Source: Caballeronia sp. SBC1 (lineage in GTDB: Bacteria; Pseudomonadota; Gammaproteobacteria; Burkholderiales; Burkholderiaceae). From it: a stretch of 64,000 nt of DNA. Positions 1-64,000 of the stretch are shown piece by piece; position 1 is the first letter of the stretch; each line of letters starts with the position of its first letter. The translations under genes were made by a program, and so were the position numbers. The notes beneath the pieces are model-generated. The model was not told where the DNA came from. It worked only from the letters and a program-made list of their open reading frames with translations, and searched no databases. The DNA is taken from positions 930,001-994,000 of the forward strand of contig NZ_CP049158.1 of NCBI RefSeq assembly GCF_011493005.1. The letters run 5' to 3'.

Positions 1-594
1 CCATAACGACCAAACGCCCACACAGAGCAACGCAACGTAGCTCGTCAACTCAAGGCTCGACGCCTGCGTCAACACGCCGGGCAGGCCCTCGCGGGAGAGC
101 CATGCCGCGCCGCCGACAAGAACAATCGCGGACAAGGACTGCACCAGCGCGCTCCATCCGCTGAGCAAGGCGGCATCGATAAAACGTGCCCGGCGCGACG
201 CCAGATACGCGCTGACCACAACCTTGCCGTGCCCGGGCCCAAGCGCATGCAACACCCCGTAAGCGAACGAGCACAGTACGATCATCCAGGTGGCGAAAAG
301 GCCGGATTCATTGCGCTGGTCTGCGAGCGTCTCTTGCAGCTTTTCGTTCAGCTTGCTTTGCAAATGGAGGCTGGCCGTGACGGCATCGCGGATAATCGAG
401 GGCATGGCTACCGGCGTGGGTCGAGGCGCGTCCGCGGTGTTCGCCGCGCTTGGCGCGCCAGTCGACGTACGTCCGAAGACGTCCGTGGTTTGAGCAATAA
501 CACCCTGCGTCGCAAGCGTCACGGCAGCGGCGAGGCAGAAGCCAATCATCCTGCGATGTCCACGACCGCGCCGGTTACCAAAGCGGGTCAGCAC
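1..594 (-). CDS. NicO-family nickel/cobalt exporter (3' part beyond window)
   Basis: Membrane metal-ion exporter of the NicO/RcnA superfamily, by family knowledge an exporter of Ni2+ or Co2+ across the inner membrane. The visible 198 residues begin with a basic stretch and a hydrophobic signal-like segment. A linker follows, then a membrane segment carrying the diagnostic HALGPGHGKVVV motif. The protein runs off the left edge. I prefer the GTG start at 594, because it overlaps the stop of the DUF1007 gene by 7 bases and places arginines before the hydrophobic segment; an ATG at 549 is the alternative. The DUF1007-NicO pair is a common gene arrangement, and the overlap implies translational coupling. 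The exact metal cannot be told from sequence. Confidence 0.85.
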   Translation of the reverse strand, partial: MLTRFGNRRGRGHRRMIGFCLAAAVTLATQGVIAQTTDVFGRTSTGAPSAANTADAPRPTPVAMPSIIRDAVTASLHLQSKLNEKLQETLADQRNESGLFATWMIVLCSFAYGVLHALGPGHGKVVVSAYLASRRARFIDAALLSGWSALVQSLSAIVLVGGAAWLSREGLPGVLTQASSLELTSYVALLCVGVWSLW

Positions 595-1211
595 GATAGC
601 CTGCTCGCAAGAGGGATGACAGAGCCGCCGAAAATAGGGTGATCGTGGTCCTCGAACGACGCCGCCTTGCAGTTACGCGGAGAGCCCGCACTGAGCGTCA
701 ACACGGGCTGCGCCGCGCTTTCAAAGTCGACGAAAAACGTCTCGTCCCAGACACCGAGCGTGACTCGCTCACGCTTGAAGTCCACTGGTTTGACAAGCGG
801 CAAAAGGAACCGGTAAACAACATGGCCTTGCTCGATGCTGACACTGAAGTTGCGCGCCTCTCCCACGGCAACCGCTCGGCCATCGACAAAAACATGGGTG
901 AAATAATCCGAGCTTTTGAGCAATGAGAACGCCTGTGCCTTGAACGTCGCCGTGTAGCCGGCATTGAGCGGACCGGACTTGGGCATGTTGGAAAAATCGC
1001 CAACCAACGAAAACGGAAAGCCTTTCGCAAAGATCCAGGTCTGCTGCATGGCAACCAGCAGCGTGCCCTGCGTCTGGGCGACCATCGAATAATTGATCCA
1101 CACATGCGGATGTGCCCGGGCCGGAGCAGGAAGGACAGCAAGCGGGAGCCCACAGCATGCGAACAGCAGGTAGCGATACAACCCGCGCACGAGAAAGAGC
1201 AGGGACGTCAT
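588..1211 (-). CDS. DUF1007 family periplasmic protein
   Basis: A 207-residue exported protein. The N-terminal hydrophobic segment ends at a PARA|HPHVW-type cleavage region, and the mature N-terminus HPHVWI is the hallmark of DUF1007 proteins. Such proteins are encoded directly upstream of NicO-type nickel/cobalt exporters, as here, and may bind metal through the N-terminal histidines (inference). The open frame extends upstream to 1400, but that extension is a low-complexity Arg/Pro/Ser/Val stretch made of CTGAC-like repeats, so the ATG at 1211 just ahead of the signal peptide is the better start. No strong ribosome site is visible. It overlaps the downstream exporter gene by a few bases. 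Confidence 0.8.
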   Translation of the reverse strand: MTSLLFLVRGLYRYLLFACCGLPLAVLPAPARAHPHVWINYSMVAQTQGTLLVAMQQTWIFAKGFPFSLVGDFSNMPKSGPLNAGYTATFKAQAFSLLKSSDYFTHVFVDGRAVAVGEARNFSVSIEQGHVVYRFLLPLVKPVDFKRERVTLGVWDETFFVDFESAAQPVLTLSAGSPRNCKAASFEDHDHPIFGGSVIPLASRLSC

Positions 1212-1576
1212 GGACGGTCTGACTGGCGGTCTGACTGAAAGCCTGACCGAAGGCCGCAGGCCGGGTGATGCATGAGCCTTGGCTTGCAGCGGTTCCGGCG
1301 CGGTCCTGGCGGTACACGTTGTTCTGTAATGAACGTAAAGCAGGCCTTGTTTCAGAAAGCTCATCTGCATGTCGCCCTCGTCGCGACCAACCTCCAACAC
1401 GAGCCCGTTTTATAACACGGCGCTTTTCTAATGCCCAGAATCGAGGGCGATGGCGTCCGGCCGTGCAACGCATTCATCAAGAAACCTTGCTCTTACAAAT
1501 CAACTTGCGGCACGATGCGCCATGACACCTTTATTTTTATCGCACTATTGCATGCAACATCGTTCGGGGACGCACA
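1212..1576. other. Divergent intergenic region
   Basis: Separates the DUF1007 gene from the SulP gene, so it should carry both promoters. Repeated CTGAC/GTCTG words occur at about 1217-1250. A perfect 10-base palindrome TTGCATGCAA lies at 1548-1557, 20 bases ahead of the SulP start. No convincing gene was found. Confidence 0.5.
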
Positions 1577-3262
1577 ATGCGCTTTAAGTTATTAGGGGGC
1601 GTGTTGCCGCTTGGCCGCGTTGCGGCACTCCGCGATCTCCTGGCCGGCGTGACCCTCGCGTCAATGGATATCCCGCAAGTGCTGGGCTATGCGCGCATAG
1701 CGGGAATGCCGGCCGTGACCGGTCTTTACACGGCATTTTTACCGCTGCTGGCATTCGCGCTCTTCGGCGCGTCCCGCCACCTGGTCGTGGCCGCGGACTC
1801 GGCGACGGCGACCATTTTCGCAAGCCACCTGTCAACCATGGCGACGGTCGGAAGTGCACAGTACATGGCGCTAGCCGGGGTCGTCGCGCTGCTAACGGCC
1901 GCGATGCTGCTGATCGCCCGGATCTTCAAGCTCGGTTTCCTGGCTGATTTCCTGTCCCGCACGGTCTTGCTCGGGTTCCTTGCCGGCGTCGGCGTTCAGG
2001 TCGGCGTCGCAATGCTGGGCGACATGCTCGGCGTGGCCACAGGGTCGTCGCGCACGCTTGTACAGATCGAATCGATAGCCCTTCAACTGGCTCACGTTTC
2101 GCTTCCAACGCTGGGTATATCGGTCGCAGTGGTGAGCTGTATTCTCGTTTTCAAACGCCTGTTGCCACGTCTTCCAGTCGCGATGTTCGCGGTGGTTGGC
2201 GGCATAGCGGCAAGTTATATCTACGACTTCGCCGGCCACGGAATCGCGGTCGTCGGGCCGGTCGCGGGTGGACTGCCGGCGCTAAGCTTCCCGCTTGCCA
2301 CGTGGGAGCAAACACTGAGCCTGTTGCCCGTGGCCGCCTCGTGTTTTGTGATGATCATCGCGCAAAGCGTCGCGGCGGGCCGCGTGTTTGCGGAGCGTTA
2401 TCACGAACCCGTCGACGCTGATGCGGACATCCTGGGGATTGCGGCAGCCAACGCGGTGGCTGCCGTGACTGGGGCGTTCGTGGTGAATGGCAGTCCGACC
2501 CAGACCGCCATGGCCGATCGTGCCGGTGCACGCAGCCAGTTTGCGCAAGTGGTGTTTGCGGTTGTGGTCGGCGTGGTGTTGATGTTCTTCAGCAAGTGGC
2601 TGCAGTATCTTCCGCACTGCGTGCTGGCGGGTATTGTGTTCACGATCGCGATCGGGCTGATCGATGTCAAGAGCCTTTACGCCATCCGCCGTGAAAGCCC
2701 TGGAGAACTCACGCTGGCACTTGTCACGGCCCTGGCGGTGGTGGTGATCGGTGTTGAGGACGGGATACTGCTGGCGGTCGCGTTGTCGTTGCTGCGCCAT
2801 GTGCGCCATAGCTATCATCCGCACACCATGATGCTTGCGCCCACTCCGGCGGCGGGCGGACACTGGGCTCCCGTGCCTGCCACACCGGGCACCGAGACGG
2901 CGCCCGGGCTGATTGTTTATCGCTTTGGCGCCGATCTGTTTTTCGCGAACGATCATTTTTTCGTCGACGACGTGCGCCGCCTGCTCGACCGCGCCCCAAC
3001 GACGGTCCACTGGTTCATCGTCGACGCGGGCGCTATTACGGACCTCGATTATTCGGCGGCCCGGACACTTGCCGAGTTCTGCGAGGGCCTGAAGCAGCGC
3101 GGTGTCAATGTGCTGTTTGCACGCGTCAGCCAGTATCTGCGAGCCGATATGGAGCGTCACGGAATTACCGCAGTGCTGGGAGCATCGCAACTTTTCGAGA
3201 CGCTGCATCAGGCGCTGGTAGCGGCCGGATTCGATCCGTCTGCAACCTCGAGCACGCATTGA
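1577..3262 (+). CDS. SulP family inorganic anion permease with STAS domain
   Basis: Inner-membrane anion transporter of the SLC26/SulP family, 561 residues, the usual length. The membrane domain occupies about residues 1-420 with the conserved early region (MDIPQVLGYARIAGMP) and the NGSPTQTAMADRAGARSQ segment typical of the family. A C-terminal STAS domain spans about residues 443-548 (LIVYRFGADLFFANDHFFVD, then IVDAGAITDLDYSAARTL). Sulfate is the usual substrate, but bicarbonate or other dicarboxylates are transported by relatives. The convergent neighbour is an APS kinase, which makes sulfate a reasonable guess. A GC-rich hairpin follows the stop. Confidence 0.9.
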   Translation: MRFKLLGGVLPLGRVAALRDLLAGVTLASMDIPQVLGYARIAGMPAVTGLYTAFLPLLAFALFGASRHLVVAADSATATIFASHLSTMATVGSAQYMALAGVVALLTAAMLLIARIFKLGFLADFLSRTVLLGFLAGVGVQVGVAMLGDMLGVATGSSRTLVQIESIALQLAHVSLPTLGISVAVVSCILVFKRLLPRLPVAMFAVVGGIAASYIYDFAGHGIAVVGPVAGGLPALSFPLATWEQTLSLLPVAASCFVMIIAQSVAAGRVFAERYHEPVDADADILGIAAANAVAAVTGAFVVNGSPTQTAMADRAGARSQFAQVVFAVVVGVVLMFFSKWLQYLPHCVLAGIVFTIAIGLIDVKSLYAIRRESPGELTLALVTALAVVVIGVEDGILLAVALSLLRHVRHSYHPHTMMLAPTPAAGGHWAPVPATPGTETAPGLIVYRFGADLFFANDHFFVDDVRRLLDRAPTTVHWFIVDAGAITDLDYSAARTLAEFCEGLKQRGVNVLFARVSQYLRADMERHGITAVLGASQLFETLHQALVAAGFDPSATSSTH

Positions 3263-3276
3263 ATGTGCATTGAACG

Positions 3277-3292
3277 TGCCCCGGGCGGGGCA
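3277..3292. terminator. Short GC hairpin between convergent genes
   Basis: TGCCCC-GGGC-GGGGCA, a perfect 6-base stem 15 bases after the SulP stop and upstream of the convergent cysC end. There is no T tract, so this is only a possible transcription end point. Confidence 0.35.
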
Positions 3293-3440
3293 TGCAACAT
3301 AGGCAACATACCTCAGCCAATCATTGCCAGCGGCGCCTGGAACAACGCTGATTGCGGGTCTGCCGGTTCGTTCTCGCGTTGTGAGTAACCACGTTGTCGA
3401 TCGGCTCGTGGTTGAAGCGGATTGTTTGGGAAAGAGCTGC

Positions 3441-4043
3441 TCAGGGGCCGCACAACCGGTGAGTAATCAAGGCCGCCGCGTCGGCTACGGAACATTGGGT
3501 GGTATTGATGCGAATGTCCGGGCTGGCCGGTTCTTCATAGGGGGAATCGATACCCGTGAAATTCTTGATCGCTCCCAGTCTTGCCAGCTTATAAAGCCCT
3601 TTGGGATCGCGTCTTTCTGCAACAGCGACGGGTACATGCACATGTACTTCCATGAACCGGTGAGGTCCGGCAATCGCTCGTGCCAGTTCCCGATCGGCGG
3701 CAAAGGGGGAGATGGCGCAGACCAACACCAGCAGACCGGCGTCAGCCATCAGTCGGCTGACTTCTCCTGCGCGCCTGATGTTTTCATGTCGATGTTCGTT
3801 GGAAAAACCGAGGTCTCGACATAGCCCGGTGCGCAGAGTGTCCCCATCTAATAGAAAGGTGTGTTTGCCGCTCCTATGGAGACTCAGTTCCACGGCGCTC
3901 GCGATGGTCGATTTTCCAGCCGCAGAGAGCCCCGTGAACCAGATGATCCCGGGAGTTTGTCGAAGCAACTCAGCTCGGTCCCTCGCACTCACTGAGAAGG
4001 CATGGGGATAAATGTGGGGTGTGCTATCGATTGGCAGATCCAT
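3441..4043 (-). CDS. cysC: Adenylyl-sulfate kinase (APS kinase)
   Basis: Cytoplasmic enzyme that phosphorylates adenosine 5'-phosphosulfate to PAPS, the donor for sulfotransferases and assimilatory sulfate reduction. The protein has 200 residues, typical of stand-alone CysC. Visible motifs are the Walker A loop GLSAAGKST (residues 38-46), LDGD (65-68), DLGFSNEHR (77-85) and ISPF (111-114), followed by the DPKGLYKLARLGAIKNFTGI region. It is not next to cysDN, so it looks like an accessory copy rather than the assimilatory one. About 0.7 kb upstream on the other strand is a fragment that resembles a sulfotransferase N-terminus, which suggests this copy once supplied PAPS to that enzyme (inference). 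Confidence 0.92.
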   Translation of the reverse strand: MDLPIDSTPHIYPHAFSVSARDRAELLRQTPGIIWFTGLSAAGKSTIASAVELSLHRSGKHTFLLDGDTLRTGLCRDLGFSNEHRHENIRRAGEVSRLMADAGLLVLVCAISPFAADRELARAIAGPHRFMEVHVHVPVAVAERRDPKGLYKLARLGAIKNFTGIDSPYEEPASPDIRINTTQCSVADAAALITHRLCGP

Positions 4044-4711
4044 TTAACCTCCACGCCTTTACACAGGGTTACGCATAAGATGGGATGGCTTGAATAGCGT
4101 CACGGTCGTGATAGTTCGGTGGCAAGCGAGAGTTTCGATTGCGTAGTTCCGCCGACGTTGGTCCCGCTTTCCCGTAGAACCTCGCACCGCTAGCCCGCTA
4201 ACGCCTGGCACCAAAATGACATGCACAATATATTCCCGGATGAACATTGATAGAACGCCGGGCTGAATTGAAAGATAGTCTAGTTGGATGCCTCGGCAGG
4301 CGTGTTACAGCAAAGGCCACAACCCTTACGCCTCTTTACTGGAAGCATTTTGCTGAAAACCGGTTGAGGGTTCAACCATGATGGCGTAGTCCCGTGCTCA
4401 GGCGCGACAAAACCTGTTGCTTGAAAAACCTCAGAACTTCACACTCAACCCGTCCCGCTTCGGGAACCCGGTCGTCATAAAACTCCGATGTCGTGTTACC
4501 ACCGTTTACGGACACGGCCTTGCTCGATACCGGCTCTTCTTCGGTCAGTCCTGGCCGGCGCCGCTGAAGTATTGCGGCGTGTTGCGAGGGGAAACTAGAA
4601 AAAGACCGCGGGATCTGTTCATACACTAGCATCTCGACCATTGTCATCAAGCAATGCCGGCCCTCAGCGGCATGTGCCAAACGCACGCCATTGCCTGGCT
4701 CGGGATTACCT
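4044..4711. other. Gene-poor region upstream of cysC
   Basis: No confident gene. A minus-strand open frame (about 4372-4641) could encode some 90 residues but has no ribosome site and no recognisable motif. The base composition is more AT-rich than the neighbours, consistent with decayed or acquired DNA. Confidence 0.4.
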
Positions 4712-4951
4712 ATGCAAAAGACAGCGCCAGCAACATCCCCTATATTCCTTCACTCACTATTTCGATCAGGCAGCACGTACCTATTCAATAAGTTTCGTTG
4801 TACAGATAAATTATCTTGTTATCAAGAACGATGCTCAGCTTGTTCCGGCGGCACCATTCAAGGAGAGAGTCTGGCGTTAAACCCTGACGTGCTCACGCGT
4901 ACTGTCGGCGTTCAAGCGGATGGTTCGGGAGGATACGCACGCGGGTTCTGA
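4712..4951 (+). pseudogene. Probable 5' remnant of a sulfotransferase gene
   Basis: An open frame of about 79 residues whose first part reads PIFLHSLFRSGSTYLFNKFR followed by a CYQE segment. This pattern (FLHS-FRSGSTY, the 5'-phosphosulfate loop, then a YQE/YHE segment) is what I expect at the N-terminus of PAPS-dependent sulfotransferases. Beyond about residue 50 the similarity fades and the frame closes far short of the usual 250-400 residues. Codons in this stretch are AT-rich compared with flanking genes, which suggests transfer. The nearby cysC would supply its donor. The assignment rests on one motif and remains tentative. Confidence 0.45.
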
Positions 4952-5261
4952 CGTGATGGACGACTCGCTCCCTTCGAGATGAATACAAGACCGATCGAAA
5001 AATCGCGCGCGCGGTCGCTGGCGGCCACGCGAGAACTGAGGGCATGCCGGACCGCACGCGTGGTCAAAGCAGGTTCAGCAAATTCCGGAACGACTGCCTA
5101 TACTAGTGCCGTTGTTACTAGCCACGTTGTTGGTCAACGAAGCGCGCCCCGCTCGGCTCGCATCCGCATCCCTCCGGTACCGGCACCGCATCGGCATCCT
5201 GACGAGCGTATCTGCGACGTGACCGACTTCTCCCTGTCCCAACAGTCAGGAGATTTCCGCC
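4952..5261. other. Leader of the aldehyde oxidoreductase operon
   Basis: About 310 bases with no supported gene. A TATACT hexamer at 5098-5103 could be a -10 element, but no clear -35 partner is present at normal spacing. Confidence 0.3.
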
Positions 5262-5825
5262 GTGCACGATCAATCATCCCCAACCCGTTTCATCGACGAA
5301 ACCGTCGGCCCTAAATCCGGCGCGCCCGCGCGGCATGCGCGAACGCAATCGATCGAACCCGTCACTATTGCCGTCGAACTTTCGATCAACGGCAGAAATT
5401 ACGCGCTCATGCTGGATCCTCGCACCACGCTGCTGGACGCGTTGCGTGAGCACCTGCACTTGACTGGCACGAAGAAAGGCTGCGACCACGGCCAGTGTGG
5501 CGCGTGCACCGTCCATGTGAACGGACGCCGCGTGAATTCATGCCTGTGTCTCGCCGCCAATCATGCGGGCGACGAGATCACGACAATCGAAGGCATCGGC
5601 AACTCCAGCGCGTTGCATCCCATGCAGGCGTCGTTTGTCGAATGCGACGGTTATCAATGCGGCTACTGTACGTCCGGCCAGATCATGTCTGCGGTCGCGT
5701 TGCTTGAAGAGCCGGTCGGCCCCTCCGATGCCGACGTCCGCGAAGCCATGAGCGGCAACCTGTGCCGCTGCGGCGCCTATCAGAACATTGTTGCCGCGAT
5801 CCAGATCGTGCGCGGCAAGGCCTGA
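5262..5825 (+). CDS. Aldehyde oxidoreductase, 2Fe-2S subunit (PaoA/YagT type)
   Basis: Small electron-transfer subunit of a heterotrimeric molybdenum hydroxylase, 187 residues. The plant-ferredoxin-type cluster is ligated by C74, C79, C82 and C94 ([15 protein letters not shown]). The second cluster, in the helical domain, uses C133, C136, C168 and C170 (CGYCTSGQ and NLCRCG). Start: GTG at 5262, chosen because AGGAG lies 9 bases upstream. E. coli PaoA carries a twin-arginine signal; here the N-terminal extension of about 33 residues has no RR motif or hydrophobic stretch, so the complex is probably cytoplasmic. It is followed after 11 bases by the FAD subunit gene. Confidence 0.92.
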
Positions 5826-5836
5826 GGAGCGCCGAC

Positions 5837-6841
5837 ATGGAACTGTTCCAGCTCTCCCGCGCGAACGACGTGCAGGACGCGATCAAGGCCGGTGCCGCGT
5901 CACATACTGCACAGCAGGGCGCCGACGTGCGTTTCCTTGCCGGCGGCACGACGCTGCTCGACCTGATGAAACTGAACGTCGAGCGGCCCGGCCGCGTGAT
6001 CGATATCAGCCGCTTGCCGCTGAATGGCGTTGAAGCGCAGGCGGACGGCGGCGTGAAGATTGGCGCCACGGTGCGCAATGCCGATCTCGCGCACCATGCC
6101 CTGATTCGCGACGCTTACCCGGTTCTGTCGCAGGCGTTGCTTGCCGGGGCGTCGGCGCAACTGCGCAACATGGCGACGACGGGCGGCAACCTGTTGCAAC
6201 GCACAAGGTGCATGTATTTCCGCGATACCGCCATGGCTTGCAACAAGCGGGAACCCGGCTCGGGGTGCGCGGCAATCAGCGGTTTCAACCGCACCCTGGC
6301 GATCCTTGGCGTAAGCGATGCGTGTATTGCCAGCAATCCATCAGACATGAACGTGGCGCTCACGGCGCTCGAAGCCGTGGTTCATATCAAGGGAACGCGA
6401 GGCGAGCGAAGCGTCGCCATCGACGATTTTTTCCTGCTGCCCGGCACCACGCCTGAACGGGAAACGGTGCTTGAACCCGGCGATCTCATCACTCATGTCA
6501 CGTTGCCGCCGCCAGCAGAAGGCAGCCGGTCTCTCTATCTGAAGCTGCGCGACCGGGCCTCGTACGAGTTCGCGCTGGCCTCCGCGGCGGTGGTTGTCAC
6601 GGTGACCGATGGCCGCGTCAGCCATGCGCGTATTGCGCTCGGCGGCGTGGGCACGAAGCCCTGGCGCTCGCGCGAGGCCGAGGCCGCGCTCATCTCTGCA
6701 GCGCCGGACGCGCCAAGCTTCAGGCGCGCCGCAGCGGACGCACTCGCCGGCGCCCGGCCGCAAAGCGGCAACGCTTTCAAGGTTGAACTGGCGCAACGTT
6801 GCCTGGTCCACGCGCTGACGCTAGCAACCCGCGCCGCCTGA
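5837..6841 (+). CDS. Aldehyde oxidoreductase, FAD subunit (PaoB/YagS type)
   Basis: Middle subunit of the same complex, 334 residues, passing electrons from the Fe-S subunit to FAD. FAD-binding motifs are [12 protein letters not shown] (about 34-45) and [14 protein letters not shown] (112-125). Cysteines C125, C135, C144 and C153 fall in the segment where PaoB-type subunits carry an extra 4Fe-4S cluster, which xanthine dehydrogenase FAD subunits lack; this supports the PaoB/YagS assignment. Start: ATG at 5837 with GAGGAG overlapping the stop of the previous gene. It is separated by 23 bases from the Moco subunit gene. Confidence 0.92.
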
Positions 6842-6864
6842 TATCGTCGAAAGGAACTCACCCA

Positions 6865-9096
6865 ATGTCTACTGTGCTTGATTCCCTGCATGCGGTCATC
6901 GGCCGGCCGCACTCGCGCATCGACGGACCGCTGAAAGTTAGCGGCGAAGCCACTTATACGTCGGACGTCGACCTGCCGGGCTTGCTGCATGCGGTCCCGG
7001 TGAGCAGCACCATTGCCAGCGGCAAGCTGGTCTCCCTCGAATTCGCCGCCGCTGAATCCATGCCCGGCGTGCACGCGGTTTTGCATCGCGGCAACATTGG
7101 CCGCTTCTACCGGATCTCCGGCAATTCAATCGATACCGGTTATGTGGACGAGGCGCGTCCACCGTTCGAAGACGACATCATTCGCTATTACGGCCAGTAC
7201 GTTGCGCTGGTCGTAGCGGATACGTTCGAAGCCGCGAGCGCGGCGGCCGCCGCCGTCAAGGTCGGTTATGAAACCACCCCGCACGATGTAAGCACCACTC
7301 TGTCGAGCGACGAGGAGCCGAAGGTCGAAAGCGAGCGCGGTGACGCCGCGAGCGCTTTCGATAGCGCGCCGGTCAAGCTCGACGAAACCTATGTGACGCC
7401 GGCCGAGACGCATAACCCGATCGAACTTCACGCGACTGTCGCGCACTGGGATGGCGACAGTTATACGTTCTACGAAACATCTCAGGCGATCTCGAACCAC
7501 CAGGGCACGCTGACCCAGATGCTCGGCCTGCCGAAGGAAAAGGTGCGGGTCATCTCGCGTTATCTGGGCTCGGGCTTCGGCGGCAAGCTGTGGATGTGGC
7601 CGCATTCGCTGCTGGCTGCCGCCGCGTCACGCCATACAGGACACCCGGTAAAACTCGTGTTGAGCCGCAAGATGATGTTCCAGAACGTTGGACATCGGCC
7701 AGTGACGCAGCAACGCGTACGTCTTGGGGCAAACGCCGACGGCACGCTCACCTCCATTCGCCACGACTACCTGAACCACACCTCGATCCTCGATGCGTAT
7801 TCCGAAAGCTGCGGCGAAGCCACGCCGCTTTTGTACAGCACGCCGAACCTGCGCGTGAGCTCGGGCACCGTGCCGCGCAATGTAGGCTCGCCTACGGCCA
7901 TGCGCGGACCGGGCGCGGTGCCGGGACTCTTTGCGCTCGAATCGGCCATGGACGAGCTCGCCGTAAAGCTGAGTATCGATCCGGTGGAGCTGCGCATCAT
8001 GAACGAACCACGGGTCGATGAAAGCAGCGGCCTGCCGTTCTCATCGCGTCATCTGGTGGAGTGCTTACGCACGGGCGCCGACAAGTTCGGCTGGGCCCAG
8101 CGCACGCCCGGCATCGGTTCCATGAAGCGCGATGGCCTGACGCTGGGCTGGGGCGTGGGTGCCTGCAGTTGGCTAGGGCTCAGGTTCTCGGCCGAAGCCA
8201 CAGTGGACCTGCGCGCGGACGGAACGGCGAGGGTGGTATGCGGCACGCAGGATATTGGCACTGGCACTTACACTATTCTCGCGCAACTCGTGGCGGCGAA
8301 AACGGGGCTTCCGCTGGACAAGATAGAAGTGGGTCTAGGCGATACCGTTTTACCGCCAGGACCGATATCCGGCGGATCGGCCGCGACCGCTTCGGTGATT
8401 CCAGCCGTTTTCGATGCCGCTCGCGCGGCGATCGGCACGGTGCTCGCACGCGCTGCGGCGGTGTCTGGATCACCGTTCGAAGGCGCCGATGCGGCCACGC
8501 TGGCGTTCAGCGAAGGCCGGGTGCATCGCAAGGGTGAAACACCGGCAAGCGGCGTGCCGTTCGGCGAAATACTGGTGGTGGCGAAGATGCACGCGGCGTC
8601 GGGCAGCGGCAGTGCCGTGGGCGGTTTCGACGATCCATTGAAGAAGAAATTTTCCATCCATTCTTACGGCGCGCATTTCGCCGAGGTCACGTGGCAACCG
8701 GAGATCGCACAACTGCGCGTGAGCCGCGTGGTCACCGTGATCGATGCGGGGCGCATCCTCAACCCAAAGGCAGGGCGCAACCAGATTGAAGGGGCGATCG
8801 TGATGGGTGTGGGCATGGCGCTGTTCGAGCACACGAGCTACGACGAACGGACCGGTGCGCCAATCAACAGCAATCTCGCCGATTACATCATGGCGTCGAA
8901 CGCGGACACGCCCGCGCTCGACGTCACCTTCCTGGACCATCCCGATACGATTTTCAACGAACTGGGCGCGCGGGGTATCGCGGAGATAGGTCTGGCGGGG
9001 ATTGCAGCGGCGATCACCAACGCCGTTTACCATGCGACGGGGGTACGAGTCCGGCGACTGCCTGTGATGATTGAGGATCTGCTGAAGGGGGGATAG
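6865..9096 (+). CDS. Aldehyde oxidoreductase, molybdenum cofactor subunit (PaoC/YagR type)
   Basis: Catalytic subunit, 743 residues, of a xanthine-oxidase-family enzyme that oxidises aldehydes (or related carbonyl/heterocyclic compounds) to acids. Domains: the 'a/b hammerhead' (about 20-130), then two Moco-binding domains with SGFGGKLWMW, MRGPGAVPGLFALES and a C-terminal ELGARGIAEIG, whose Glu at about residue 707 is the expected catalytic base. Start: ATG at 6865 with AAGGA 9 bases upstream. The gene closes the three-gene operon. No PaoD/XdhC-like maturation factor is adjacent; it would have to be supplied from elsewhere. The substrate is not predictable from sequence alone. Confidence 0.92.
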   Translation: MSTVLDSLHAVIGRPHSRIDGPLKVSGEATYTSDVDLPGLLHAVPVSSTIASGKLVSLEFAAAESMPGVHAVLHRGNIGRFYRISGNSIDTGYVDEARPPFEDDIIRYYGQYVALVVADTFEAASAAAAAVKVGYETTPHDVSTTLSSDEEPKVESERGDAASAFDSAPVKLDETYVTPAETHNPIELHATVAHWDGDSYTFYETSQAISNHQGTLTQMLGLPKEKVRVISRYLGSGFGGKLWMWPHSLLAAAASRHTGHPVKLVLSRKMMFQNVGHRPVTQQRVRLGANADGTLTSIRHDYLNHTSILDAYSESCGEATPLLYSTPNLRVSSGTVPRNVGSPTAMRGPGAVPGLFALESAMDELAVKLSIDPVELRIMNEPRVDESSGLPFSSRHLVECLRTGADKFGWAQRTPGIGSMKRDGLTLGWGVGACSWLGLRFSAEATVDLRADGTARVVCGTQDIGTGTYTILAQLVAAKTGLPLDKIEVGLGDTVLPPGPISGGSAATASVIPAVFDAARAAIGTVLARAAAVSGSPFEGADAATLAFSEGRVHRKGETPASGVPFGEILVVAKMHAASGSGSAVGGFDDPLKKKFSIHSYGAHFAEVTWQPEIAQLRVSRVVTVIDAGRILNPKAGRNQIEGAIVMGVGMALFEHTSYDERTGAPINSNLADYIMASNADTPALDVTFLDHPDTIFNELGARGIAEIGLAGIAAAITNAVYHATGVRVRRLPVMIEDLLKGG

Positions 9097-9481
9097 CCCG
9101 TACAGGCTCGCCATGCAAGCCCGCATAAATCGACCAAGCACTGCGGGAGCGGAGCAATAAAGGATCGCACGATGGCCGTATTACCGTATTAGTGACGGGC
9201 CCAACGGGAATCCGGGAATATTTTCGTATTCAAGATTCTGATTTTCTCTAAACGGAGTACCAGAATGGTGCAAGTTTCCGTTATATAAGCCTGCTCGATC
9301 CGTTGCTTAAAACACGAACATAAAGCAATCCACGCTTCGTGGGTTCGCTACGAGACAGCCAGTACCGGAAAACAACAATTGGTTATATGCGTGGTATTGA
9401 ACTAGTTGTTTTTTTGGTCTAGATTAACTTCGGCTCGCGTTCTCCACGAAAGTTGTTGCCAAACATTTTCAGTGCGAGCTT

Positions 9482-9507
9482 GAGACCGCGAGCTAGCTTG
9501 CGGTCTC
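9482..9507. terminator. Stem-loop in the porin upstream region
   Basis: GAGACCGC / GCGGTCTC form a perfect 8-base stem around an AGCTAGCT-containing loop. No T run follows directly. It could end transcripts coming from the aldehyde oxidoreductase operon, or simply insulate the porin promoter. Confidence 0.45.
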
Positions 9508-9523
9508 TCCCTATTACAGTGCT

Positions 9524-9552
9524 TTGACGGTATTTTTTCATTTCGTTTATTT
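9524..9552 (+). promoter_or_regulatory. Candidate sigma-70 promoter for the porin gene
   Basis: TTGACG (9524-9529), a 17-base spacer and TTATTT (9547-9552) on the + strand, in an AT-rich stretch about 115 bases ahead of the porin start. The -10 is imperfect. Confidence 0.35.
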
Positions 9553-9665
9553 CGGAATCTATTTAGGTATACCAATCAAAAAGAGTTGCAATAGCCGGAC
9601 CAATGAATATTGCCTAAATGCGCTGCAAGCGAAAAGTTTTCCCGTGTCTTAGCGTGGAGAAAGAG

Positions 9666-10820
9666 ATGAAAAAGAGTGCTCTTAGCGCAATCTCACTGGC
9701 GCTCCTCGGTGTAGCCGGGGCCGCGCAGGCGCAGTCCAGCGTTACCCTGTATGGAACGATCGATGCAGGGGTCGGTTATGTTAAAACCAGCGAGGGCGGA
9801 CGGTGGGGGTTTATAGATGGCACCTTGTCCGGTGATCGCTGGGGCTTGAAAGGTTCGGAAGATCTCGGCGGCGGCCTCAAGGCAATCTTCGATTTAGAAA
9901 ATGGCTTCGATGTTGGCACAGGGCAGTTAGGCCAGGGTGGCAGGGAATTCGGGCGTCAGGCGTATGTCGGCTTGTCCGGTAATAGTTGGGGCACCCTGAC
10001 TCTTGGCCGGCAATACGATCCGCTTGTAGATATGGTGCAACCGCTCACGGCTGACAATTATTTCGGGAGTATTTTTGCGACTCCGGGCGACGTGGACAAT
10101 TACGACAATAGCTTACGGGTATCCAACGCCGTGAAGTATGTGTCACCCAATTACTCCGGCTTGCAGTTTGAGGGGCTGTACGCCTTCAGCGGTCTGGCCG
10201 GCCGCACGGGCCAGGGCTATACCTACAGCGGGGCTGTCACGTACAACAACGGTCCGCTCGGGATCGCCGCCGGTTATTTCCTCGCCACGAACCCCAGTCC
10301 GACCGCAGGCGCGTTCCGCGACGGATGGGATCCGACCGCGTCATCAGACGCGATCTTCGAGGGCGCAATCAACAACGGCTACACGACGGCCAAATCGCTG
10401 GGCATTGCTCGTGCGGGAATTCAGTACGCGCTGGGTCCTGTAACGGTGGGCGGTTCATACAGCAACGCGCAATATAAAAACGATGGTGACTCAACCTTCC
10501 TGAGCACCGAGAAGTACAACGTTGGCAATGCGTTCGTCAACTACCAGGCCACTCCAGCCGTGTTGTTTGCCGTAGGCTACTCGTATGAGAAGGCGAGCGG
10601 CAATACGTCGGCCACCTATAACCAGGCCAGCGTTGGGGCGGATTATTCACTGTCGAAGCGCACTGATCTTTATGCGGTGGGCGCATATCAGCATGCCAGC
10701 GGCACCCAACTCAACCCGGACGGCACCACATCGGCAGCACAGGCTTCGATTGGCTCATATGGTTTCAATGGCACGGCGAGCCAGGAGATGTTCATCCTCG
10801 GCATGCGTCATAAGTTCTGA
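9666..10820 (+). CDS. Gram-negative general porin
   Basis: Outer-membrane trimeric porin of the Burkholderia/Neisseria type, 384 residues. The signal peptide MKKSALSAISLALLGVAG ends in AQA, and the mature protein starts QSSVTLYGTIDAGVGY, the standard start of these 16-stranded barrels. The C-terminal strand ends FILGMRHKF with the terminal Phe used for outer-membrane assembly. Start: the ATG at 9666 with GGAGAAAG upstream is preferred over an in-frame ATG at 9618, which would put a charged stretch ahead of the signal peptide. Loop regions rich in Gly, Ser and Asn fit surface exposure. The gene stands alone. Confidence 0.93.
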   Translation: MKKSALSAISLALLGVAGAAQAQSSVTLYGTIDAGVGYVKTSEGGRWGFIDGTLSGDRWGLKGSEDLGGGLKAIFDLENGFDVGTGQLGQGGREFGRQAYVGLSGNSWGTLTLGRQYDPLVDMVQPLTADNYFGSIFATPGDVDNYDNSLRVSNAVKYVSPNYSGLQFEGLYAFSGLAGRTGQGYTYSGAVTYNNGPLGIAAGYFLATNPSPTAGAFRDGWDPTASSDAIFEGAINNGYTTAKSLGIARAGIQYALGPVTVGGSYSNAQYKNDGDSTFLSTEKYNVGNAFVNYQATPAVLFAVGYSYEKASGNTSATYNQASVGADYSLSKRTDLYAVGAYQHASGTQLNPDGTTSAAQASIGSYGFNGTASQEMFILGMRHKF

Positions 10821-10883
10821 GAACGGGGCAGCGGCTTATGAAGAAAAGTACTGCGTAGCATTGTCCCAGGCGCTGCCGCATGT

Positions 10884-11915
10884 TTAGAAACGGTAGCCGA
10901 CGCCGGCGAGAAAAACGTCGCTGTCCTTGTTGTAGCCGGTCAGGACACGGTTCCAGGAGCCGCGCACGATCCAGTGTCTCGCGAACTGATAGCTCGCCGT
11001 CATGGTGACCAACGCGGAGACCTTGTCCTCTGTGTTCGTGCCGCCGGCGACCCGGTAGGTATCGATGGCAACATAGGGGCCTGCGCCAACTGCCAGCCGA
11101 AGCCTCTCGTTAAAAAATCCACGGCTGGCCCATAGTTCAGTTGCTACGCCGTTGCGCCGGGTGAGTGCGGTCGGTCCCTCATCCATCCAGGTCAGGGTCG
11201 CGTCGACGTAAGATCCAAACCCGTGCCGAAACTCAACGCTCTTGGCGAACGCGCCCGGCGAATGCAGGCTGTTCACCTCTGTTCTTCCGGCGAGCACGGT
11301 AAGCTCGTTCCGACTACCGGAGCCTTGCGCAAGGTAGTCTGGAATAGCTCCGGAATGATTGGTGCCGCCGAGTTGATACCCAATGCCGACCATCGCGCTT
11401 GTCGTGGTGATGCTGCGGAATGTGTCTATCCGGTTCACCCGCAACTGATAGAACCACGGTGTGCGTGTGTACCATGTTGCGCTAAGGCTATAGATCAAGG
11501 CCCAGCCATGTACGTCGGCATACCGTTTGCCTTCGTCAGACGCTGTTGTGTCGAAAAAATTGTACGCGCCAATTCCGCCCGCCAATGCCAGCCGATCGTT
11601 AAACAACCACAGTCGCCGCCAGTACTGGAGAGCGAAACCATCCGGATGATGATCCGTGTAATGCCCCTCGTTTATCCATGAGTAGCTGAGAGCGTTGTAA
11701 GCGTCGAGTGGTTGCAGATAGGTGAAACCCCACGAGTAAGTTGACTCGCTTGGCGCGTTGGCACGGCCCACGCCGCCCGACACGGAGATTTCCTGCGCTG
11801 CCGAGGGCATCGCGCACAGCAGCGCGAATACGAGCAATACCGGTGAGACGTAACGGCTTGCGGCGTTCGTCAGTCGTGTTGCGCTCAGTAAGCAGGTCGT
11901 GCGCAAAGATGACAT
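10884..11915 (-). CDS. Outer-membrane beta-barrel protein with internal duplication
   Basis: Unrecognised 343-residue exported protein. A hydrophobic signal segment ends near AMPSAAQ (about residue 41), and the C-terminus is VGYRF, a typical outer-membrane assembly signal. The two halves are related: FNDRLALAGGIGAYNFFDT (105-123) matches FNERLRLAVGAGPYVAIDT (258-276), WINEG (80-84) matches WMDEG (233-237), and VGIGYQL (176-182) matches VGVGYRF-like residues at the end. Each half is about 150 residues, enough for an eight-strand barrel, so the protein is either one 16-strand barrel born by duplication or two tandem small barrels. Distant resemblance to PagL/OmpW-size barrels is possible but unproven. 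No ribosome site stands out, so the exact start is uncertain. Confidence 0.8.
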   Translation of the reverse strand: MSSLRTTCLLSATRLTNAASRYVSPVLLVFALLCAMPSAAQEISVSGGVGRANAPSESTYSWGFTYLQPLDAYNALSYSWINEGHYTDHHPDGFALQYWRRLWLFNDRLALAGGIGAYNFFDTTASDEGKRYADVHGWALIYSLSATWYTRTPWFYQLRVNRIDTFRSITTTSAMVGIGYQLGGTNHSGAIPDYLAQGSGSRNELTVLAGRTEVNSLHSPGAFAKSVEFRHGFGSYVDATLTWMDEGPTALTRRNGVATELWASRGFFNERLRLAVGAGPYVAIDTYRVAGGTNTEDKVSALVTMTASYQFARHWIVRGSWNRVLTGYNKDSDVFLAGVGYRF

Positions 11916-12363
11916 TAAGGCACATCAGGAGGTCGCCTGGTAGGCGGATTCTAACGGTGCGATTTCCTTGCCGCCCCGGTTTGTCACGTTTGGTAATCAA
12001 TCCGCTTTCCCATCTAAATCCGCATCCCGGGTGGGCTGATTTCGACGCAGTCGTAAGGCCGGTTCCCCCTTAAGTCTGATGCTTGCCCGGTATTCAGGAG
12101 TTCAGTCGAGTACGGCGAGCGGATCTATGCGGGTAGATCTTCACTGGAGCGGCGAAACGTAGCGATATCTTGTCGACGGGTCGCAGATTTTTTCGAACCA
12201 TCGCTTGGAAGATAGTGTGGAATTCGCAATGAGTCGAGTGCGCATGTATTCAGGAATCCGATTCATATCAGGACTCCTTTGCCGCCGTTATACGAAGCTC
12301 TGCCGGGGGGTGACACTGCCGGCGTCGTCCAACGCTCGCAGAGGAACCCCGGCCGTGCACGAC
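11916..12363. other. Intergenic region without supported genes
   Basis: About 450 bases between the barrel gene start and the end of the MFS gene. Nothing coding or clearly regulatory was seen. Confidence 0.5.
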
Positions 12364-13761
12364 TCAATGGTTGATAGTCTCGAGCGCCAGCCCTTTAGTG
12401 GAAGGTCCAAGCAGGATCATGCAGATCGCCACCAGCATCGACATTCCGACGAAGACCGCGACGCCTGGCACGCCATACCCGTGCAGCAGTATGCCGATCG
12501 CCAGCCCCGCGAAGGCCGCGGAAATCCGGCTCCAGGAATAGACAAAGCCAATTGCGCGCGCCCGCACGCGGGTTGGATATAGCTCGGCTTGATAGCCGTG
12601 ATACGCATAGGACATGATGTTCGAGGCCAGCGTGAACAAGACGCCGAGCGCGATCAGGATCCATGGCGTGGAGACTTGGGAGAATATCGCGATGACAACG
12701 GCCATCGTGAGGAGCCCCCCGCAGATCTGGGTTTTCCGTTCGAGCTTGTCGGCGAACAACATGCCCAGCAGCGGACCAAAGGGGTTTGCAATCGCAATGA
12801 CAAATGCGTATCCGAGGCTTGCTGTGACATGAATGCCGCGATGGATCAGAAGGGTCGGCACCCAGGCAGCGAAGCCATAAAAGCCGATCACTTGCGCCAT
12901 GTTGAAGATCGACAGAATGATCGTCCGGCGCCGATAACCCGGTGCGAAAATTTCCTTGAGCGAGCCGCGTCCTTCTCTCTCCGGTGAGATCGTTTGTGGC
13001 GGCGGCAGGCTGATGCCTTTCTCCGCGACGACCCGGCGTTCGATGTCCGCGACTATCTTCTCAGCTTCATCGATCCGGCCGTGACGCGCGAGCCAACGCG
13101 GGCTTTCCGGAATATGGCGGCGCAAGATCCAGACAACCACGGCGCCAACTGATCCAATCAGGATGACTACCCGCCAATAGTCAAGGCCGAGCGGCCGTGT
13201 CCCGTTCAATGCATACGCGAGAAACGCGACCACCGGCACGACAGCAAACGTGATGAACTGGTTCATGGCGTACGCGCGGCCACGCTCCTGGCTTGGAATC
13301 AGCTCGGAGATATACGTGTCGATCGTTACCAGCTCGACGCCAATGCCAATGCCCGCGATGAAGCGCCAGATATCGAGCGCGAATCCGGTGGTCTGGAACG
13401 CCATGATCACCGTGCAGACCATGTACCAGACCAGCGACCAGGTGAAGATCAGGCGCCGGCCAAACCGGTCCGCCACATAACCCAGCACGAGGGTACCTAC
13501 CCACAGTCCCGCAAATGTGGCAAAGACAAAGGTTCCGAAACCCGCCACTGCAAGGGGCTGGAGGGCCGCAAAGAAGCCTAGCGACTCTGGTTTGAATAAC
13601 CCGGACTGGACCATGCCGGGTGCAACGTATCCTGTGAAGAACAGGTCATAGAACTCGAACACACCGCCAAGCGAGATCAGGATCACCATGGTCCAGACCG
13701 TACGCGAGGGTGGCAACCGATCAAGCCGTGCCGCAATTTCAGCTGCTTTCTCGCTGGACAT
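12364..13761 (-). CDS. MFS transporter, sugar-porter-like
   Basis: Inner-membrane carrier, 465 residues, with about 12 hydrophobic segments. The cytoplasmic loop 2-3 motif is GYVADRFGRR, and PESPRWLARHGRIDEAEKIV after segment 6 is the sugar-porter/metabolite:proton symporter signature (PF00083-type). The ATG at 13761 is preceded by GAGG at 6 bases. No catabolic gene is adjacent, so the substrate cannot be inferred; relatives move sugars, niacin-like compounds or aromatic acids. Confidence 0.88.
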   Translation of the reverse strand: MSSEKAAEIAARLDRLPPSRTVWTMVILISLGGVFEFYDLFFTGYVAPGMVQSGLFKPESLGFFAALQPLAVAGFGTFVFATFAGLWVGTLVLGYVADRFGRRLIFTWSLVWYMVCTVIMAFQTTGFALDIWRFIAGIGIGVELVTIDTYISELIPSQERGRAYAMNQFITFAVVPVVAFLAYALNGTRPLGLDYWRVVILIGSVGAVVVWILRRHIPESPRWLARHGRIDEAEKIVADIERRVVAEKGISLPPPQTISPEREGRGSLKEIFAPGYRRRTIILSIFNMAQVIGFYGFAAWVPTLLIHRGIHVTASLGYAFVIAIANPFGPLLGMLFADKLERKTQICGGLLTMAVVIAIFSQVSTPWILIALGVLFTLASNIMSYAYHGYQAELYPTRVRARAIGFVYSWSRISAAFAGLAIGILLHGYGVPGVAVFVGMSMLVAICMILLGPSTKGLALETINH

Positions 13762-14448
13762 CTACGCCTCTTATTTTTGAAAGAACTGTAAAGTCGATTC
13801 GCCACGTCCCCCGTGGCTTCTTGTCACGCAAACATGGCAAGACCATGTCGGCGCGCAAGAATGCATTGCAAATCACAAGCATGCCAACCGCGCTCTTCAC
13901 GCTCTTCGTTCAAGCGTCGATTGAAAATCCTTGAATTTGCCGTAATCGATGAAGCGAAGGATATAGGCCGTCAATATCTTCTCAGCCCACAGGTCCTTCC
14001 TTCTACAATCTCGCACATCATTGCGATGTTCAGCAATGCGGGCGAACACCAACGCATGCTCAGCCATTGTCCTTAGCCATTGATACGAGACCAATGACTG
14101 CTTGCGCAGCCGCGTGAGGCGAATGGGTGGAGGGCGGTGACTCTTCTGCGTTGCGGCCAGTGCCTGGTCTGATAGCGCGCCAAGGCTTCACGACCGTCGC
14201 TATAACGTACGCCCACGTACGCCCGCCTCGGGGCTTCCACGGGGCTTCCACGCTTGTCAGATCACTCATGTGCGAGCATGATCTAGCGTGAATTTGTCCT
14301 TTTCTCAGGCCTTGCAGGCGGGGCCGAGCGGCCATGCGGGCGGCTTGCAGGAACGGACCAGTTCGAGTTCTCTCGCCTTCGCTCGCCTTCTTGAAGTAAG
14401 CCCAAGCGCCCTTGGCCTAGCCAGGCCATATCGACAGGAGATAATAAA
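13762..14448. other. 687-base gene-poor region
   Basis: No confident gene. A 65-codon minus-strand frame (13897-14094) with a protein-like composition (LWAEKILTAYILRFIDYGKF) may be a remnant, but has no ribosome site. Short tandem duplications occur at about 14208-14256: ACGTACGCCC twice and GGGGCTTCCAC twice. Confidence 0.4.
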
Positions 14449-14901
14449 ATGGATGTTTCCATCTCGCGACGAGCTCTCATGGTTTTCATCGGCCTCGCAT
14501 GTGCGGGGGCGATGACCCTGGCGCAAGCGGCGCCGGTTTCGTTCACCGTTCCGCTCACCGGCGCGCAGCAGGTGCCTCCGGTTGAGACCTCGGGTAGCGG
14601 CAGCGCCAACATCTCGTACGATCCCGATACCCGGGTCGTCACCTGGGCGATCACCTTCAGCGGCTTGTCCAGCGACGCCACCATGGCGCACTTTCATGGC
14701 CCCGCTGCGTCCGGCAAAAACGCGCCTGTGAAAGTCTGGCTCTCAGAGAAGGGCGCAGCCGTCACGAGTCCCGTCAACGGCACAGCTACGCTGTCGCCGG
14801 CGGACGCGCAAGAGTTTCTCGCGGGCCAGATGTACGTCAACGTTCACACCAAGGACCATCCCGCCGGCGAAATCCGCGGTCAGGTAGTGCCGCCAAAGTA
14901 A
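14449..14901 (+). CDS. CHRD domain-containing secreted protein
   Basis: Small exported protein, 150 residues. A signal peptide (ALMVFIGLACAGAMTLAQAA) is followed by one CHRD domain: FTVPLTGAQQVPPVETSGSG, then TWAITFSGLSSDATMAHFHG, and the closing AGQMYVNVHTKDHPAGEIRG. CHRD domains occur in animal chordin and in many bacterial exported proteins; the bacterial role is not established. Start: ATG at 14449 with GGAG 9 bases upstream. It converges on the cytochrome b561-like gene with only 11 bases between the stops. Confidence 0.9.
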   Translation: MDVSISRRALMVFIGLACAGAMTLAQAAPVSFTVPLTGAQQVPPVETSGSGSANISYDPDTRVVTWAITFSGLSSDATMAHFHGPAASGKNAPVKVWLSEKGAAVTSPVNGTATLSPADAQEFLAGQMYVNVHTKDHPAGEIRGQVVPPK

Positions 14902-14912
14902 CTCACACCGCG

Positions 14913-15602
14913 CTAGAGATAGGTGGCAAGCAGCGTCACCGCGGTGGCGCTGATGACCAACAACAGCAGCGCCAGCATGGCTGACGCCTGCCGGGGCGCG
15001 CGGATACGCTCCGGCAGGCGCTTGACGCCAGTGAGCATGGGGTGCAGCAGATTGTGGCCCTTGGCCACCGCGTATACAGCAATAGCCAGCACGTGCAGCG
15101 CTACCGCCACCAGCAGTGCGTCCCACAAGATCGTGTGCAGCGCGGTGATTGCGTTGGCAATCGCTGCAGGAACCCATTGGGTCAACGGCCCGTCATCCGC
15201 AACGTCGTTGTTGACGTAAAGCCCGCTCAGCGTCTCCCCCAGCAGCAAAGCCAGCAGTAGCAATACCATCCACCCGCCCGCGGAATTGTGTCCCACCTGC
15301 AGGTCGGCTTCGCGGCGGAACAAGTGACGCAGATGCTGCCATGCAGCGGCAGGCGCGCGCAAGAAACTATGAAACCGCGCGGTCTCGCTGCCGAAGAAAC
15401 CCCACAGCAAGCGGAACAGCACCAGGGTCAGCAGCGCCTCGCCAATCCGGACGTGCCAGTCCATCCAGTTCAGCTTGGCGGTCGCATAGGCGGCCACCAC
15501 CATCACCACTACCAGCCAGTGAAACATTCTTGTTGGCAGGTCCCAGACAAGCACCGGACGACCGCCCTGCGCCTGCGGTTTGACGGGTTCATCAGCATCC
15601 AT
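14913..15602 (-). CDS. Cytochrome b561-like membrane protein
   Basis: Inner-membrane di-heme electron carrier of the bacterial cytochrome b561/Ni-hydrogenase b-type subunit family, 229 residues with four hydrophobic segments. Candidate heme ligands are the His in TRMFHWLVVVM, LNWMDWHVRIGEALL, ALHTILWDALLV and VALHVLAIAVY; the spacing (two on each of the outer pairs) fits the family. Such proteins pass electrons from quinol or periplasmic c-type cytochromes. No partner enzyme is adjacent apart from the convergent CHRD gene. Confidence 0.88.
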   Translation of the reverse strand: MDADEPVKPQAQGGRPVLVWDLPTRMFHWLVVVMVVAAYATAKLNWMDWHVRIGEALLTLVLFRLLWGFFGSETARFHSFLRAPAAAWQHLRHLFRREADLQVGHNSAGGWMVLLLLALLLGETLSGLYVNNDVADDGPLTQWVPAAIANAITALHTILWDALLVAVALHVLAIAVYAVAKGHNLLHPMLTGVKRLPERIRAPRQASAMLALLLLVISATAVTLLATYL

Positions 15603-15661
15603 ATTGGCCGTGCAGCCTACCTTCGAAAAGAAAGCGCCGACACCTTAAGATCGAACGCTAC

Positions 15662-17149
15662 TCAACGCAGCGCGCCGTCGGTTTTATGCGCAGTACCGCT
15701 TGCCACGCGCGGTTGCGTGAGCGCACTGACGACCACGAACACGATGATATTCAACGCCAGCGCGAGGAAGCCAATATTGATGTCCTTCGCCGCGTCGGGG
15801 AGGAATGGAAACATCTGTCCGATGCTCAGGTGCATGGTCGTGGTCACCACGACAACGGCTACGCCTGCGATGATCCCGCCCATGGCGCCCTGTTTCGTCG
15901 CACGGCTTCGTTGCATCAGGCTGGCGATCAAGGCTGGAAACAGTTGTGTAACGAAGCTATAGCCCATCAGCAACAGCGCGACGATCGTGTTGCCACCCTG
16001 CAGCGTGAACCAGATGGCGACGAGTGCCACGACAGGCACGAGCCAGCGTGCGAGCCTGCCGACAAATGCATCGGAAGCCTGACGGTTCATCGCTCCTCGA
16101 TATACGTCGTTTGCAAGCAGGGTCGACGCCGAGGTAAGAATCATCGAACCGGGGACGAGCGCCGTCAGCACGCCGGCAGCGCCGATCACACCAACGACCC
16201 AGGGATCGAAACTCTGAATGGACAGACGGAACAGCGACAGGTCGATGTCGCCGCCTTTCAGGCCCGGCACCTTGAGCGTTGCAGCGAATCCCACGAAGAA
16301 CACGAACAGCAGGATCAATTGATAGACGGGCAGGATGATCGCGTTGCGTCGGAAGATCCGTTCATCGCGAGCGGTATACACCGAACCGAACGTATGCGGC
16401 CACATAAAGAAGCCGAGCGCCGTCAGCAGCACGGTGGACTGGAACCACGACACGCTCGATCCCTTAGCCGGGAAGGTGAGGAAGCCGGGCTTCGCGGCAT
16501 CGATCGCATGGAACATTGGGCCGATACCGCCGTAAAGGTGATAAGGCAGGTAGATGCCCAGCGCCAGCACCACGCTGAGGATCAGAATGTCCTTCACCAC
16601 GGAATTCCACGCCGAGCCCCGTACGCCCGACAAGATGACGTAAGCAGTGACGACAAGCGCGCCGATCCAGACGGCGATAGTCGGCGATATCACGCCGTAC
16701 GAAGCCGTTGCCACGATGATGCCGAGTCCCTTGAGCTGCAGTACGAGGTAGGGGATCAGCGCGACCACACCAACCACCGCGACCAGGACGCCGAGCGCGG
16801 GACTGTTGTATTTGCTCGCGAAGTAATGGGGTTGGGAGACGAGCCGATGTTTTTTCGCGTAGCGCCAGATTGGCGGCAGCATCCAGTACGAGAGGATGTA
16901 AGCGAGAGTTCCGTAGGCGAGAATGTAGTAGACCGGCGCGCCCTTGCCATAGGCGAAGCCACTGCCGCCGAGGAAGGTGAACGTTGTGTAGATTTCCCCG
17001 GCCATCAGGAGGAATACGAACGCCGTGCCGAAGCTGCGGCCGCCGACAGTCCATTGCTCCAGATTCATGTCATGACCGCGCCGCGCACGAACGCCCAGAT
17101 AAAGCGCTAACACGGTCACTGCAACGATGATGAGTAGAGCGCTGCTCAT
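15662..17149 (-). CDS. Sodium:solute symporter, MctP-type monocarboxylate permease
   Basis: Inner-membrane symporter of the SSS family, 495 residues and about 13 membrane segments. N-terminal features are the polar turn RARRGHDMNLEQWTVGGRSFG followed by FLGGSGFAYGKGAPVYY. Pairing with a small DUF3311 gene, overlapping by 4 bases, is the standard arrangement for MctP-like carriers of lactate, pyruvate, propionate and alanine. The substrate is inferred from that relation only. Confidence 0.9.
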   Translation of the reverse strand: MSSALLIIVAVTVLALYLGVRARRGHDMNLEQWTVGGRSFGTAFVFLLMAGEIYTTFTFLGGSGFAYGKGAPVYYILAYGTLAYILSYWMLPPIWRYAKKHRLVSQPHYFASKYNSPALGVLVAVVGVVALIPYLVLQLKGLGIIVATASYGVISPTIAVWIGALVVTAYVILSGVRGSAWNSVVKDILILSVVLALGIYLPYHLYGGIGPMFHAIDAAKPGFLTFPAKGSSVSWFQSTVLLTALGFFMWPHTFGSVYTARDERIFRRNAIILPVYQLILLFVFFVGFAATLKVPGLKGGDIDLSLFRLSIQSFDPWVVGVIGAAGVLTALVPGSMILTSASTLLANDVYRGAMNRQASDAFVGRLARWLVPVVALVAIWFTLQGGNTIVALLLMGYSFVTQLFPALIASLMQRSRATKQGAMGGIIAGVAVVVVTTTMHLSIGQMFPFLPDAAKDINIGFLALALNIIVFVVVSALTQPRVASGTAHKTDGALR

Positions 17150-17361
17150 GAGCGAGCCTCCCCAGCTTCATTGACGGCATGGCGGTTGGCCGGATCCAGC
17201 CGGTAGATGATGCCCATGATGATCGCGCTCAGCACGATCCAGATCACGATCCATGCGAGCACGAACGGCATGCCGAGGACAAGGGGTTCAACCTGATTGA
17301 CGAACGGAATGCCGATGAGAATGCCGATGAACGGCAGCGCCGCCATAATTCGAAAAAGCAT
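17146..17361 (-). CDS. DUF3311 small membrane protein, partner of symporter
   Basis: 71 residues with two hydrophobic segments and a conserved centre (VEPLVLGMPFVLAWIVIWIV), matching DUF3311. The gene overlaps the symporter start by 4 bases, so the two proteins are translated together and probably form one transport unit. Confidence 0.88.
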   Translation of the reverse strand: MLFRIMAALPFIGILIGIPFVNQVEPLVLGMPFVLAWIVIWIVLSAIIMGIIYRLDPANRHAVNEAGEARS

Positions 17362-17837
17362 GACGAATAACCCCCTAAGGTGCGTAGCTTTTGTCGCGGA
17401 CCTGATTTTATTTCGCTGACTCTATGCTTTATTCGTTAATTCGGCAAAGTCGATCAAAATAACGCAGGTTTATTGAAAGGTTTGGATATCGCTCGCGAGA
17501 TGTCACTGGGCTATGCGTCTTATCAACAACCTGGAAATTTGACGCTGCCACGGGAGCTGGCGCGAACGGATGGCTCGGCCGAGATGCCTCTTATAAATAT
17601 GGATACCTTATCGATTGAACAGGAGAGCATTCCCGATGGAGGACGCAGAGGTGGAGCTGCCGGCTTGCAAGCGGTGTTTTTTGCGACTGCGTCCTTGCTG
17701 CTCGTTTGCGCCGGGTTGAATCGATGGGCGAGAGACGAGTCAATGAGACGAATCAACAAGACGAGTCAATGAGGTGACGTTGTTGCCGCTGAGCGGGGCA
17801 GGCCGTAATCACCAGCCCCGCTGCGCAGGCTCGCTTC
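17362..17837. other. Intergenic region with a doubtful short frame
   Basis: A plus-strand frame of up to 99 residues (from a TTG at 17473 to 17772) contains one possible membrane segment, but has no ribosome site and no family resemblance. A 15-base direct repeat, AGACGAGTCAATGAG, occurs at 17733-17747 and 17759-17773. Confidence 0.35.
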
Positions 17838-19826
17838 TTAAGGAGCGAAAGTATCCCCCAGCACCACACCCTCCCGGCGCGGATCCGTGCCGCCCTGCAG
17901 GACGCTCGACTGATTGGACCCAGTCCGAAGGATCGTATTGACGCCGCTCGCCTGAGCCGCCGTGGAGATGGTGTGACCCAAAGCGACAAGGCCGGCAAGC
18001 AAGGGATCGTTCGCACCGCCATTCGAACTGTTGATGTTCGGATGCTCGCCGCCCAGCGTCGTGACCGGGCCATTGCTCGCGCCAAAGTCGACCAGATTCG
18101 CTGATTGCTGCGCGTCCAGTCCCCAGTCAAGCACACCAACGACCGTCTTCACGACGTACTGCGGGATCGTGCCGCCGCCGGGTGAACCCGTTGCCATCAC
18201 GAAATCGCCTTTCGATCCATCGGCGGCGATCTTGAAGACAAGGGTAGGCGCCATCGAACTGCGCGGCCTCTTGCCAGGCTGCACGCGATTCGCGACCGGA
18301 GCGCCGGTGGTGTCGGTCGGATTCGCGGAGAAATCCGTGAGCTGGTTGTTCAGTAGGAAGCCGTTTGTCATGTGGAACGAGCCCATGCTCGACTCAACCG
18401 TCGTGGTGGCCGTCACCACGTTGCCGCTGCCATCCACGATGGTGAACTGGTTCGTGCCGTGCTCGATCAGCGTTTTATCGACGCCAAGCGGTACCGCGCC
18501 GAAGTTGCCAGCAGCAGCCGTACCCATGCTTTTGTTGACGTTGATCAGGGCCGCTCTGCTCTGCAAATACGGCTTGTTGAGCAGCGTGTTCCAGGTGCCA
18601 TTCGGTGGCGGGATAAAATCGGTATCGGCCACATACTTGTCGCGGTCCGCATACGCCATCCGTTCAGCTTCAGTAATCAGATGAACGCCCTGAACCGTAG
18701 GCTTGCCGCCTTCGAGATCCATTGACGTTGGCTTTTGCTGCTGAAGATTAAAATTCTCAAGAATGCCCAGCGCGGACGCCACCGCAATACCGCCGGACGA
18801 CGGCGGCGGCATGCCACAAATCCAGTAGCTCCGATAAGTCGTACAAATAGGATCGCGCTGTTTCGCCTGATAGTTCGCGAGATCGGCGAGCGTCGTTTTG
18901 CCCGGCGTGATCACCGAGCCATCCGCGCCGGTGGTCGTTGCGATCTTCGTCACGATGTCCTGTGCAATCTGGCCGGAATACAGCGCGTTGGCGCCGCTGC
19001 TTGCCATTGCCTTCAGCGTGTTGGCGTAGGCCGGATTTTTCAGCAGCGTGCCCAATGCCTTGGGCGAGCCGTCCGCGTTGAGAAAGTAAGCAGCGGCTTC
19101 GGGGTCGCGTTTAAGGCTGCTTGCGTTCGAAGCAATTGCGCCAGCGAGCCGTCCACCGATTGGAAACCCATTGGTCGACAGCGAGATCGCGTCGCCGAAC
19201 AGGTCCTTCCACGCAAGCTTGCCGTGATCCCGCTGCAGCGCCTCAATAAGACGCGGTACACCAATGGTGCCGATCGAGCGACCGCTTGCGCGTGCGCTTG
19301 GCTGGGGTGCGGAACGGTCGCTTGTATCGTCGACATAACGAAGATAGTTTTCTGTCGCTGCGCTCGGTGCTGACTCGCGACCGTCGTACGCCTGCACCGT
19401 CTTTTTCGATGCATCGTAATACATCAGCACTCCTCCTGATCCGAGTCCCGTTGCTTCTGGAACTGTCAGGCCCAGCACCGCTTGCACGGCAACGGCGGCG
19501 TCGGCCGCGGTCCCGCCTTTCTTGAGCACGGCGCAGCCCGCAGCGCTCGCGTACGCGTTCGATGTGGTGACCATATAGGTCTTCGCGTATACAGGCTTCA
19601 GGCCGGTGCGATAACCCGAAGCGGCTTCAGGGAGCGAGGGGTCACCCGGGAGATTCGAGCCAATGACGACGCTCGACCCGCTACTGTCCACGGCGAGACA
19701 ACTCGAGTCTTGTGTGGGTGTTATGGAGGCGGGCTGGTGGTTGTCTGAATCACCGCCGCAGGAAACCAGCAGAAGGGTGGAGGCGGATATTGCCGTCACA
19801 AGGGCGAAGTAGGGGGTGCTTTTCAT
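17838..19826 (-). CDS. Gamma-glutamyltransferase family lipoprotein
   Basis: Ntn-hydrolase that cleaves gamma-glutamyl bonds (glutathione and related compounds) in the periplasm; 662 residues, longer than the usual 560-590. The N-terminus has a lipobox (LLLVSC), so it is predicted to be lipid-anchored. The large-subunit core is visible (GCAVLKKGGTAADAAVAVQA, ATGLGSGGVLM). The autoprocessing site is HGTNQFTIVD, where the Thr would become the nucleophile; many relatives have T-T-H or T-S-H here, so N-Q is a variant. Downstream motifs RPRSSMAPTLVF and MATGSPGGGTIPQ are intact. The gene stands alone. Classic glutathione hydrolase activity is likely but not certain. Confidence 0.9.
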   Translation of the reverse strand: MKSTPYFALVTAISASTLLLVSCGGDSDNHQPASITPTQDSSCLAVDSSGSSVVIGSNLPGDPSLPEAASGYRTGLKPVYAKTYMVTTSNAYASAAGCAVLKKGGTAADAAVAVQAVLGLTVPEATGLGSGGVLMYYDASKKTVQAYDGRESAPSAATENYLRYVDDTSDRSAPQPSARASGRSIGTIGVPRLIEALQRDHGKLAWKDLFGDAISLSTNGFPIGGRLAGAIASNASSLKRDPEAAAYFLNADGSPKALGTLLKNPAYANTLKAMASSGANALYSGQIAQDIVTKIATTTGADGSVITPGKTTLADLANYQAKQRDPICTTYRSYWICGMPPPSSGGIAVASALGILENFNLQQQKPTSMDLEGGKPTVQGVHLITEAERMAYADRDKYVADTDFIPPPNGTWNTLLNKPYLQSRAALINVNKSMGTAAAGNFGAVPLGVDKTLIEHGTNQFTIVDGSGNVVTATTTVESSMGSFHMTNGFLLNNQLTDFSANPTDTTGAPVANRVQPGKRPRSSMAPTLVFKIAADGSKGDFVMATGSPGGGTIPQYVVKTVVGVLDWGLDAQQSANLVDFGASNGPVTTLGGEHPNINSSNGGANDPLLAGLVALGHTISTAAQASGVNTILRTGSNQSSVLQGGTDPRREGVVLGDTFAP

Positions 19827-20328
19827 CGTGCTTTCTACAAGTCCTTTTATTGTCGAGTTTTCATGACCGGGAACAGCGGCCGGGGGATGCTTTAATCTGG
19901 ACGCGTCTCCAGTCCACAGTAAGCCGACAAAATACTATCCAAAACATTACTAAATATCTCCATAAAAATAATATTTGAATGAAATTTGAAATAATTGTCG
20001 AAACTTGGAGCGAAATTGGAAACGGACGAATTCGACGATTAGCGCAGACGCGTAAGCTGGCGTGGGGTGGCGTGATGAAAGCCGATGCGACGAGCATGCC
20101 TTGCCTGAGCCTTGCACGAGGCGTGGCCAGCGTTCTGCGCCGTCGCTCGAGGAGCCTTCGTGACTGCTTCACGTAGGTCGAGTGTCACGCTCATTCCGTC
20201 GTGCATGAACTCGCATTCAGGTGTTTGCAGCCGCAGAACGGCCACGGCCCGCGGTTTACGGCTGAGTCAGTGAGCGCTTATTTTGAATTATCAAAATACA
20301 TACTTAAATGTTGATAATTTATCTTATG
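19827..20328. other. Intergenic region, partly AT-rich
   Basis: About 500 bases. The parts at 19920-19990 and 20280-20331 are strongly AT-rich. No gene with a ribosome site or recognisable motif was found. Confidence 0.45.
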
Positions 20329-20787
20329 TCAAATTAGTAGTTCATCGAGTCGCTTCAACATCAATACGCCGCTGCTGTCGAAATGGCTGATGCGTTTCAG
20401 GTCGAGCAACACCCAATCGCTGCCGGATAACTCATCGCCAACCACTCGCTCGATTCTCTCGGCCGAGCCAAAGAAAAGCGGACCAGCAAGTTCGACGACA
20501 GTAATCCGGCTGCCCTGCTGGCCAAGAGCCTCAAGCGAAGCACGCGAGCGTTGTGTCCTGGAGCGAAGCTGCGTGGCATGGGGTATGCGACGAATCATCT
20601 GCGCATTCGAGCGATAGATGAATGCAATAAACGCAGCGGCGAAACCCACACCGAGCGCAACCAGTACACTGGTGAAGACGACTAGCGTCGTCACGACAAG
20701 CACCATCGCGAGGTTAAGGAAAATCTCCCAACGGGTAGAAGAATGGCCGCCATAATCCATCTGGCCGGGCAGCTCACGGAGGCACAA
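20329..20787 (-). pseudogene. Truncated SulP permease remnant with STAS domain
   Basis: A 152-residue frame containing only the last membrane segments and the STAS domain of a SulP-type transporter. A hydrophobic stretch (VLVALGVGFAAAFIAFIYRS) is followed by the STAS fold (TVVELAGPLFFGSAERIE, then LDLKRISHFDSSGVLML). The N-terminal 350 or more residues are missing, and the region upstream belongs to a different, divergent gene starting at 20793. The C-terminus is also cut soon after the STAS helix. It is not a recent copy of the SulP gene at 1577-3262, whose STAS domain differs clearly. Confidence 0.75.
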
Positions 20788-20792
20788 ACACC

Positions 20793-21770
20793 ATGATCAA
20801 GCGGAAAGTCCTTGTCTATTACGCGTGGAGTCGGCCGGGTGAGAACAGCGCGCCGCTTCATGTGATCGAAGATCGATTTCCGGCGCTCTTTGAAAGCCGC
20901 CGGATGGGTTTCCCGAGATTCCATGAGTTCTCAAACCTGCATCAGTTTGACCAAAGCATTGCCGGTTTCCTTGACCACATCATGAAGCGCAACTTCACCG
21001 CCTTCGTCGATCTGGCGGCGGCGCTCACTGGCCAGAGCGTGACAGAGATCGAGCGTGTCACGGACGACGGGACGCTCACGCCGCTCGATGCACGTCTTCT
21101 CAGCGGCGTCGATACACTTATTGTCATCAGTTTCGATTCGCTCAGGACTGCTCAAACAGCGGGAAGCGCGGAAATCGAAACCGTCCGAACGTTCCTCGGA
21201 CAGCCCGACCATCTTGCCTTCATCTGCCCGCATCACGACATTGGTGATGTAACGGGCCTGCCGGAAGGCGAGCAGCTGCAACGTCAGATTACCGAATTCG
21301 AGCATCACGGCGACAAGACGATTCCGCCCCGGCAACGGTTCGGCGGCTTGGCGCGTTCGCTCCTCGCGGGCCTCGGCGTACCGGTGGAAAACCGCTTTGG
21401 ACTCAGGCCGGCGCCAGAAGCCGACGGATCCCCCGCGCCAATAGAAGCCGATACAACGCTTGATCGATTAGGTCTGCTTCAGAGCGTCAGCACGTTCAAT
21501 CTGCATCCGCATCTGCCGCAACTTGAGCGTCTCGGCGAGGCTGTGAACAAACTCGACGTGCTGGCACGCCAGCGAATCGACCCCGCCGCCCCGCCGCATC
21601 CCTTTGCAGCTGACCATGTGAGATTCGATGCCCTCCTGCAATCCCGACCGGAGACGTTCAACGGCAGCTTGCTCGTTAGCGATTCCACACTCTGGAGTTC
21701 AACTGCCGGCGGTGTCGACAGTCTTCGCGAGCTCTGGACGAATGTCGTTCAGCGCCCGCTTCGGTCGTGA
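20793..21770 (+). CDS. Conserved-looking protein of unknown function
   Basis: 325 residues, no signal peptide or membrane segment. I do not recognise the family. Visible features: a beta-rich start (KRKVLVYYAWSR), a segment with alternating hydrophobics (VDTLIVISFDSLRTA), a His-containing stretch (LAFICPHHDIGD, then FEHHGDKTIPPRQRFGG) and a Pro-rich middle. The His/Asp motifs could bind a metal, and the first half has the look of an alpha/beta fold (inference only). GGAGG lies 12 bases before the ATG. Base composition matches its neighbours. The gene is divergent from the SulP remnant, whose upstream half it seems to have replaced. Confidence 0.7.
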   Translation: MIKRKVLVYYAWSRPGENSAPLHVIEDRFPALFESRRMGFPRFHEFSNLHQFDQSIAGFLDHIMKRNFTAFVDLAAALTGQSVTEIERVTDDGTLTPLDARLLSGVDTLIVISFDSLRTAQTAGSAEIETVRTFLGQPDHLAFICPHHDIGDVTGLPEGEQLQRQITEFEHHGDKTIPPRQRFGGLARSLLAGLGVPVENRFGLRPAPEADGSPAPIEADTTLDRLGLLQSVSTFNLHPHLPQLERLGEAVNKLDVLARQRIDPAAPPHPFAADHVRFDALLQSRPETFNGSLLVSDSTLWSSTAGGVDSLRELWTNVVQRPLRS

Positions 21771-21946
21771 GAGCGCAATGGCACGCCCGAAAAACCACTT
21801 GGCAGTTTGATCTGACTATTCCTTGTTGGGCGCGCTAATCCAGCTTTGCAAACGGCCGCTTCGCCCGCCCAGCATCGCTTTCTCACCTCCTTCAACCCCC
21901 TCTCCGGGATTTCCCTCCTATACATCCCCTCGCAAACGATATTAAA

Positions 21947-21963
21947 TAAATCACGTTGATTTA
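21947..21963. promoter_or_regulatory. Palindrome upstream of ROK regulator (candidate operator)
   Basis: TAAATCA-CGT-TGATTTA, a perfect 7-3-7 inverted repeat in an AT-rich stretch 34 bases before the ROK start codon. ROK repressors bind AT-rich palindromes, so autoregulation of the whole sugar-uptake operon from this site is plausible. Confidence 0.5.
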
Positions 21964-21996
21964 ATAAATACGCAACAGATTCTTAGGAGGAGACCC

Positions 21997-23247
21997 GTGC
22001 GAACTCCCCACATTGGACGTGGCAGCAATTCGGCAAACTTGCGGCTCTATCACGAGCGGCTTTTGCTACAGGCTCTGCGTCGCTCGCAACCTACTGCCAA
22101 GGCGGATCTCGCGCGGCTGGCCAACCTGACCAGCACGGCGGTCGGGAGCATCATTGCGTCGCTGGACGAGGCCGGTCTCATTGAACACATTGGCCGCCGG
22201 CTCGAAGGCCAGCGCGGTCAGCCCGCTTCGCTGATCCGTCTGAACCCGCGCGGCGCGTTTGGCATTGGCGTGAGAATCGACCGGACCAGCATCGAAACGG
22301 TGCTCGTGAATTTTTCTGGCGATGTCCTGGCGCGCAGCACCCTCGACAGGGTGCTCCCCCACCCCGATGAAGTCCTGAAGATCCTTCAGCGCGACATCCA
22401 GAACATGCTGGCATTGCTGAACCCGGGCGAGCGCGAGCGGCTGACAGGTATCGGTCTCGCCCAGCCGTTCCACCTGGGCAGTTGGGCACGCGAACTTGGG
22501 CTTTCGGCTGAACGCTTCCGGGCGTGGGACGAGATCGATTTCTCGGCCGAGTTAAGCAAGCTGATGGGCCTTCCCGTCTTTGCCGAAAACGATGGCAACG
22601 CGGCCGCTATCGCCGAACTATTTTACGGTTGCGGACGCCAGTGTCATGACTTCGTCTATCTCTTCCTCGGCTCGGCGATCGGCGGCGGCATCGCGATCGA
22701 TGGCGATTGCCTGCGAGGCGGCACGGGCAACGCGGGAGATATTGGCATCATGCCGGTGCCCCCAAGCCGCCTCCCTTCCGCCCCGCTCCCCACCGGGCAA
22801 TGGGACATCCTGTTGTCGCGCGCGTCGCTGAATGCGCTCGCACGCCATCTGCGGTACAGCGGCGAGTCAATACAAAACCGCTTCGATCTCAGTACCTGCA
22901 TCCAGCGCAAACTGCCTGCGGTAGACGAGTGGATCGAAGATTGCGTGGAGGCTCTCGCTCCGGCGCTGCACGCAACGTTGTGCGTGGTGGACGTGCCGAC
23001 AATCGTGCTCGACGCGGATGTCGACAGCGGACTTCTCGATACGCTGCTGGAACGATTGCAGGCTGCAATGACGGCCACGGTGCCGGAAGCCCGCAGCGTC
23101 CCGGCACTGGTCCGGGGGTCGTTTGGATCGGATGCGGGCGCCATCGGTGCGGCCACGCTGCCCATGTTCTTCAACTTTTCGCCGAACGCCGGGTTGCTCC
23201 AGAGCGCCAGCGCGAAATCGAAAGAGGTCAATCATGCCCATGTCTGA
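21997..23247 (+). CDS. ROK family transcriptional regulator
   Basis: Sugar-responsive DNA-binding protein, 416 residues. An N-terminal winged helix (about 20-75: [20 protein letters not shown]) is followed by a ROK sugar-kinase-like domain with [19 protein letters not shown] and [15 protein letters not shown]. The zinc motif (CxCGxxGC) usual in this family is absent after the GGG loop. Start: GTG at 21997, supported by AGGAGGA 8 bases upstream. Its 3' end overlaps the ATPase gene by 14 bases, so regulator and transporter are co-translated. It likely represses its own operon in the absence of the transported sugar. Confidence 0.9.
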
Positions 23248-24784
23248 GTCAAAGCCCCCAATCCTCGCCATGCGCGGCATCAGTAAAACCTTTCCCGGTG
23301 TGCGCGCACTCGACAACGTGTCGCTGACCGTCTATCCGGGCGAAGTGCATTCGCTGATGGGCGAAAACGGCGCCGGCAAATCCACCTTGATGAAGGTGCT
23401 CTCTGGCGCCTACCAGGCGGACCCCGGCGGCGAAATCCTGGTCGATGGAAAGGTGACCAGCATCGACGGCCCGCTCGCGGCGAAAGCGATCGGCGTTGCG
23501 GTGATCTATCAGGAGTTAAGCCTCGCGCCCAACCTTTCAGTTGCCGAAAATATCCATGCCGGGCGCGAACTGCGCAAGGGCGGCCGCTTCGGGCTGGTGG
23601 ACCGGGCAGGCATGGAGCGCGGCTGCGAGGACGTGCTCAAGCGGCTGGGCGCGACCTTTCGGCCGCAGACGCTTGTCGGGGATCTGTCGATAGCGGAGCA
23701 ACAGTTGGTCGAGATCGCGCGGGCGGTTCATGCCAACGCGCGGATCCTTGTGATGGATGAGCCGACCACGCCGCTGTCATCGCGTGAAACCGACCGGCTG
23801 TTCGAGTTGATCCGTAATTTGCGTGCCGAAGGACTGGCGATCATCTACATCAGCCACCGCATGGCCGAGATCTACGAATTGTCGGATCGTGTCTCCGTGC
23901 TGCGCGATGGCGCCTACGTCGGCACGCTCGATCGCGAGGATTTGTCAGCCGAGAGCCTCGTCAAAATGATGGTCGGCCGGGATATTTCCGGCTTCTACAA
24001 AAAGCAGCATGCGCCCTACGACCCGGGCAAGGTCGTGCTGTCGGTCCGCGATGTCGCCGATGGCCGCCGCGTCAAAGGTTGCAGCCTCGAACTTCACGCT
24101 GGCGAAGTGCTTGGAATTGCAGGGCTGGTCGGCGCGGGCCGCACCGAACTGGCGCGGCTGATCTTCGGCGCCGAGCCGCGTATTCGAGGAGAAATCACAG
24201 TCGATGGCAAGACGCTCGCCATGCGCTCGCCGCGTGACGCGATCGATGCAGGCGTGGTGTATCTGACTGAAGACCGCAAGCGCCAGGGCCTCTTCCTCGA
24301 CATGAGCGTGCGCGACAACATCAACGTTGCCGTGGCCGGCCGCGATGCCCGTCTTGGCGTGCTCGACCTCGCCCGAGGCGCGTCTCGCGCGCGCGACGCG
24401 ATTTCCGCGCTCTCCATTCGCGTGGCAAACGCGAAAGTGAACGCGGGCTCTTTATCCGGCGGCAACCAGCAGAAAGTGCTGCTGTCGCGCCTGCTGGAAA
24501 CGAAACCGCGCGTCCTCATCCTCGATGAACCCACACGCGGCGTCGACATCGGCGCCAAGTCAGAGATTTATCGAATCATCAACGAGCTGGCTCGATCCGG
24601 CGTTGGCATCATCGTTATATCGAGCGAACTACCGGAAGTCATCGGCGTCGCCGACCGCGTGCTCGTCATGCGCGAAGGCGAACTCGCCGGCCAGCTTGGC
24701 GGCCATACCGGCACGCCGATCACGCAGGAAGCCATCATCGAACTGGCAACGGGCTCCCGCCCCCCGGTCGACCAGGCAGCTTGA
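23234..24784 (+). CDS. Sugar ABC transporter ATP-binding protein (RbsA/XylG type)
   Basis: Cytoplasmic double-ATPase energising sugar uptake, 516 residues with two tandem ABC domains. The first has Walker [10 protein letters not shown] and the degenerate signature [15 protein letters not shown]. The second has the non-canonical Walker A region [14 protein letters not shown], signature [15 protein letters not shown] and Walker [14 protein letters not shown]. This is the carbohydrate-uptake-type 2 pattern. Start: ATG at 23234, overlapping the ROK gene. The permease gene follows 46 bases on. Confidence 0.93.
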
Positions 24785-24830
24785 TTCGTACACCGAACCA
24801 ATCAGACGTCACGAATATCTGGAGGACGAC

Positions 24831-25868
24831 ATGAGCAATTCACTCAAGCCGCAGGAAGCCGGCACAACCCCTGTAAAGGGCACGACCGACCCGGTCCAGC
24901 GACAAGCGAACATCTTGCGGCACGAGCGCATGCAGACTCTGATGCGAACAGCGGGCATGCTGCCTATCCTGATTCTTCTTTGCATCGGCTTCGGGATTAC
25001 GACGGGTAATTTCTTCAGCCTCCAAAACCTGTCGATCGTCACGCAGCAGGCGTCAATCAACGTGGTGCTGGCTGCGGGCATGACCTTCGTGATCTTGACC
25101 GGCGGTATCGACCTGTCGGTGGGGTCCGTGCTGTCGGCCGCGGCGGTGGCAGCCTTGCTGGCATCGAACATTCCGGGCTTCGGCGGCCTCGCCGTGCCGG
25201 TCGCGCTCGCGGTCGGAGCCGGCTTCGGACTGATCAACGGTGCACTGATTTCTCTCCTCAGGCTGCCGCCGTTCATTGTGACGCTTGGCTCGCTGACGGC
25301 GGTACGCGGCATTGCCCGGTTGATGGGACATGACACCACGATCTTCAACCCGCAACTGTCGTTCGCGTTCATCGGCAACGACTCGCTCTTTGGTATTCCC
25401 TGGCTGGTCATCATCGCCGTCGCGGTTGTCGCGATCTCATGGTTCATCCTGCGCCGAACGGTTCTCGGATTGCGGATCTATTCCGTCGGCGGGAACCCCG
25501 AAGCGGCGCGTCTTTCAGGTATCCGGGTATGGGGCATCGAGATGTTCGTGTATGTCATCTCCGGCTTTCTTGCAGGTCTCGGCGCGGTCATGTCGGCAGC
25601 CCGCCTGTATGCGGCGAATGGCTTGCAGATGGGGCAATCGTACGAACTCGACGCCATCGCGGCGGTGATCCTGGGCGGCACCAGTTTCGTGGGCGGCGTG
25701 GGATCGATCATCGGTACGCTGGTGGGCGCGCTGATCATCGCGGTCCTGACCAATGGTCTCGTGCTGCTCGGCGTGTCGGACGTGTGGCAGTACATCATCA
25801 AAGGCCTGGTGATCATTGGCGCAGTGACGCTCGACCGGTACCGCCAGCGTGGTTCAGCACGCACCTGA
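24831..25868 (+). CDS. Sugar ABC transporter permease (RbsC type)
   Basis: Inner-membrane permease, 345 residues and about 8-10 membrane segments. It carries the family motif VILTGGIDLSVGSVLS and the EAA-like loop (AVILGGTSFVGGVGSIIGTL). A ribosome site GGAGG lies 6 bases before the ATG at 24831. It works with the preceding double ATPase and the following binding protein. The best-known relatives import ribose, but this subfamily also handles other pentoses, hexoses and sugar alcohols. Confidence 0.93.
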   Translation: MSNSLKPQEAGTTPVKGTTDPVQRQANILRHERMQTLMRTAGMLPILILLCIGFGITTGNFFSLQNLSIVTQQASINVVLAAGMTFVILTGGIDLSVGSVLSAAAVAALLASNIPGFGGLAVPVALAVGAGFGLINGALISLLRLPPFIVTLGSLTAVRGIARLMGHDTTIFNPQLSFAFIGNDSLFGIPWLVIIAVAVVAISWFILRRTVLGLRIYSVGGNPEAARLSGIRVWGIEMFVYVISGFLAGLGAVMSAARLYAANGLQMGQSYELDAIAAVILGGTSFVGGVGSIIGTLVGALIIAVLTNGLVLLGVSDVWQYIIKGLVIIGAVTLDRYRQRGSART

Positions 25869-25966
25869 AGCATCTATCGAATCTTGCCTTATAGAAGGTA
25901 GAGGACGGACGCGAAAACGGTCCCTTCGCGCCCGAAAATACACCGGACCCACTTGGAGACAACGAA

Positions 25967-26914
25967 ATGTTGAAACAAAAAATCGCGGCCGCAAGCATTG
26001 CATTGGCGCTCGGCTTCAGCCTCACTGCCCCGGCGCACGCTGCCGACAAGCAACTCAAGTCGATCGGCATCACGGTCGGATCGCTCGGCAACCCCTACTT
26101 CGTCACCATCGTGAAAGGTGCGGAGGCCAAAGCCAAGCAGATCAACCCGGCCGTGACCGTGACGGCTGTATCGGCCGACTACGACATGAGCAAGCAGTTC
26201 ACGCAGATCGATAACTTTATTGCTGCTCACGTGGACATGATCCTGTTGAACGCAGCGGACCCGAAGGCCATCGAGCCGGCAGTGAAGAAGGCGCAGGCCG
26301 CAGGGATTGTTGTTATTGCAGTCGACGTGGCAGCCGCCGGCGCCGACGCCACCGTTCAGACGAACAACGTCCAGGCCGGCGAGCTGTCTTGCGGGTTTAT
26401 CGTGAAGAAGCTCAACGGCAAGGGCGACGTCGTGATTGAAAATGGACCGCCCGTTTCGGCTGTGCTGGATCGCGTGAAGGGCTGTAAGTCGGTGCTGGCC
26501 AAGAGCCCGGGCATCAAGGTCCTGTCGGATGACCAGGACGCCAAGGGATCGCGCGAAGGCGGCATGGCTGCGATGCAGGGCTACCTGACGCGGTTCCCGA
26601 AGGTGGACGCGGTATTCGCGATCAACGACCCGCAGGCGGTCGGCAGCGATCTTGCCGCGAAGCAGTTGCATCGGAAGGAACTGTTCATTACGTCAGTGGA
26701 TGGCGCACCGGACATTGAGACGGCGCTCAAGAGTGACACGCTCGTTCAGGCGTCGGCCAGCCAGGATCCGTGGACGATGGCACAGAACGCCGTGACCATT
26801 GGCTACGACATCATGAACGGCAAGAAGCCGGCCAACCCGCTTATGCTGATGCCGTCAACGCTCGTGACGCGCGATAACGTAGGCAGTTACAAGGGCTGGA
26901 CCGCGGCGCATTGA
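25967..26914 (+). CDS. Sugar ABC transporter substrate-binding protein (RbsB type)
   Basis: Periplasmic binding protein, 315 residues. The signal peptide ends APAHA|ADK, and the mature part has the type I periplasmic fold (ITVGSLGNPYFVTIVKGAEA; DMILLNAADPKAIEPAVKKA; FAINDPQAVGSDLAAKQL). Ligand-contact residues resemble the ribose/inositol-binding group, but the sugar is not fixed by sequence. GGAG lies ahead of the ATG. An imperfect hairpin followed by TTTT after the stop suggests that most operon transcripts end here. Confidence 0.92.
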   Translation: MLKQKIAAASIALALGFSLTAPAHAADKQLKSIGITVGSLGNPYFVTIVKGAEAKAKQINPAVTVTAVSADYDMSKQFTQIDNFIAAHVDMILLNAADPKAIEPAVKKAQAAGIVVIAVDVAAAGADATVQTNNVQAGELSCGFIVKKLNGKGDVVIENGPPVSAVLDRVKGCKSVLAKSPGIKVLSDDQDAKGSREGGMAAMQGYLTRFPKVDAVFAINDPQAVGSDLAAKQLHRKELFITSVDGAPDIETALKSDTLVQASASQDPWTMAQNAVTIGYDIMNGKKPANPLMLMPSTLVTRDNVGSYKGWTAAH

Positions 26915-26917
26915 ACT

Positions 26918-26959
26918 AAACCGGGCGGGCGGTGATCGCGGTGCCGCTCGCCGGGTTTT
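26918..26959 (+). terminator. Imperfect hairpin with T run after the binding protein
   Basis: AAACCGGGCGGGCGG pairs with CCGCTCGCCGGGTTT with two mismatches, followed by TTTTC. It separates the ABC operon from zwf. Confidence 0.55.
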
Positions 26960-27015
26960 CTGTCATATAGCGAGAGGTTGGGTTCAATTCAACGACGGGG
27001 CAACATAATAAATCA

Positions 27016-27028
27016 TTCGCATTGCGAA
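27016..27028. promoter_or_regulatory. Palindrome TTCGC-ATT-GCGAA upstream of zwf
   Basis: A perfect 5-3-5 inverted repeat 28 bases before the zwf start codon, in a position suited to a regulator. A looser version (TTCGCA-N11-TGCGAA) occurs ahead of xylF at 62693-62715. Confidence 0.35.
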
Positions 27029-27056
27029 CGAAATTTCTCCGTGGCTTATTCCCGCG

Positions 27057-28535
27057 ATGAAACCTTCTATCAGCAGGCCGGATCATCCCCCATTCGCCTT
27101 CGTCCTGTTCGGCGGAACGGGCGATCTGGCGATGCGCAAGATTTTGCCCGCGCTGTGTGCGGCGCACCGTGACGGTATGCTCGCGCCAGATGGAAAAATC
27201 GTCGCAGTCGCGCTGACAGCACTGGATACCGGCAGCTATCGGCGATGGGTCGACGAGCACGTCAAGCCAACCGTCCTGGCAGCCGCGACCGACGATTCAG
27301 TGTGGCAAAGTTTTCTTGAGCGCATTGCCTACGTCGCGCTCGACGTCAGTCAGCCCGAAGCATTCTCCTTGCTGGCTGATACGCTAGCCACGGTCCGCGG
27401 CAGACCCATTTTCTACCTGGCAACCGGGCCTGCGCTGTTTGTGCCAGTCTGCCGCGCCCTGGCGTCGGCCGGACTCACCGAAGGCTCCCGCGTCGTTCTG
27501 GAGAAGCCGCTCGGCTACGATCTGGCATCGTCCAATGCGATCAACGACGCAGTCGGCCAGATCTTCAAGGAAGACCAGATCTACCGGATCGACCACTACC
27601 TCGGCAAGGAAGCGGTCCAGAACCTGCTCGCACTGCGCTTCGGCAATTCGTTGTTCGAACCATTGTGGCGCCGTGAATGGGTAGAGAGCGTTCAGATCAC
27701 TGTAGCCGAGGAATTGGGTGTTGAAGGCCGCGGCAACTTCTACGACCAGACGGGTGCGCTGCGCGATATGGTGCAGAACCACCTGTTGCAACTGCTATCC
27801 ATCATCGCGATGGAACCGCCGCAGCCGATGGACGCGGATGCGGTGCGCGACGAGAAGCTGCGCGTGCTGCGCGCGCTCAAACCGCTGCATCGCGACGAGA
27901 TTGGACGGAGCGTGGTCCGTGGACAATATCATGCCGGCAGCATCAAGGACACAACGGTACCCGCTTATCACGAGGAGGCCGGTGTCAGCCAGGGCAGCAC
28001 GACCGAGACTTTCGTCGCGTTGAAAGTCGAGGTGGAAAACTGGCGTTGGGCGGGTGTGCCGTTTTTTTTGCGGACCGGCAAGCGGCTCGCAGGCCGCATT
28101 GCAGAGATTGTCGTCAACTTCCGGCCGGTGCCGCACTCTGCGTTGGGGCCGGTGGCCTTGCGTCCGGGCTCGAACCGGCTGACGATCCGTTTGCAACCGA
28201 ACGAATCAATCCGGCTCAGTGCGCTCGCCAAGCAGCCGGGCATGGGAATGACCTTGCAAGGCGTGCACCTCGATCTGGCCTTCGATCAATTCTTCAAGCA
28301 GGACCGGATGGAGGCTTATCAGCGCCTGTTACTCGATGTAATCGCGGGGCGGCTCGCGCTCTTCGTGCGGCGCGACGAGCAGGAGGCTGCGTGGCGATGG
28401 GTTGCGCCAATCATCGAAGATTGGGCATCACAGACAAGCCTTCCGAAACCCTACTCGTCCGGTACCTGGGGGCCGGCGGCAGCCAGCGCTCTGCTCGCTC
28501 GGCACAACACCTGCTGGCAGGAAGAAGAAAACTGA
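27057..28535 (+). CDS. zwf: Glucose-6-phosphate dehydrogenase
   Basis: Cytoplasmic enzyme oxidising glucose 6-phosphate to 6-phosphogluconolactone with NADP+ (or NAD+), the entry to the Entner-Doudoroff and pentose-phosphate routes. The 492 residues match the family. Coenzyme loop is FGGTGDLAMRKILPAL (about 18-33), the active-site signature is RIDHYLGKEAVQN, and the substrate-binding EKPLG is present. No clear ribosome site precedes the ATG. Placement behind a ROK-controlled sugar importer suggests a second, inducible zwf copy linked to sugar uptake rather than the housekeeping gene (which usually sits with pgl/edd); this is inference from context. Confidence 0.93.
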   Translation: MKPSISRPDHPPFAFVLFGGTGDLAMRKILPALCAAHRDGMLAPDGKIVAVALTALDTGSYRRWVDEHVKPTVLAAATDDSVWQSFLERIAYVALDVSQPEAFSLLADTLATVRGRPIFYLATGPALFVPVCRALASAGLTEGSRVVLEKPLGYDLASSNAINDAVGQIFKEDQIYRIDHYLGKEAVQNLLALRFGNSLFEPLWRREWVESVQITVAEELGVEGRGNFYDQTGALRDMVQNHLLQLLSIIAMEPPQPMDADAVRDEKLRVLRALKPLHRDEIGRSVVRGQYHAGSIKDTTVPAYHEEAGVSQGSTTETFVALKVEVENWRWAGVPFFLRTGKRLAGRIAEIVVNFRPVPHSALGPVALRPGSNRLTIRLQPNESIRLSALAKQPGMGMTLQGVHLDLAFDQFFKQDRMEAYQRLLLDVIAGRLALFVRRDEQEAAWRWVAPIIEDWASQTSLPKPYSSGTWGPAAASALLARHNTCWQEEEN

Positions 28536-29094
28536 GCGACGCCGTAGACCCACTGTGCACATTTCGCCCGGCCGCACGAGGAGATTGTCAGCTCCATGAA
28601 AGCCCCCGATAGCGAATTAGCTGCACGGTCCATGCGCGAGCACCTGTTGAGCGTCCAGTGGCGCACATCCGTCGGACGAGACAATGCCACCGAACGCGAC
28701 GGTTGAGGAATCCGCCGCATTTGCTTGGTTGAGTGAATTTAAGCACGTTGGTGTCGCAAACCCATCGATACGCTCCACAGGTCGACCGCATTTGAGCAAA
28801 CAGCGGGGCTAAACGTCGCTAGTTCGTTCGATAGCATTCGTTAGTGCCCGCTAAACTTACCTGTCGCAAGCAACTCTGCGCGGGATGCCCAAAGCCTATG
28901 GTGATGCCCACTTTTCGGGTTATCCCGACGGGGGTCTAGTCATAAGACCAACGCCGCAGCGCGATCGAGAACAAACCGCGTTCGGACAAGCGCGTGAAGT
29001 GCGTTGGCACGAATCGCAGTAAAAATATTTAATACGGGAATTGCGCTTTGGCGCGCGCAGTCTTGCATTCCGACGGCCAGCAAAGGAATCGATA
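28536..29094. other. Intergenic region without supported genes
   Basis: About 560 bases. Only short overlapping frames without ribosome sites. The last 100 bases, AT-rich around 29020-29035 (AAAAATATTTAATACG), may hold the promoter of the next gene. Confidence 0.45.
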
Positions 29095-29610
29095 ATGAGC
29101 AAAACCGACACGCACGCGAGCAATGGAGGGGCGGCCAAGCGGCCACAGCTGAAGCGGTCTGATCTGCTGCCAATGCCGGCAGCTACCTTCCGGGCTGCCT
29201 CGCTCCGCAATCATTTGGCGCTGGTCGCCTTGCGCCAGGGTTTCGGCAATGCCGAGATCGCTGGCGACTTGCTGAAGGCCGCCTACCTTACCTACTATAT
29301 ATGCGGCATCGACGCAGACGAGGGTTCGCTCGAGACCTGTGTTGCTGCAGAACTGACGATTAAAGCAAGCGTTGCGCATGCAAAAATGGCGGGCGAATGG
29401 ACGTTGAAATCCGACCACGCTCACTACGTTGAGAAAATGCTGTGTCAGCACGACGCCCAACTGACAACGTTAGGTTTCCGTACAATTGATGCGGCAGCGA
29501 GGCGGTTATCTCAAGTGTTAGAAGACGGCGGAATGCCGAACCTGGCCTCGAAGTACATGAGAGTGCTGAAACAGCGCTGCGAATCGCCGACTCATCTCGT
29601 TCCAGCGTAG
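29095..29610 (+). CDS. Small protein of unknown function
   Basis: 171 residues, soluble, no signal peptide. The N-terminal 30 residues are Lys/Ala-rich and look disordered. The rest is mostly helical (LRNHLALVALRQGFGNAEIA; LLKAAYLTYYICGIDADEGS; FRTIDAAARRLSQVLEDGG). AAGGA precedes the ATG at 29095 by 9 bases, and codon use fits a real gene. I do not recognise the family. The all-helical layout, with three single cysteines that do not form a known metal site, leaves its role open. It stands alone between gene-poor stretches. Confidence 0.65.
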   Translation: MSKTDTHASNGGAAKRPQLKRSDLLPMPAATFRAASLRNHLALVALRQGFGNAEIAGDLLKAAYLTYYICGIDADEGSLETCVAAELTIKASVAHAKMAGEWTLKSDHAHYVEKMLCQHDAQLTTLGFRTIDAAARRLSQVLEDGGMPNLASKYMRVLKQRCESPTHLVPA

Positions 29611-29747
29611 GGGAAGGATCAACCCTTGCCCTTTCACGGGCCTCGATTCCGGATGGTAGATCTCCATGCCGACCACGCCCAAGCCCTTGTGACACCCGCA
29701 TCCGTTCTTCAGGACGTCAATTGCAGCATGCAGCCGTCTGGAGACTT

Positions 29748-30098
29748 TCAATACCGTGGCTCGCTGCAGCTCGCCGGTGGATGATCAGTAGACCGGTGCA
29801 ATGGGATAATGTTCGTCGGCGGCTTTTTAGCGACACACTGACAGGCCCAATACGTCTGGTCACCAATCACGTGTTTCGTCAAAACGCAGTCGTCCGCGCA
29901 ATCGTCGCTCTGGCATCCGAATACTGCCTCAGCGACGTTACTCGAATCGAGTACGCACCACACATTGCACAAGCCACAACGGGAAGATCGAACGATGTCC
30001 TTGATCGCCGAAGGATACTCTGAGCGTTCGAGCGCACGCACGACTGTTTCACCGTCCCGCTGGAACACTGTAAGAAGTTTGCCGACCACCTTGACCAT
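29748..30098 (-). CDS. Cysteine-rich small protein of unknown function
   Basis: 116 residues starting at an ATG with GGAGGG seven bases upstream, a strong ribosome site that fixes the start inside a longer open frame. The N-terminal part (MVKVVGKLLTVFQRDGETVV) has beta-strand character. The middle holds clustered cysteines: CGLCNVWC, then CQSDDCADDC, and CQC near the end. Nine cysteines in about 70 residues, many paired as C-x2-C or C-x3-C, suggest zinc or Fe-S binding (inference). No family is recognised. The flanking DNA is gene-poor, so this may be an orphan or recently acquired gene. Confidence 0.5.
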   Translation of the reverse strand: MVKVVGKLLTVFQRDGETVVRALERSEYPSAIKDIVRSSRCGLCNVWCVLDSSNVAEAVFGCQSDDCADDCVLTKHVIGDQTYWACQCVAKKPPTNIIPLHRSTDHPPASCSEPRY

Positions 30099-33413
<3,315 letters not shown>

Positions 33414-33424
33414 CAGCTCGCGCG

Positions 33425-33457
33425 GCCCCGTCAGGGTAGTCATCCTGGCGGGGCTTT
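33425..33457 (+). terminator. Rho-independent terminator of katG
   Basis: GCCCCGTCAGG / CCTGGCGGGGC form an 11-base stem (one G-T pair) around an 8-base loop, followed by TTT, 12 bases after the katG stop. Confidence 0.75.
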
Positions 33458-33555
33458 CCCAGCCGCGCGACGATCACAATTGAATTGCCAGAGTGGAACC
33501 TGCTACCAACTGTTCGGAACTTTGACGGGAACGTCAGACCGCAGCCGTGTTTTAT

Positions 33556-34251
33556 CTACTCGGGCTTCGGCGTTTTATCGATCATCAGCGACAGATGGTC
33601 CAGATCTTCACGCAGCAGCGCCAACGCTTCGCTCACCGTACGGCTGCCTTTTAGCTGGCGTTTCACCGGACGGACTACCGACTGCAACGCGAGCTCCGCG
33701 ATCGTATCGGCAATCTCGATCGCGCTGCTCGCGCCTGCCGGCTTGTACCAGAACGCCGGCCAACTGCACATGCCGATGAGCGTGAACGCCGTGACCTTCG
33801 CATCCACCACGCGGAATACACCGGCGTTCACGCCGGCCTCGATTGCCGCTGTAAAGTTGTTCAGCACCGCGCGTTTCGCGTCTTCGTTCGCACGATACGC
33901 ACGCTCGGGCAACTGCTGCTCGGTGCGGTGGATTACGCGAAATTCGTTGTAGTGGCTGAGGATCAGCATTGTGTGCTGATGAACAAGCAAGCGCAGGCGC
34001 TCTTTCGGGTCCGCGTCCGGCTCGGCAACCGCCTGGCTCGACAGCCGCTTCGCTCTTAACGTGACCTCCTCGACCAGCGCCGTAAGAATCTCATCCTTGT
34101 TCTTGAAGTAGTAATAGACCGCCGTACGCGTCACACCCAGCGCCTCGGCAATTTCCTGCATCGACACACCGCCGAAACCCTTCTCGATGAAAAGCGCGGC
34201 TGCGGCGTTCAGGATCTGTTCTTTTTGTCCCTCAGCGTTCACCTTTGCCAC
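33556..34251 (-). CDS. TetR family regulator of the aromatic-acid cluster
   Basis: One-component repressor, 231 residues. The N-terminal TetR helix-turn-helix is clear (ILNAAAALFIEKGFGGVSMQ; EIAEALGVTRTAVYYYFKNK), followed by a helical ligand-binding domain. The open frame reaches 34329, but I choose the GTG at 34251 because AGGAG lies 7 bases upstream and the extension lacks family character. The gene is the last of seven in one direction, 150 bases after the carrier gene, so it may have its own promoter. The 5-6-5 palindrome over the -35 box of the first gene (41641-41656) is a natural target. The effector is probably the aromatic acid or its CoA ester (inference). Confidence 0.88.
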   Translation of the reverse strand: MAKVNAEGQKEQILNAAAALFIEKGFGGVSMQEIAEALGVTRTAVYYYFKNKDEILTALVEEVTLRAKRLSSQAVAEPDADPKERLRLLVHQHTMLILSHYNEFRVIHRTEQQLPERAYRANEDAKRAVLNNFTAAIEAGVNAGVFRVVDAKVTAFTLIGMCSWPAFWYKPAGASSAIEIADTIAELALQSVVRPVKRQLKGSRTVSEALALLREDLDHLSLMIDKTPKPE

Positions 34252-34401
34252 GAAACCACTCCTGATAACGGTCGGCGGCCAGAGCGCCGCGGTACCGTAG
34301 TGTTGTGTTCGCGTGATTGTAGCGTTCAATCTCCGACGTTCGATCGGTATGCCGAGCCCATTGCGCTCGTGCCTTCGCCGCGAGCCCTAAGCAAGGCGCC
34401 T

Positions 34402-35760
34402 TCATGCGTCGCTGCGCGACAATTCGATTTGCTTGCCGCGCCGGCCATGTATGCGGCCAAGTCCGCCGACAGCCACCGCCGCCAATACGGTCGGTACGGC
34501 CGACATAAGCAAGATTTGATCGACGCTCCAGGCAAGCGCCATCAACTGGCCGCCGACTAGCGGCCCCAGCACCGCGCCAAGCCTGCCGAACCCGAGCGCC
34601 CAGCCCGCACCGGTAGCTCGCGAGCGCGTCGGATAGATTGCGACCGCTAATGCGTTCAGCCCGGATTGACCGCCGAGAATGCAGAAGCCGGCAAATGCGA
34701 TACACACGAAGGCGGCTGGTGGCGACGCATGGAAATAACTTATTCCCACTATCGCGACGCCACCGAGCGCGAAATTGCCAGGCAGCACGGCAGCGAAACC
34801 GCGCCGGTCGATCAGCATGCCGAGCGCGTAGTTGCCCGCGAGGCCACCAAGCCAGAGCGCGGTGCCCGCCACTACTGCCCGGTTCGACGAATACCCCGCA
34901 CCGCTCGTCAACACCGGTATCCATGCTGCGAGGAAATACGCGCACAGCATATTGGCAAAGTTCGCGACCCAAAGCAGCAGCGTGACGATCCGGCGGTTAT
35001 CGCCGAATAATGTAGCCAGTGCATGACCCCCGAGCCCCTTGCGGATTTCTTCGCGGGTCGGCGGCAGTATGGGCACCGTGGCGCCGGGCGCCACACGGTG
35101 AAGCAACAGCAACGTCCTTGGCGCTTGCGGATGGCGAAGCAGGTAAAACTGCAGCGATTCGGGAAGCACCGCAAGCATCGAAAAAGAAAGCAACGCTGTG
35201 AGCAAAGCGCCCGCATAAAAAACGCCGCTCCATCCGAACGGTGCAATCACAAGCACCGCAATGGCTCCGCCAACCACGCCGCCCACGATGTAGCCCGAGG
35301 ACACCGCCATCATCAGACTGACGCGAACGCGTGCCGGACTGTATTCGCCCGCCAGCGCCATTGCATTCGGAACGATTACGCCCATCCCGATGCCTGCGGC
35401 GAAACGTATGGCGATCAGTGTGCCGACCGAGTGGGCGGCCGGCGTGAGCACCATGCAAAGCGCAACCCAGGCGGTCGCCGCGATCAGTACGGGACGGCGG
35501 CCGATCTCGTCTGCCAGTCCCGCAAGCGCGAGCGATCCAACGAACATGCCCAACAAGCCGGCCCCGAAGACCGGACCCAGGATCGAGCGACCGGCGCCCC
35601 AAGTCCGGATCAGGGCTGGAGCGGCATAAGCCATTGCCTGAACGTCGTAACCGTCGATCACCATGCACAACGCGCACAAGCCAATTACACGCCACTGAAC
35701 GGCCGAGACCGGCCTCTCGTCGAACAATGAAAAAGCGCTCTCTTCTCCTGCCGATGCCAT
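34402..35760 (-). CDS. MFS aromatic acid:H+ symporter (AAHS family)
   Basis: Inner-membrane carrier, 452 residues, about 12 hydrophobic segments. The first membrane segment contains the AAHS signature DGYDVQAMAYAAP, and loop 2-3 has ADEIGRRPVLIAA. Both match the PcaK/BenK type that imports benzoate, 4-hydroxybenzoate and related acids by proton symport. Start: ATG at 35760, since the upstream in-frame extension lacks membrane or family character. Placement 49 bases after the flavin hydroxylase gene indicates that it imports the substrate of the cluster. Confidence 0.9.
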   Translation of the reverse strand: MASAGEESAFSLFDERPVSAVQWRVIGLCALCMVIDGYDVQAMAYAAPALIRTWGAGRSILGPVFGAGLLGMFVGSLALAGLADEIGRRPVLIAATAWVALCMVLTPAAHSVGTLIAIRFAAGIGMGVIVPNAMALAGEYSPARVRVSLMMAVSSGYIVGGVVGGAIAVLVIAPFGWSGVFYAGALLTALLSFSMLAVLPESLQFYLLRHPQAPRTLLLLHRVAPGATVPILPPTREEIRKGLGGHALATLFGDNRRIVTLLLWVANFANMLCAYFLAAWIPVLTSGAGYSSNRAVVAGTALWLGGLAGNYALGMLIDRRGFAAVLPGNFALGGVAIVGISYFHASPPAAFVCIAFAGFCILGGQSGLNALAVAIYPTRSRATGAGWALGFGRLGAVLGPLVGGQLMALAWSVDQILLMSAVPTVLAAVAVGGLGRIHGRRGKQIELSRSDA

Positions 35761-35809
35761 GACTGTCTCCGTACCCGGTTTGACCAATCGACGAAGCAAC
35801 AAACCCCGC

Positions 35810-36946
35810 TCAAGCAGGCACGCCGTATATCGACTCGTATTGACGAATGAACTCGGGAGCACGGTGGCGCAGGTCGTCATGCGTTACCCGTCCAGTACGG
35901 CGCATGTAGTCGTAAGTGAAACCGACCGGATCGAGATGCAGCTTGTCGCCGACGTTTTCGTACCAGTCAAGACTCTTTGCCGCCGCCTGCTGGAAGCGGT
36001 CCGACGCGGATCGGCGTGAGACCTCGAAATAGCCGAACGCTGCGTCGAGATCGGTCGCGTGAGCACACAGGCCTTCATACAGCGCGATGGAATCTTCCAT
36101 CGCCATGCGCGTGCCGGAACCCAGCGAGAAGTGAACCGAGCGCAACGCGTCGCCAATCAAAACCATGTTCTCGTGATACCAGTTCTCATTCTTGACTGTG
36201 ACAGCTTCGAACCACGCGGACTTGTTCGACAGCAGCCCATGTCCGTCCAGGTCGTCCGCGAAGACCTTTTCGCAAAACGCGCGGCTGGCCGCGTCGTCCA
36301 TCTCGCCCAATCCGGCGTGGGCCCACGTCAGCGGATCTGTTTCAATCAGAAACGTGCTCATCCGGTCGCTGTAGGCGTAACTATGGGCAATGAACGCACC
36401 GAACCTGTTCTCACGAAAAATCAGTGAGACGGCATGAAACAGCTTGCTGGTGCCGTACCACGCAAATTTGTTTCGACGCTGCACGAACGAGGGTTTGAAC
36501 GCATCCGCATACTGCGTGCGAGTCCGGCTGTTCACTCCGTCCGCCACCACCACGAGATCCGCCTGAGGTAGCTTGCTCATATCATCCACGTGGAAGTTGA
36601 ACTGCAGTTCCACACCCACCGATCTGCATTCGGCATGCAGAAACTGCAGCAACGCAATGCGGGCTACTCGCGAGAAGCAGTTGCCCTGTATAGGCACATG
36701 TACGCCGCGATGGACAATCTCCATGTGATCGGAACGCACGTGAGCGGTGGTGAATCGACGGAAAAACCCGGGGTCCGATTTCGCGAGAAACACTAGTGCA
36801 ATGTCGGAAAACACCACGCCCCAGCCATAGGTTGCACCGGCGTCATTCTGTTCGAAGACCCGTACGGTCCATTCCGGAAAACGCCGCTTGATCAGGTACG
36901 AGAAAAACAATCCGCCCGGACCGCCGCCTACAATGTTGATGTTCAT
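35810..36946 (-). CDS. FAD monooxygenase resembling salicylyl-CoA 5-hydroxylase
   Basis: Flavoprotein aromatic hydroxylase, 378 residues. FAD fold starts IVGGGPGGLFFSYLIKRR (GxGxxG-type at 7-12). YGWGVVFSD (about 45-53) and the C-terminal FAD motif GDALRSVHFSLGSGTRMAME (about 263-282) match the pattern I know from salicylyl-CoA 5-hydroxylase and the hydroxylase half of 2-aminobenzoyl-CoA monooxygenases, rather than PHBH-type enzymes. The length equals that hydroxylase domain alone, with no fused reductase half. It lies 2 bases after the maleate isomerase gene, with a CoA ligase next. A CoA-thioester substrate is therefore likely: an aryl-CoA hydroxylated para to an existing hydroxyl or amino group (inference). 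Confidence 0.85.
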   Translation of the reverse strand: MNINIVGGGPGGLFFSYLIKRRFPEWTVRVFEQNDAGATYGWGVVFSDIALVFLAKSDPGFFRRFTTAHVRSDHMEIVHRGVHVPIQGNCFSRVARIALLQFLHAECRSVGVELQFNFHVDDMSKLPQADLVVVADGVNSRTRTQYADAFKPSFVQRRNKFAWYGTSKLFHAVSLIFRENRFGAFIAHSYAYSDRMSTFLIETDPLTWAHAGLGEMDDAASRAFCEKVFADDLDGHGLLSNKSAWFEAVTVKNENWYHENMVLIGDALRSVHFSLGSGTRMAMEDSIALYEGLCAHATDLDAAFGYFEVSRRSASDRFQQAAAKSLDWYENVGDKLHLDPVGFTYDYMRRTGRVTHDDLRHRAPEFIRQYESIYGVPA

Positions 36947-36948
36947 GA

Positions 36949-37731
36949 TCAGGCTCCTGCCGCTGACTCGAGCGTCGCGAATCTTTCCGTGAGTAACGCA
37001 CCACCGCCCGGTATCCGCGCATCGAGCCCAAGCTTGTCGAGCATCCGTCGCGTCGTGCACACCGCAGTCGACGTCACGGGAATACCGAGCTTTGTTTCGA
37101 TCGCGTCAATAGCCGGCAGCGATTGCATCTGCACGCAAGCCGACGCAACCACCACGTCGGTGTTCGCCACGTTGAGCGTCTCCATGTCCTTCAGAAGCTG
37201 CATCGGGTCGCGCCTGCCTACATCCAGGTTATCGGCGATCTCGAACGAGAGCGCGTCGATCACCTCGATCCCTTCGCTTTCGATGTACTCCACGACCAGC
37301 TTCGTCAGCGGCTTCATATACGGAGCCATCAGCGAAATCCTGTGGGCACCCATGATTTTCAGGCCCTCGATCAGCGCTCCCGCCGAGGTCATCACCGCTG
37401 CGTTGCACTGATTGGCCCGGACCACCTCCGCCAGTTCCCTCTCCACCGTGCGGTGGTATCCGGGCCCTATCGCCATGATCGCGACAAGGCAAGCAGTACT
37501 CATCACGTCAACGCGGGCATCGGCCAGTTCCGCAGCGCATCGCAAGCCTTCCTTGTTCATGGCGACAAGTTCCTCTTTCGTCACATTGTGCATTCGCATG
37601 CGGCTCGAATGAAACGTGAACCGCTCGGGCGCCAGCATTTCGCGGCGCCGTAGCAAAGCGGGCACTTCAGTTTCCATCGTCGTGTTGGAGCTCGGCACGA
37701 TCTGGCCGATCCGGTAAGCGAGCTTGCTCAT
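36949..37731 (-). CDS. Maleate cis-trans isomerase
   Basis: Cytoplasmic Asp/Glu-racemase-superfamily enzyme converting maleate to fumarate, 260 residues, the usual size. The N-terminus IGQIVPSSNTTMETE and segment RFTFHSSRMRM are as in NicE/MaiA-type maleate isomerases. The catalytic cysteines are C81 (MSTACLVAIM) and C199 (ASACVQMQSLPA), with N16 in the substrate pocket. One base separates it from the CoA ligase gene upstream and two from the hydroxylase gene downstream. In nicotinate or picolinate catabolism this enzyme is the last step; none of those genes are present here, so maleate must come from another ring-cleavage route. Confidence 0.92.
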   Translation of the reverse strand: MSKLAYRIGQIVPSSNTTMETEVPALLRRREMLAPERFTFHSSRMRMHNVTKEELVAMNKEGLRCAAELADARVDVMSTACLVAIMAIGPGYHRTVERELAEVVRANQCNAAVMTSAGALIEGLKIMGAHRISLMAPYMKPLTKLVVEYIESEGIEVIDALSFEIADNLDVGRRDPMQLLKDMETLNVANTDVVVASACVQMQSLPAIDAIETKLGIPVTSTAVCTTRRMLDKLGLDARIPGGGALLTERFATLESAAGA

Positions 37732-37732
37732 G

Positions 37733-39424
37733 TCAATGATCCTGTCTGGAAGATAAAACAGCGGCTGCAGCTTCGGCCTCGATGGTCTCGGCGATCATCC
37801 GGCGCATGGCGGGTTTGTCGACCTTGCCGACTCGCGTCACCGGAAACGCGTCCACGATTTCAATACGCTCCGGACACTTGAACTTCGCCAGACCTTGCGA
37901 CGAAAGGAATTTGATGATCTGCGGGACATCGGGCACAGCATGTCCCTCGCGCAAAATAAGAAACGCACAGGCTTTTTCTCCGTACAGCGTGTCAGGCATG
38001 GCCACGAGTTTTGCGTCGAGCACGGCCGGGTGCCGGCTTAGAAACGCTTCGACTTCTTCCGCGCCAATCTTTTCGCCGCCGCGATTGATGTTGTCGCGCA
38101 AGCGACCTTCGAACGAGTAATACGTGAGGCCCCGGATGACATGCGCGCGCATCATGTCACCAGTGCGGAAAAATCCGTTCGATGTAAAAGCCGTGGCATT
38201 CGCTTCCGGTGCGTTGTAGTAGCCTCTGAGACTCGACGGTCCGCGAAAACACAGTTCTCCCATTTCGCCCACCGCGACAGGCACCTCGCTATCGGGCTTC
38301 AGCAAAACAAGTTCGTCATACTCACAGCCTGAGCGCCCATGCGTGTGGTGACGGACGAATGTCTCGGCCGCCGGGCCGGAGCCGATCAGCAAACCTTCGG
38401 TCGTGCCGTACAGATTCGAGCTCGGCACACCGAGAAATGCTTCGAGCCCATCAGCGCGAGTCAGGCAGAAGAACAGTTTCAGCGACGACAGGTCATAGTC
38501 GAGCACCTCGGCACACGCCATGATCTGCGGCGCTATCGGCCCGATTGAAACGGCATGGGTCACGCGATGCAGCTGGATCAGATTCGCCATCCTTACTATA
38601 TCGACCTTCGGCATCAATACGGTGGTCTGCCCGAGGGCGATCGTGGGCACCAGCGCATACAAGTGCGCCGCGTTATGAAGCAAGGGTAATGACCAGATCA
38701 GCGTGGCATGCTCGCCGGCATCCACGTGCCGGGACCATGCCTCGGCATGCGCGAGGTATTCGGCGTGAAACCGCGGGATGATTTTGGGCACGCCCGTCGT
38801 GCCGCCCGAGAGCTGGAAACTCAGGACGTCTTCTGAGCCGATGTGTACCGCGCTCAGCAAGGCCCTCGCTTCATCCAGGGAGATCGACTCTGCCAGTGCG
38901 GACATTGAATGGGTGCCCTCGGCTGCCGCACCGCGCGCCACGACGACATGCCTGAGCGACGGATGCCCGGCAAGCATCGTCTGTGCAAATCCGACAAGAT
39001 CGAACTTTCCGGCGTCAGCCTGCACGAAATAAGCTTGCGGCAACGCCAGGCTCGCAAGCTTGCCGATCTCGACCTCGCGATACTGCGGCAACGCGCACAC
39101 CGGGACAATGCCGCTCTTGTAGCAGGCGCACAGCGCCAACGCGGTGTCGATCGTCGTTCCCATCTGGAACACGGCGCGCGCGCCCGGCTGGAGGCCAAGT
39201 TTGAGCAACGCGGCAGCCAGCCGATCGCTTTGCTCGTCAAGGGTGCGGAACGTAATGCTGCGCTCGTCGCTGATCAGAGCCAGCTTGTCGGGTAGGCGCT
39301 CGGCCGTCCGCGCAAGGGCCTCGGCGAAGGTCCTGTCGACCCACGCCCCGACTTCGAAGTAATGCCGGGCAACCGAAGGATCGCAATAAACTACGCCCTC
39401 GATTGGAAAGTTGATGCCTGCCAT
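37733..39424 (-). CDS. Aryl acid adenylate-forming CoA ligase (EntE/DhbE-like)
   Basis: ATP-dependent activating enzyme, 563 residues. Core motifs are all present: LSFQLSGGTTGVPKIIPR (about 202-219), NLYGTTEGLLIGSG, FRTGDMM, GRLRDNINRGGEKIGAEEVE and the C-terminal GKVDKPAMRR lysine. The segment LPLLHNAAHLY contains the His-Asn pair that, in 2,3-dihydroxybenzoate and salicylate adenylating enzymes, recognises the 2-hydroxyl and carboxylate. Siderophore biosynthesis is not supported: no carrier protein or synthetase is nearby. Linked to a salicylyl-CoA-hydroxylase-like gene, it most likely makes a 2-hydroxyaryl-CoA (inference). 26 bases from the VOC gene. Confidence 0.88.
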   Translation of the reverse strand: MAGINFPIEGVVYCDPSVARHYFEVGAWVDRTFAEALARTAERLPDKLALISDERSITFRTLDEQSDRLAAALLKLGLQPGARAVFQMGTTIDTALALCACYKSGIVPVCALPQYREVEIGKLASLALPQAYFVQADAGKFDLVGFAQTMLAGHPSLRHVVVARGAAAEGTHSMSALAESISLDEARALLSAVHIGSEDVLSFQLSGGTTGVPKIIPRFHAEYLAHAEAWSRHVDAGEHATLIWSLPLLHNAAHLYALVPTIALGQTTVLMPKVDIVRMANLIQLHRVTHAVSIGPIAPQIMACAEVLDYDLSSLKLFFCLTRADGLEAFLGVPSSNLYGTTEGLLIGSGPAAETFVRHHTHGRSGCEYDELVLLKPDSEVPVAVGEMGELCFRGPSSLRGYYNAPEANATAFTSNGFFRTGDMMRAHVIRGLTYYSFEGRLRDNINRGGEKIGAEEVEAFLSRHPAVLDAKLVAMPDTLYGEKACAFLILREGHAVPDVPQIIKFLSSQGLAKFKCPERIEIVDAFPVTRVGKVDKPAMRRMIAETIEAEAAAAVLSSRQDH

Positions 39425-39450
39425 ATCTGTCTTCTCCAGTCGATCCGCTT

Positions 39451-40314
39451 TTATTGTCCGACGATGCGAACGCGGTCTTTGTCGAATGTATCAATACGTC
39501 CGCACAATCCGCCGGCGAACAGGCCGTACCAAACAGCCGGTTTCAAGCCAAGTTCCTTGCGGTTGAACTCCAGCGCCTCGTCCGATTCAATCAGGAAATA
39601 ACCCGGCGACGGTTGCGAGACCCGGTACACCGAATGACGCCGCGCGGCATCGACCACACTCGCGAACTCTGCCAGCGCGGGCACGAAAAAGCCCGGCCCT
39701 TTGCTCGTTATGCCGGATTGTTCGATGAGTAGCCGGCCCTTCTCCTGCCACACAGTATCGATCTGCCGGACTTGTCCTGCTCTCCCGCTCGCCGCGTGCT
39801 CGGCCTCCATCGCGGCCGCGAGCGTCAGCGCCGCGTCGCTTGCGTCCAGCGCCTGCAGTTCGCGCAGCTTGACCGTGATCTCGATGAAGTAGCCGTTGGG
39901 GTCGCGAAAGTAAATCGATTCGATCACTTCATGCTGCGTCGTGGAAGAGACTTCGACACCCTTGGCTTCCAGCATCTCCTTCCAGGCGAGCAACCGCTCC
40001 ACGCTGTCCGTCAGCCACGCTGTGTGCGTTGCGTCGAACACATGGTCGTCCGGCGTGGGTGGCATCGAGGGGCGCTCCTGTGGGCGCGGCTCGCCCAGAT
40101 AGTAGAAAAAGGCGATCGTGCTGCCGTTGCCGCTGTCGAAGAAGAAATGAAGAAAGTCCGGATGAGTCCGCGGGCCCCAGCCCCGCGCGGAAATTGCATG
40201 GACTAAAGGCAGACCCAACGTGTCGCGATAAAACTCGATAGTCTCGCGTAGTTTCCAGGTCGGTCGCGCTGTGTGATCGACCCCCGATAACGTTAGTAAT
40301 GCTGATTGATTCAT
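39451..40314 (-). CDS. VOC superfamily protein, putative ring-cleavage dioxygenase
   Basis: 287 residues. The N-terminal 150 residues form two VOC modules, with a plausible metal triad H14 (SGVDHTARP), H97 (DATHTAWLTD) and E145 (GYFIEITVKL). YFRDPNGYFIEI is typical of extradiol dioxygenases and glyoxalase-type enzymes. The remaining ~120 residues (VRQIDTVWQEKGRLLIEQSG onward, with GYFLIESDEALEFNRKELGL) form an extra domain that I do not recognise. Start: ATG at 40314. Because the cluster lacks a cupin-type gentisate dioxygenase, this is the best candidate for ring opening, but it could also be an isomerase or a thioester-processing enzyme. Confidence 0.75.
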   Translation of the reverse strand: MNQSALLTLSGVDHTARPTWKLRETIEFYRDTLGLPLVHAISARGWGPRTHPDFLHFFFDSGNGSTIAFFYYLGEPRPQERPSMPPTPDDHVFDATHTAWLTDSVERLLAWKEMLEAKGVEVSSTTQHEVIESIYFRDPNGYFIEITVKLRELQALDASDAALTLAAAMEAEHAASGRAGQVRQIDTVWQEKGRLLIEQSGITSKGPGFFVPALAEFASVVDAARRHSVYRVSQPSPGYFLIESDEALEFNRKELGLKPAVWYGLFAGGLCGRIDTFDKDRVRIVGQ

Positions 40315-40330
40315 TTTGAAAACTCCCTGA

Positions 40331-41590
40331 TTACAAGAAAGACCGTTGCTGAAGCCATTCGCCAACGGCGCGCGCGGCGATCGCCCGCCCGGGCTCATCG
40401 CCGGCATCCAGCGGTCTGCCATGATGATCGCCGCGCACGCGAACGTGAGTCTTGTCGTTCGAGCCGATACAGGAAAAAATGTCGGCGATAGCCACCGGAA
40501 AAGTGGTTTGATCGCCCGTGTATTCGACCAGCAGCGAAGGAACAGTGATCGAAGGTGCGGTTGCCTGCAACGCCGCGTTCGACGATAGACCGGACCATGT
40601 CGAGAGCCACGATTCCGGCGAACACAAGCGCCCAAACCCAACAGAGCCATAGTTCGAGACGACTGGATCAGGAGACCATAGCGAACCGCGCTTGCGATCG
40701 GACGGATCAAGCGACGAATCCAGACACCGAAGGTCGGCATCTGTGCGCCACACGGTCATGATGGGCGTGTGGCTCGCTTCGAGCTTCTGCCGGCGAGTCG
40801 CACGTTTGTCCTTCACCGCTTGCCGCGCCTCCTGGCGCACCGCAATCAACTGACGGGCGATCGAGTCGAGCCGCGCAACGCGCTCCCGTTGCGCATCTTT
40901 ATAGCGTGCAACGAACTCAGAGCCATAGCACGTCGCGCCGGGCTCACGCGAATAGCCGTTCTCAGGATTGAAGGGGTTCAGTGAATCGTCGACCGATAGC
41001 GCATCGCCTTCGTCGGTGACAGAAGGATCGATACAGCCCATTAATAAGCGGCCCTGCCCCGGATGCGGCGCCAGAAAGATCATGCCGTCAACCGTCGGCA
41101 TGGTCGCACGCGACAGATGCGTCGCCCGGCCTCCAGGTGTGTTCAGGACGCGGTCATGCGCGCCGAGCGCCGCTTGCTGGATATAGAAGCTATAGAGTCC
41201 GGAGCCGCCCGAGTTGCCGAGCAACACGATACGCTCGAAACCTGCGTCACGCAGATAACGCAGACCGGCTGCGACATCGTGCAAGGCAAGTTCATGTTCA
41301 AGGCGCAGGTCGTTGCCAACTGAGCGAGCAGTCTGCGCCCACACCGACGCCCCCGCTCGGAGCAGCCCCGGAATCAGATAGTGGAACGTGAAGTTCTCCC
41401 GGGGATGCATCAGGCAAACCACGGTTTTCTCCGATGCGCCCCGGTAAAGAACGCCACTGGTCGCCGCGCCGTCCTCAGTGCGCAGTGTCACGCTCGCCTG
41501 TTGCGTGGCGGGCGGCAGAACGTCGGGAAACCAGTCGATCGTCAACGCATGAGCATGCTCGATAACCGGGCCCGCTGGCATATAGCTCAT
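40331..41590 (-). CDS. Alpha/beta hydrolase of the aromatic-acid cluster
   Basis: 419-residue hydrolase, first gene of the operon. The nucleophile elbow is LLGNSGGSGLYSF (Ser127). The His of the triad is probably in VRGDHHGRPLDAG near the C-terminus. A long charged insertion in the middle (around ARLDSIARQLIAVRQEARQA) may form a helical lid; it makes the protein about 120 residues longer than a minimal hydrolase. GGAG lies ahead of the ATG at 41590. Possible roles are thioesterase releasing the free hydroxy-acid from CoA or hydrolase of the ring-cleavage product giving maleate. Neither is proven by sequence. Confidence 0.82.
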   Translation of the reverse strand: MSYMPAGPVIEHAHALTIDWFPDVLPPATQQASVTLRTEDGAATSGVLYRGASEKTVVCLMHPRENFTFHYLIPGLLRAGASVWAQTARSVGNDLRLEHELALHDVAAGLRYLRDAGFERIVLLGNSGGSGLYSFYIQQAALGAHDRVLNTPGGRATHLSRATMPTVDGMIFLAPHPGQGRLLMGCIDPSVTDEGDALSVDDSLNPFNPENGYSREPGATCYGSEFVARYKDAQRERVARLDSIARQLIAVRQEARQAVKDKRATRRQKLEASHTPIMTVWRTDADLRCLDSSLDPSDRKRGSLWSPDPVVSNYGSVGFGRLCSPESWLSTWSGLSSNAALQATAPSITVPSLLVEYTGDQTTFPVAIADIFSCIGSNDKTHVRVRGDHHGRPLDAGDEPGRAIAARAVGEWLQQRSFL

Positions 41591-41628
41591 ACAAAAAGTC
41601 TCCGTCAGTCTTCGTCTCTGTTGACGGG

Positions 41629-41656
41629 AGTATAGTCTTTTTGACAATAACGTCAA
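41629..41656 (-). promoter_or_regulatory. Promoter and TetR-type operator of the aromatic-acid operon
   Basis: On the minus strand: TTGACG (41651-41656), a 16-base spacer and TATACT (41629-41634), close to the sigma-70 consensus. The -35 box lies inside the perfect palindrome TTGAC-AATAAC-GTCAA (41641-41656), and a further TTGAC half-site follows at 41661-41665. A repressor bound here would block polymerase. About 38 bases remain between the -10 and the start codon of the alpha/beta hydrolase. Confidence 0.7.
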
Positions 41657-41970
41657 ATAATTGACGAAATTGTTCTATCCGCTGGCGGTCTTGTCAAAAG
41701 TCCAGCGGATGCGCTACCGGTATAGAGTGGACGTCGTCTATCGGAATGGAATCTTCGGGTACGCCAATGCTGGATCTCAACGACTGCCGCTATCCAGCGC
41801 TGTCCATTTTGATCAGCCACGCCCAGGCGCCTGGAATGCTGCGTGCGCGCCGAAGGTCCCGACACCCTCCCGCATGGCGATGAATTTCACCGCCAAGGTT
41901 CATCTCATCAATTTAATATGCATTCCTTACTTTCTCAATCCGGCATAGCGTTAGCGGCGACCGTCGGCGG

Positions 41971-42114
41971 CGGCTGGCGACCATCATTACAGCGCCAGCG
42001 CTGGACATTCATGGGGTGGACGATCCGCTGTGCGTCCCGGCATGTTACATGGACACGGCCTCTGCCATTACGGGTGCCGAATTCATGCTGATTGACAACA
42101 TGGGACACTATTAG
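41971..42114 (+). pseudogene. C-terminal remnant of an alpha/beta hydrolase
   Basis: One frame reads RLATIITAPALDIHGVDDPL, then DTASAITGAEFMLIDNMGH and a stop at 42112-42114. This is the familiar C-terminal part (IHG-DDPL ... ID-MGH, Asp and His of the triad) of alpha/beta-fold hydrolases. Upstream of 41971 the frame no longer resembles a hydrolase and has no start, so about 200 residues are lost. Confidence 0.6.
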
Positions 42115-42466
42115 CCGCCCACCAGTACGACGGTATCGACGGAGCAGCCCGGCGCAATTGCCATGCCGAATCGGGGTAAAACACAGCATGATCTTCGCGA
42201 TAGAGGACCAACGGGGATGAAATAGTGCACGATGCTTGGCGCAGACTTCACTCTGTCGAAAGTCAGGCTGAATCATGCGGCAAGGCGTGCGTGAAAGGAG
42301 CCAAGCCGCTCACGAAAAACGTTGCGCGATAGAGCTCGACGCTGCTGCTGGCGTGCACTGTTTTGAATGCTCGCGCGCGCCGGTTCTCAGCCGCACCGTA
42401 CCGGCAATGCCGAACGGACCTGTTGGTCATCGCCTCCTTGAACAGTCAAATTTTTCAAAGCCGCGT
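42115..42466. other. Intergenic region without supported genes
   Basis: About 350 bases between the hydrolase remnant and the small membrane protein gene. Nothing recognisable. Confidence 0.45.
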
Positions 42467-42646
42467 TCAAAGCCTATCCAACTGCTTGCGGGTCGTCATT
42501 GCTATTCCTAGCGGGATCGCAATGCCGACCAGGACTCCCAGCACCGTTCCGAATCCCTGCGCGACACTGACCGGTGTCAGCGCCGACAGGCGGATAAAGC
42601 CGGGCAATAACAGCCCAAGAAGTGTTTCGAACGTCTGCGTCAACAT
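42467..42646 (-). CDS. Small membrane protein of unknown function
   Basis: 59 residues with one or two hydrophobic segments (FETLLGLLLPGFIRL and FGTVLGVLVGIAIPLGIAM) and a basic C-terminus. Of two adjacent ATGs, the second (42646) is preferred, since AGGAG is then at 5 bases. The gene begins 13 bases after the stop of the cysteine-rich exported protein, so the two likely form an operon. The family is not recognised. Confidence 0.55.
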   Translation of the reverse strand: MLTQTFETLLGLLLPGFIRLSALTPVSVAQGFGTVLGVLVGIAIPLGIAMTTRKQLDRL

Positions 42647-42659
42647 CATTGCTCCTTGT

Positions 42660-42914
42660 TCATGCGGGCTTGAGCACCTTCTTGTGTTTGCTCGTCGCCG
42701 GTTGCTTGAACATCGCCTTGCATTCAGGACTGAGTTGCTGAAGATGCGCCTTCATGCAGACAGTGATTTTCTGCTCGTTCGGAATATCCGCTGCGCAGTA
42801 GCGAATCGCGTCCCCTTTGCAGGCTGCGGTCTGCTCGTTGCGGGTTGCGGCAAACGCCGTATTGGTCAGCAGAATTCCGAGTAAGGAAACAGCGGTAAGG
42901 ACAAGACGGGACAT
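42660..42914 (-). CDS. Exported cysteine-rich-repeat protein
   Basis: 84 residues: a signal peptide ending TAFA|ATR, then a short domain with four cysteines in the pattern C-x7-C-x12-C-x10-C (ACKGDAIRYC, ITVCMKAHLQQLSPEC). This resembles the bacterial 'cysteine rich repeat' proteins (PF00839-like: C-x-D ... C ... LS-x-x-C). They are periplasmic and of unknown role. The C-terminus is Lys-rich. It is the first gene of a two-gene unit with the small membrane protein. Confidence 0.75.
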   Translation of the reverse strand: MSRLVLTAVSLLGILLTNTAFAATRNEQTAACKGDAIRYCAADIPNEQKITVCMKAHLQQLSPECKAMFKQPATSKHKKVLKPA

Positions 42915-43183
42915 AGGCTTGATAGAGGGTAGCGATATTCGCCGTACAGCAAATCTCGCGCCCGCTCCTTGCCTGGCGACCGTGTCCGCGCGCTAGTGGC
43001 TAATGACGACGACTGCCCGGACATCTTACCGACCGGTGCTGCTCGCTCGCCCTCCTCGGTTGAGTCATCAACACATCCGCGAACATCGGAACGTGCCTCG
43101 CCCTCCGCGACATTGCGCACAATACGCAACTCTTGTGTCAACATGCGCGACTTCATTTCACTCGCTACACGCGGCATCTCTTC

Positions 43184-43690
43184 ATGGCTTCGAGCAACGC
43201 GCATCACGCGACCGGGTGGGCAGCAGGTCTTATCGCTGCTGCGGTCGTCAGCAAAGCCGGCGCAACCGGTCCTTATCACATCTGGGGCGTACTCAGTTTT
43301 TGTGCCGGAGTGTTCGGCGGCACCGCGCCCGACTGGCTCGAAGTGGCGTGGTGGACGCGGGCGCGAAGGTTATGGATCACGCATCGCACGCTCACGCATT
43401 GGGGCGTTGGCTGGGTTGCCCTGCTCCTCGTTTCTTACCATTTTCTCGGCGTCCACCCATGGGCTGCCGTCAGTTTCGGCTTCGCGTGCGGTGGCTTGAT
43501 GCATCTCTTCGCCGACTGGCCCAACCCGCTCGGTGTGCCGTGGCTCGTCTCGCGACACTCCCTGAACTGGTGGAACAGCGGCCGATGCGACGCGTTGATC
43601 GTCGGCGCGGCATGGATCGCGGCGGCCTTGGCTGTGGACCACGTCTGGTTCCACAGCGTGTACGGCCTCAGGCTGCTTCACGCGCTCTGA
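43184..43690 (+). CDS. Membrane-bound metal-dependent hydrolase family protein (DUF457/YdjM type)
   Basis: 168 residues, about four membrane segments. Conserved polar motifs: SSNAHHATGWAAG at the start, GGTAPDWLE, RLWITHRTLTHWGVGW and GGLMHLFADWPNPLGVP. The paired His and Asp-Trp residues are the signature of the YdjM/DUF457 family, annotated as membrane-bound hydrolases, though the reaction is not known. The ATG at 43184 is chosen because the family motif starts directly after it; a frame from 43133 also exists. No operon partner. Confidence 0.8.
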   Translation: MASSNAHHATGWAAGLIAAAVVSKAGATGPYHIWGVLSFCAGVFGGTAPDWLEVAWWTRARRLWITHRTLTHWGVGWVALLLVSYHFLGVHPWAAVSFGFACGGLMHLFADWPNPLGVPWLVSRHSLNWWNSGRCDALIVGAAWIAAALAVDHVWFHSVYGLRLLHAL

Positions 43691-44166
43691 ACGAAGGCTT
43701 GCAGTCTCCCGAACGCTTTGATTTTTCGGCCTTTCTTCGTCAACGATCCATGGCCAGGCAAACGCGAGCTTGTATCCACTCGGTCAAGGGATGCGCCGCG
43801 CCGACTTGATCGATCTTTCACCCGCGCATGATAGAACCACCTGATTTTCATGACTCAGCCCCGGCCAACGCGCGTTCCCGGCTCTTTTGTTTCTATCGGA
43901 AAAGCGACGCAAAACCTGTGGATTTCGCTCGGCAGCTGCCGTCGATCGCCATGTCGCACGAAGACAGCAAAGCACCCGAAGCCCCTGCCCGGTGGTTAAT
44001 TGCTCGCGATCCGCATCGATCGAAGCGTTTGTTGCGGTGCAATAAACAGCCCTCACCCCGTTTGAGCAATTAATTTTCGCTGGTGACTATCGGCGCCAGT
44101 CGTCCGGGCAACACAGCCGTCATAAGGCGCGTGTCCACGATCCCTTCAACAAACGGAGACACGCAC
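43691..44166. other. Intergenic region upstream of the amino acid ABC operon
   Basis: About 475 bases with short frames only. It must carry the promoter of the permease-ATPase operon, but no consensus promoter is evident. Confidence 0.4.
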
Positions 44167-44856
44167 TTGTTCCTATACGGCTATGGTCCACTGCTGCTGG
44201 CGGGCGCGAAACAGACGATTGCGCTCGCCGTCCTGTCTCTTGCGGTATCCATCCTGCTCGGGCTCGCTGGCGCAAGCGCCAAGCTATCGGCCAACCGCGT
44301 TACGCGCGGCATCGCCACCGCCTACACCACGCTGATTCGTGCGGTGCCCGACCTGGTCCTGATGCTCCTGCTTTTCTACAGTATCCAGATCGCGGTCAAC
44401 AACCTGACCGATGCGTTCGGCCTGGATCAATTCGACATTGACCCCTTCACGGCCGGCGTTCTCACACTCGGTTTCATCTACGGCGCTTACTTCACCGAAA
44501 CCTTTCGTGGCGCGTTTCTCGCGGTGCCGCGCGGCCAACTGGAAGCCGGCAGCGCCTATGGCATGAGCGGCGTGCGCGTGTTCGTGCGCATCCTGTTTCC
44601 GCAGATGATGCGCTTCGCGCTGCCGGGGATCGGCAACAACTGGCAGGTGATGATCAAGGCGACGGCGCTGGTGTCGATCATCGGTCTCGCCGATATCGTC
44701 AAGGCCGCGCAAGACGCTGGCAAAAGCACCTACAAGATGTTTTTCTTCATCCTGATCGCAGCCGCTGCCTATCTTGCCATCACGACGGTCTCGAACTTCG
44801 TTCTGCTGTATCTCGAACGCCGCTACTCCACGGGCGTGCGTCACGCCGACCTCTGA
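44167..44856 (+). CDS. Arginine/ornithine-type ABC permease (HisQ/AotQ type)
   Basis: Inner-membrane permease of a polar amino acid importer, 229 residues, five membrane segments. The N-terminus FLYGYGPLLLAGAKQTI is that of HisQ/AotQ, and the EAA loop appears as EAGSAYGMSGVRVFVRILFP. Start: TTG at 44167, chosen because GGAGA lies 8 bases upstream and the resulting length (229) equals HisQ; the open frame extends back to 44083 without family character. The second permease gene follows at 26 bases. Confidence 0.9.
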   Translation: MFLYGYGPLLLAGAKQTIALAVLSLAVSILLGLAGASAKLSANRVTRGIATAYTTLIRAVPDLVLMLLLFYSIQIAVNNLTDAFGLDQFDIDPFTAGVLTLGFIYGAYFTETFRGAFLAVPRGQLEAGSAYGMSGVRVFVRILFPQMMRFALPGIGNNWQVMIKATALVSIIGLADIVKAAQDAGKSTYKMFFFILIAAAAYLAITTVSNFVLLYLERRYSTGVRHADL

Positions 44857-44882
44857 GCAAAAACAAGGGAAAAGCGACCATC

Positions 44883-45596
44883 ATGATCCAGATACTTGCC
44901 GATTACTGGCGCCCGTTTCTTTACTCCGACGGCATGCGCGCCTCGGGTCTCGCTGTCACCTTGTGGCTGCTGGCAGCCTCGCTTGCGCTCGGTTTTGTCG
45001 CGGCGGTTCCGCTGGCCTGCGCCCGTGTGTCGAAGAACCGCTGGCTTGCAACGCCGGTGCGCCTCTACACTTACGTATTTCGCGGTACGCCGTTGTACGT
45101 TCAGTTGTTGCTGCTCTACACCGGCATGTACAGTCTTGAATTCGTGCGCTCGCAGTCGCTGCTCGAAGCCTTCTTTCGCAGCGGTTTCAACTGCGCGATC
45201 CTGGCCTTCGCGCTCAATACCTGCGCGTACACCACCGAGATTTTCGCCGGTGCGATCCGCTCGATTCCGTACGGCGAAGTGGAAGCGGCACGCGCGTACG
45301 GCATGAGCACCTTCACGGTGTACCGGCGCGTGATCCTGCCGTCCGCGCTGCGACGCTCGCTGCCGCTGTACAGTAACGAAGTAATCCTCATGCTGCATGC
45401 CACAACGGTCGCGTTCACCGCAACCGTACCGGACATCCTGAAGGTCGCGCGCGACGCAAACTCGGCTACGTATCAGTCGTTCGACTCGTTCGGGCTCGCG
45501 GCGCTGATTTACCTGGCGGTGTCGTTCGTGTTGATCGGCGCGTTCCGGCGAGCAGAAAAGCGCTGGCTCGGGTATCTGGGCGCGAGCCGTCGTTGA
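44883..45596 (+). CDS. Arginine/ornithine-type ABC permease (HisM/AotM type)
   Basis: Second permease of the heterodimer, 237 residues, with the family start LADYWRPFLYSDGMRASGLA, the central FRGTPLYVQLLLLYTGMYS and the EAA loop EVEAARAYGMSTFTVYRRVI. These are typical of HisM/AotM. Follows the first permease gene in the same operon. Confidence 0.92.
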   Translation: MIQILADYWRPFLYSDGMRASGLAVTLWLLAASLALGFVAAVPLACARVSKNRWLATPVRLYTYVFRGTPLYVQLLLLYTGMYSLEFVRSQSLLEAFFRSGFNCAILAFALNTCAYTTEIFAGAIRSIPYGEVEAARAYGMSTFTVYRRVILPSALRRSLPLYSNEVILMLHATTVAFTATVPDILKVARDANSATYQSFDSFGLAALIYLAVSFVLIGAFRRAEKRWLGYLGASRR

Positions 45597-45700
45597 AGGT
45601 TGTCGCTTAAAATCGGCGCCTTGAAGTATTAGCGTGAGCATTGCATTGAGCATTACCTTGGTTTAAACCGCAGTTCAGTCAACCACCCCGGGAGTATGAG

Positions 45701-46492
45701 TTGGAGCCAACCGCCAAAGATGCCGCGACGAAACTGGTCGCGCAGGATATTCACAAGCGCTACGGCGACAATGAGGTGCTCAAGGGCGTATCGCTTTCCG
45801 CGCGCGCGGGCGACGTCATCAGCATCATCGGTGCGAGTGGATCGGGCAAGAGCACATTCCTGCGCTGCATCAACTTTCTCGAGCGGCCGAACGCCGGGCA
45901 GATTGTGGTAGATGGCGAGACGGTGCTCGTCAAGGCCGACCGCGCAGGCAACTATGAGGTGGCCGACCGCAAGCAGTTGCAGCGCGTGCGCACCAAGCTC
46001 GCGATGGTGTTCCAGCACTTCAACTTGTGGTCGCATATGACCGCTATCGAAAACGTGATGGAAGCGCCGCGGCATGTGCTCGGTCTATCGAAGAAGGAAG
46101 CCGAGGAGCGTGCCCGGATGTACCTTGAGAAAGTGGGTCTCGCGCCTCGCATCGAGAAGCAATATCCTTCGCATATGTCGGGCGGACAGCAGCAGCGGGT
46201 GGCCATTGCGCGCGCGCTGGCGATGCATCCTGACGTGATGCTGTTCGACGAACCCACTTCGGCGCTCGACCCGGAACTGGTTGGCGAAGTGTTGAAGGTG
46301 ATGCAGAAGCTTGCTGAAGAGGGCCGCACGATGATCGTGGTCACGCACGAGATGGGGTTTGCGCGCAATGTCTCGAACCATGTGATGTTCCTGCATCAGG
46401 GCCGCACCGAAGAAGAAGGTGCGCCCGCCGACGTGCTCACGGCACCGAAGAGCGAGCGGCTGCGCCAGTTCCTCTCCGGCAGTCTTAAGTAG
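45701..46492 (+). CDS. Amino acid ABC transporter ATPase (HisP/AotP type)
   Basis: ATPase of the same importer, 263 residues. Walker [10 protein letters not shown], the Q-loop region [13 protein letters not shown], signature [15 protein letters not shown] and Walker [15 protein letters not shown] are intact. The start is most likely TTG at 45701 with GGGAG 5 bases upstream; no in-frame ATG precedes the Walker A region. It is 104 bases after the second permease gene. Behind it the operon is interrupted by a long inverted repeat. Confidence 0.92.
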
Positions 46493-46572
46493 TTTCGTTC
46501 GCACTCGGGGTTTGGGGCTGGTGGGGCTTGGGCGTTGGGGTTGGGCGGGGTCGATGCCGGGTTGCTAGGTTC

Positions 46573-46862
46573 CGGGGTTAGCGGTCAGAGTTATTGCCGG
46601 GGTGCTGCTTTCGGCCGTGGTGGTCTGCGAGAGTCGGATATTCTCTTTATCACTATTAGCCACTGTGCGTGGCGGCACGTCATTTCTTTGTCCAAAGCGA
46701 CAAAGAAACGAAGCAAAGAAAACGCTTTCAGAACGAGGGCTCATAAGTGTCCACAGCGTGCAGTTCCCATTCATGGGTACCCCAAAAGCACGGTGCTCGC
46801 CAGAGCCACGGATGTGTGAAACCCTCCTTCTCGCGAATCCTGACACGAACACGCTTCGCCCC
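46573..46862. repeat. Left arm of a long inverted repeat
   Basis: About 290 bases, largely identical (by eye well above 80%) to the reverse complement of 47026-47319. It contains a perfect stem-loop TTTCTTTGTC-CAAAGC-GACAAAGAAA at 46683-46708. In minus-strand translation both arms give the same peptide (VFFASFLCRFGQRNDVPP), which I regard as an accidental reading of a dispersed repeat. Confidence 0.8.
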
Positions 46863-47025
46863 CAACGCTCTCGGGCAAGCACCATTTATCCAGGTACTAA
46901 CACGGCCTCACGCATCTTTGCGGTCTCGTTTCTTCGTGGGTTGGCGACATGGTTCGGCATACGTATAAATCCGAAGGAAGGTTGTCCGCGGATAGCGCGG
47001 GGTGGTCCTTGGGCAGGTTCAGTCA

Positions 47026-47319
47026 CTGGTGGCGAAGCGTGTGGGTATCCGTGTTCGGAGAAGGAGGGGTTCACACATCCGTCGCTCTGGCGAGCACCGT
47101 GCTTTTGGGGCACCTATGAATAGAAACTGCACGCTGTGGACACTTAGGGTAGCGTGGTTTGAAAGCGTTTTCTTTGCTTCGTTTCTTTGTCGCTTTGGAC
47201 AAAGAAATGACGTGCCGCCACGCACAGTGGCTAATAGTGATAAAGAGAAAATCCGACTCAAGCAGACCACTAAGGCCGAAAGCAGCAACCCGGCATTGAC
47301 CCCGACCGCTACCGCCGAA
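47026..47319. repeat. Right arm of the long inverted repeat
   Basis: Inverted copy of 46573-46862, separated from it by about 163 bases. The matching stem-loop lies at 47182-47207. The best-conserved block, around TTTCTTTGTC and the CACTGTGCGTGGCGGCACGT word, is nearly identical in both arms. Confidence 0.8.
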
Positions 47320-47440
47320 ACCACCACCCCAACATCGCCCCCGACCATAAACCCAAAAACGACCACCCCTTCAGTGCCCTCTGCCCGAGCTTCAGCAAAC
47401 CTCATCCGATCCCTGGTGCGAACAAAAACCAATTTCGAAC

Positions 47441-48502
47441 ATGAGCCCGAGCATTAACCCCGGACCCGGGCCGACCCCGGCCGCCAAGCCCCTCAAGGTC
47501 GCGATCGCGGTGCTGCCGCCCTGCTCCATGAGCGGCGTGGGGATGATCCTCGACAGCCTGCGTCTCGCGAACGAGATCGACGGCCACGCGCTCTACGACT
47601 GGCAAATCTGCTCGTGGGACGGACGCCCGGTGACCCTCGCCGGCGGCGCACAGCTTCACGCCGATACCGCGTTCGGCGACACCGTCAGCTGCGACTGGCT
47701 GATCGTGGTCAGCGAGCGATATCAGCAATTCGCCGATTACCGGCTCTTCCTGCAAAGCCTCGCGCGCGTGGGCAACCGCACACCCCGCGTGACCGGCATT
47801 CACCACGGCGTCTGGTGGCTTGCAATGGCGGGCCAGTTGAGCGCCTATCGCGTAGCGGTGAACTGGGAAACCTACCAGCAGTTTGCCGAGGAGTTCGAAC
47901 GTTCGATCGTCACGCAGCAAATCTTCGAAATCGACCGCGATCGCTCAACCTGCACCGGCGGCCAGGCGACCGTCGACTTCATGCTTGCAATGATCGCGCG
48001 CGATCAGGGCGCGGACCTGGCGGAACGGATCGCCGACTCGCTGGGCATAGGCGTATTGCGCTCGGGCGAAGAGCGTCAGCGCATTCCGTTCGTGACCGCG
48101 CCGGGCGAACCCCATCCGCGGCTTAACGACGCGCTGCAACTGATGGAAGCGAACATTGAAGACCCCCTCGCCACCGATGAAATCGCCGGGCTCGTCGGCA
48201 TCTCGCGACGCCAGCTCGAACGGCTCTTCCGCCAGTATCTCGGCGCAATGCCGTCGAAGTATTACGTCAACCTGCGCCTGACCAAAGCCCGCACGCAATT
48301 GCAGCGCACCAGCAAGTCGGTGGTGCAGATCAGCCTCGCGTGCGGGTTTGCGTCAGCGGCGCATTTCTCCAATGCCTACCGCGACCGCTTCGGCGTGACA
48401 CCGCGCGAGGAACGCCGTAACTGGATCGAAAAACATAGCGGACAGGCACCCGATGAACCACGTGGCGGCGCATTGCTCGGTTCATCGCGTGAGCCTGTTT
48501 GA
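47441..48502 (+). CDS. GlxA/ArgR-like AraC family transcriptional regulator
   Basis: 353 residues. The N-terminal DJ-1/PfpI-like domain (VAIAVLPPCSMSGVGMILDS) is followed by ATVDFMLAMIARDQGADLAE and a C-terminal AraC double helix-turn-helix (LVGISRRQLERLFRQYLG; VVQISLACGFASAAHFSNAY). This is the architecture of Pseudomonas ArgR, which activates arginine uptake and catabolism and is encoded in the aotJQMOP-argR operon. The position between the ATPase and binding protein genes fits the same role here: likely arginine/ornithine-responsive control of this transporter (inference). Confidence 0.88.
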   Translation: MSPSINPGPGPTPAAKPLKVAIAVLPPCSMSGVGMILDSLRLANEIDGHALYDWQICSWDGRPVTLAGGAQLHADTAFGDTVSCDWLIVVSERYQQFADYRLFLQSLARVGNRTPRVTGIHHGVWWLAMAGQLSAYRVAVNWETYQQFAEEFERSIVTQQIFEIDRDRSTCTGGQATVDFMLAMIARDQGADLAERIADSLGIGVLRSGEERQRIPFVTAPGEPHPRLNDALQLMEANIEDPLATDEIAGLVGISRRQLERLFRQYLGAMPSKYYVNLRLTKARTQLQRTSKSVVQISLACGFASAAHFSNAYRDRFGVTPREERRNWIEKHSGQAPDEPRGGALLGSSREPV

Positions 48503-48613
48503 AGCCCCTTTTGCTGGCTTGTGCGCGGCACATAGCATGCCCCCCATCTCGCGTTCGCCGGCACTGATCGTGCGAACGCTTAAAATCATCGCCCCAACCC
48601 TGAGAGGTATCAG

Positions 48614-49423
48614 TTGAAGAACGTTTATTGGATGAATCACAAGGTCGCCGCTTTCGCACTTGCCACCACGGCATTCGCTGGATCATTCGTCGCAAGCGCG
48701 CACGCGGCGGATCTCAAGGAAATTCGCTTTGGCGTCGAGGCCTCGTATGCGCCGTTCGAATCGAAATCGCCGAGCGGCGAGCTGGTCGGTTTTGATATCG
48801 ATGTCGGCAACGCCGTGTGCGCGAAACTCAAGGTCAAATGCATCTGGGTCGAGAACTCGTTCGACGGCCTGATCCCGGCCTTGCAGGCACGCAAGTTCGA
48901 CGCGATCAACTCGGACATGACCATCACCGACCAGCGCAAGGCGGCCATCAATTTCACCAATCCGATCTACGCGATCCCGAACCAGTTGATTGCGAAGAAA
49001 GGCAGCAAGATCCTGCCCACCGTAGATGGCCTGAAGGGCGCACACGTTGGTGTGCTGCAAGGGTCGATCCAGGAAACTTACGCGAAAGCAAAGTGGGCGG
49101 CAGCGGGTATCGATGTAGTGTCGTACCAGGCGCAGGACCAGGTTTATGCGGACCTCGCGGCGGGCCGGCTGGATGCGGCGTTCCAGGACGCAGAAGCGGC
49201 GTCGAAGGGTTTTCTGAAGACGCCGCAGGGTGCGGGATTCGCGTTCGCAGGACCTGCCGTGGCTGATGAGAAACTGCTGGGCGCGGGTGTGGGTTTCGGC
49301 GTGGCCAAAAACAACCACGCGCTGAAAGATGCCCTTAATCAGGCACTGACGGATCTGAAGGCCGATGGCACCATCGACAAGCTGGGGTCGAAGTACTTCG
49401 ACGTTAAGGTGGTGGTGAAGTAA
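48614..49423 (+). CDS. Amino acid ABC transporter substrate-binding protein (AotJ/HisJ/ArgT type)
   Basis: Periplasmic binding protein, 269 residues. The signal peptide ends SAHA|AD, and the mature protein begins LKEIRFGVEASYAPFESKSP, the standard LAO/HisJ start. FNSDMTIT-like residues and RKAAINFTNPIYAIPNQLI follow. Start: TTG at 48614, supported by AGAGG 8 bases upstream; the ATG six codons on lacks a ribosome site. Ligand preference for arginine, ornithine or histidine is inferred from the neighbours. Two hairpins follow. Confidence 0.92.
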   Translation: MKNVYWMNHKVAAFALATTAFAGSFVASAHAADLKEIRFGVEASYAPFESKSPSGELVGFDIDVGNAVCAKLKVKCIWVENSFDGLIPALQARKFDAINSDMTITDQRKAAINFTNPIYAIPNQLIAKKGSKILPTVDGLKGAHVGVLQGSIQETYAKAKWAAAGIDVVSYQAQDQVYADLAAGRLDAAFQDAEAASKGFLKTPQGAGFAFAGPAVADEKLLGAGVGFGVAKNNHALKDALNQALTDLKADGTIDKLGSKYFDVKVVVK

Positions 49424-49458
49424 GACCGCACCTGCAACGGGACCGGCTTGAAAAGCCA

Positions 49459-49487
49459 ACGCCAGGCGCCATCATGACGCCTGGCGT
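49459..49487. terminator. Hairpin downstream of the binding protein gene
   Basis: ACGCCAGGCG-N9-CGCCTGGCGT, a perfect 10-base stem without a T run, 35 bases after the stop. It may stabilise the 3' end of the messenger. Confidence 0.5.
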
Positions 49488-49528
49488 GAAGGAATCGGCG
49501 GGCTTTCATTTACACCACGACGAATAGA

Positions 49529-49551
49529 ACGGGCCGTGCGCCCGTTTTTTT
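49529..49551 (+). terminator. Rho-independent terminator of the amino acid transport operon
   Basis: ACGGGC-CGTGC-GCCCGT followed by seven T residues. Confidence 0.8.
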
Positions 49552-49716
49552 ATCATGCACGGCGCGCTGTATGATCACGGGTTTACACCAAGCTTCGAGT
49601 TCATAGGTTGATCGTTAAGCGGACCGGCGCAGGCGCGCCGCTGCCTCACGAGCAGACGCGGCTCGATACCAGAGTGCATGGCAGGGTCACGGCCATTCGC
49701 ACGGAGCCCATCCTTA

Positions 49717-50979
49717 ATGACAAGCTACAAGCAAGACCGCGTCGAATCGCTCGACGTCCCGGCCAACGCCAGCGCGCCTTCCGCAGTCGGAACGCACAGC
49801 CCCGCTCGGGCGTTGATCGCAGCCGTTTCAGGCTATGCGATGGATGGCTTCGATCTTCTCATCCTCGGCTTCATGCTGAACCTGATTTCCGCCGACCTCG
49901 GCTTGACGAGTTCTCAAGCCGGATCGCTGGTCACGTGGACGCTCACTGGCGGCGTAGTGGGCGGCGTGGGCTTCGGCATCTTGAGCGACTACCTCGGCCG
50001 CGTTCGCGTGCTGACCTACACCATCCTGCTGTTCGCGCTCTTCACGGGCCTGTGCGCGCTCGCAACCGGTTATGGCGACCTGCTCGTCTACCGGTTTATT
50101 GCAGGCGTCGGGCTAGGCGGCGAGTTTGGTATAGGCATGGCGCTTGCCATCGAAGCATGGCCTGCGAACCAGCGTGGCCGCGTGTCGTCGTATGTGGGCA
50201 TGGGCTGGCAACTCGGCGTGCTCGCGGCCGCCGTGGTCACGCCGCTGCTGCTGCCGCATATCGGCTGGCGCGGCATGTTCGTGGTCGGCCTGTTTCCGGC
50301 CGTGGGGTCGTTCGTGATCCGCAAGGCTATCGGCGAATCCGAACTATTCGTGCGCACGCACGCCACGAAGAAACGCGAGTTCCCGATCAAGACCCTGTTC
50401 CGCGACAAGACCACGACCAAACATAGCATTGGCGTGATCATCCTTTGCTCGGTTCAGAACTTCGGGTACTACGGCCTCATCGTATGGATGCCGGCTTATC
50501 TGTCGAACATGTTTGGCTACTCGCTCACTAAATCCGCCATCTGGACCGGCTCATCGATCCTCGGCATGCTCGCCGGCATCTGGATCTTCGGCCAGCTCGC
50601 GGACCGGATAGGACGCAAGCCGACCTTCATCGGGTACCAGGTCGGCGCACTGGTCATGGTGTTCGTTTACTCGACGCTCAGTACCCCGAATGCGCTCCTG
50701 ATCGGCGGCATTTTCATGGGCTTGTTCGTGAACGGGATGATGGGCGGTTACGGCGCGCTAATGGCCGAGCTCTATCCAACGCATGCTCGAAGCACCGCGC
50801 AAAACGTGTTGTGGAGCATCGGGCGCGCGGTAGGCGGTTTCGGTCCGCTCGTTATCGGGGCGCTCGCCACACATTACTCATTCGGCACGGCAATCGCGTT
50901 GCTGGCATCGATCTATATTCTTGATCTGCTGGCAACGCTCTTCCTGATTCCTGAGCTGCGAGGCGTCGAGCTGGAGTGA
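49717..50979 (+). CDS. MFS transporter
   Basis: Inner-membrane carrier, 420 residues, about 12 hydrophobic segments. The first segment has YAMDGFDLLILGFML, loop 2-3 LSDYLGRVRVL and loop 8-9 GQLADRIGRKPTF; the DGFD start is shared with acid:proton symporters such as sialate and aromatic-acid carriers. Start: ATG at 49717, about 35 residues before the first membrane segment. The in-frame ATG at 49678 has no better ribosome site. Directly downstream lies the wreck of a short-chain dehydrogenase gene, so the pair may once have been a sugar-acid uptake and oxidation unit (inference). Confidence 0.85.
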   Translation: MTSYKQDRVESLDVPANASAPSAVGTHSPARALIAAVSGYAMDGFDLLILGFMLNLISADLGLTSSQAGSLVTWTLTGGVVGGVGFGILSDYLGRVRVLTYTILLFALFTGLCALATGYGDLLVYRFIAGVGLGGEFGIGMALAIEAWPANQRGRVSSYVGMGWQLGVLAAAVVTPLLLPHIGWRGMFVVGLFPAVGSFVIRKAIGESELFVRTHATKKREFPIKTLFRDKTTTKHSIGVIILCSVQNFGYYGLIVWMPAYLSNMFGYSLTKSAIWTGSSILGMLAGIWIFGQLADRIGRKPTFIGYQVGALVMVFVYSTLSTPNALLIGGIFMGLFVNGMMGGYGALMAELYPTHARSTAQNVLWSIGRAVGGFGPLVIGALATHYSFGTAIALLASIYILDLLATLFLIPELRGVELE

Positions 50980-50986
50980 TTGCCCT

Positions 50987-51193
50987 GCCATCGGCCCCGG
51001 GTACATCCTGACCGACATGAACCACGCGCTGATAGAAAACGCCGTGTTCGATGCGTGAGTGAACAGCAGTAATCCGTCGCAACGCTGGGGCAAACCCGAA
51101 GTGCTGGTCCGCACGGCGGCGTATCGCTCGTCACCCGCGTCGAGTTACGTGAACGGTCAGATCATCGATGGCGGCTGGCCGGTGGTGCTCTGG
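50987..51193 (+). pseudogene. C-terminal remnant of a gluconate 5-dehydrogenase-like SDR
   Basis: A single frame reads AIGPGYILTDMNHALIENAV, then an in-frame TGA at 51056-51058 where Trp is expected, then PSQRWGKPE and PASSYVNGQIIDGGW. This is the C-terminal third of short-chain dehydrogenases of the gluconate 5-dehydrogenase/KduD type. The catalytic and cofactor parts are missing. The remnant starts 8 bases after the MFS stop, as a deleted operon partner would. Confidence 0.75.
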
Positions 51194-51321
51194 CACCGGC
51201 ATTTTGCTTCATGCCGGACGTCAGTTCCTGCATACTGAGAGGCGCACCATCTAAACGACGTTGCCGTGCGGTCCCGCCGTGCAATCCATCGCGGGCACCC
51301 TATTACTCAGGAGCATGATCC

Positions 51322-52521
51322 ATGCATGATTCTTATCTCACGCACGTGCGCAGCACTCTCGATCAGATCCGCGCCGACGGTTTCTACAAGACCGAGCGCG
51401 TGATTTCAAGCCCGCAATCGGCTGACATTCGCCTGGCGGACGGCGCCGGGATGCTGAACTTCTGCGCGAACAATTACCTCGGTCTCGCCAACGACGCTCG
51501 CCTGATCGAAGCCGCCAAAACGGGCCTCGATCGCGATGGTTTCGGCATGGCTTCAGTGCGGTTTATTTGCGGCACGCAGACCGTCCACAAGGAACTCGAG
51601 CAAGCGCTCGCCGCCTTCCTTCAAACCGACGACTGCATCCTGTACTCAAGTTGTTTCGACGCAAACGGCGGCCTGTTCGAAACCTTGCTCGACGAGTCCG
51701 ACGCCATCATTAGCGACGAACTCAATCATGCGAGCATTATCGACGGCGTTCGTTTGTCCAAGGCCAAGCGCTACCGCTACAAGAACAACGATCTCGCCGA
51801 CCTTGAAACGAAACTTCGCGAAGCAGATGCTGCCGGCGCGCGCTTCAAGCTGATCGCGACCGACGGCGTGTTTTCGATGGACGGCATCATCGCGAATCTC
51901 GCCGGCATCTGTGACCTCGCGGATCAATACGGTGCACTGGTCATGGTCGATGACTCGCACGCAGTCGGCTTTATCGGTGAGCACGGACGCGGCACGCCGG
52001 AGCATTGCGGCGTGCTGTCTCGCGTGGACATCATCACCGGTACATTAGGCAAAGCGCTGGGCGGTGCATCCGGTGGTTACGTAGCCGCAAGCCGCGAGAT
52101 CGTCGAGTTGCTGCGCCAGCGTTCGCGCCCCTATCTGTTCTCGAATACGCTGACGCCCAGCATTGCCGCTGCCACGCTCAAGGTGCTCGAATTGCTCGCC
52201 AGCGACGAAGGCGCCCAGCTACGCGCCAGCGTCCGCGCCAACGGCGCCCATTTCCGCGACGCCATGAGCAAGCTCGGTTTCACGCTCGTGCCCGGCGAAC
52301 ATCCGATCATCCCGGTGATGCTGGGCGACGCCCAGGTGGCATCGCGCATGGCGGACGCGTTGTTGCATGAAGGCGTCTACGTGATCGGCTTTTCGTTCCC
52401 CGTGGTGCCGAAAGGCCGCGCCCGTATTCGCACGCAGATGAGCGCCGCGCATACGCCGGCGCAAATCGATCGCGCGGTGGATGCGTTTGCGCGCGTCGGC
52501 CGTTCACTGGGCATCATCTGA
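51322..52521 (+). CDS. kbl: Glycine C-acetyltransferase (2-amino-3-ketobutyrate CoA ligase)
   Basis: PLP enzyme splitting 2-amino-3-oxobutanoate with CoA into glycine and acetyl-CoA, the second step of threonine breakdown. The 399 residues equal the E. coli enzyme. Motifs: [40 protein letters not shown] and the PLP lysine in [14 protein letters not shown] (Lys about 240). CAGGAG precedes the ATG. 25 bases separate it from tdh; the pair forms a classic operon. Confidence 0.95.
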
Positions 52522-52546
52522 AGCAACGGGACAAATCGGAACAATC

Positions 52547-53575
52547 ATGAAAGCACTGGCAAAACTGGAACGCGGTCCGGGGCTGACGCTGACACGCGTC
52601 AAGAAGCCTGAAGTCGGTCACAACGACGTGATGATCCGCATCACGCGCACAGCGATCTGCGGCACCGACATCCATATCTGGAAGTGGGACGAGTGGGCGC
52701 AGAAGACGATTCCCGTGCCGATGCATGTGGGTCACGAATATGTTGGCGAGATTGTCGAGATGGGGCAGGAAGTGCGTGGCTTCGCGATCGGCGACCGCGT
52801 GTCGGGTGAAGGTCATATCACCTGCGGGTTCTGCCGCAACTGTCGTGCCGGGCGTCGGCATCTGTGCCGCAATACGGTTGGTGTGGGTGTCAATCGTCCC
52901 GGTGCGTTCGCCGAATTCCTCGTGATTCCGGCGTTCAACGCGTTCAAGATTCCGCCGGAGATCTCCGATGACCTCGCCGCTATCTTCGATCCGTTCGGCA
53001 ACGCGACGCATACGGCGCTGTCGTTCAATCTGGTCGGCGAAGATGTGTTGATCACGGGCGCCGGACCCATCGGCATCATGGCCGTGGCAATTGCCAAGCA
53101 TGTGGGCGCGCGCAATGTGGTGATCACTGACGTGAACGATTACCGGCTGGAGCTTGCCCGCAAGATGGGCGCGACGCGGGCGGTCAATGTCTCGGAGACG
53201 TCACTGCGCGACGTCATGGCCGAGCTGCACATGACGGAAGGGTTCGACGTGGGGCTGGAAATGTCCGGCGTGCCGAGCGCGTTCACGGGCCTGCTGGAAG
53301 CGATGAATCACGGTGGCAAGGTCGCGTTGCTCGGCATTCCGCCCGCGCACATGGCGATCGACTGGACCCAGGTGATCTTCAAGGGACTGGAGATCAAGGG
53401 CATCTATGGCCGTGAGATGTTCGAGACCTGGTACAAGATGGTCGCCATGCTGCAGAGCGGACTCGACCTCTCCCCTATCCTCACGCACAGCTTCGCGGTT
53501 GACGACTATGAAGAAGCGTTCGCGACCATGTTGTCAGGCCAGAGCGGCAAGGTGATCCTGGACTGGACGGTTTGA
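52547..53575 (+). CDS. tdh: L-threonine 3-dehydrogenase
   Basis: Zinc-dependent NAD+ medium-chain dehydrogenase converting threonine to 2-amino-3-oxobutanoate; 342 residues as in E. coli. The catalytic zinc ligands are in [15 protein letters not shown] and [10 protein letters not shown], the structural zinc cysteines in [15 protein letters not shown], and the NAD fold in [18 protein letters not shown]. It acts with kbl; the glycine formed and the glutamate dehydrogenase convergent next door fit an amino acid catabolic block. Confidence 0.95.
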
Positions 53576-53598
53576 TTTTTGAACGCATTGACGCTGCT

Positions 53599-53628
53599 GG
53601 GCTGGAGTCATTTCAATAACTCCAGCCC
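53599..53628. terminator. Bidirectional hairpin between tdh and the glutamate dehydrogenase gene
   Basis: GGGCTGGAGT-N10-ACTCCAGCCC, a perfect 10-base stem in the 59-base gap between two convergent genes. No long T run on either side. Confidence 0.65.
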
Positions 53629-53634
53629 ACGCAA

Positions 53635-56600
53635 CTACGTGCGCTCCAGCGTCGCTATCTCGCGGACCACAACGAGCAGCATCGAAAGACTCGCACCGCT
53701 CGTTGCACGCAATTCCGCCAACAAACGCCCGTAACGTTCGACCGCGGCTTCCCGTCTGCATCGCCAGTTTTCAACGATTACTTCAGGCGTATCGATATTG
53801 CGTGTTTGTTCAAGCGCGCTGATCGTCAACGCGCGCTTCAGTCGCGCCAGTTCTTCCAAGGCAGCCGCCCGCGCCAGCAGGTCCCAGTGAGTGGATGCAG
53901 GCAACGCCATCGCGCGTTCCGCGATCCAGCCATAGTTCAGCAACGTGCCTATGGTGAAATAAACGCTCGCGACGGTCTCGAGGCTACGGTCGCAACTCGC
54001 CGCCACTTCGGCACTGTCCAGCACGGCAGTCGATAACCCGCCGCTCGCCACCAGGGCCGCCAGCGGACCTTCAACTCCCGCCTCTTCCAGCACGCGACGC
54101 CGTTCGGTCCATCCGTCGAGTTCGTCGGCAGGCAGCAAATTCGGCAACTGCGGCGCAAGCCTCTGCGCGGCATCACGACAACGCGCGACACGCTCGGCCG
54201 CAAGACTCGCGTCCTCCGTCGATACCTTCAAATGGCGCAGGAACCAGAGCGTCGCGCCTTCGAGCAAACGCACGACATCGACGAACATTTTCGCTTGCAC
54301 TTCGTCCGCAACGCGATTGTCGAGCGCATCGATACTGCTCCAGATTTCGTTCAGATCGAATACATCGCGCGCCATGATGCAGGCGCGCACGATCTCGCTC
54401 GGACGCGCATCGGTTTCCTCCATCAATCGATGCACGAAGGTACAGCCAACTCGGTTGATCAGCGCATTCGTCAGGTGCGTGGCGAGGATTTCACGTCTGA
54501 GCGGATGACGCTGCATCGGTTCGCTGTAACGAGCTTGCAAGGGCAACGGGAAATAGTCGGGCAGCATGCCTGCGACGAGCACGTCCTCGGGGACATCGGA
54601 GGCGACCAGTTCATCGTATAGCCACATCTTGCTGTAAGCGAGCAACACGGCGCGCTCGGGTGACGTGAGCCCTTGTTTAGCCGACTGACGTTCGGCGATA
54701 TCCTCGTCCGATGGCAGGAATTCGATCTTGCGTTTCAACCGGCCCGCGCGTTCGAGCCAGCGCATCAGCCGCGCTTCGGCGTCGAGCATCTCGGCCACGT
54801 AGCGGTTCGCAATCGATAACGCCTGCGTCTGCGCGTAGTTATCCTTCAGCACGAGCAGGCCGACTTCATCGGTCATTTCGGCAAGCAGCGCGTTACGCTG
54901 CTTTTCGGTCATCTCGCCGTCAGCCACCACAAGGCCCAGCAGGATCTTGATGTTCACCTCGTGGTCGGAGCAGTCGACGCCTGCGGAATTATCGATGGCA
55001 TCCGTGTTGATACGCCCGCCGTGCTGCGCGTATTCGATCCGGCCAAGCTGCGTCACGCCCAGGTTGCCGCCTTCGGCTACTACCTTGCAGCGCAGCTCGG
55101 AACCGTTGACGCGCACCGCGTCGTTAGTTCGATCGCCGACCTGCGCAGCCGTCTCGCGCGTCGACTTGACGTACGTGCCCACGCCGCCGTTATATAGCAG
55201 ATGAACATCCGCCAGCAGGATCGCGCGGATCAACTCGTTCGGTGCAAGCGTCGCTGCCGTCACACCAAGCGCGGCCTGCACTTGCGCTGACAACGCGATC
55301 GTTTTCGCGGTACGCGGAAATATTCCGCCTCCGGCTGAAATCAGCGTGGCGTCGTAATCTGCCCAGCTTGATCGCGGCAGCGCGAACAGCCGCTCGCGTT
55401 CGTTGAAACTTGCGGCGGTATCGGGGTTCGGATCGAGGAAGATATGACGATGATCGACCGCCGCGATCAGGCGGATATGACGCGAAAGCAGCATGCCATT
55501 GCCGAACACATCACCCGACATGTCGCCGATACCGACCACGGTGAAATCCGTTGTCTGCGTATCCACGCCCATCTCGCGCGAATGGCGCTTGACCGACTCC
55601 CACGCGCCGCGCGCAGTGATCGCCATCCTCTTGTGGTCGTAGCCCACCGAACCGCCTGAAGCGAACGCGTCGTCCAGCCAGAAGCCGTATTCGCGGGCGA
55701 TTGCGTTTGCATAGTCGGAGAACGTGGCCGTGCCCTTGTCGGCGGCGACGACGAGGTAGGGGTCATCTGGATCATGGCGCACGGTATCCGGCGGCGGCAC
55801 GATAGCGTCGGCCACGCGGTTGTCGGTTACATCCAGCAGACCACGCAGGAACATCTGGTAGCACGCCACGCCTTCACGCGCGAAGGCCTCGCGGTCCGTG
55901 ATCGGCGGCGGGTTCTTCACCACGAAGCCGCCCTTCGATCCAACCGGCACGATCACAGTGTTTTTGACCATCTGCGCCTTCATCAGGCCAAGCACTTCCG
56001 TGCGAAAGTCTTCCCGTCGATCCGACCAGCGCAACCCCCCTCGCGCCACCTTGCCGCCACGCAGGTGCACACCTTCAACGCGCGGCGCATAGACCCATAT
56101 CTCGAACATCGGCTTGGGTTCGGGCAGGCCCGGCACCATCGACGGATCGAGTTTGAATGACAGGTAAGGTTTTGGATTACCTTCGGCATCCTTACGAAAA
56201 TGATTGGTTCGTACCGTCGCGTTGATGACGCCCAGGAACTGCCGCAGGATACGGTCTTCGTCGAGGTTCGGTACCTTGTCGAGCGCGGCTTCTATTTCGG
56301 CAAGCACATGCTGCGTGCGGGTGTCACGAAGATCACGACTTTGAGGGTTATCGCCGACTGCACCGGGAAGAGCCGGATTAAAGCGCACCAGGAACAGTTC
56401 AAGCAACTTGCGCGCAATCGCCGGGTTGCCGGTGAGCGCGCGTTCTATATAGGCGTCGCTGAATGTAGACCCCACTTGCCGCAGGTACTTGGCATAGGCA
56501 CGCAGGATTGTGACGTCGCGGGCACCGAGTTGCGCGCGCAAGACCAGCCGGTTGAAACCGTCGTTCTCGACTTCGCCAGTCCAGACGCTTGCGAATGCGT

Positions 56601-58509
56601 TCTCGAACAGCTCCTTGACGCGGTCGATGTCGAACTCCACGTCGTCCGCAAGCTCCAGGCCGAAGTCGTGTATCCACGCATGCGGCGCACCTAGCGGCTC
56701 GATGCGATAAGGCCGTTCTTCATCCACGCGTACGCCAAGATGCTCCAGCATTGGCAGGCTATGCGACAGCGCGATCGGGTCACCCACCCTGTACACCTTG
56801 AATCGAAACGCCCGCCGCCCCGCTTCAATCGGCCTGTAAAGGCTCATCGCGAGACCGCCCGCCCTCACCTGCGTCTGCTCGATCAATTCGATATCGCGCA
56901 CCGCCGTCCGAGCCGGATAATCTTCGCGATAACCCGCGGGGAACGAATCTGCGTATCGATTCAGGAGCCGGTTGCCCTGCTCTTCGCCAAAGCCGTCGAC
57001 CAGTGCGTCCGCGAGATCGTCCTGCCAGCGGCGCGCAACCTGCACGATCCGTTGCTCGAGTTCGCGCGTGTCGGCTTCGCGCATGGCGCCTTTATCGGAA
57101 CGCACCGTGATATAGATGCGCGCCAGCGGAGACTCCGACAGCAGCGGCGTGAACTCAATGCTCTTGCCGTTGAACGCTTCCATGAGCACGTTCGCGATGC
57201 GTTTGCGCAGGTCCGTATTGAACTTGTCGCGCGATACGAAAACGAGACATGAGACAAAGCGGTCGAACCGGTCTCGCCGCACGAAGAGCCGAGTTCGCTG
57301 ATGCTCCTGCAAACGCAGCACGCCGAGCGCGATGTCGAACAAGTCGTCCTCATCCGCTTCGAAGAGTTCTTCGCGTGGATATTGTTCGAGCACGGTCACT
57401 AGCGACTTGTGCAGATGCCCCTTGGCGAGAAAGCCGGCACGCCTGATGATGTTCGCGCATTTGCGTCGCACGATCGGGATCTCGGACGTGGGAACCAGAT
57501 ACGCGGTGGACGTGTACAGGCCGATAAACCGCCGCTCCCCGATCACCTTGCCATCCGCGCCGACGCGCTTCACACCAACGTAGTCCAGATAACCGGGCCT
57601 GTGCACGGTCGCCCGCGAATTGGCCTTGGTGAGAAAAATCGGTGCGGAGCCGTTGATGATGGCCGCTGCGGCCGGAGGCAATGGCGTGACGTTATCGGCT
57701 GCGGGCGGCCGCAGGCTTTCGCGCAATAGTCCCGCGCCGGAGCCCGGCACGCCGCGCAGTGCAAACCCGCTATCTTGCGTAATGAGCTCGTAGTCGCGGT
57801 GTCCGAGGAAGGTGAAATGATCCGCCACCATCCATTCCAGGAACGCGCGTGCTTCCACGCCGTCCGCGCTAGTTTCACGCGCTTTCATTTCGCCTATGGT
57901 TGCGCGTGCCACCTCAAGGATCTTCGGCCAGTCTTCCACCGAAGCGCGTACGTCGCCGAGCACGCGAGCAATGTCGCTGCGAAGCTCATCGAGCTTGGCA
58001 GCCTCGCCGCAGCGGTCCACTTCAAAATGAATAAACGATTCGAGGCGCGATTGCGGATCGGCGCCGTCGACGTGACCCAGCGCGATACGCGTGATCGCCC
58101 CGCTTGCGTCGCGGGAGACCCGGAACACCGGATGAATGGCGGAATGCATCGCCAGGCCAAGACGGTTGACCGCCATCGTGACGGAGTCGACGAGGAACGG
58201 CATGTCGTCGTTGACGATCTCGACTACCGTGTGATCGGAATGCCAGCCGTGTTGTTCGAGGTTGGGGTTGTATACCCGCAGGACTTCGCGGCCCGTGGTG
58301 AATTTTTGCGCCGTCTGCCAGTGCGCCATGGCCGCGCCGTAGAGATCGGCTATGTCGCGGCTCTGGATGTCTTCTGGATCAGCAAGCTCGTAGTAGTGAC
58401 GCAGGAGCGGTTCAACGACATTGAACGCGGGCTCTGGCAGCCGTCCCCGTGCAAAGTCGACTACGTCGGTGAGAAGGTGCGCAACGCGTTCTTCGCTCTT
58501 GGTCAGCAT
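53635..58509 (-). CDS. NAD-specific glutamate dehydrogenase, large (GDH180) type
   Basis: Cytoplasmic enzyme oxidising glutamate to 2-oxoglutarate and ammonia, 1,624 residues, the length of the GdhB/L-GDH family. The long N-terminal part carries ACT-like regulatory regions, the catalytic part is at about 800-1200, and a helical C-terminal part follows. Substrate/catalytic segment: [20 protein letters not shown] and [12 protein letters not shown] (about 820-875); dinucleotide fold: [20 protein letters not shown] (about 988-1007). GGGAGA precedes the ATG. Relatives are allosterically activated by amino acids such as arginine or aspartate, which would suit the adjacent arginine-type uptake genes (inference). 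Confidence 0.95.
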   Translation of the reverse strand: [1624 protein letters not shown]

Positions 58510-58594
58510 ATCGTCTCCCGGATCTTGCTCGTTCGGTGCTCGGATTATGCGCCAAGTTTTGTGACACCTGCCCTCCGGTCAAACCACCATGGAA

Positions 58595-58624
58595 AAACCC
58601 GGCGCCAACGCTGACTAGCGTTGG
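58595..58624 (-). terminator. Terminator of the xylose operon
   Basis: On the minus strand CCAACGCT-AGTC-AGCGTTGG is followed by GCGCCGGGTTTTT. An 8-base stem directly after the xylH stop. Confidence 0.65.
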
Positions 58625-58634
58625 TCACTTCTGG

Positions 58635-59834
58635 TTAGCGCTGGTTAGAGCCCGACACAACGTCGATCCACACCGCGAGCACGAGAATGCCGCCCTTCAC
58701 GATCATCTGCCAATACGAATCAACGTCGAGCATCGACATGCCATTGTCCAGGCTCGCCATGACCAGCGCCCCGATCAACGCGCCATAGACGGTTCCCGAT
58801 CCACCGCGCATGGACGTGCCGCCGATAAAGCACGCGGCAATGGCGTCGAGCTCACCCATTGTTCCCGCCGACGGCGACCCGGCCGCGAGCCGCGCCGTGT
58901 TGACCAACCCGGCAAGCGCGCACATCAGGCCCATCAACGCGAAGATCACCAACTTCACGCGGTTCGTATTCACGCCCGACAAACGGGTCGCTTCGAGGTT
59001 TGAACCAACCGCATAAATGCGCCGCCCGAATACGGTCTGCGTAGCGATATAGGTGAAAATACCGAGTAACGCCAGCAGCAACAATACCGGCACGGGAATT
59101 CCGCCGTACTGGTTCAGCGTGGTCACGAACGCAACCAGTACGAGCCCGGCCGCGACAATCTTCACGCCGTCCTGCCACAGCGGCACTACCGGCAAGCTGT
59201 AACGCAAATGGTTCTGCCGCTGGCGCACGGTCAACGCGACCAGCAACGCGAACAGTACGATTGCAAGCGCATTGCCCGCCATGCGCGGTAAATATCCCTG
59301 GCCGATGAACACCAGGTTGCTGGAGACCGGCGCGATAGTCGAACCGCCGGTCACACCCAGCAGAACGCCCCGATACGCGAGCATGCCGCCAAGCCCGACA
59401 ATGAACGACGGCACCCGTAAATAAGTCGACCACCAGCCGTTGAACATGCCGATCGCGATGCCGAGCAGCATTACCGCCGGCACGGTGAACTGGATTGGCC
59501 AGTGATGCGAGACATCGAGAATAGCGGCCACGCCGCCGAGCAGACCGAGCAACGAGCCAACCGACAAATCGATCTCGCCCGAGATGATCACGAACACCAT
59601 GCCGCACGCGAGCATGCCGGTGATCGACATCTGCCGGAGCAGGTTCGAAAGATTGCGCGGCGTGACGAACGCGCCATCGGTAAGGAAGGAAAAGAAGATC
59701 CAGATGACGGTGACCGCAAGCAACAGCGCCAGCAACTTGTAACGCGTGAAAAGCTGCTTGAAGCGCTGCCCGGATGTGGTGCTGGCGCCGCCGGTGGCGC
59801 CGCGTTTGGGCGACGAGGTGACGTCAGGAGTCAT
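58635..59834 (-). CDS. xylH: Xylose ABC transporter permease
   Basis: Inner-membrane permease, 399 residues, about 10-12 hydrophobic segments, with the family motif [20 protein letters not shown] and the loop [20 protein letters not shown]. The length near 390-400 is typical of XylH rather than RbsC (about 320-345). It overlaps the ATPase gene by 4 bases (ATGA), so the two are translationally coupled. Last gene of the xylA-F-G-H series; a hairpin terminator follows. Confidence 0.93.
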
Positions 59835-61387
59835 GCGACGCTCGCTTGAAAAGAGTTTGTCTGTGGGGTCGCGCGGATAGCCGCCGCCAGGATATGTTCT
59901 TGTGTGAGCCCTTCATTGATAAAGTCGCCACGCAGTTGGCCCTCACCTATGACCAGCACGCGGTCACTCACGCCAAGCACTTCATTGAGTTCCGACGACA
60001 CCACGATGATCGACACGCCGCGCCGGGCCAGCGCGAACATGAGTTTGTAGATCTCGAACTTGGCGCCTACATCGACGCCCCGCGTGGGTTCGTCGAGGAT
60101 AAGAATTGCCGGGTCGGTCAATAGCATCTTGGTCAGCACGGCCTTCTGCTGATTGCCGCCGGACAGGCTCGCGATGGACAACATAGGCGTGGCGGCGCGC
60201 ACGGAGAGCCGCTTCATTTCGGTGTGGATCGTGTCGAGTTCGGCAGCGGAATCAATGCGGCCACCCTTCGCAAAACGATTCAGCACGGCAAGCGTGATGT
60301 TATGTCCCACGCCGAGTTGCGGCACGATGCCGTGACGCTTGCGGTCCTCGGGCACCATGCCGATACCGGCGTCGATCGCATGGGCCGGCGTCTTGATCTT
60401 CAGGCGCTTGCCGTTCAGATAAACCTCCGCTTCGCTGATACCCGGGTAAGCGCCGAAGATTGCTTGCATCAATTCGGTCCGCCCTGCGCCGACCAGGCCG
60501 GCAACGCCAAGAATCTCTCCCTTGCGCAGCGAAAACGAGACGTCATCCACGCGCTTGCGCCGCGCGTTGGTCACATCAAAACAGGTGACGTGGCGTGCCT
60601 CGAAAATCACTTCGCCAATGTCGTGCGGCTCGCGCGGGAACAGGTTCTTGATCTCCCGGCCTACCATCATGGAAATGATGCTGTCGGTGCTCAGATCCTT
60701 CATGGGCTGCGTGCTGACATGCTTGCCGTCCCGGATCACGGTGATGGTGTCACAGACCGCTTCCACCTCGTCGAGCTTGTGAGAAATGTACACACACGCT
60801 ACGCCGCGCTTCTTCAGGTCACGCACAATGTCCAGCAAGATCCGGATTTCGCTGGCGGTCAGGGACGACGATGGTTCATCCAGGATCAGCAACTTCGCGC
60901 GCTTGTTCAACGCCTTGGCAATCTCTATCAGTTGCTGATGACCGCCGCCGTAATTCATCACGGGCTGAGCCACATTGATGCCGCTGATGTTCAGTTCGCG
61001 CAGTAATTCGTCGGCTCGCTGATACATTGCCGCGTAGTTCATGCGGCCGCCGCTCAGCGTGATTTCGTTGCCGAGGAAGATGTTCTCCGCCACAGATAAC
61101 TGCGGTACCAGCATCAATTCCTGATGGATGATGACAATGCCGGCATCCTCCGTTTCGCGGATAGTAGACGCGCGTAAAGGTTCTCCCTCCCAGCAGATTT
61201 CTCCCTCCCACGTGCCATGCGGATAAACCCCGGACAGCACCTTCATCAGGGTCGATTTGCCCGCGCCATTCTCGCCGCACAAACCAACGCATTCCCCGGG
61301 CGAGACCACGAGGTCGATACCATCGAGCGCCTTCACACCGCCAAACGTCTTGACGATGCCATGCATTTCCAGCAGCGCGTTTGCCAT
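59831..61387 (-). CDS. xylG: Xylose ABC transporter ATP-binding protein
   Basis: Double ABC ATPase, 518 residues. First domain: Walker [27 protein letters not shown] and Walker [12 protein letters not shown]. Second domain: [33 protein letters not shown] and [13 protein letters not shown]. Start: ATG at 61387, as the family N-terminus [20 protein letters not shown] directly follows; a longer frame from 61432 exists. Works with XylF and XylH. Confidence 0.93.
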
Positions 61388-61484
61388 GCGGTTTTTTCCT
61401 GGACAGTGAATCAGCGTGAAGGTCCCGTACACACTTGCTCGTACGCTTTAAGGCCCTCACGCCCGGCATGACGCTAAAGACGTG

Positions 61485-62513
61485 TCAATTCCCCGCCAAC
61501 TGGGCCTGTGTATAGAAGCCGTCCTTTATCACGGTGTCGACATTGCTCTTCGTCAGGAGCGTCGGCTGCAGCAACACGGTGTTGACCTGCTTCATGCCGT
61601 TGTCGTATTTCGCGTTATAGGCGGGTTGCTGTCCTTTTGCGAGGTCCACCGCCAGTTTGGCCGCTTCGCCTGCAATCAGCTTCAGCGGTTTATAGACGGT
61701 CATGGTCTGCGTGCCGTCCACCAGACGCTTGACCGCCGCAAGGTCAGCATCCTGACCGGAGATAGGCACCTTGCCAGCGAGGTGTTGCGCGGCAAGCGCC
61801 TGGATAGCGCCACCCGCCGTGCCGTCGTTGGACGCCACAATGGCGTCGATCTTGTTGTTGTTCGCGGTCAGCGCATCTTCGGTTATGCGCAGCGCGGTCG
61901 CGGCACTCCATTCCGGCACCCATTGCTGGCCGACAATCTTGATGTCGCCGCGATCAATGGCTGGCTTCAGGATCTTCATCTGCCCTTCACGCAGCATCTT
62001 CGCGTTGTTGTCGGTCGGCGCGCCGCCGAGCATGAAGTAGTTACCCTTGGGCTGCGCATTGAACACGCCCTGTGCCTGCATCTCGCCGACCTTTTCGTTG
62101 TCGAAGGAGATATAGGCGTCCACATCCGCGTCCAGGATCAGTCGATCGTACGACACCACCTTGATGCCTGCCTTCTTCGCTTCGGCCACCACGTTGCCGA
62201 GGGTTTTCGAATTGAACGGCACGATCACGATGACATCGACACCCCGCGAGATCAGGTTTTCAATCTGCGATATCTGCCGTTCTTCGCTGGCGTCAGCCGA
62301 TTGCACGGACACCTTGGCGCCCAGCTTCGTGGCGGCGGCGACAAAATAATCCCGGTCACGCGACCAGCGCTCAACCCGCAGGTCGTCAATACAGAAGCCA
62401 ATTTCAGGCTTGTCCTTGCTCGCATAAGCGAGAGAAGGAAGCACGGTCAAACTGGCGAACATCGCTCCACAGACTAGCGATCCGAGTACGGCGCGGCGTT
62501 TTGCAGACTTCAT
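61485..62513 (-). CDS. xylF: D-xylose-binding periplasmic protein
   Basis: Periplasmic sugar-binding protein, 342 residues. The signal peptide ends LPSLAYA|SKDK, and the mature start PEIGFCIDDLRVERWSRDRD is the xylose-binding protein pattern, with the ligand Arg/Trp region. GTAGGAIQALAAQHLAGKVP and ISGQDADLAAVKRLVDGTQT follow. It is between xylA and xylG with 240 and 97 base gaps, enough for its own promoter. An inverted repeat lies upstream. Confidence 0.94.
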   Translation of the reverse strand: MKSAKRRAVLGSLVCGAMFASLTVLPSLAYASKDKPEIGFCIDDLRVERWSRDRDYFVAAATKLGAKVSVQSADASEERQISQIENLISRGVDVIVIVPFNSKTLGNVVAEAKKAGIKVVSYDRLILDADVDAYISFDNEKVGEMQAQGVFNAQPKGNYFMLGGAPTDNNAKMLREGQMKILKPAIDRGDIKIVGQQWVPEWSAATALRITEDALTANNNKIDAIVASNDGTAGGAIQALAAQHLAGKVPISGQDADLAAVKRLVDGTQTMTVYKPLKLIAGEAAKLAVDLAKGQQPAYNAKYDNGMKQVNTVLLQPTLLTKSNVDTVIKDGFYTQAQLAGN

Positions 62514-62692
62514 GTCTCACTCCTTTTTATGGTTGACTAGCCGATACGTCTCCCTGCGCGGCCGGTCAGGGCAACGCATGTGCGAGAGAGGAGACGTCGG
62601 CGGAATCTACTGCTTGCGCCGCGAATACGTGTTCGCGGTCGTCGGTTTTGATGAAGGTCGTTTCTTGATTTTGTCGTTAGCTTGGGCCTTTA

Positions 62693-62715
62693 TTCGCATT
62701 AGGCGCAATTGCGAA
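62693..62715. promoter_or_regulatory. Inverted repeat between xylA and xylF
   Basis: TTCGCA-N11-TGCGAA, 180 bases ahead of the xylF start in the 241-base gap. The half-sites resemble the zwf-upstream palindrome at 27016-27028. A possible regulator site; weak evidence. Confidence 0.3.
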
Positions 62716-62754
62716 ATCAGCCGGGGCGCTTAATGATTTTCATAGGCAAGCGCG

Positions 62755-64000
62755 TTACTTATAAATTGCTCTGTTCACGATATTTTCGAGTTGCTCCTGT
62801 TGTCCACTCACATGCTGAGGGTTAACACGACGTCCCAGCGCATCGATCGCCAGCGACTCCAGAGAGTAACCGCCAGAGAGGATCTTGCGGCCAAATTCCG
62901 TGTCCCAGCCTGCATAACGCTGGGTCTTGAATTCGGCAAGCTTGTCGTTCTCGACCAGGGTGGCTGCCCGTTCCAGCGCGATCGCTATGACATCGATCGC
63001 GCCTATATGCCCGAAGAACAGGTCCTCGGGCGCCACGCTCTGACGCCGTACCTTCGCATCGAAATTCATGCCCCCTGTGCTGAAGCCGCCGTGCCTCAGG
63101 ATTTCATACAGCGCCAGCGTCAGCTCTTCAACGCTGTTCGGAAACTGGTCGGTATCCCAACCGTTTTGCGGATCACCACGATTCGCATCGACACTGCCAA
63201 AGATGCCGAGCGCGTAAGCCGTCGCAATCTCGTGGTGAAACGAATGTCCCGCGAGCGTTGCATGATTCGCCTCAATGTTCACGCGGATTTCATTTTGCAA
63301 ACCGAACTGCGCGAGAAAACCGTGGACCGTTGCCACGTCGTAGTCGTACTGGTGCTTGGTCGGCTCCTGCGGTTTCGGCTCGATCAGCAACGCACCCTTG
63401 AAACCCGTCTTGTGCTTATGCTCTACCACCATGTTGAGGAAACGCCCAAGCTGATCCCGCTCACGCTTAAGGTCGGTGTTCAGCAGCGTGTCATAACCCT
63501 CGCGGCCGCCCCACAACACATAGTTCTCACCTCCAAGCCGATGCGTGGCCTCGAGCGCCTGGAACACCTGAGTGGCCGCGAACGCAAACACTTCAGGGTT
63601 GGGATTGGTCGCGGCTCCCGCAGCGTATCGCGGATGTGAGAACAGGTTCGCCGTACCCCACAATAACTTGACGCCGGTTTGCTCCTGCTTCGCCGCCAGA
63701 TAGTCCGTGACGCCTTTGAAGTTGTTGACGTAATGCTTGATGCTGTCACCTTCGGGCGCGACGTCCGTGTCGTGGAAGGTGTAATACGGCGCACCCAGTT
63801 TGGAGAAGAACTCGAACGCCGAGTCGGCTTTCACGTGGGCTCGTTCTATTGCGTCGCCGGGTTGCTGCCACGGCCGGTGAAAGGTGCCCTGCCCGAACAT
63901 GTCCACGCCGGGCCATACGAACGTGTGCCAGTAACAAACGGCGAGACGCAAGTGATCCTCCATGCGCTTGCCGAGGACCAGCTTGTCGCGATCGTAATGA
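62755..64000 (-). CDS. xylA: Xylose isomerase (5' end beyond window)
   Basis: Cytoplasmic enzyme converting D-xylose to D-xylulose, 415 residues visible of about 440. Sequence reads in from the right edge with [20 protein letters not shown], so the true start lies outside. Active-site and metal motifs are intact: [72 protein letters not shown] and [11 protein letters not shown]. First visible gene of the xylose block. Confidence 0.96.

Follow-up and report, generated by a model that had tools for sequence, protein, structure and literature searches.

Salicylate is known to be converted to gentisate through CoA esters (PMC4600096, in the available part of that article). This CoA-dependent route, represented by SdgC of Streptomyces sp. 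WA46 and by genes annotated cehG/cehH in Salipiger abyssi, has a CoA-ester flavin hydroxylase, and perhaps a CoA ligase, in common with a gene cluster in a 64,000-nucleotide stretch of Caballeronia sp. SBC1 DNA (here, the window). It also has a thioesterase in common with relatives of the window cluster, but the gene is missing in the window. The lower halves differ, in that the described route uses a cupin dioxygenase and an isomerase/FAH, whereas the window encodes a VOC protein, a hydrolase (HYD), and a maleate isomerase (ISO). The conversion of gentisate to maleylpyruvate and then to maleate and pyruvate is also known chemistry; Pseudomonas alcaligenes, in whose gentisate pathway HbzF hydrolyzes maleylpyruvate directly, follows the same sequence that we propose here (PMC5658364, in the available part of that article). 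Degradation of nicotinate (nic) also ends in a maleate isomerase, and there are two nic-like clusters in the same genome, but that pathway operates without a CoA ester, and the window cluster lacks the ring-opening and amide enzymes that characterize it.

Layout, control region, and recurrence of the cluster

The minus strand of the window from 33556 to 41590 contains seven ORFs, all open and codirectional. The preliminary description had reported seven same-direction genes with innermost gaps of 1 and 2 bases, and the ORF coordinates bear this out: from HYD to the TetR gene, the intergenic gaps are 16, 26, 1, 2, 49, and 150 bases. The seven-gene set is an operon-like catabolic cluster, with the following features.

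41641..41656, minus strand: palindrome TTGACGTTATTGTCAA, candidate operator for TetR, which overlaps the -35 hexamer TTGACG (41656-41651)
41629..41634, minus strand: -10 hexamer TATACT from a promoter scan, 16-base spacer, 38 bases upstream of the HYD start codon
40331..41590, minus strand: HYD, proposed hydrolase of the ring-opened product; 419 aa, alpha/beta hydrolase, Ser127/Asp360/His389
39451..40314, minus strand: VOC protein, proposed 2,5-dihydroxyaryl acid dioxygenase; 287 aa, N-terminal His14/His97/Glu145
39454..39702, minus strand: MmoB/DmpM-like domain at the C terminus of the VOC protein, residues 205-287
37733..39424, minus strand: LIG, proposed acyl-CoA ligase, an aryl acid ligase of the EntE/PchD-like type; 563 aa
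36949..37731, minus strand: ISO, maleate cis-trans isomerase; 260 aa, Cys81 and Cys199 at two conserved positions
35810..36946, minus strand: FAD, salicylyl-CoA 5-hydroxylase-like single-component flavin hydroxylase; 378 aa
34402..35760, minus strand: MFS carrier, aromatic acid/H+ symport type; 452 aa
33556..34251, minus strand: TetR-family regulator (TetR_N), proposed cluster repressor; 231 aa, GTG start

From this gene set and the families that it contains, we infer that the cluster probably encodes an inducible pathway for a salicylate-type 2-hydroxyaryl acid, which would run via a CoA ester, ring opening by the VOC protein, HYD, and ISO.

One exact minus-strand match to the operator pattern occurs in the window, and the same arrangement precedes HYD in all three close relatives checked; it was not found in five more distant intergenic regions. 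The hexamer TATACT is also present in L031, L033, and L034. The TetR gene lies directly before HYD in L031 to L034 and at the 3′ end of the cluster in the window. TetR is proposed to be the repressor of the cluster and would act on the palindrome over the -35 box. The preliminary description did not include this promoter and operator, the VOC protein's second domain, or the thioesterase of the relatives, which is absent in the window.

Relatives of HYD were found at 390 loci, and the counts anchored on HYD refer to the best 80 of these, some of whose regions end at contig edges. Among these 80 loci, VOC and ligase genes are each present in 79, a CoA-level hydroxylase in 77, a hotdog thioesterase in 70, and a maleate isomerase in 56. 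The 24 loci without an isomerase and the 10 without a thioesterase count against the proposed pathway. In 20 regions anchored on the VOC protein, HYD, LIG, and FAD are always present, and ISO is present in 17. A gene order unique to this strain would have counted against the preliminary description, and the gene set is not unique to it; recurrence in 20/20 VOC-anchored regions and in nearly all 80 HYD-anchored loci places the gene set beyond chance. In a phylum-wide draw, HYD was detected at an E value below 1e-60 in 1 of 398 genomes, its own, and the cluster is therefore rare across the phylum. The gene set is widely shared and, as a pathway, apparently undescribed; a literature search names no such cluster, VOC-type homogentisate dioxygenases, the ceh route, and the pairing of MmoB/DmpM with VOC being outside its coverage. 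If the reading is correct, the pathway would be encoded at several hundred loci across genome sequences (a hydrolase relative is encoded at 390), and functions would be assigned to proteins annotated as VOC family protein, alpha/beta hydrolase, hypothetical protein, and Asp/Glu racemase.

Proposed uptake, activation, and hydroxylation of the substrate

The MFS carrier would import the 2-hydroxyaryl acid; its family model, aromatic acid/H+ symporter, gives 309.5 bits, under the cutoff of 418.55. LIG is an AMP-binding protein; among NCBIfam models, it matches (2,3-dihydroxybenzoyl)adenylate synthase best, at 353.8 bits (under the cutoff of 723.55), and its highest scores are to enzymes that adenylate salicylate or 2,3-dihydroxybenzoate. 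LIG is EntE/PchD-like, and its identity to the annotated CehG is only ~25%. We assume that LIG is a CoA ligase, beyond adenylation alone, and it would convert the acid to its CoA ester. A His-Asn pair is retained in all 77 aligned cluster ligases (80 loci, of which 3 were unalignable). In an ungapped count from His-Asn, PchD and 5wm2 carry Cys six positions after the His, where DhbE and EntE carry Ser; at the same pocket position, the rows shown have Cys in the Cupriavidus type and Tyr in the window type. An attempt to call the substrate from the pocket gave no firm result, as HMMER sets a one-residue gap at the deciding position. Salicylate is the default substrate but is unproven, and the window-type LIG pocket appears to differ from that of salicylate ligases. 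If salicylate is the substrate, the pathway bears on removal of a plant defense hormone by soil and root bacteria.

The best family match of FAD is salicylyl-CoA 5-hydroxylase/oxidoreductase, with the hydroxylase half only; that half of PRK08255 gives 379.8 bits, and the fused-protein equivalog cutoff of 1078 is not reached. FAD is 38.9 to 42.8% identical to hydroxylases encoded beside ligase/thioesterase/gentisate-dioxygenase or cupin genes, including the annotated CehH of Salipiger abyssi (38.9%) and an Agrobacterium hydroxylase whose gene has cupin, thioesterase, and FAH genes as neighbors (42.6%). A quick tree of 22 rows likewise groups it with hydroxylases beside CoA ligase, thioesterase, and gentisate-dioxygenase or cupin genes, and one such gene set is annotated cehH/cehG. 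FAD thus fits the salicylyl-CoA 5-hydroxylase group and would hydroxylate the ester para to the 2-hydroxyl group.

The VOC protein and its MmoB/DmpM-like domain

The VOC protein matches PF00903, and its model (pLDDT 90.8) has a VOC fold with a 2-His-1-Glu metal site, as in type I ring-cleaving dioxygenases; His14, His97, and Glu145 are identical in 53/53 aligned rows. Its closest solved sequence relative (E value of 6.2e-16) is 9u42 from Acinetobacter, which is titled homogentisate 1,2-dioxygenase, an enzyme for a free 2,5-dihydroxyaryl acid. The two proteins are alike in VOC fold, and their His/His/Glu triads align, but 9u42 has 182 residues, lacks the MmoB/DmpM-like domain, and has only ~29% of residues in common with the window protein. 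Foldseek superposes 9u42 poorly on the VOC model (TMq of 0.25, rmsd of 13.8), and 9u42 is not among the 50 VIA-align rows for the model. Methylmalonyl-CoA epimerases and catechol-type dioxygenases match the VOC domain structurally at equal or higher Z, so the fold alone leaves the reaction unfixed. On the basis of sequence, we propose that the VOC protein is a 2,5-dihydroxyaryl acid dioxygenase, which with a metal at the triad (probably Fe(II)) would open the ring to a maleylpyruvate-type product.

Most relatives encode a hotdog thioesterase, an indication that the CoA ester is cleaved before the ring is opened; this enzyme, which has its own gene in those clusters, would release the free gentisate-type acid. 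Unlike the 70 HYD-anchored relatives with such a gene, the window cluster has none, and another thioesterase of the cell would therefore act; elsewhere in the genome there are 16 4HBT-family matches, one of them weakly like the cluster type (E value of 5.8e-4). A separate thioesterase would be unneeded if FAD produced a 2,5-dihydroxyaroyl-CoA that the VOC/effector protein opened as the thioester, with hydrolysis afterwards. This order of events is consistent with the lack of the gene in the window, in 10 of the 80 HYD-anchored loci, and in the VOC-anchored loci L042, L046, and L047, as well as with the presence of acyl-CoA-binding methylmalonyl-CoA epimerases among the top structural matches. 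However, the frequency of the thioesterase in the other loci and the free-acid substrate of 9u42 make it unlikely, and ring opening of the free acid is preferred here.

The C-terminal domain of the VOC protein resembles MmoB/DmpM in both fold and sequence profile. The window domain has no Pfam match, the PF02406 gathering cutoff not being reached, and the domains of relatives match PF02406 weakly in 4 of 16 cases (best E value of 0.012). The MmoB/DmpM-like part is fused to VOC in 64 of 84 loci and is a separate gene in the other 20. To our knowledge, effectors of this type are known only with diiron monooxygenases. In contrast to the effector of phenol hydroxylase PHM (2inn/2inp), the domain is here fused to the VOC protein or encoded directly after it. 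A tblastn search (E value of 1e-3, without a positive control) with the ORFs adjoining an authentic DmpM gene as queries found no diiron monooxygenase nearby in 98 loci and the window. The domain may aid or gate ring opening. The chances are about even that the pathway is a widespread, undescribed one in which a VOC dioxygenase of the gentisate class has taken on an effector of the MmoB/DmpM type, as a fused domain or as a partner, to gate or couple the opening of the ring; hydroxylation at the CoA level would precede this step, and an alpha/beta-hydrolase maleate branch would follow it. A diiron-monooxygenase effector serving a VOC ring opener would bear on the general role of MmoB-like proteins.

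The proposed maleate branch

HYD passes no Pfam or NCBIfam cutoff (PF12697 is subthreshold, with an E value of 0.0015); its predicted fold is that of an alpha/beta hydrolase, and the fold matches are esterases and lipases, including feruloyl and cinnamoyl esterases. Together with the position of HYD as the first gene, these matches could indicate that it catalyzes the first step, releasing the acid from an ester or amide by esterase action, while other enzymes of the cell handle the ring cleavage products. However, 8 of the 25 distant relatives listed were examined (27 to 38% identity), and all 8 HYD homologues, whose clusters have other hydroxylases, adjoin or lie one gene away from a dioxygenase gene, which is of the VOC type in 6 cases and of the cupin type in 2. 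This pairing with dioxygenase genes points to a ring-product hydrolase and makes an upstream esterase very improbable. As a ring-product hydrolase, HYD would convert the maleylpyruvate-type product to maleate and pyruvate. HbzF belongs to the FAH family, whereas the window candidate is an alpha/beta hydrolase, and its maleate would be isomerized to fumarate by ISO. If this is true, the cluster encodes a complete alternative lower half of the gentisate pathway, with parts nonhomologous to the textbook enzymes.

ISO belongs to the arylmalonate decarboxylase family (PF17645), and its best PDB match is the maleate isomerase 4fq7 (280.7 bits), with whose cysteines Cys81 and Cys199 align, as expected of a maleate isomerase. 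Two nic-like clusters of the same genome, and one further candidate cluster that is anthranilate-like, contain homologues 57 to 58% identical to ISO, and related fused hydroxylases include 2-aminobenzoyl-CoA monooxygenase; both would suit a 2-amino or pyridine carboxylate (anthranilate-like) substrate that reaches maleate via maleamate. However, LIG is nearest to enzymes for 2-hydroxyaryl acids, and the window cluster has no amidase or nitrilase gene, whereas a nitrilase precedes the maleate isomerase in a cluster on contig C5; such a substrate is thus quite unlikely. A nic-like pathway is also disfavored, as its 2,5-dihydroxypyridine dioxygenase, deformylase, and maleamate amidase are absent from the cluster: family scans of the seven genes revealed no maleamate amidase or NicX-type enzyme.

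The step order of the preliminary description, from import and CoA activation through hydroxylation and VOC ring opening to maleate and fumarate, is still the best reading, and the gene set recurs. It finds only partial support, because the activities are read from families, most relatives have a thioesterase, the residue of the salicylate ligases appears to be absent from LIG, and C5 encodes a cupin homologue. The lack of a standard dioxygenase, also noted there, holds for the cluster, where the family scans of the seven genes detected no cupin gentisate 1,2-dioxygenase, maleylpyruvate isomerase, or FAH-type hydrolase, but not for the genome. C5 encodes a cupin gentisate-dioxygenase homologue (330 bits, under the cutoff of 442), which sits in another CoA-type cluster, the one with the nitrilase and maleate isomerase, and FAH is also encoded elsewhere in the genome.

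The seven-gene cluster and its families

The preliminary description had placed seven genes in one direction on this stretch (G000:C3:930001-994000, in an 8.8-Mb genome of five contigs). This is borne out, as all seven ORFs are open on the minus strand at the claimed coordinates and are tightly spaced:

41590-40331, minus strand, alpha/beta hydrolase (HYD), open ORF
40314-39451, minus strand, VOC protein (PF00903)
39424-37733, minus strand, ligase (LIG), closest to aryl acid adenylating enzymes
37731-36949, minus strand, isomerase (ISO), closest to solved maleate isomerases
36946-35810, minus strand, flavin hydroxylase (FAD), closest to the hydroxylase half of salicylyl-CoA 5-hydroxylase/oxidoreductase and to VioD
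35760-34402, minus strand, carrier (MFS), aromatic acid type
34251-33556, minus strand, regulator (TetR), family assignment clear

Plasmid pSBC2-2 of Caballeronia sp. SBC2 encodes proteins 100% identical to all seven. The names of LIG, FAD, and MFS are meant at the family level only, because each scores under the curated cut-off of its best NCBIfam model. A family scan found no family above cut-off for HYD; its predicted structure (pLDDT 88.6) is that of an alpha/beta hydrolase, and Ser127, Asp360, and His389 are invariant in a 38-row alignment. Directly past the 3' end of the cluster, and convergent with it, lies a catalase-peroxidase gene (31152-33413, plus strand, over cut-off).

At 41656-41641 lies the palindrome TTGACGTTATTGTCAA, which overlaps a -35 hexamer; TATACT comes after it and ends 38 bases before the HYD start; a promoter scan of the region gave 6 promoter-like sites versus 2.6 expected. 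In the three related loci checked (L031, L033, and L034), TTGACGTAGACGTCAA, TTGACATCATCGTCAA, and TTGACATCAACGTCAA, respectively, precede HYD, each then followed by TATACT. Five more distant TetR-HYD intergenic regions, and the sequence before TetR in L031 to L034, contained no TTGA-to-TCAA palindromes. The TetR gene is directly before HYD in L031 to L034 and at the 3' end of the cluster in the window.

Conservation of the gene set

The same gene set was found in other genomes, and thus the cluster is not unique to this strain. Of the 299 genomes of the family, 85 have VOC matches, many of them weak. Among 20 regions taken around strong VOC matches, HYD, LIG, and FAD are beside VOC in all 20, ISO is present in 17, and a thioesterase match is found in 17 (the one in L031 being weak, at 72 bits). 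Protein database relatives at E < 0.001 number 2343 for VOC and 2722 for HYD, the latter from scoring of only the 7997 candidates with the most shared words. Scanning genome contigs with a HYD alignment gave 390 loci, of which the best 80, some stopping near contig edges, contain HYD (80), VOC (79), the VOC C-terminal part (79), LIG (79), FAD (77), a thioesterase (70), ISO (56), a window-like TetR (29), and a window-like MFS (12); because these are the top scorers, the fractions say nothing of weaker relatives. They are mainly from Betaproteobacteria, plus Pseudomonas, Azospirillum, Bradyrhizobium, and Sphingomonas. In a phylum draw of 398 genomes, HYD at E < 1e-60 was found only in the genome under study.

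Among plasmid records, Tistrella and Pseudosulfitobacter have the full set including the thioesterase, Rhodococcus has a partial set without thioesterase or ISO, Streptomyces has one without FAD or thioesterase, and a Mycobacterium avium plasmid has HYD and LIG with differing remaining parts. In the M. avium pP7a region (L052), the hydrolase and ligase homologues are accompanied by genes for an acyl-CoA dehydrogenase, a thioesterase, and FAH, as well as by a larger protein with a 31% match to FAD.

The upper half of the proposed pathway

Salicylate conversion to gentisate via salicylyl-CoA and gentisyl-CoA is presented as an established route in PMC4600096. Relatives of FAD (38.9 to 42.8% identical) occur on plasmid records with genes annotated cehH and cehG and a thioesterase; with a cupin, thioesterase, ligase, and FAH; with gtdA, FAH, thioesterase, and beta-oxidation genes; or adjoining a gene annotated gentisate 1,2-dioxygenase. 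A quick tree of 22 rows, with the fused homologue from the genome under study as root, puts these hydroxylases between the cluster's window type and its Cupriavidus/Pseudomonas type, a placing that four long end branches leave not firm. FAD thus fits the salicylyl-CoA hydroxylase group, and the lower half differs.

His-Asn is kept in all 77 alignable cluster ligases. On an ungapped count, PchD and the salicylate-AMP ligase have Cys at the sixth residue after that His, and DhbE and EntE have Ser; among the cluster rows shown, the Cupriavidus type has Cys at this position and the window type has Tyr, the alignment being uncertain there. Both gene orders occur in one assembly in five cases among the 80 HYD loci: Achromobacter insolitus (L076/L118), A. 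pestifer (L074/L119), A. anxifer (L079/L129), A. xylosoxidans (L081/L112), and Paraburkholderia sp. C35 (L084/L137). Therefore, the two types may act on different 2-hydroxyaryl acids. The presence of a thiolase-like gene in 12 of the 80 loci hints that some hosts may shorten a side chain to reach the aryl-CoA, for example starting from o-coumarate. By our reading of the sequences, which also underlies that count, this gene is directly downstream in some Pseudomonas, Caballeronia, and Paraburkholderia clusters, and a FadL-like outer membrane protein is also downstream in the Pseudomonas clusters (L083, L089, L090, L094, L097, L102, and L104 for both remarks).

Most relatives encode, between LIG, ISO, and FAD, a protein of 150 to 170 aa with a WGECDPAGVVY-like motif, a feature of hotdog 4-hydroxybenzoyl-CoA thioesterases. 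The window cluster has no space for such a gene, which is also absent from L042, L046, L047, and 10 of the 80 HYD loci. The genome has 16 4HBT-family matches, and the cluster-type thioesterase has one weak match only (24%, E 5.8e-4), which is interrupted by a stop.

The proposed lower half and related clusters in the same genome

The pathway of the preliminary description, in which the acid would be imported, converted to its CoA ester, hydroxylated, opened by VOC, and hydrolyzed by HYD to maleate for isomerization by ISO to fumarate, is supported as a prediction. The greatest novelty lies in the exchanged lower half and in the MmoB/DmpM-like domain of the candidate ring-opening enzyme. In 20 of 84 loci (including L041, L042, L046, L047, L048, L128, and L132), the VOC and MmoB/DmpM-like parts appear to lie in separate, often overlapping frames. 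An authentic MmoB/DmpM-family gene (L162, G000:C3:877332-877583; 95.9 bits) is on the same contig, ~90 kb from the cluster.

A second CoA-type cluster is on contig C5 (L145, G000:C5:139000-158900, about 7524-16086). It encodes a 4HBT thioesterase, a fused salicylyl/2-aminobenzoyl-CoA-type hydroxylase/OYE that scores over cut-off (1333 bits), a gentisate dioxygenase-related cupin that falls below its cut-off (330 bits), FAH, a nitrilase, a maleate isomerase sharing 58% identity with ISO, and a cyclase-like gene. It seems to arrive at maleate by the cupin/FAH way and, because a nitrilase is present, perhaps starts from an amino analogue. Indolepyruvate oxidoreductase-like genes are just upstream. 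Two nic-like clusters on contig C2 (L146 and L147, near 1.765 Mb and 1.516 Mb) each encode a homologue of maleate isomerase that shares 57% identity with ISO, adjoining genes that on reading look like NicD, NicX, and NicF.
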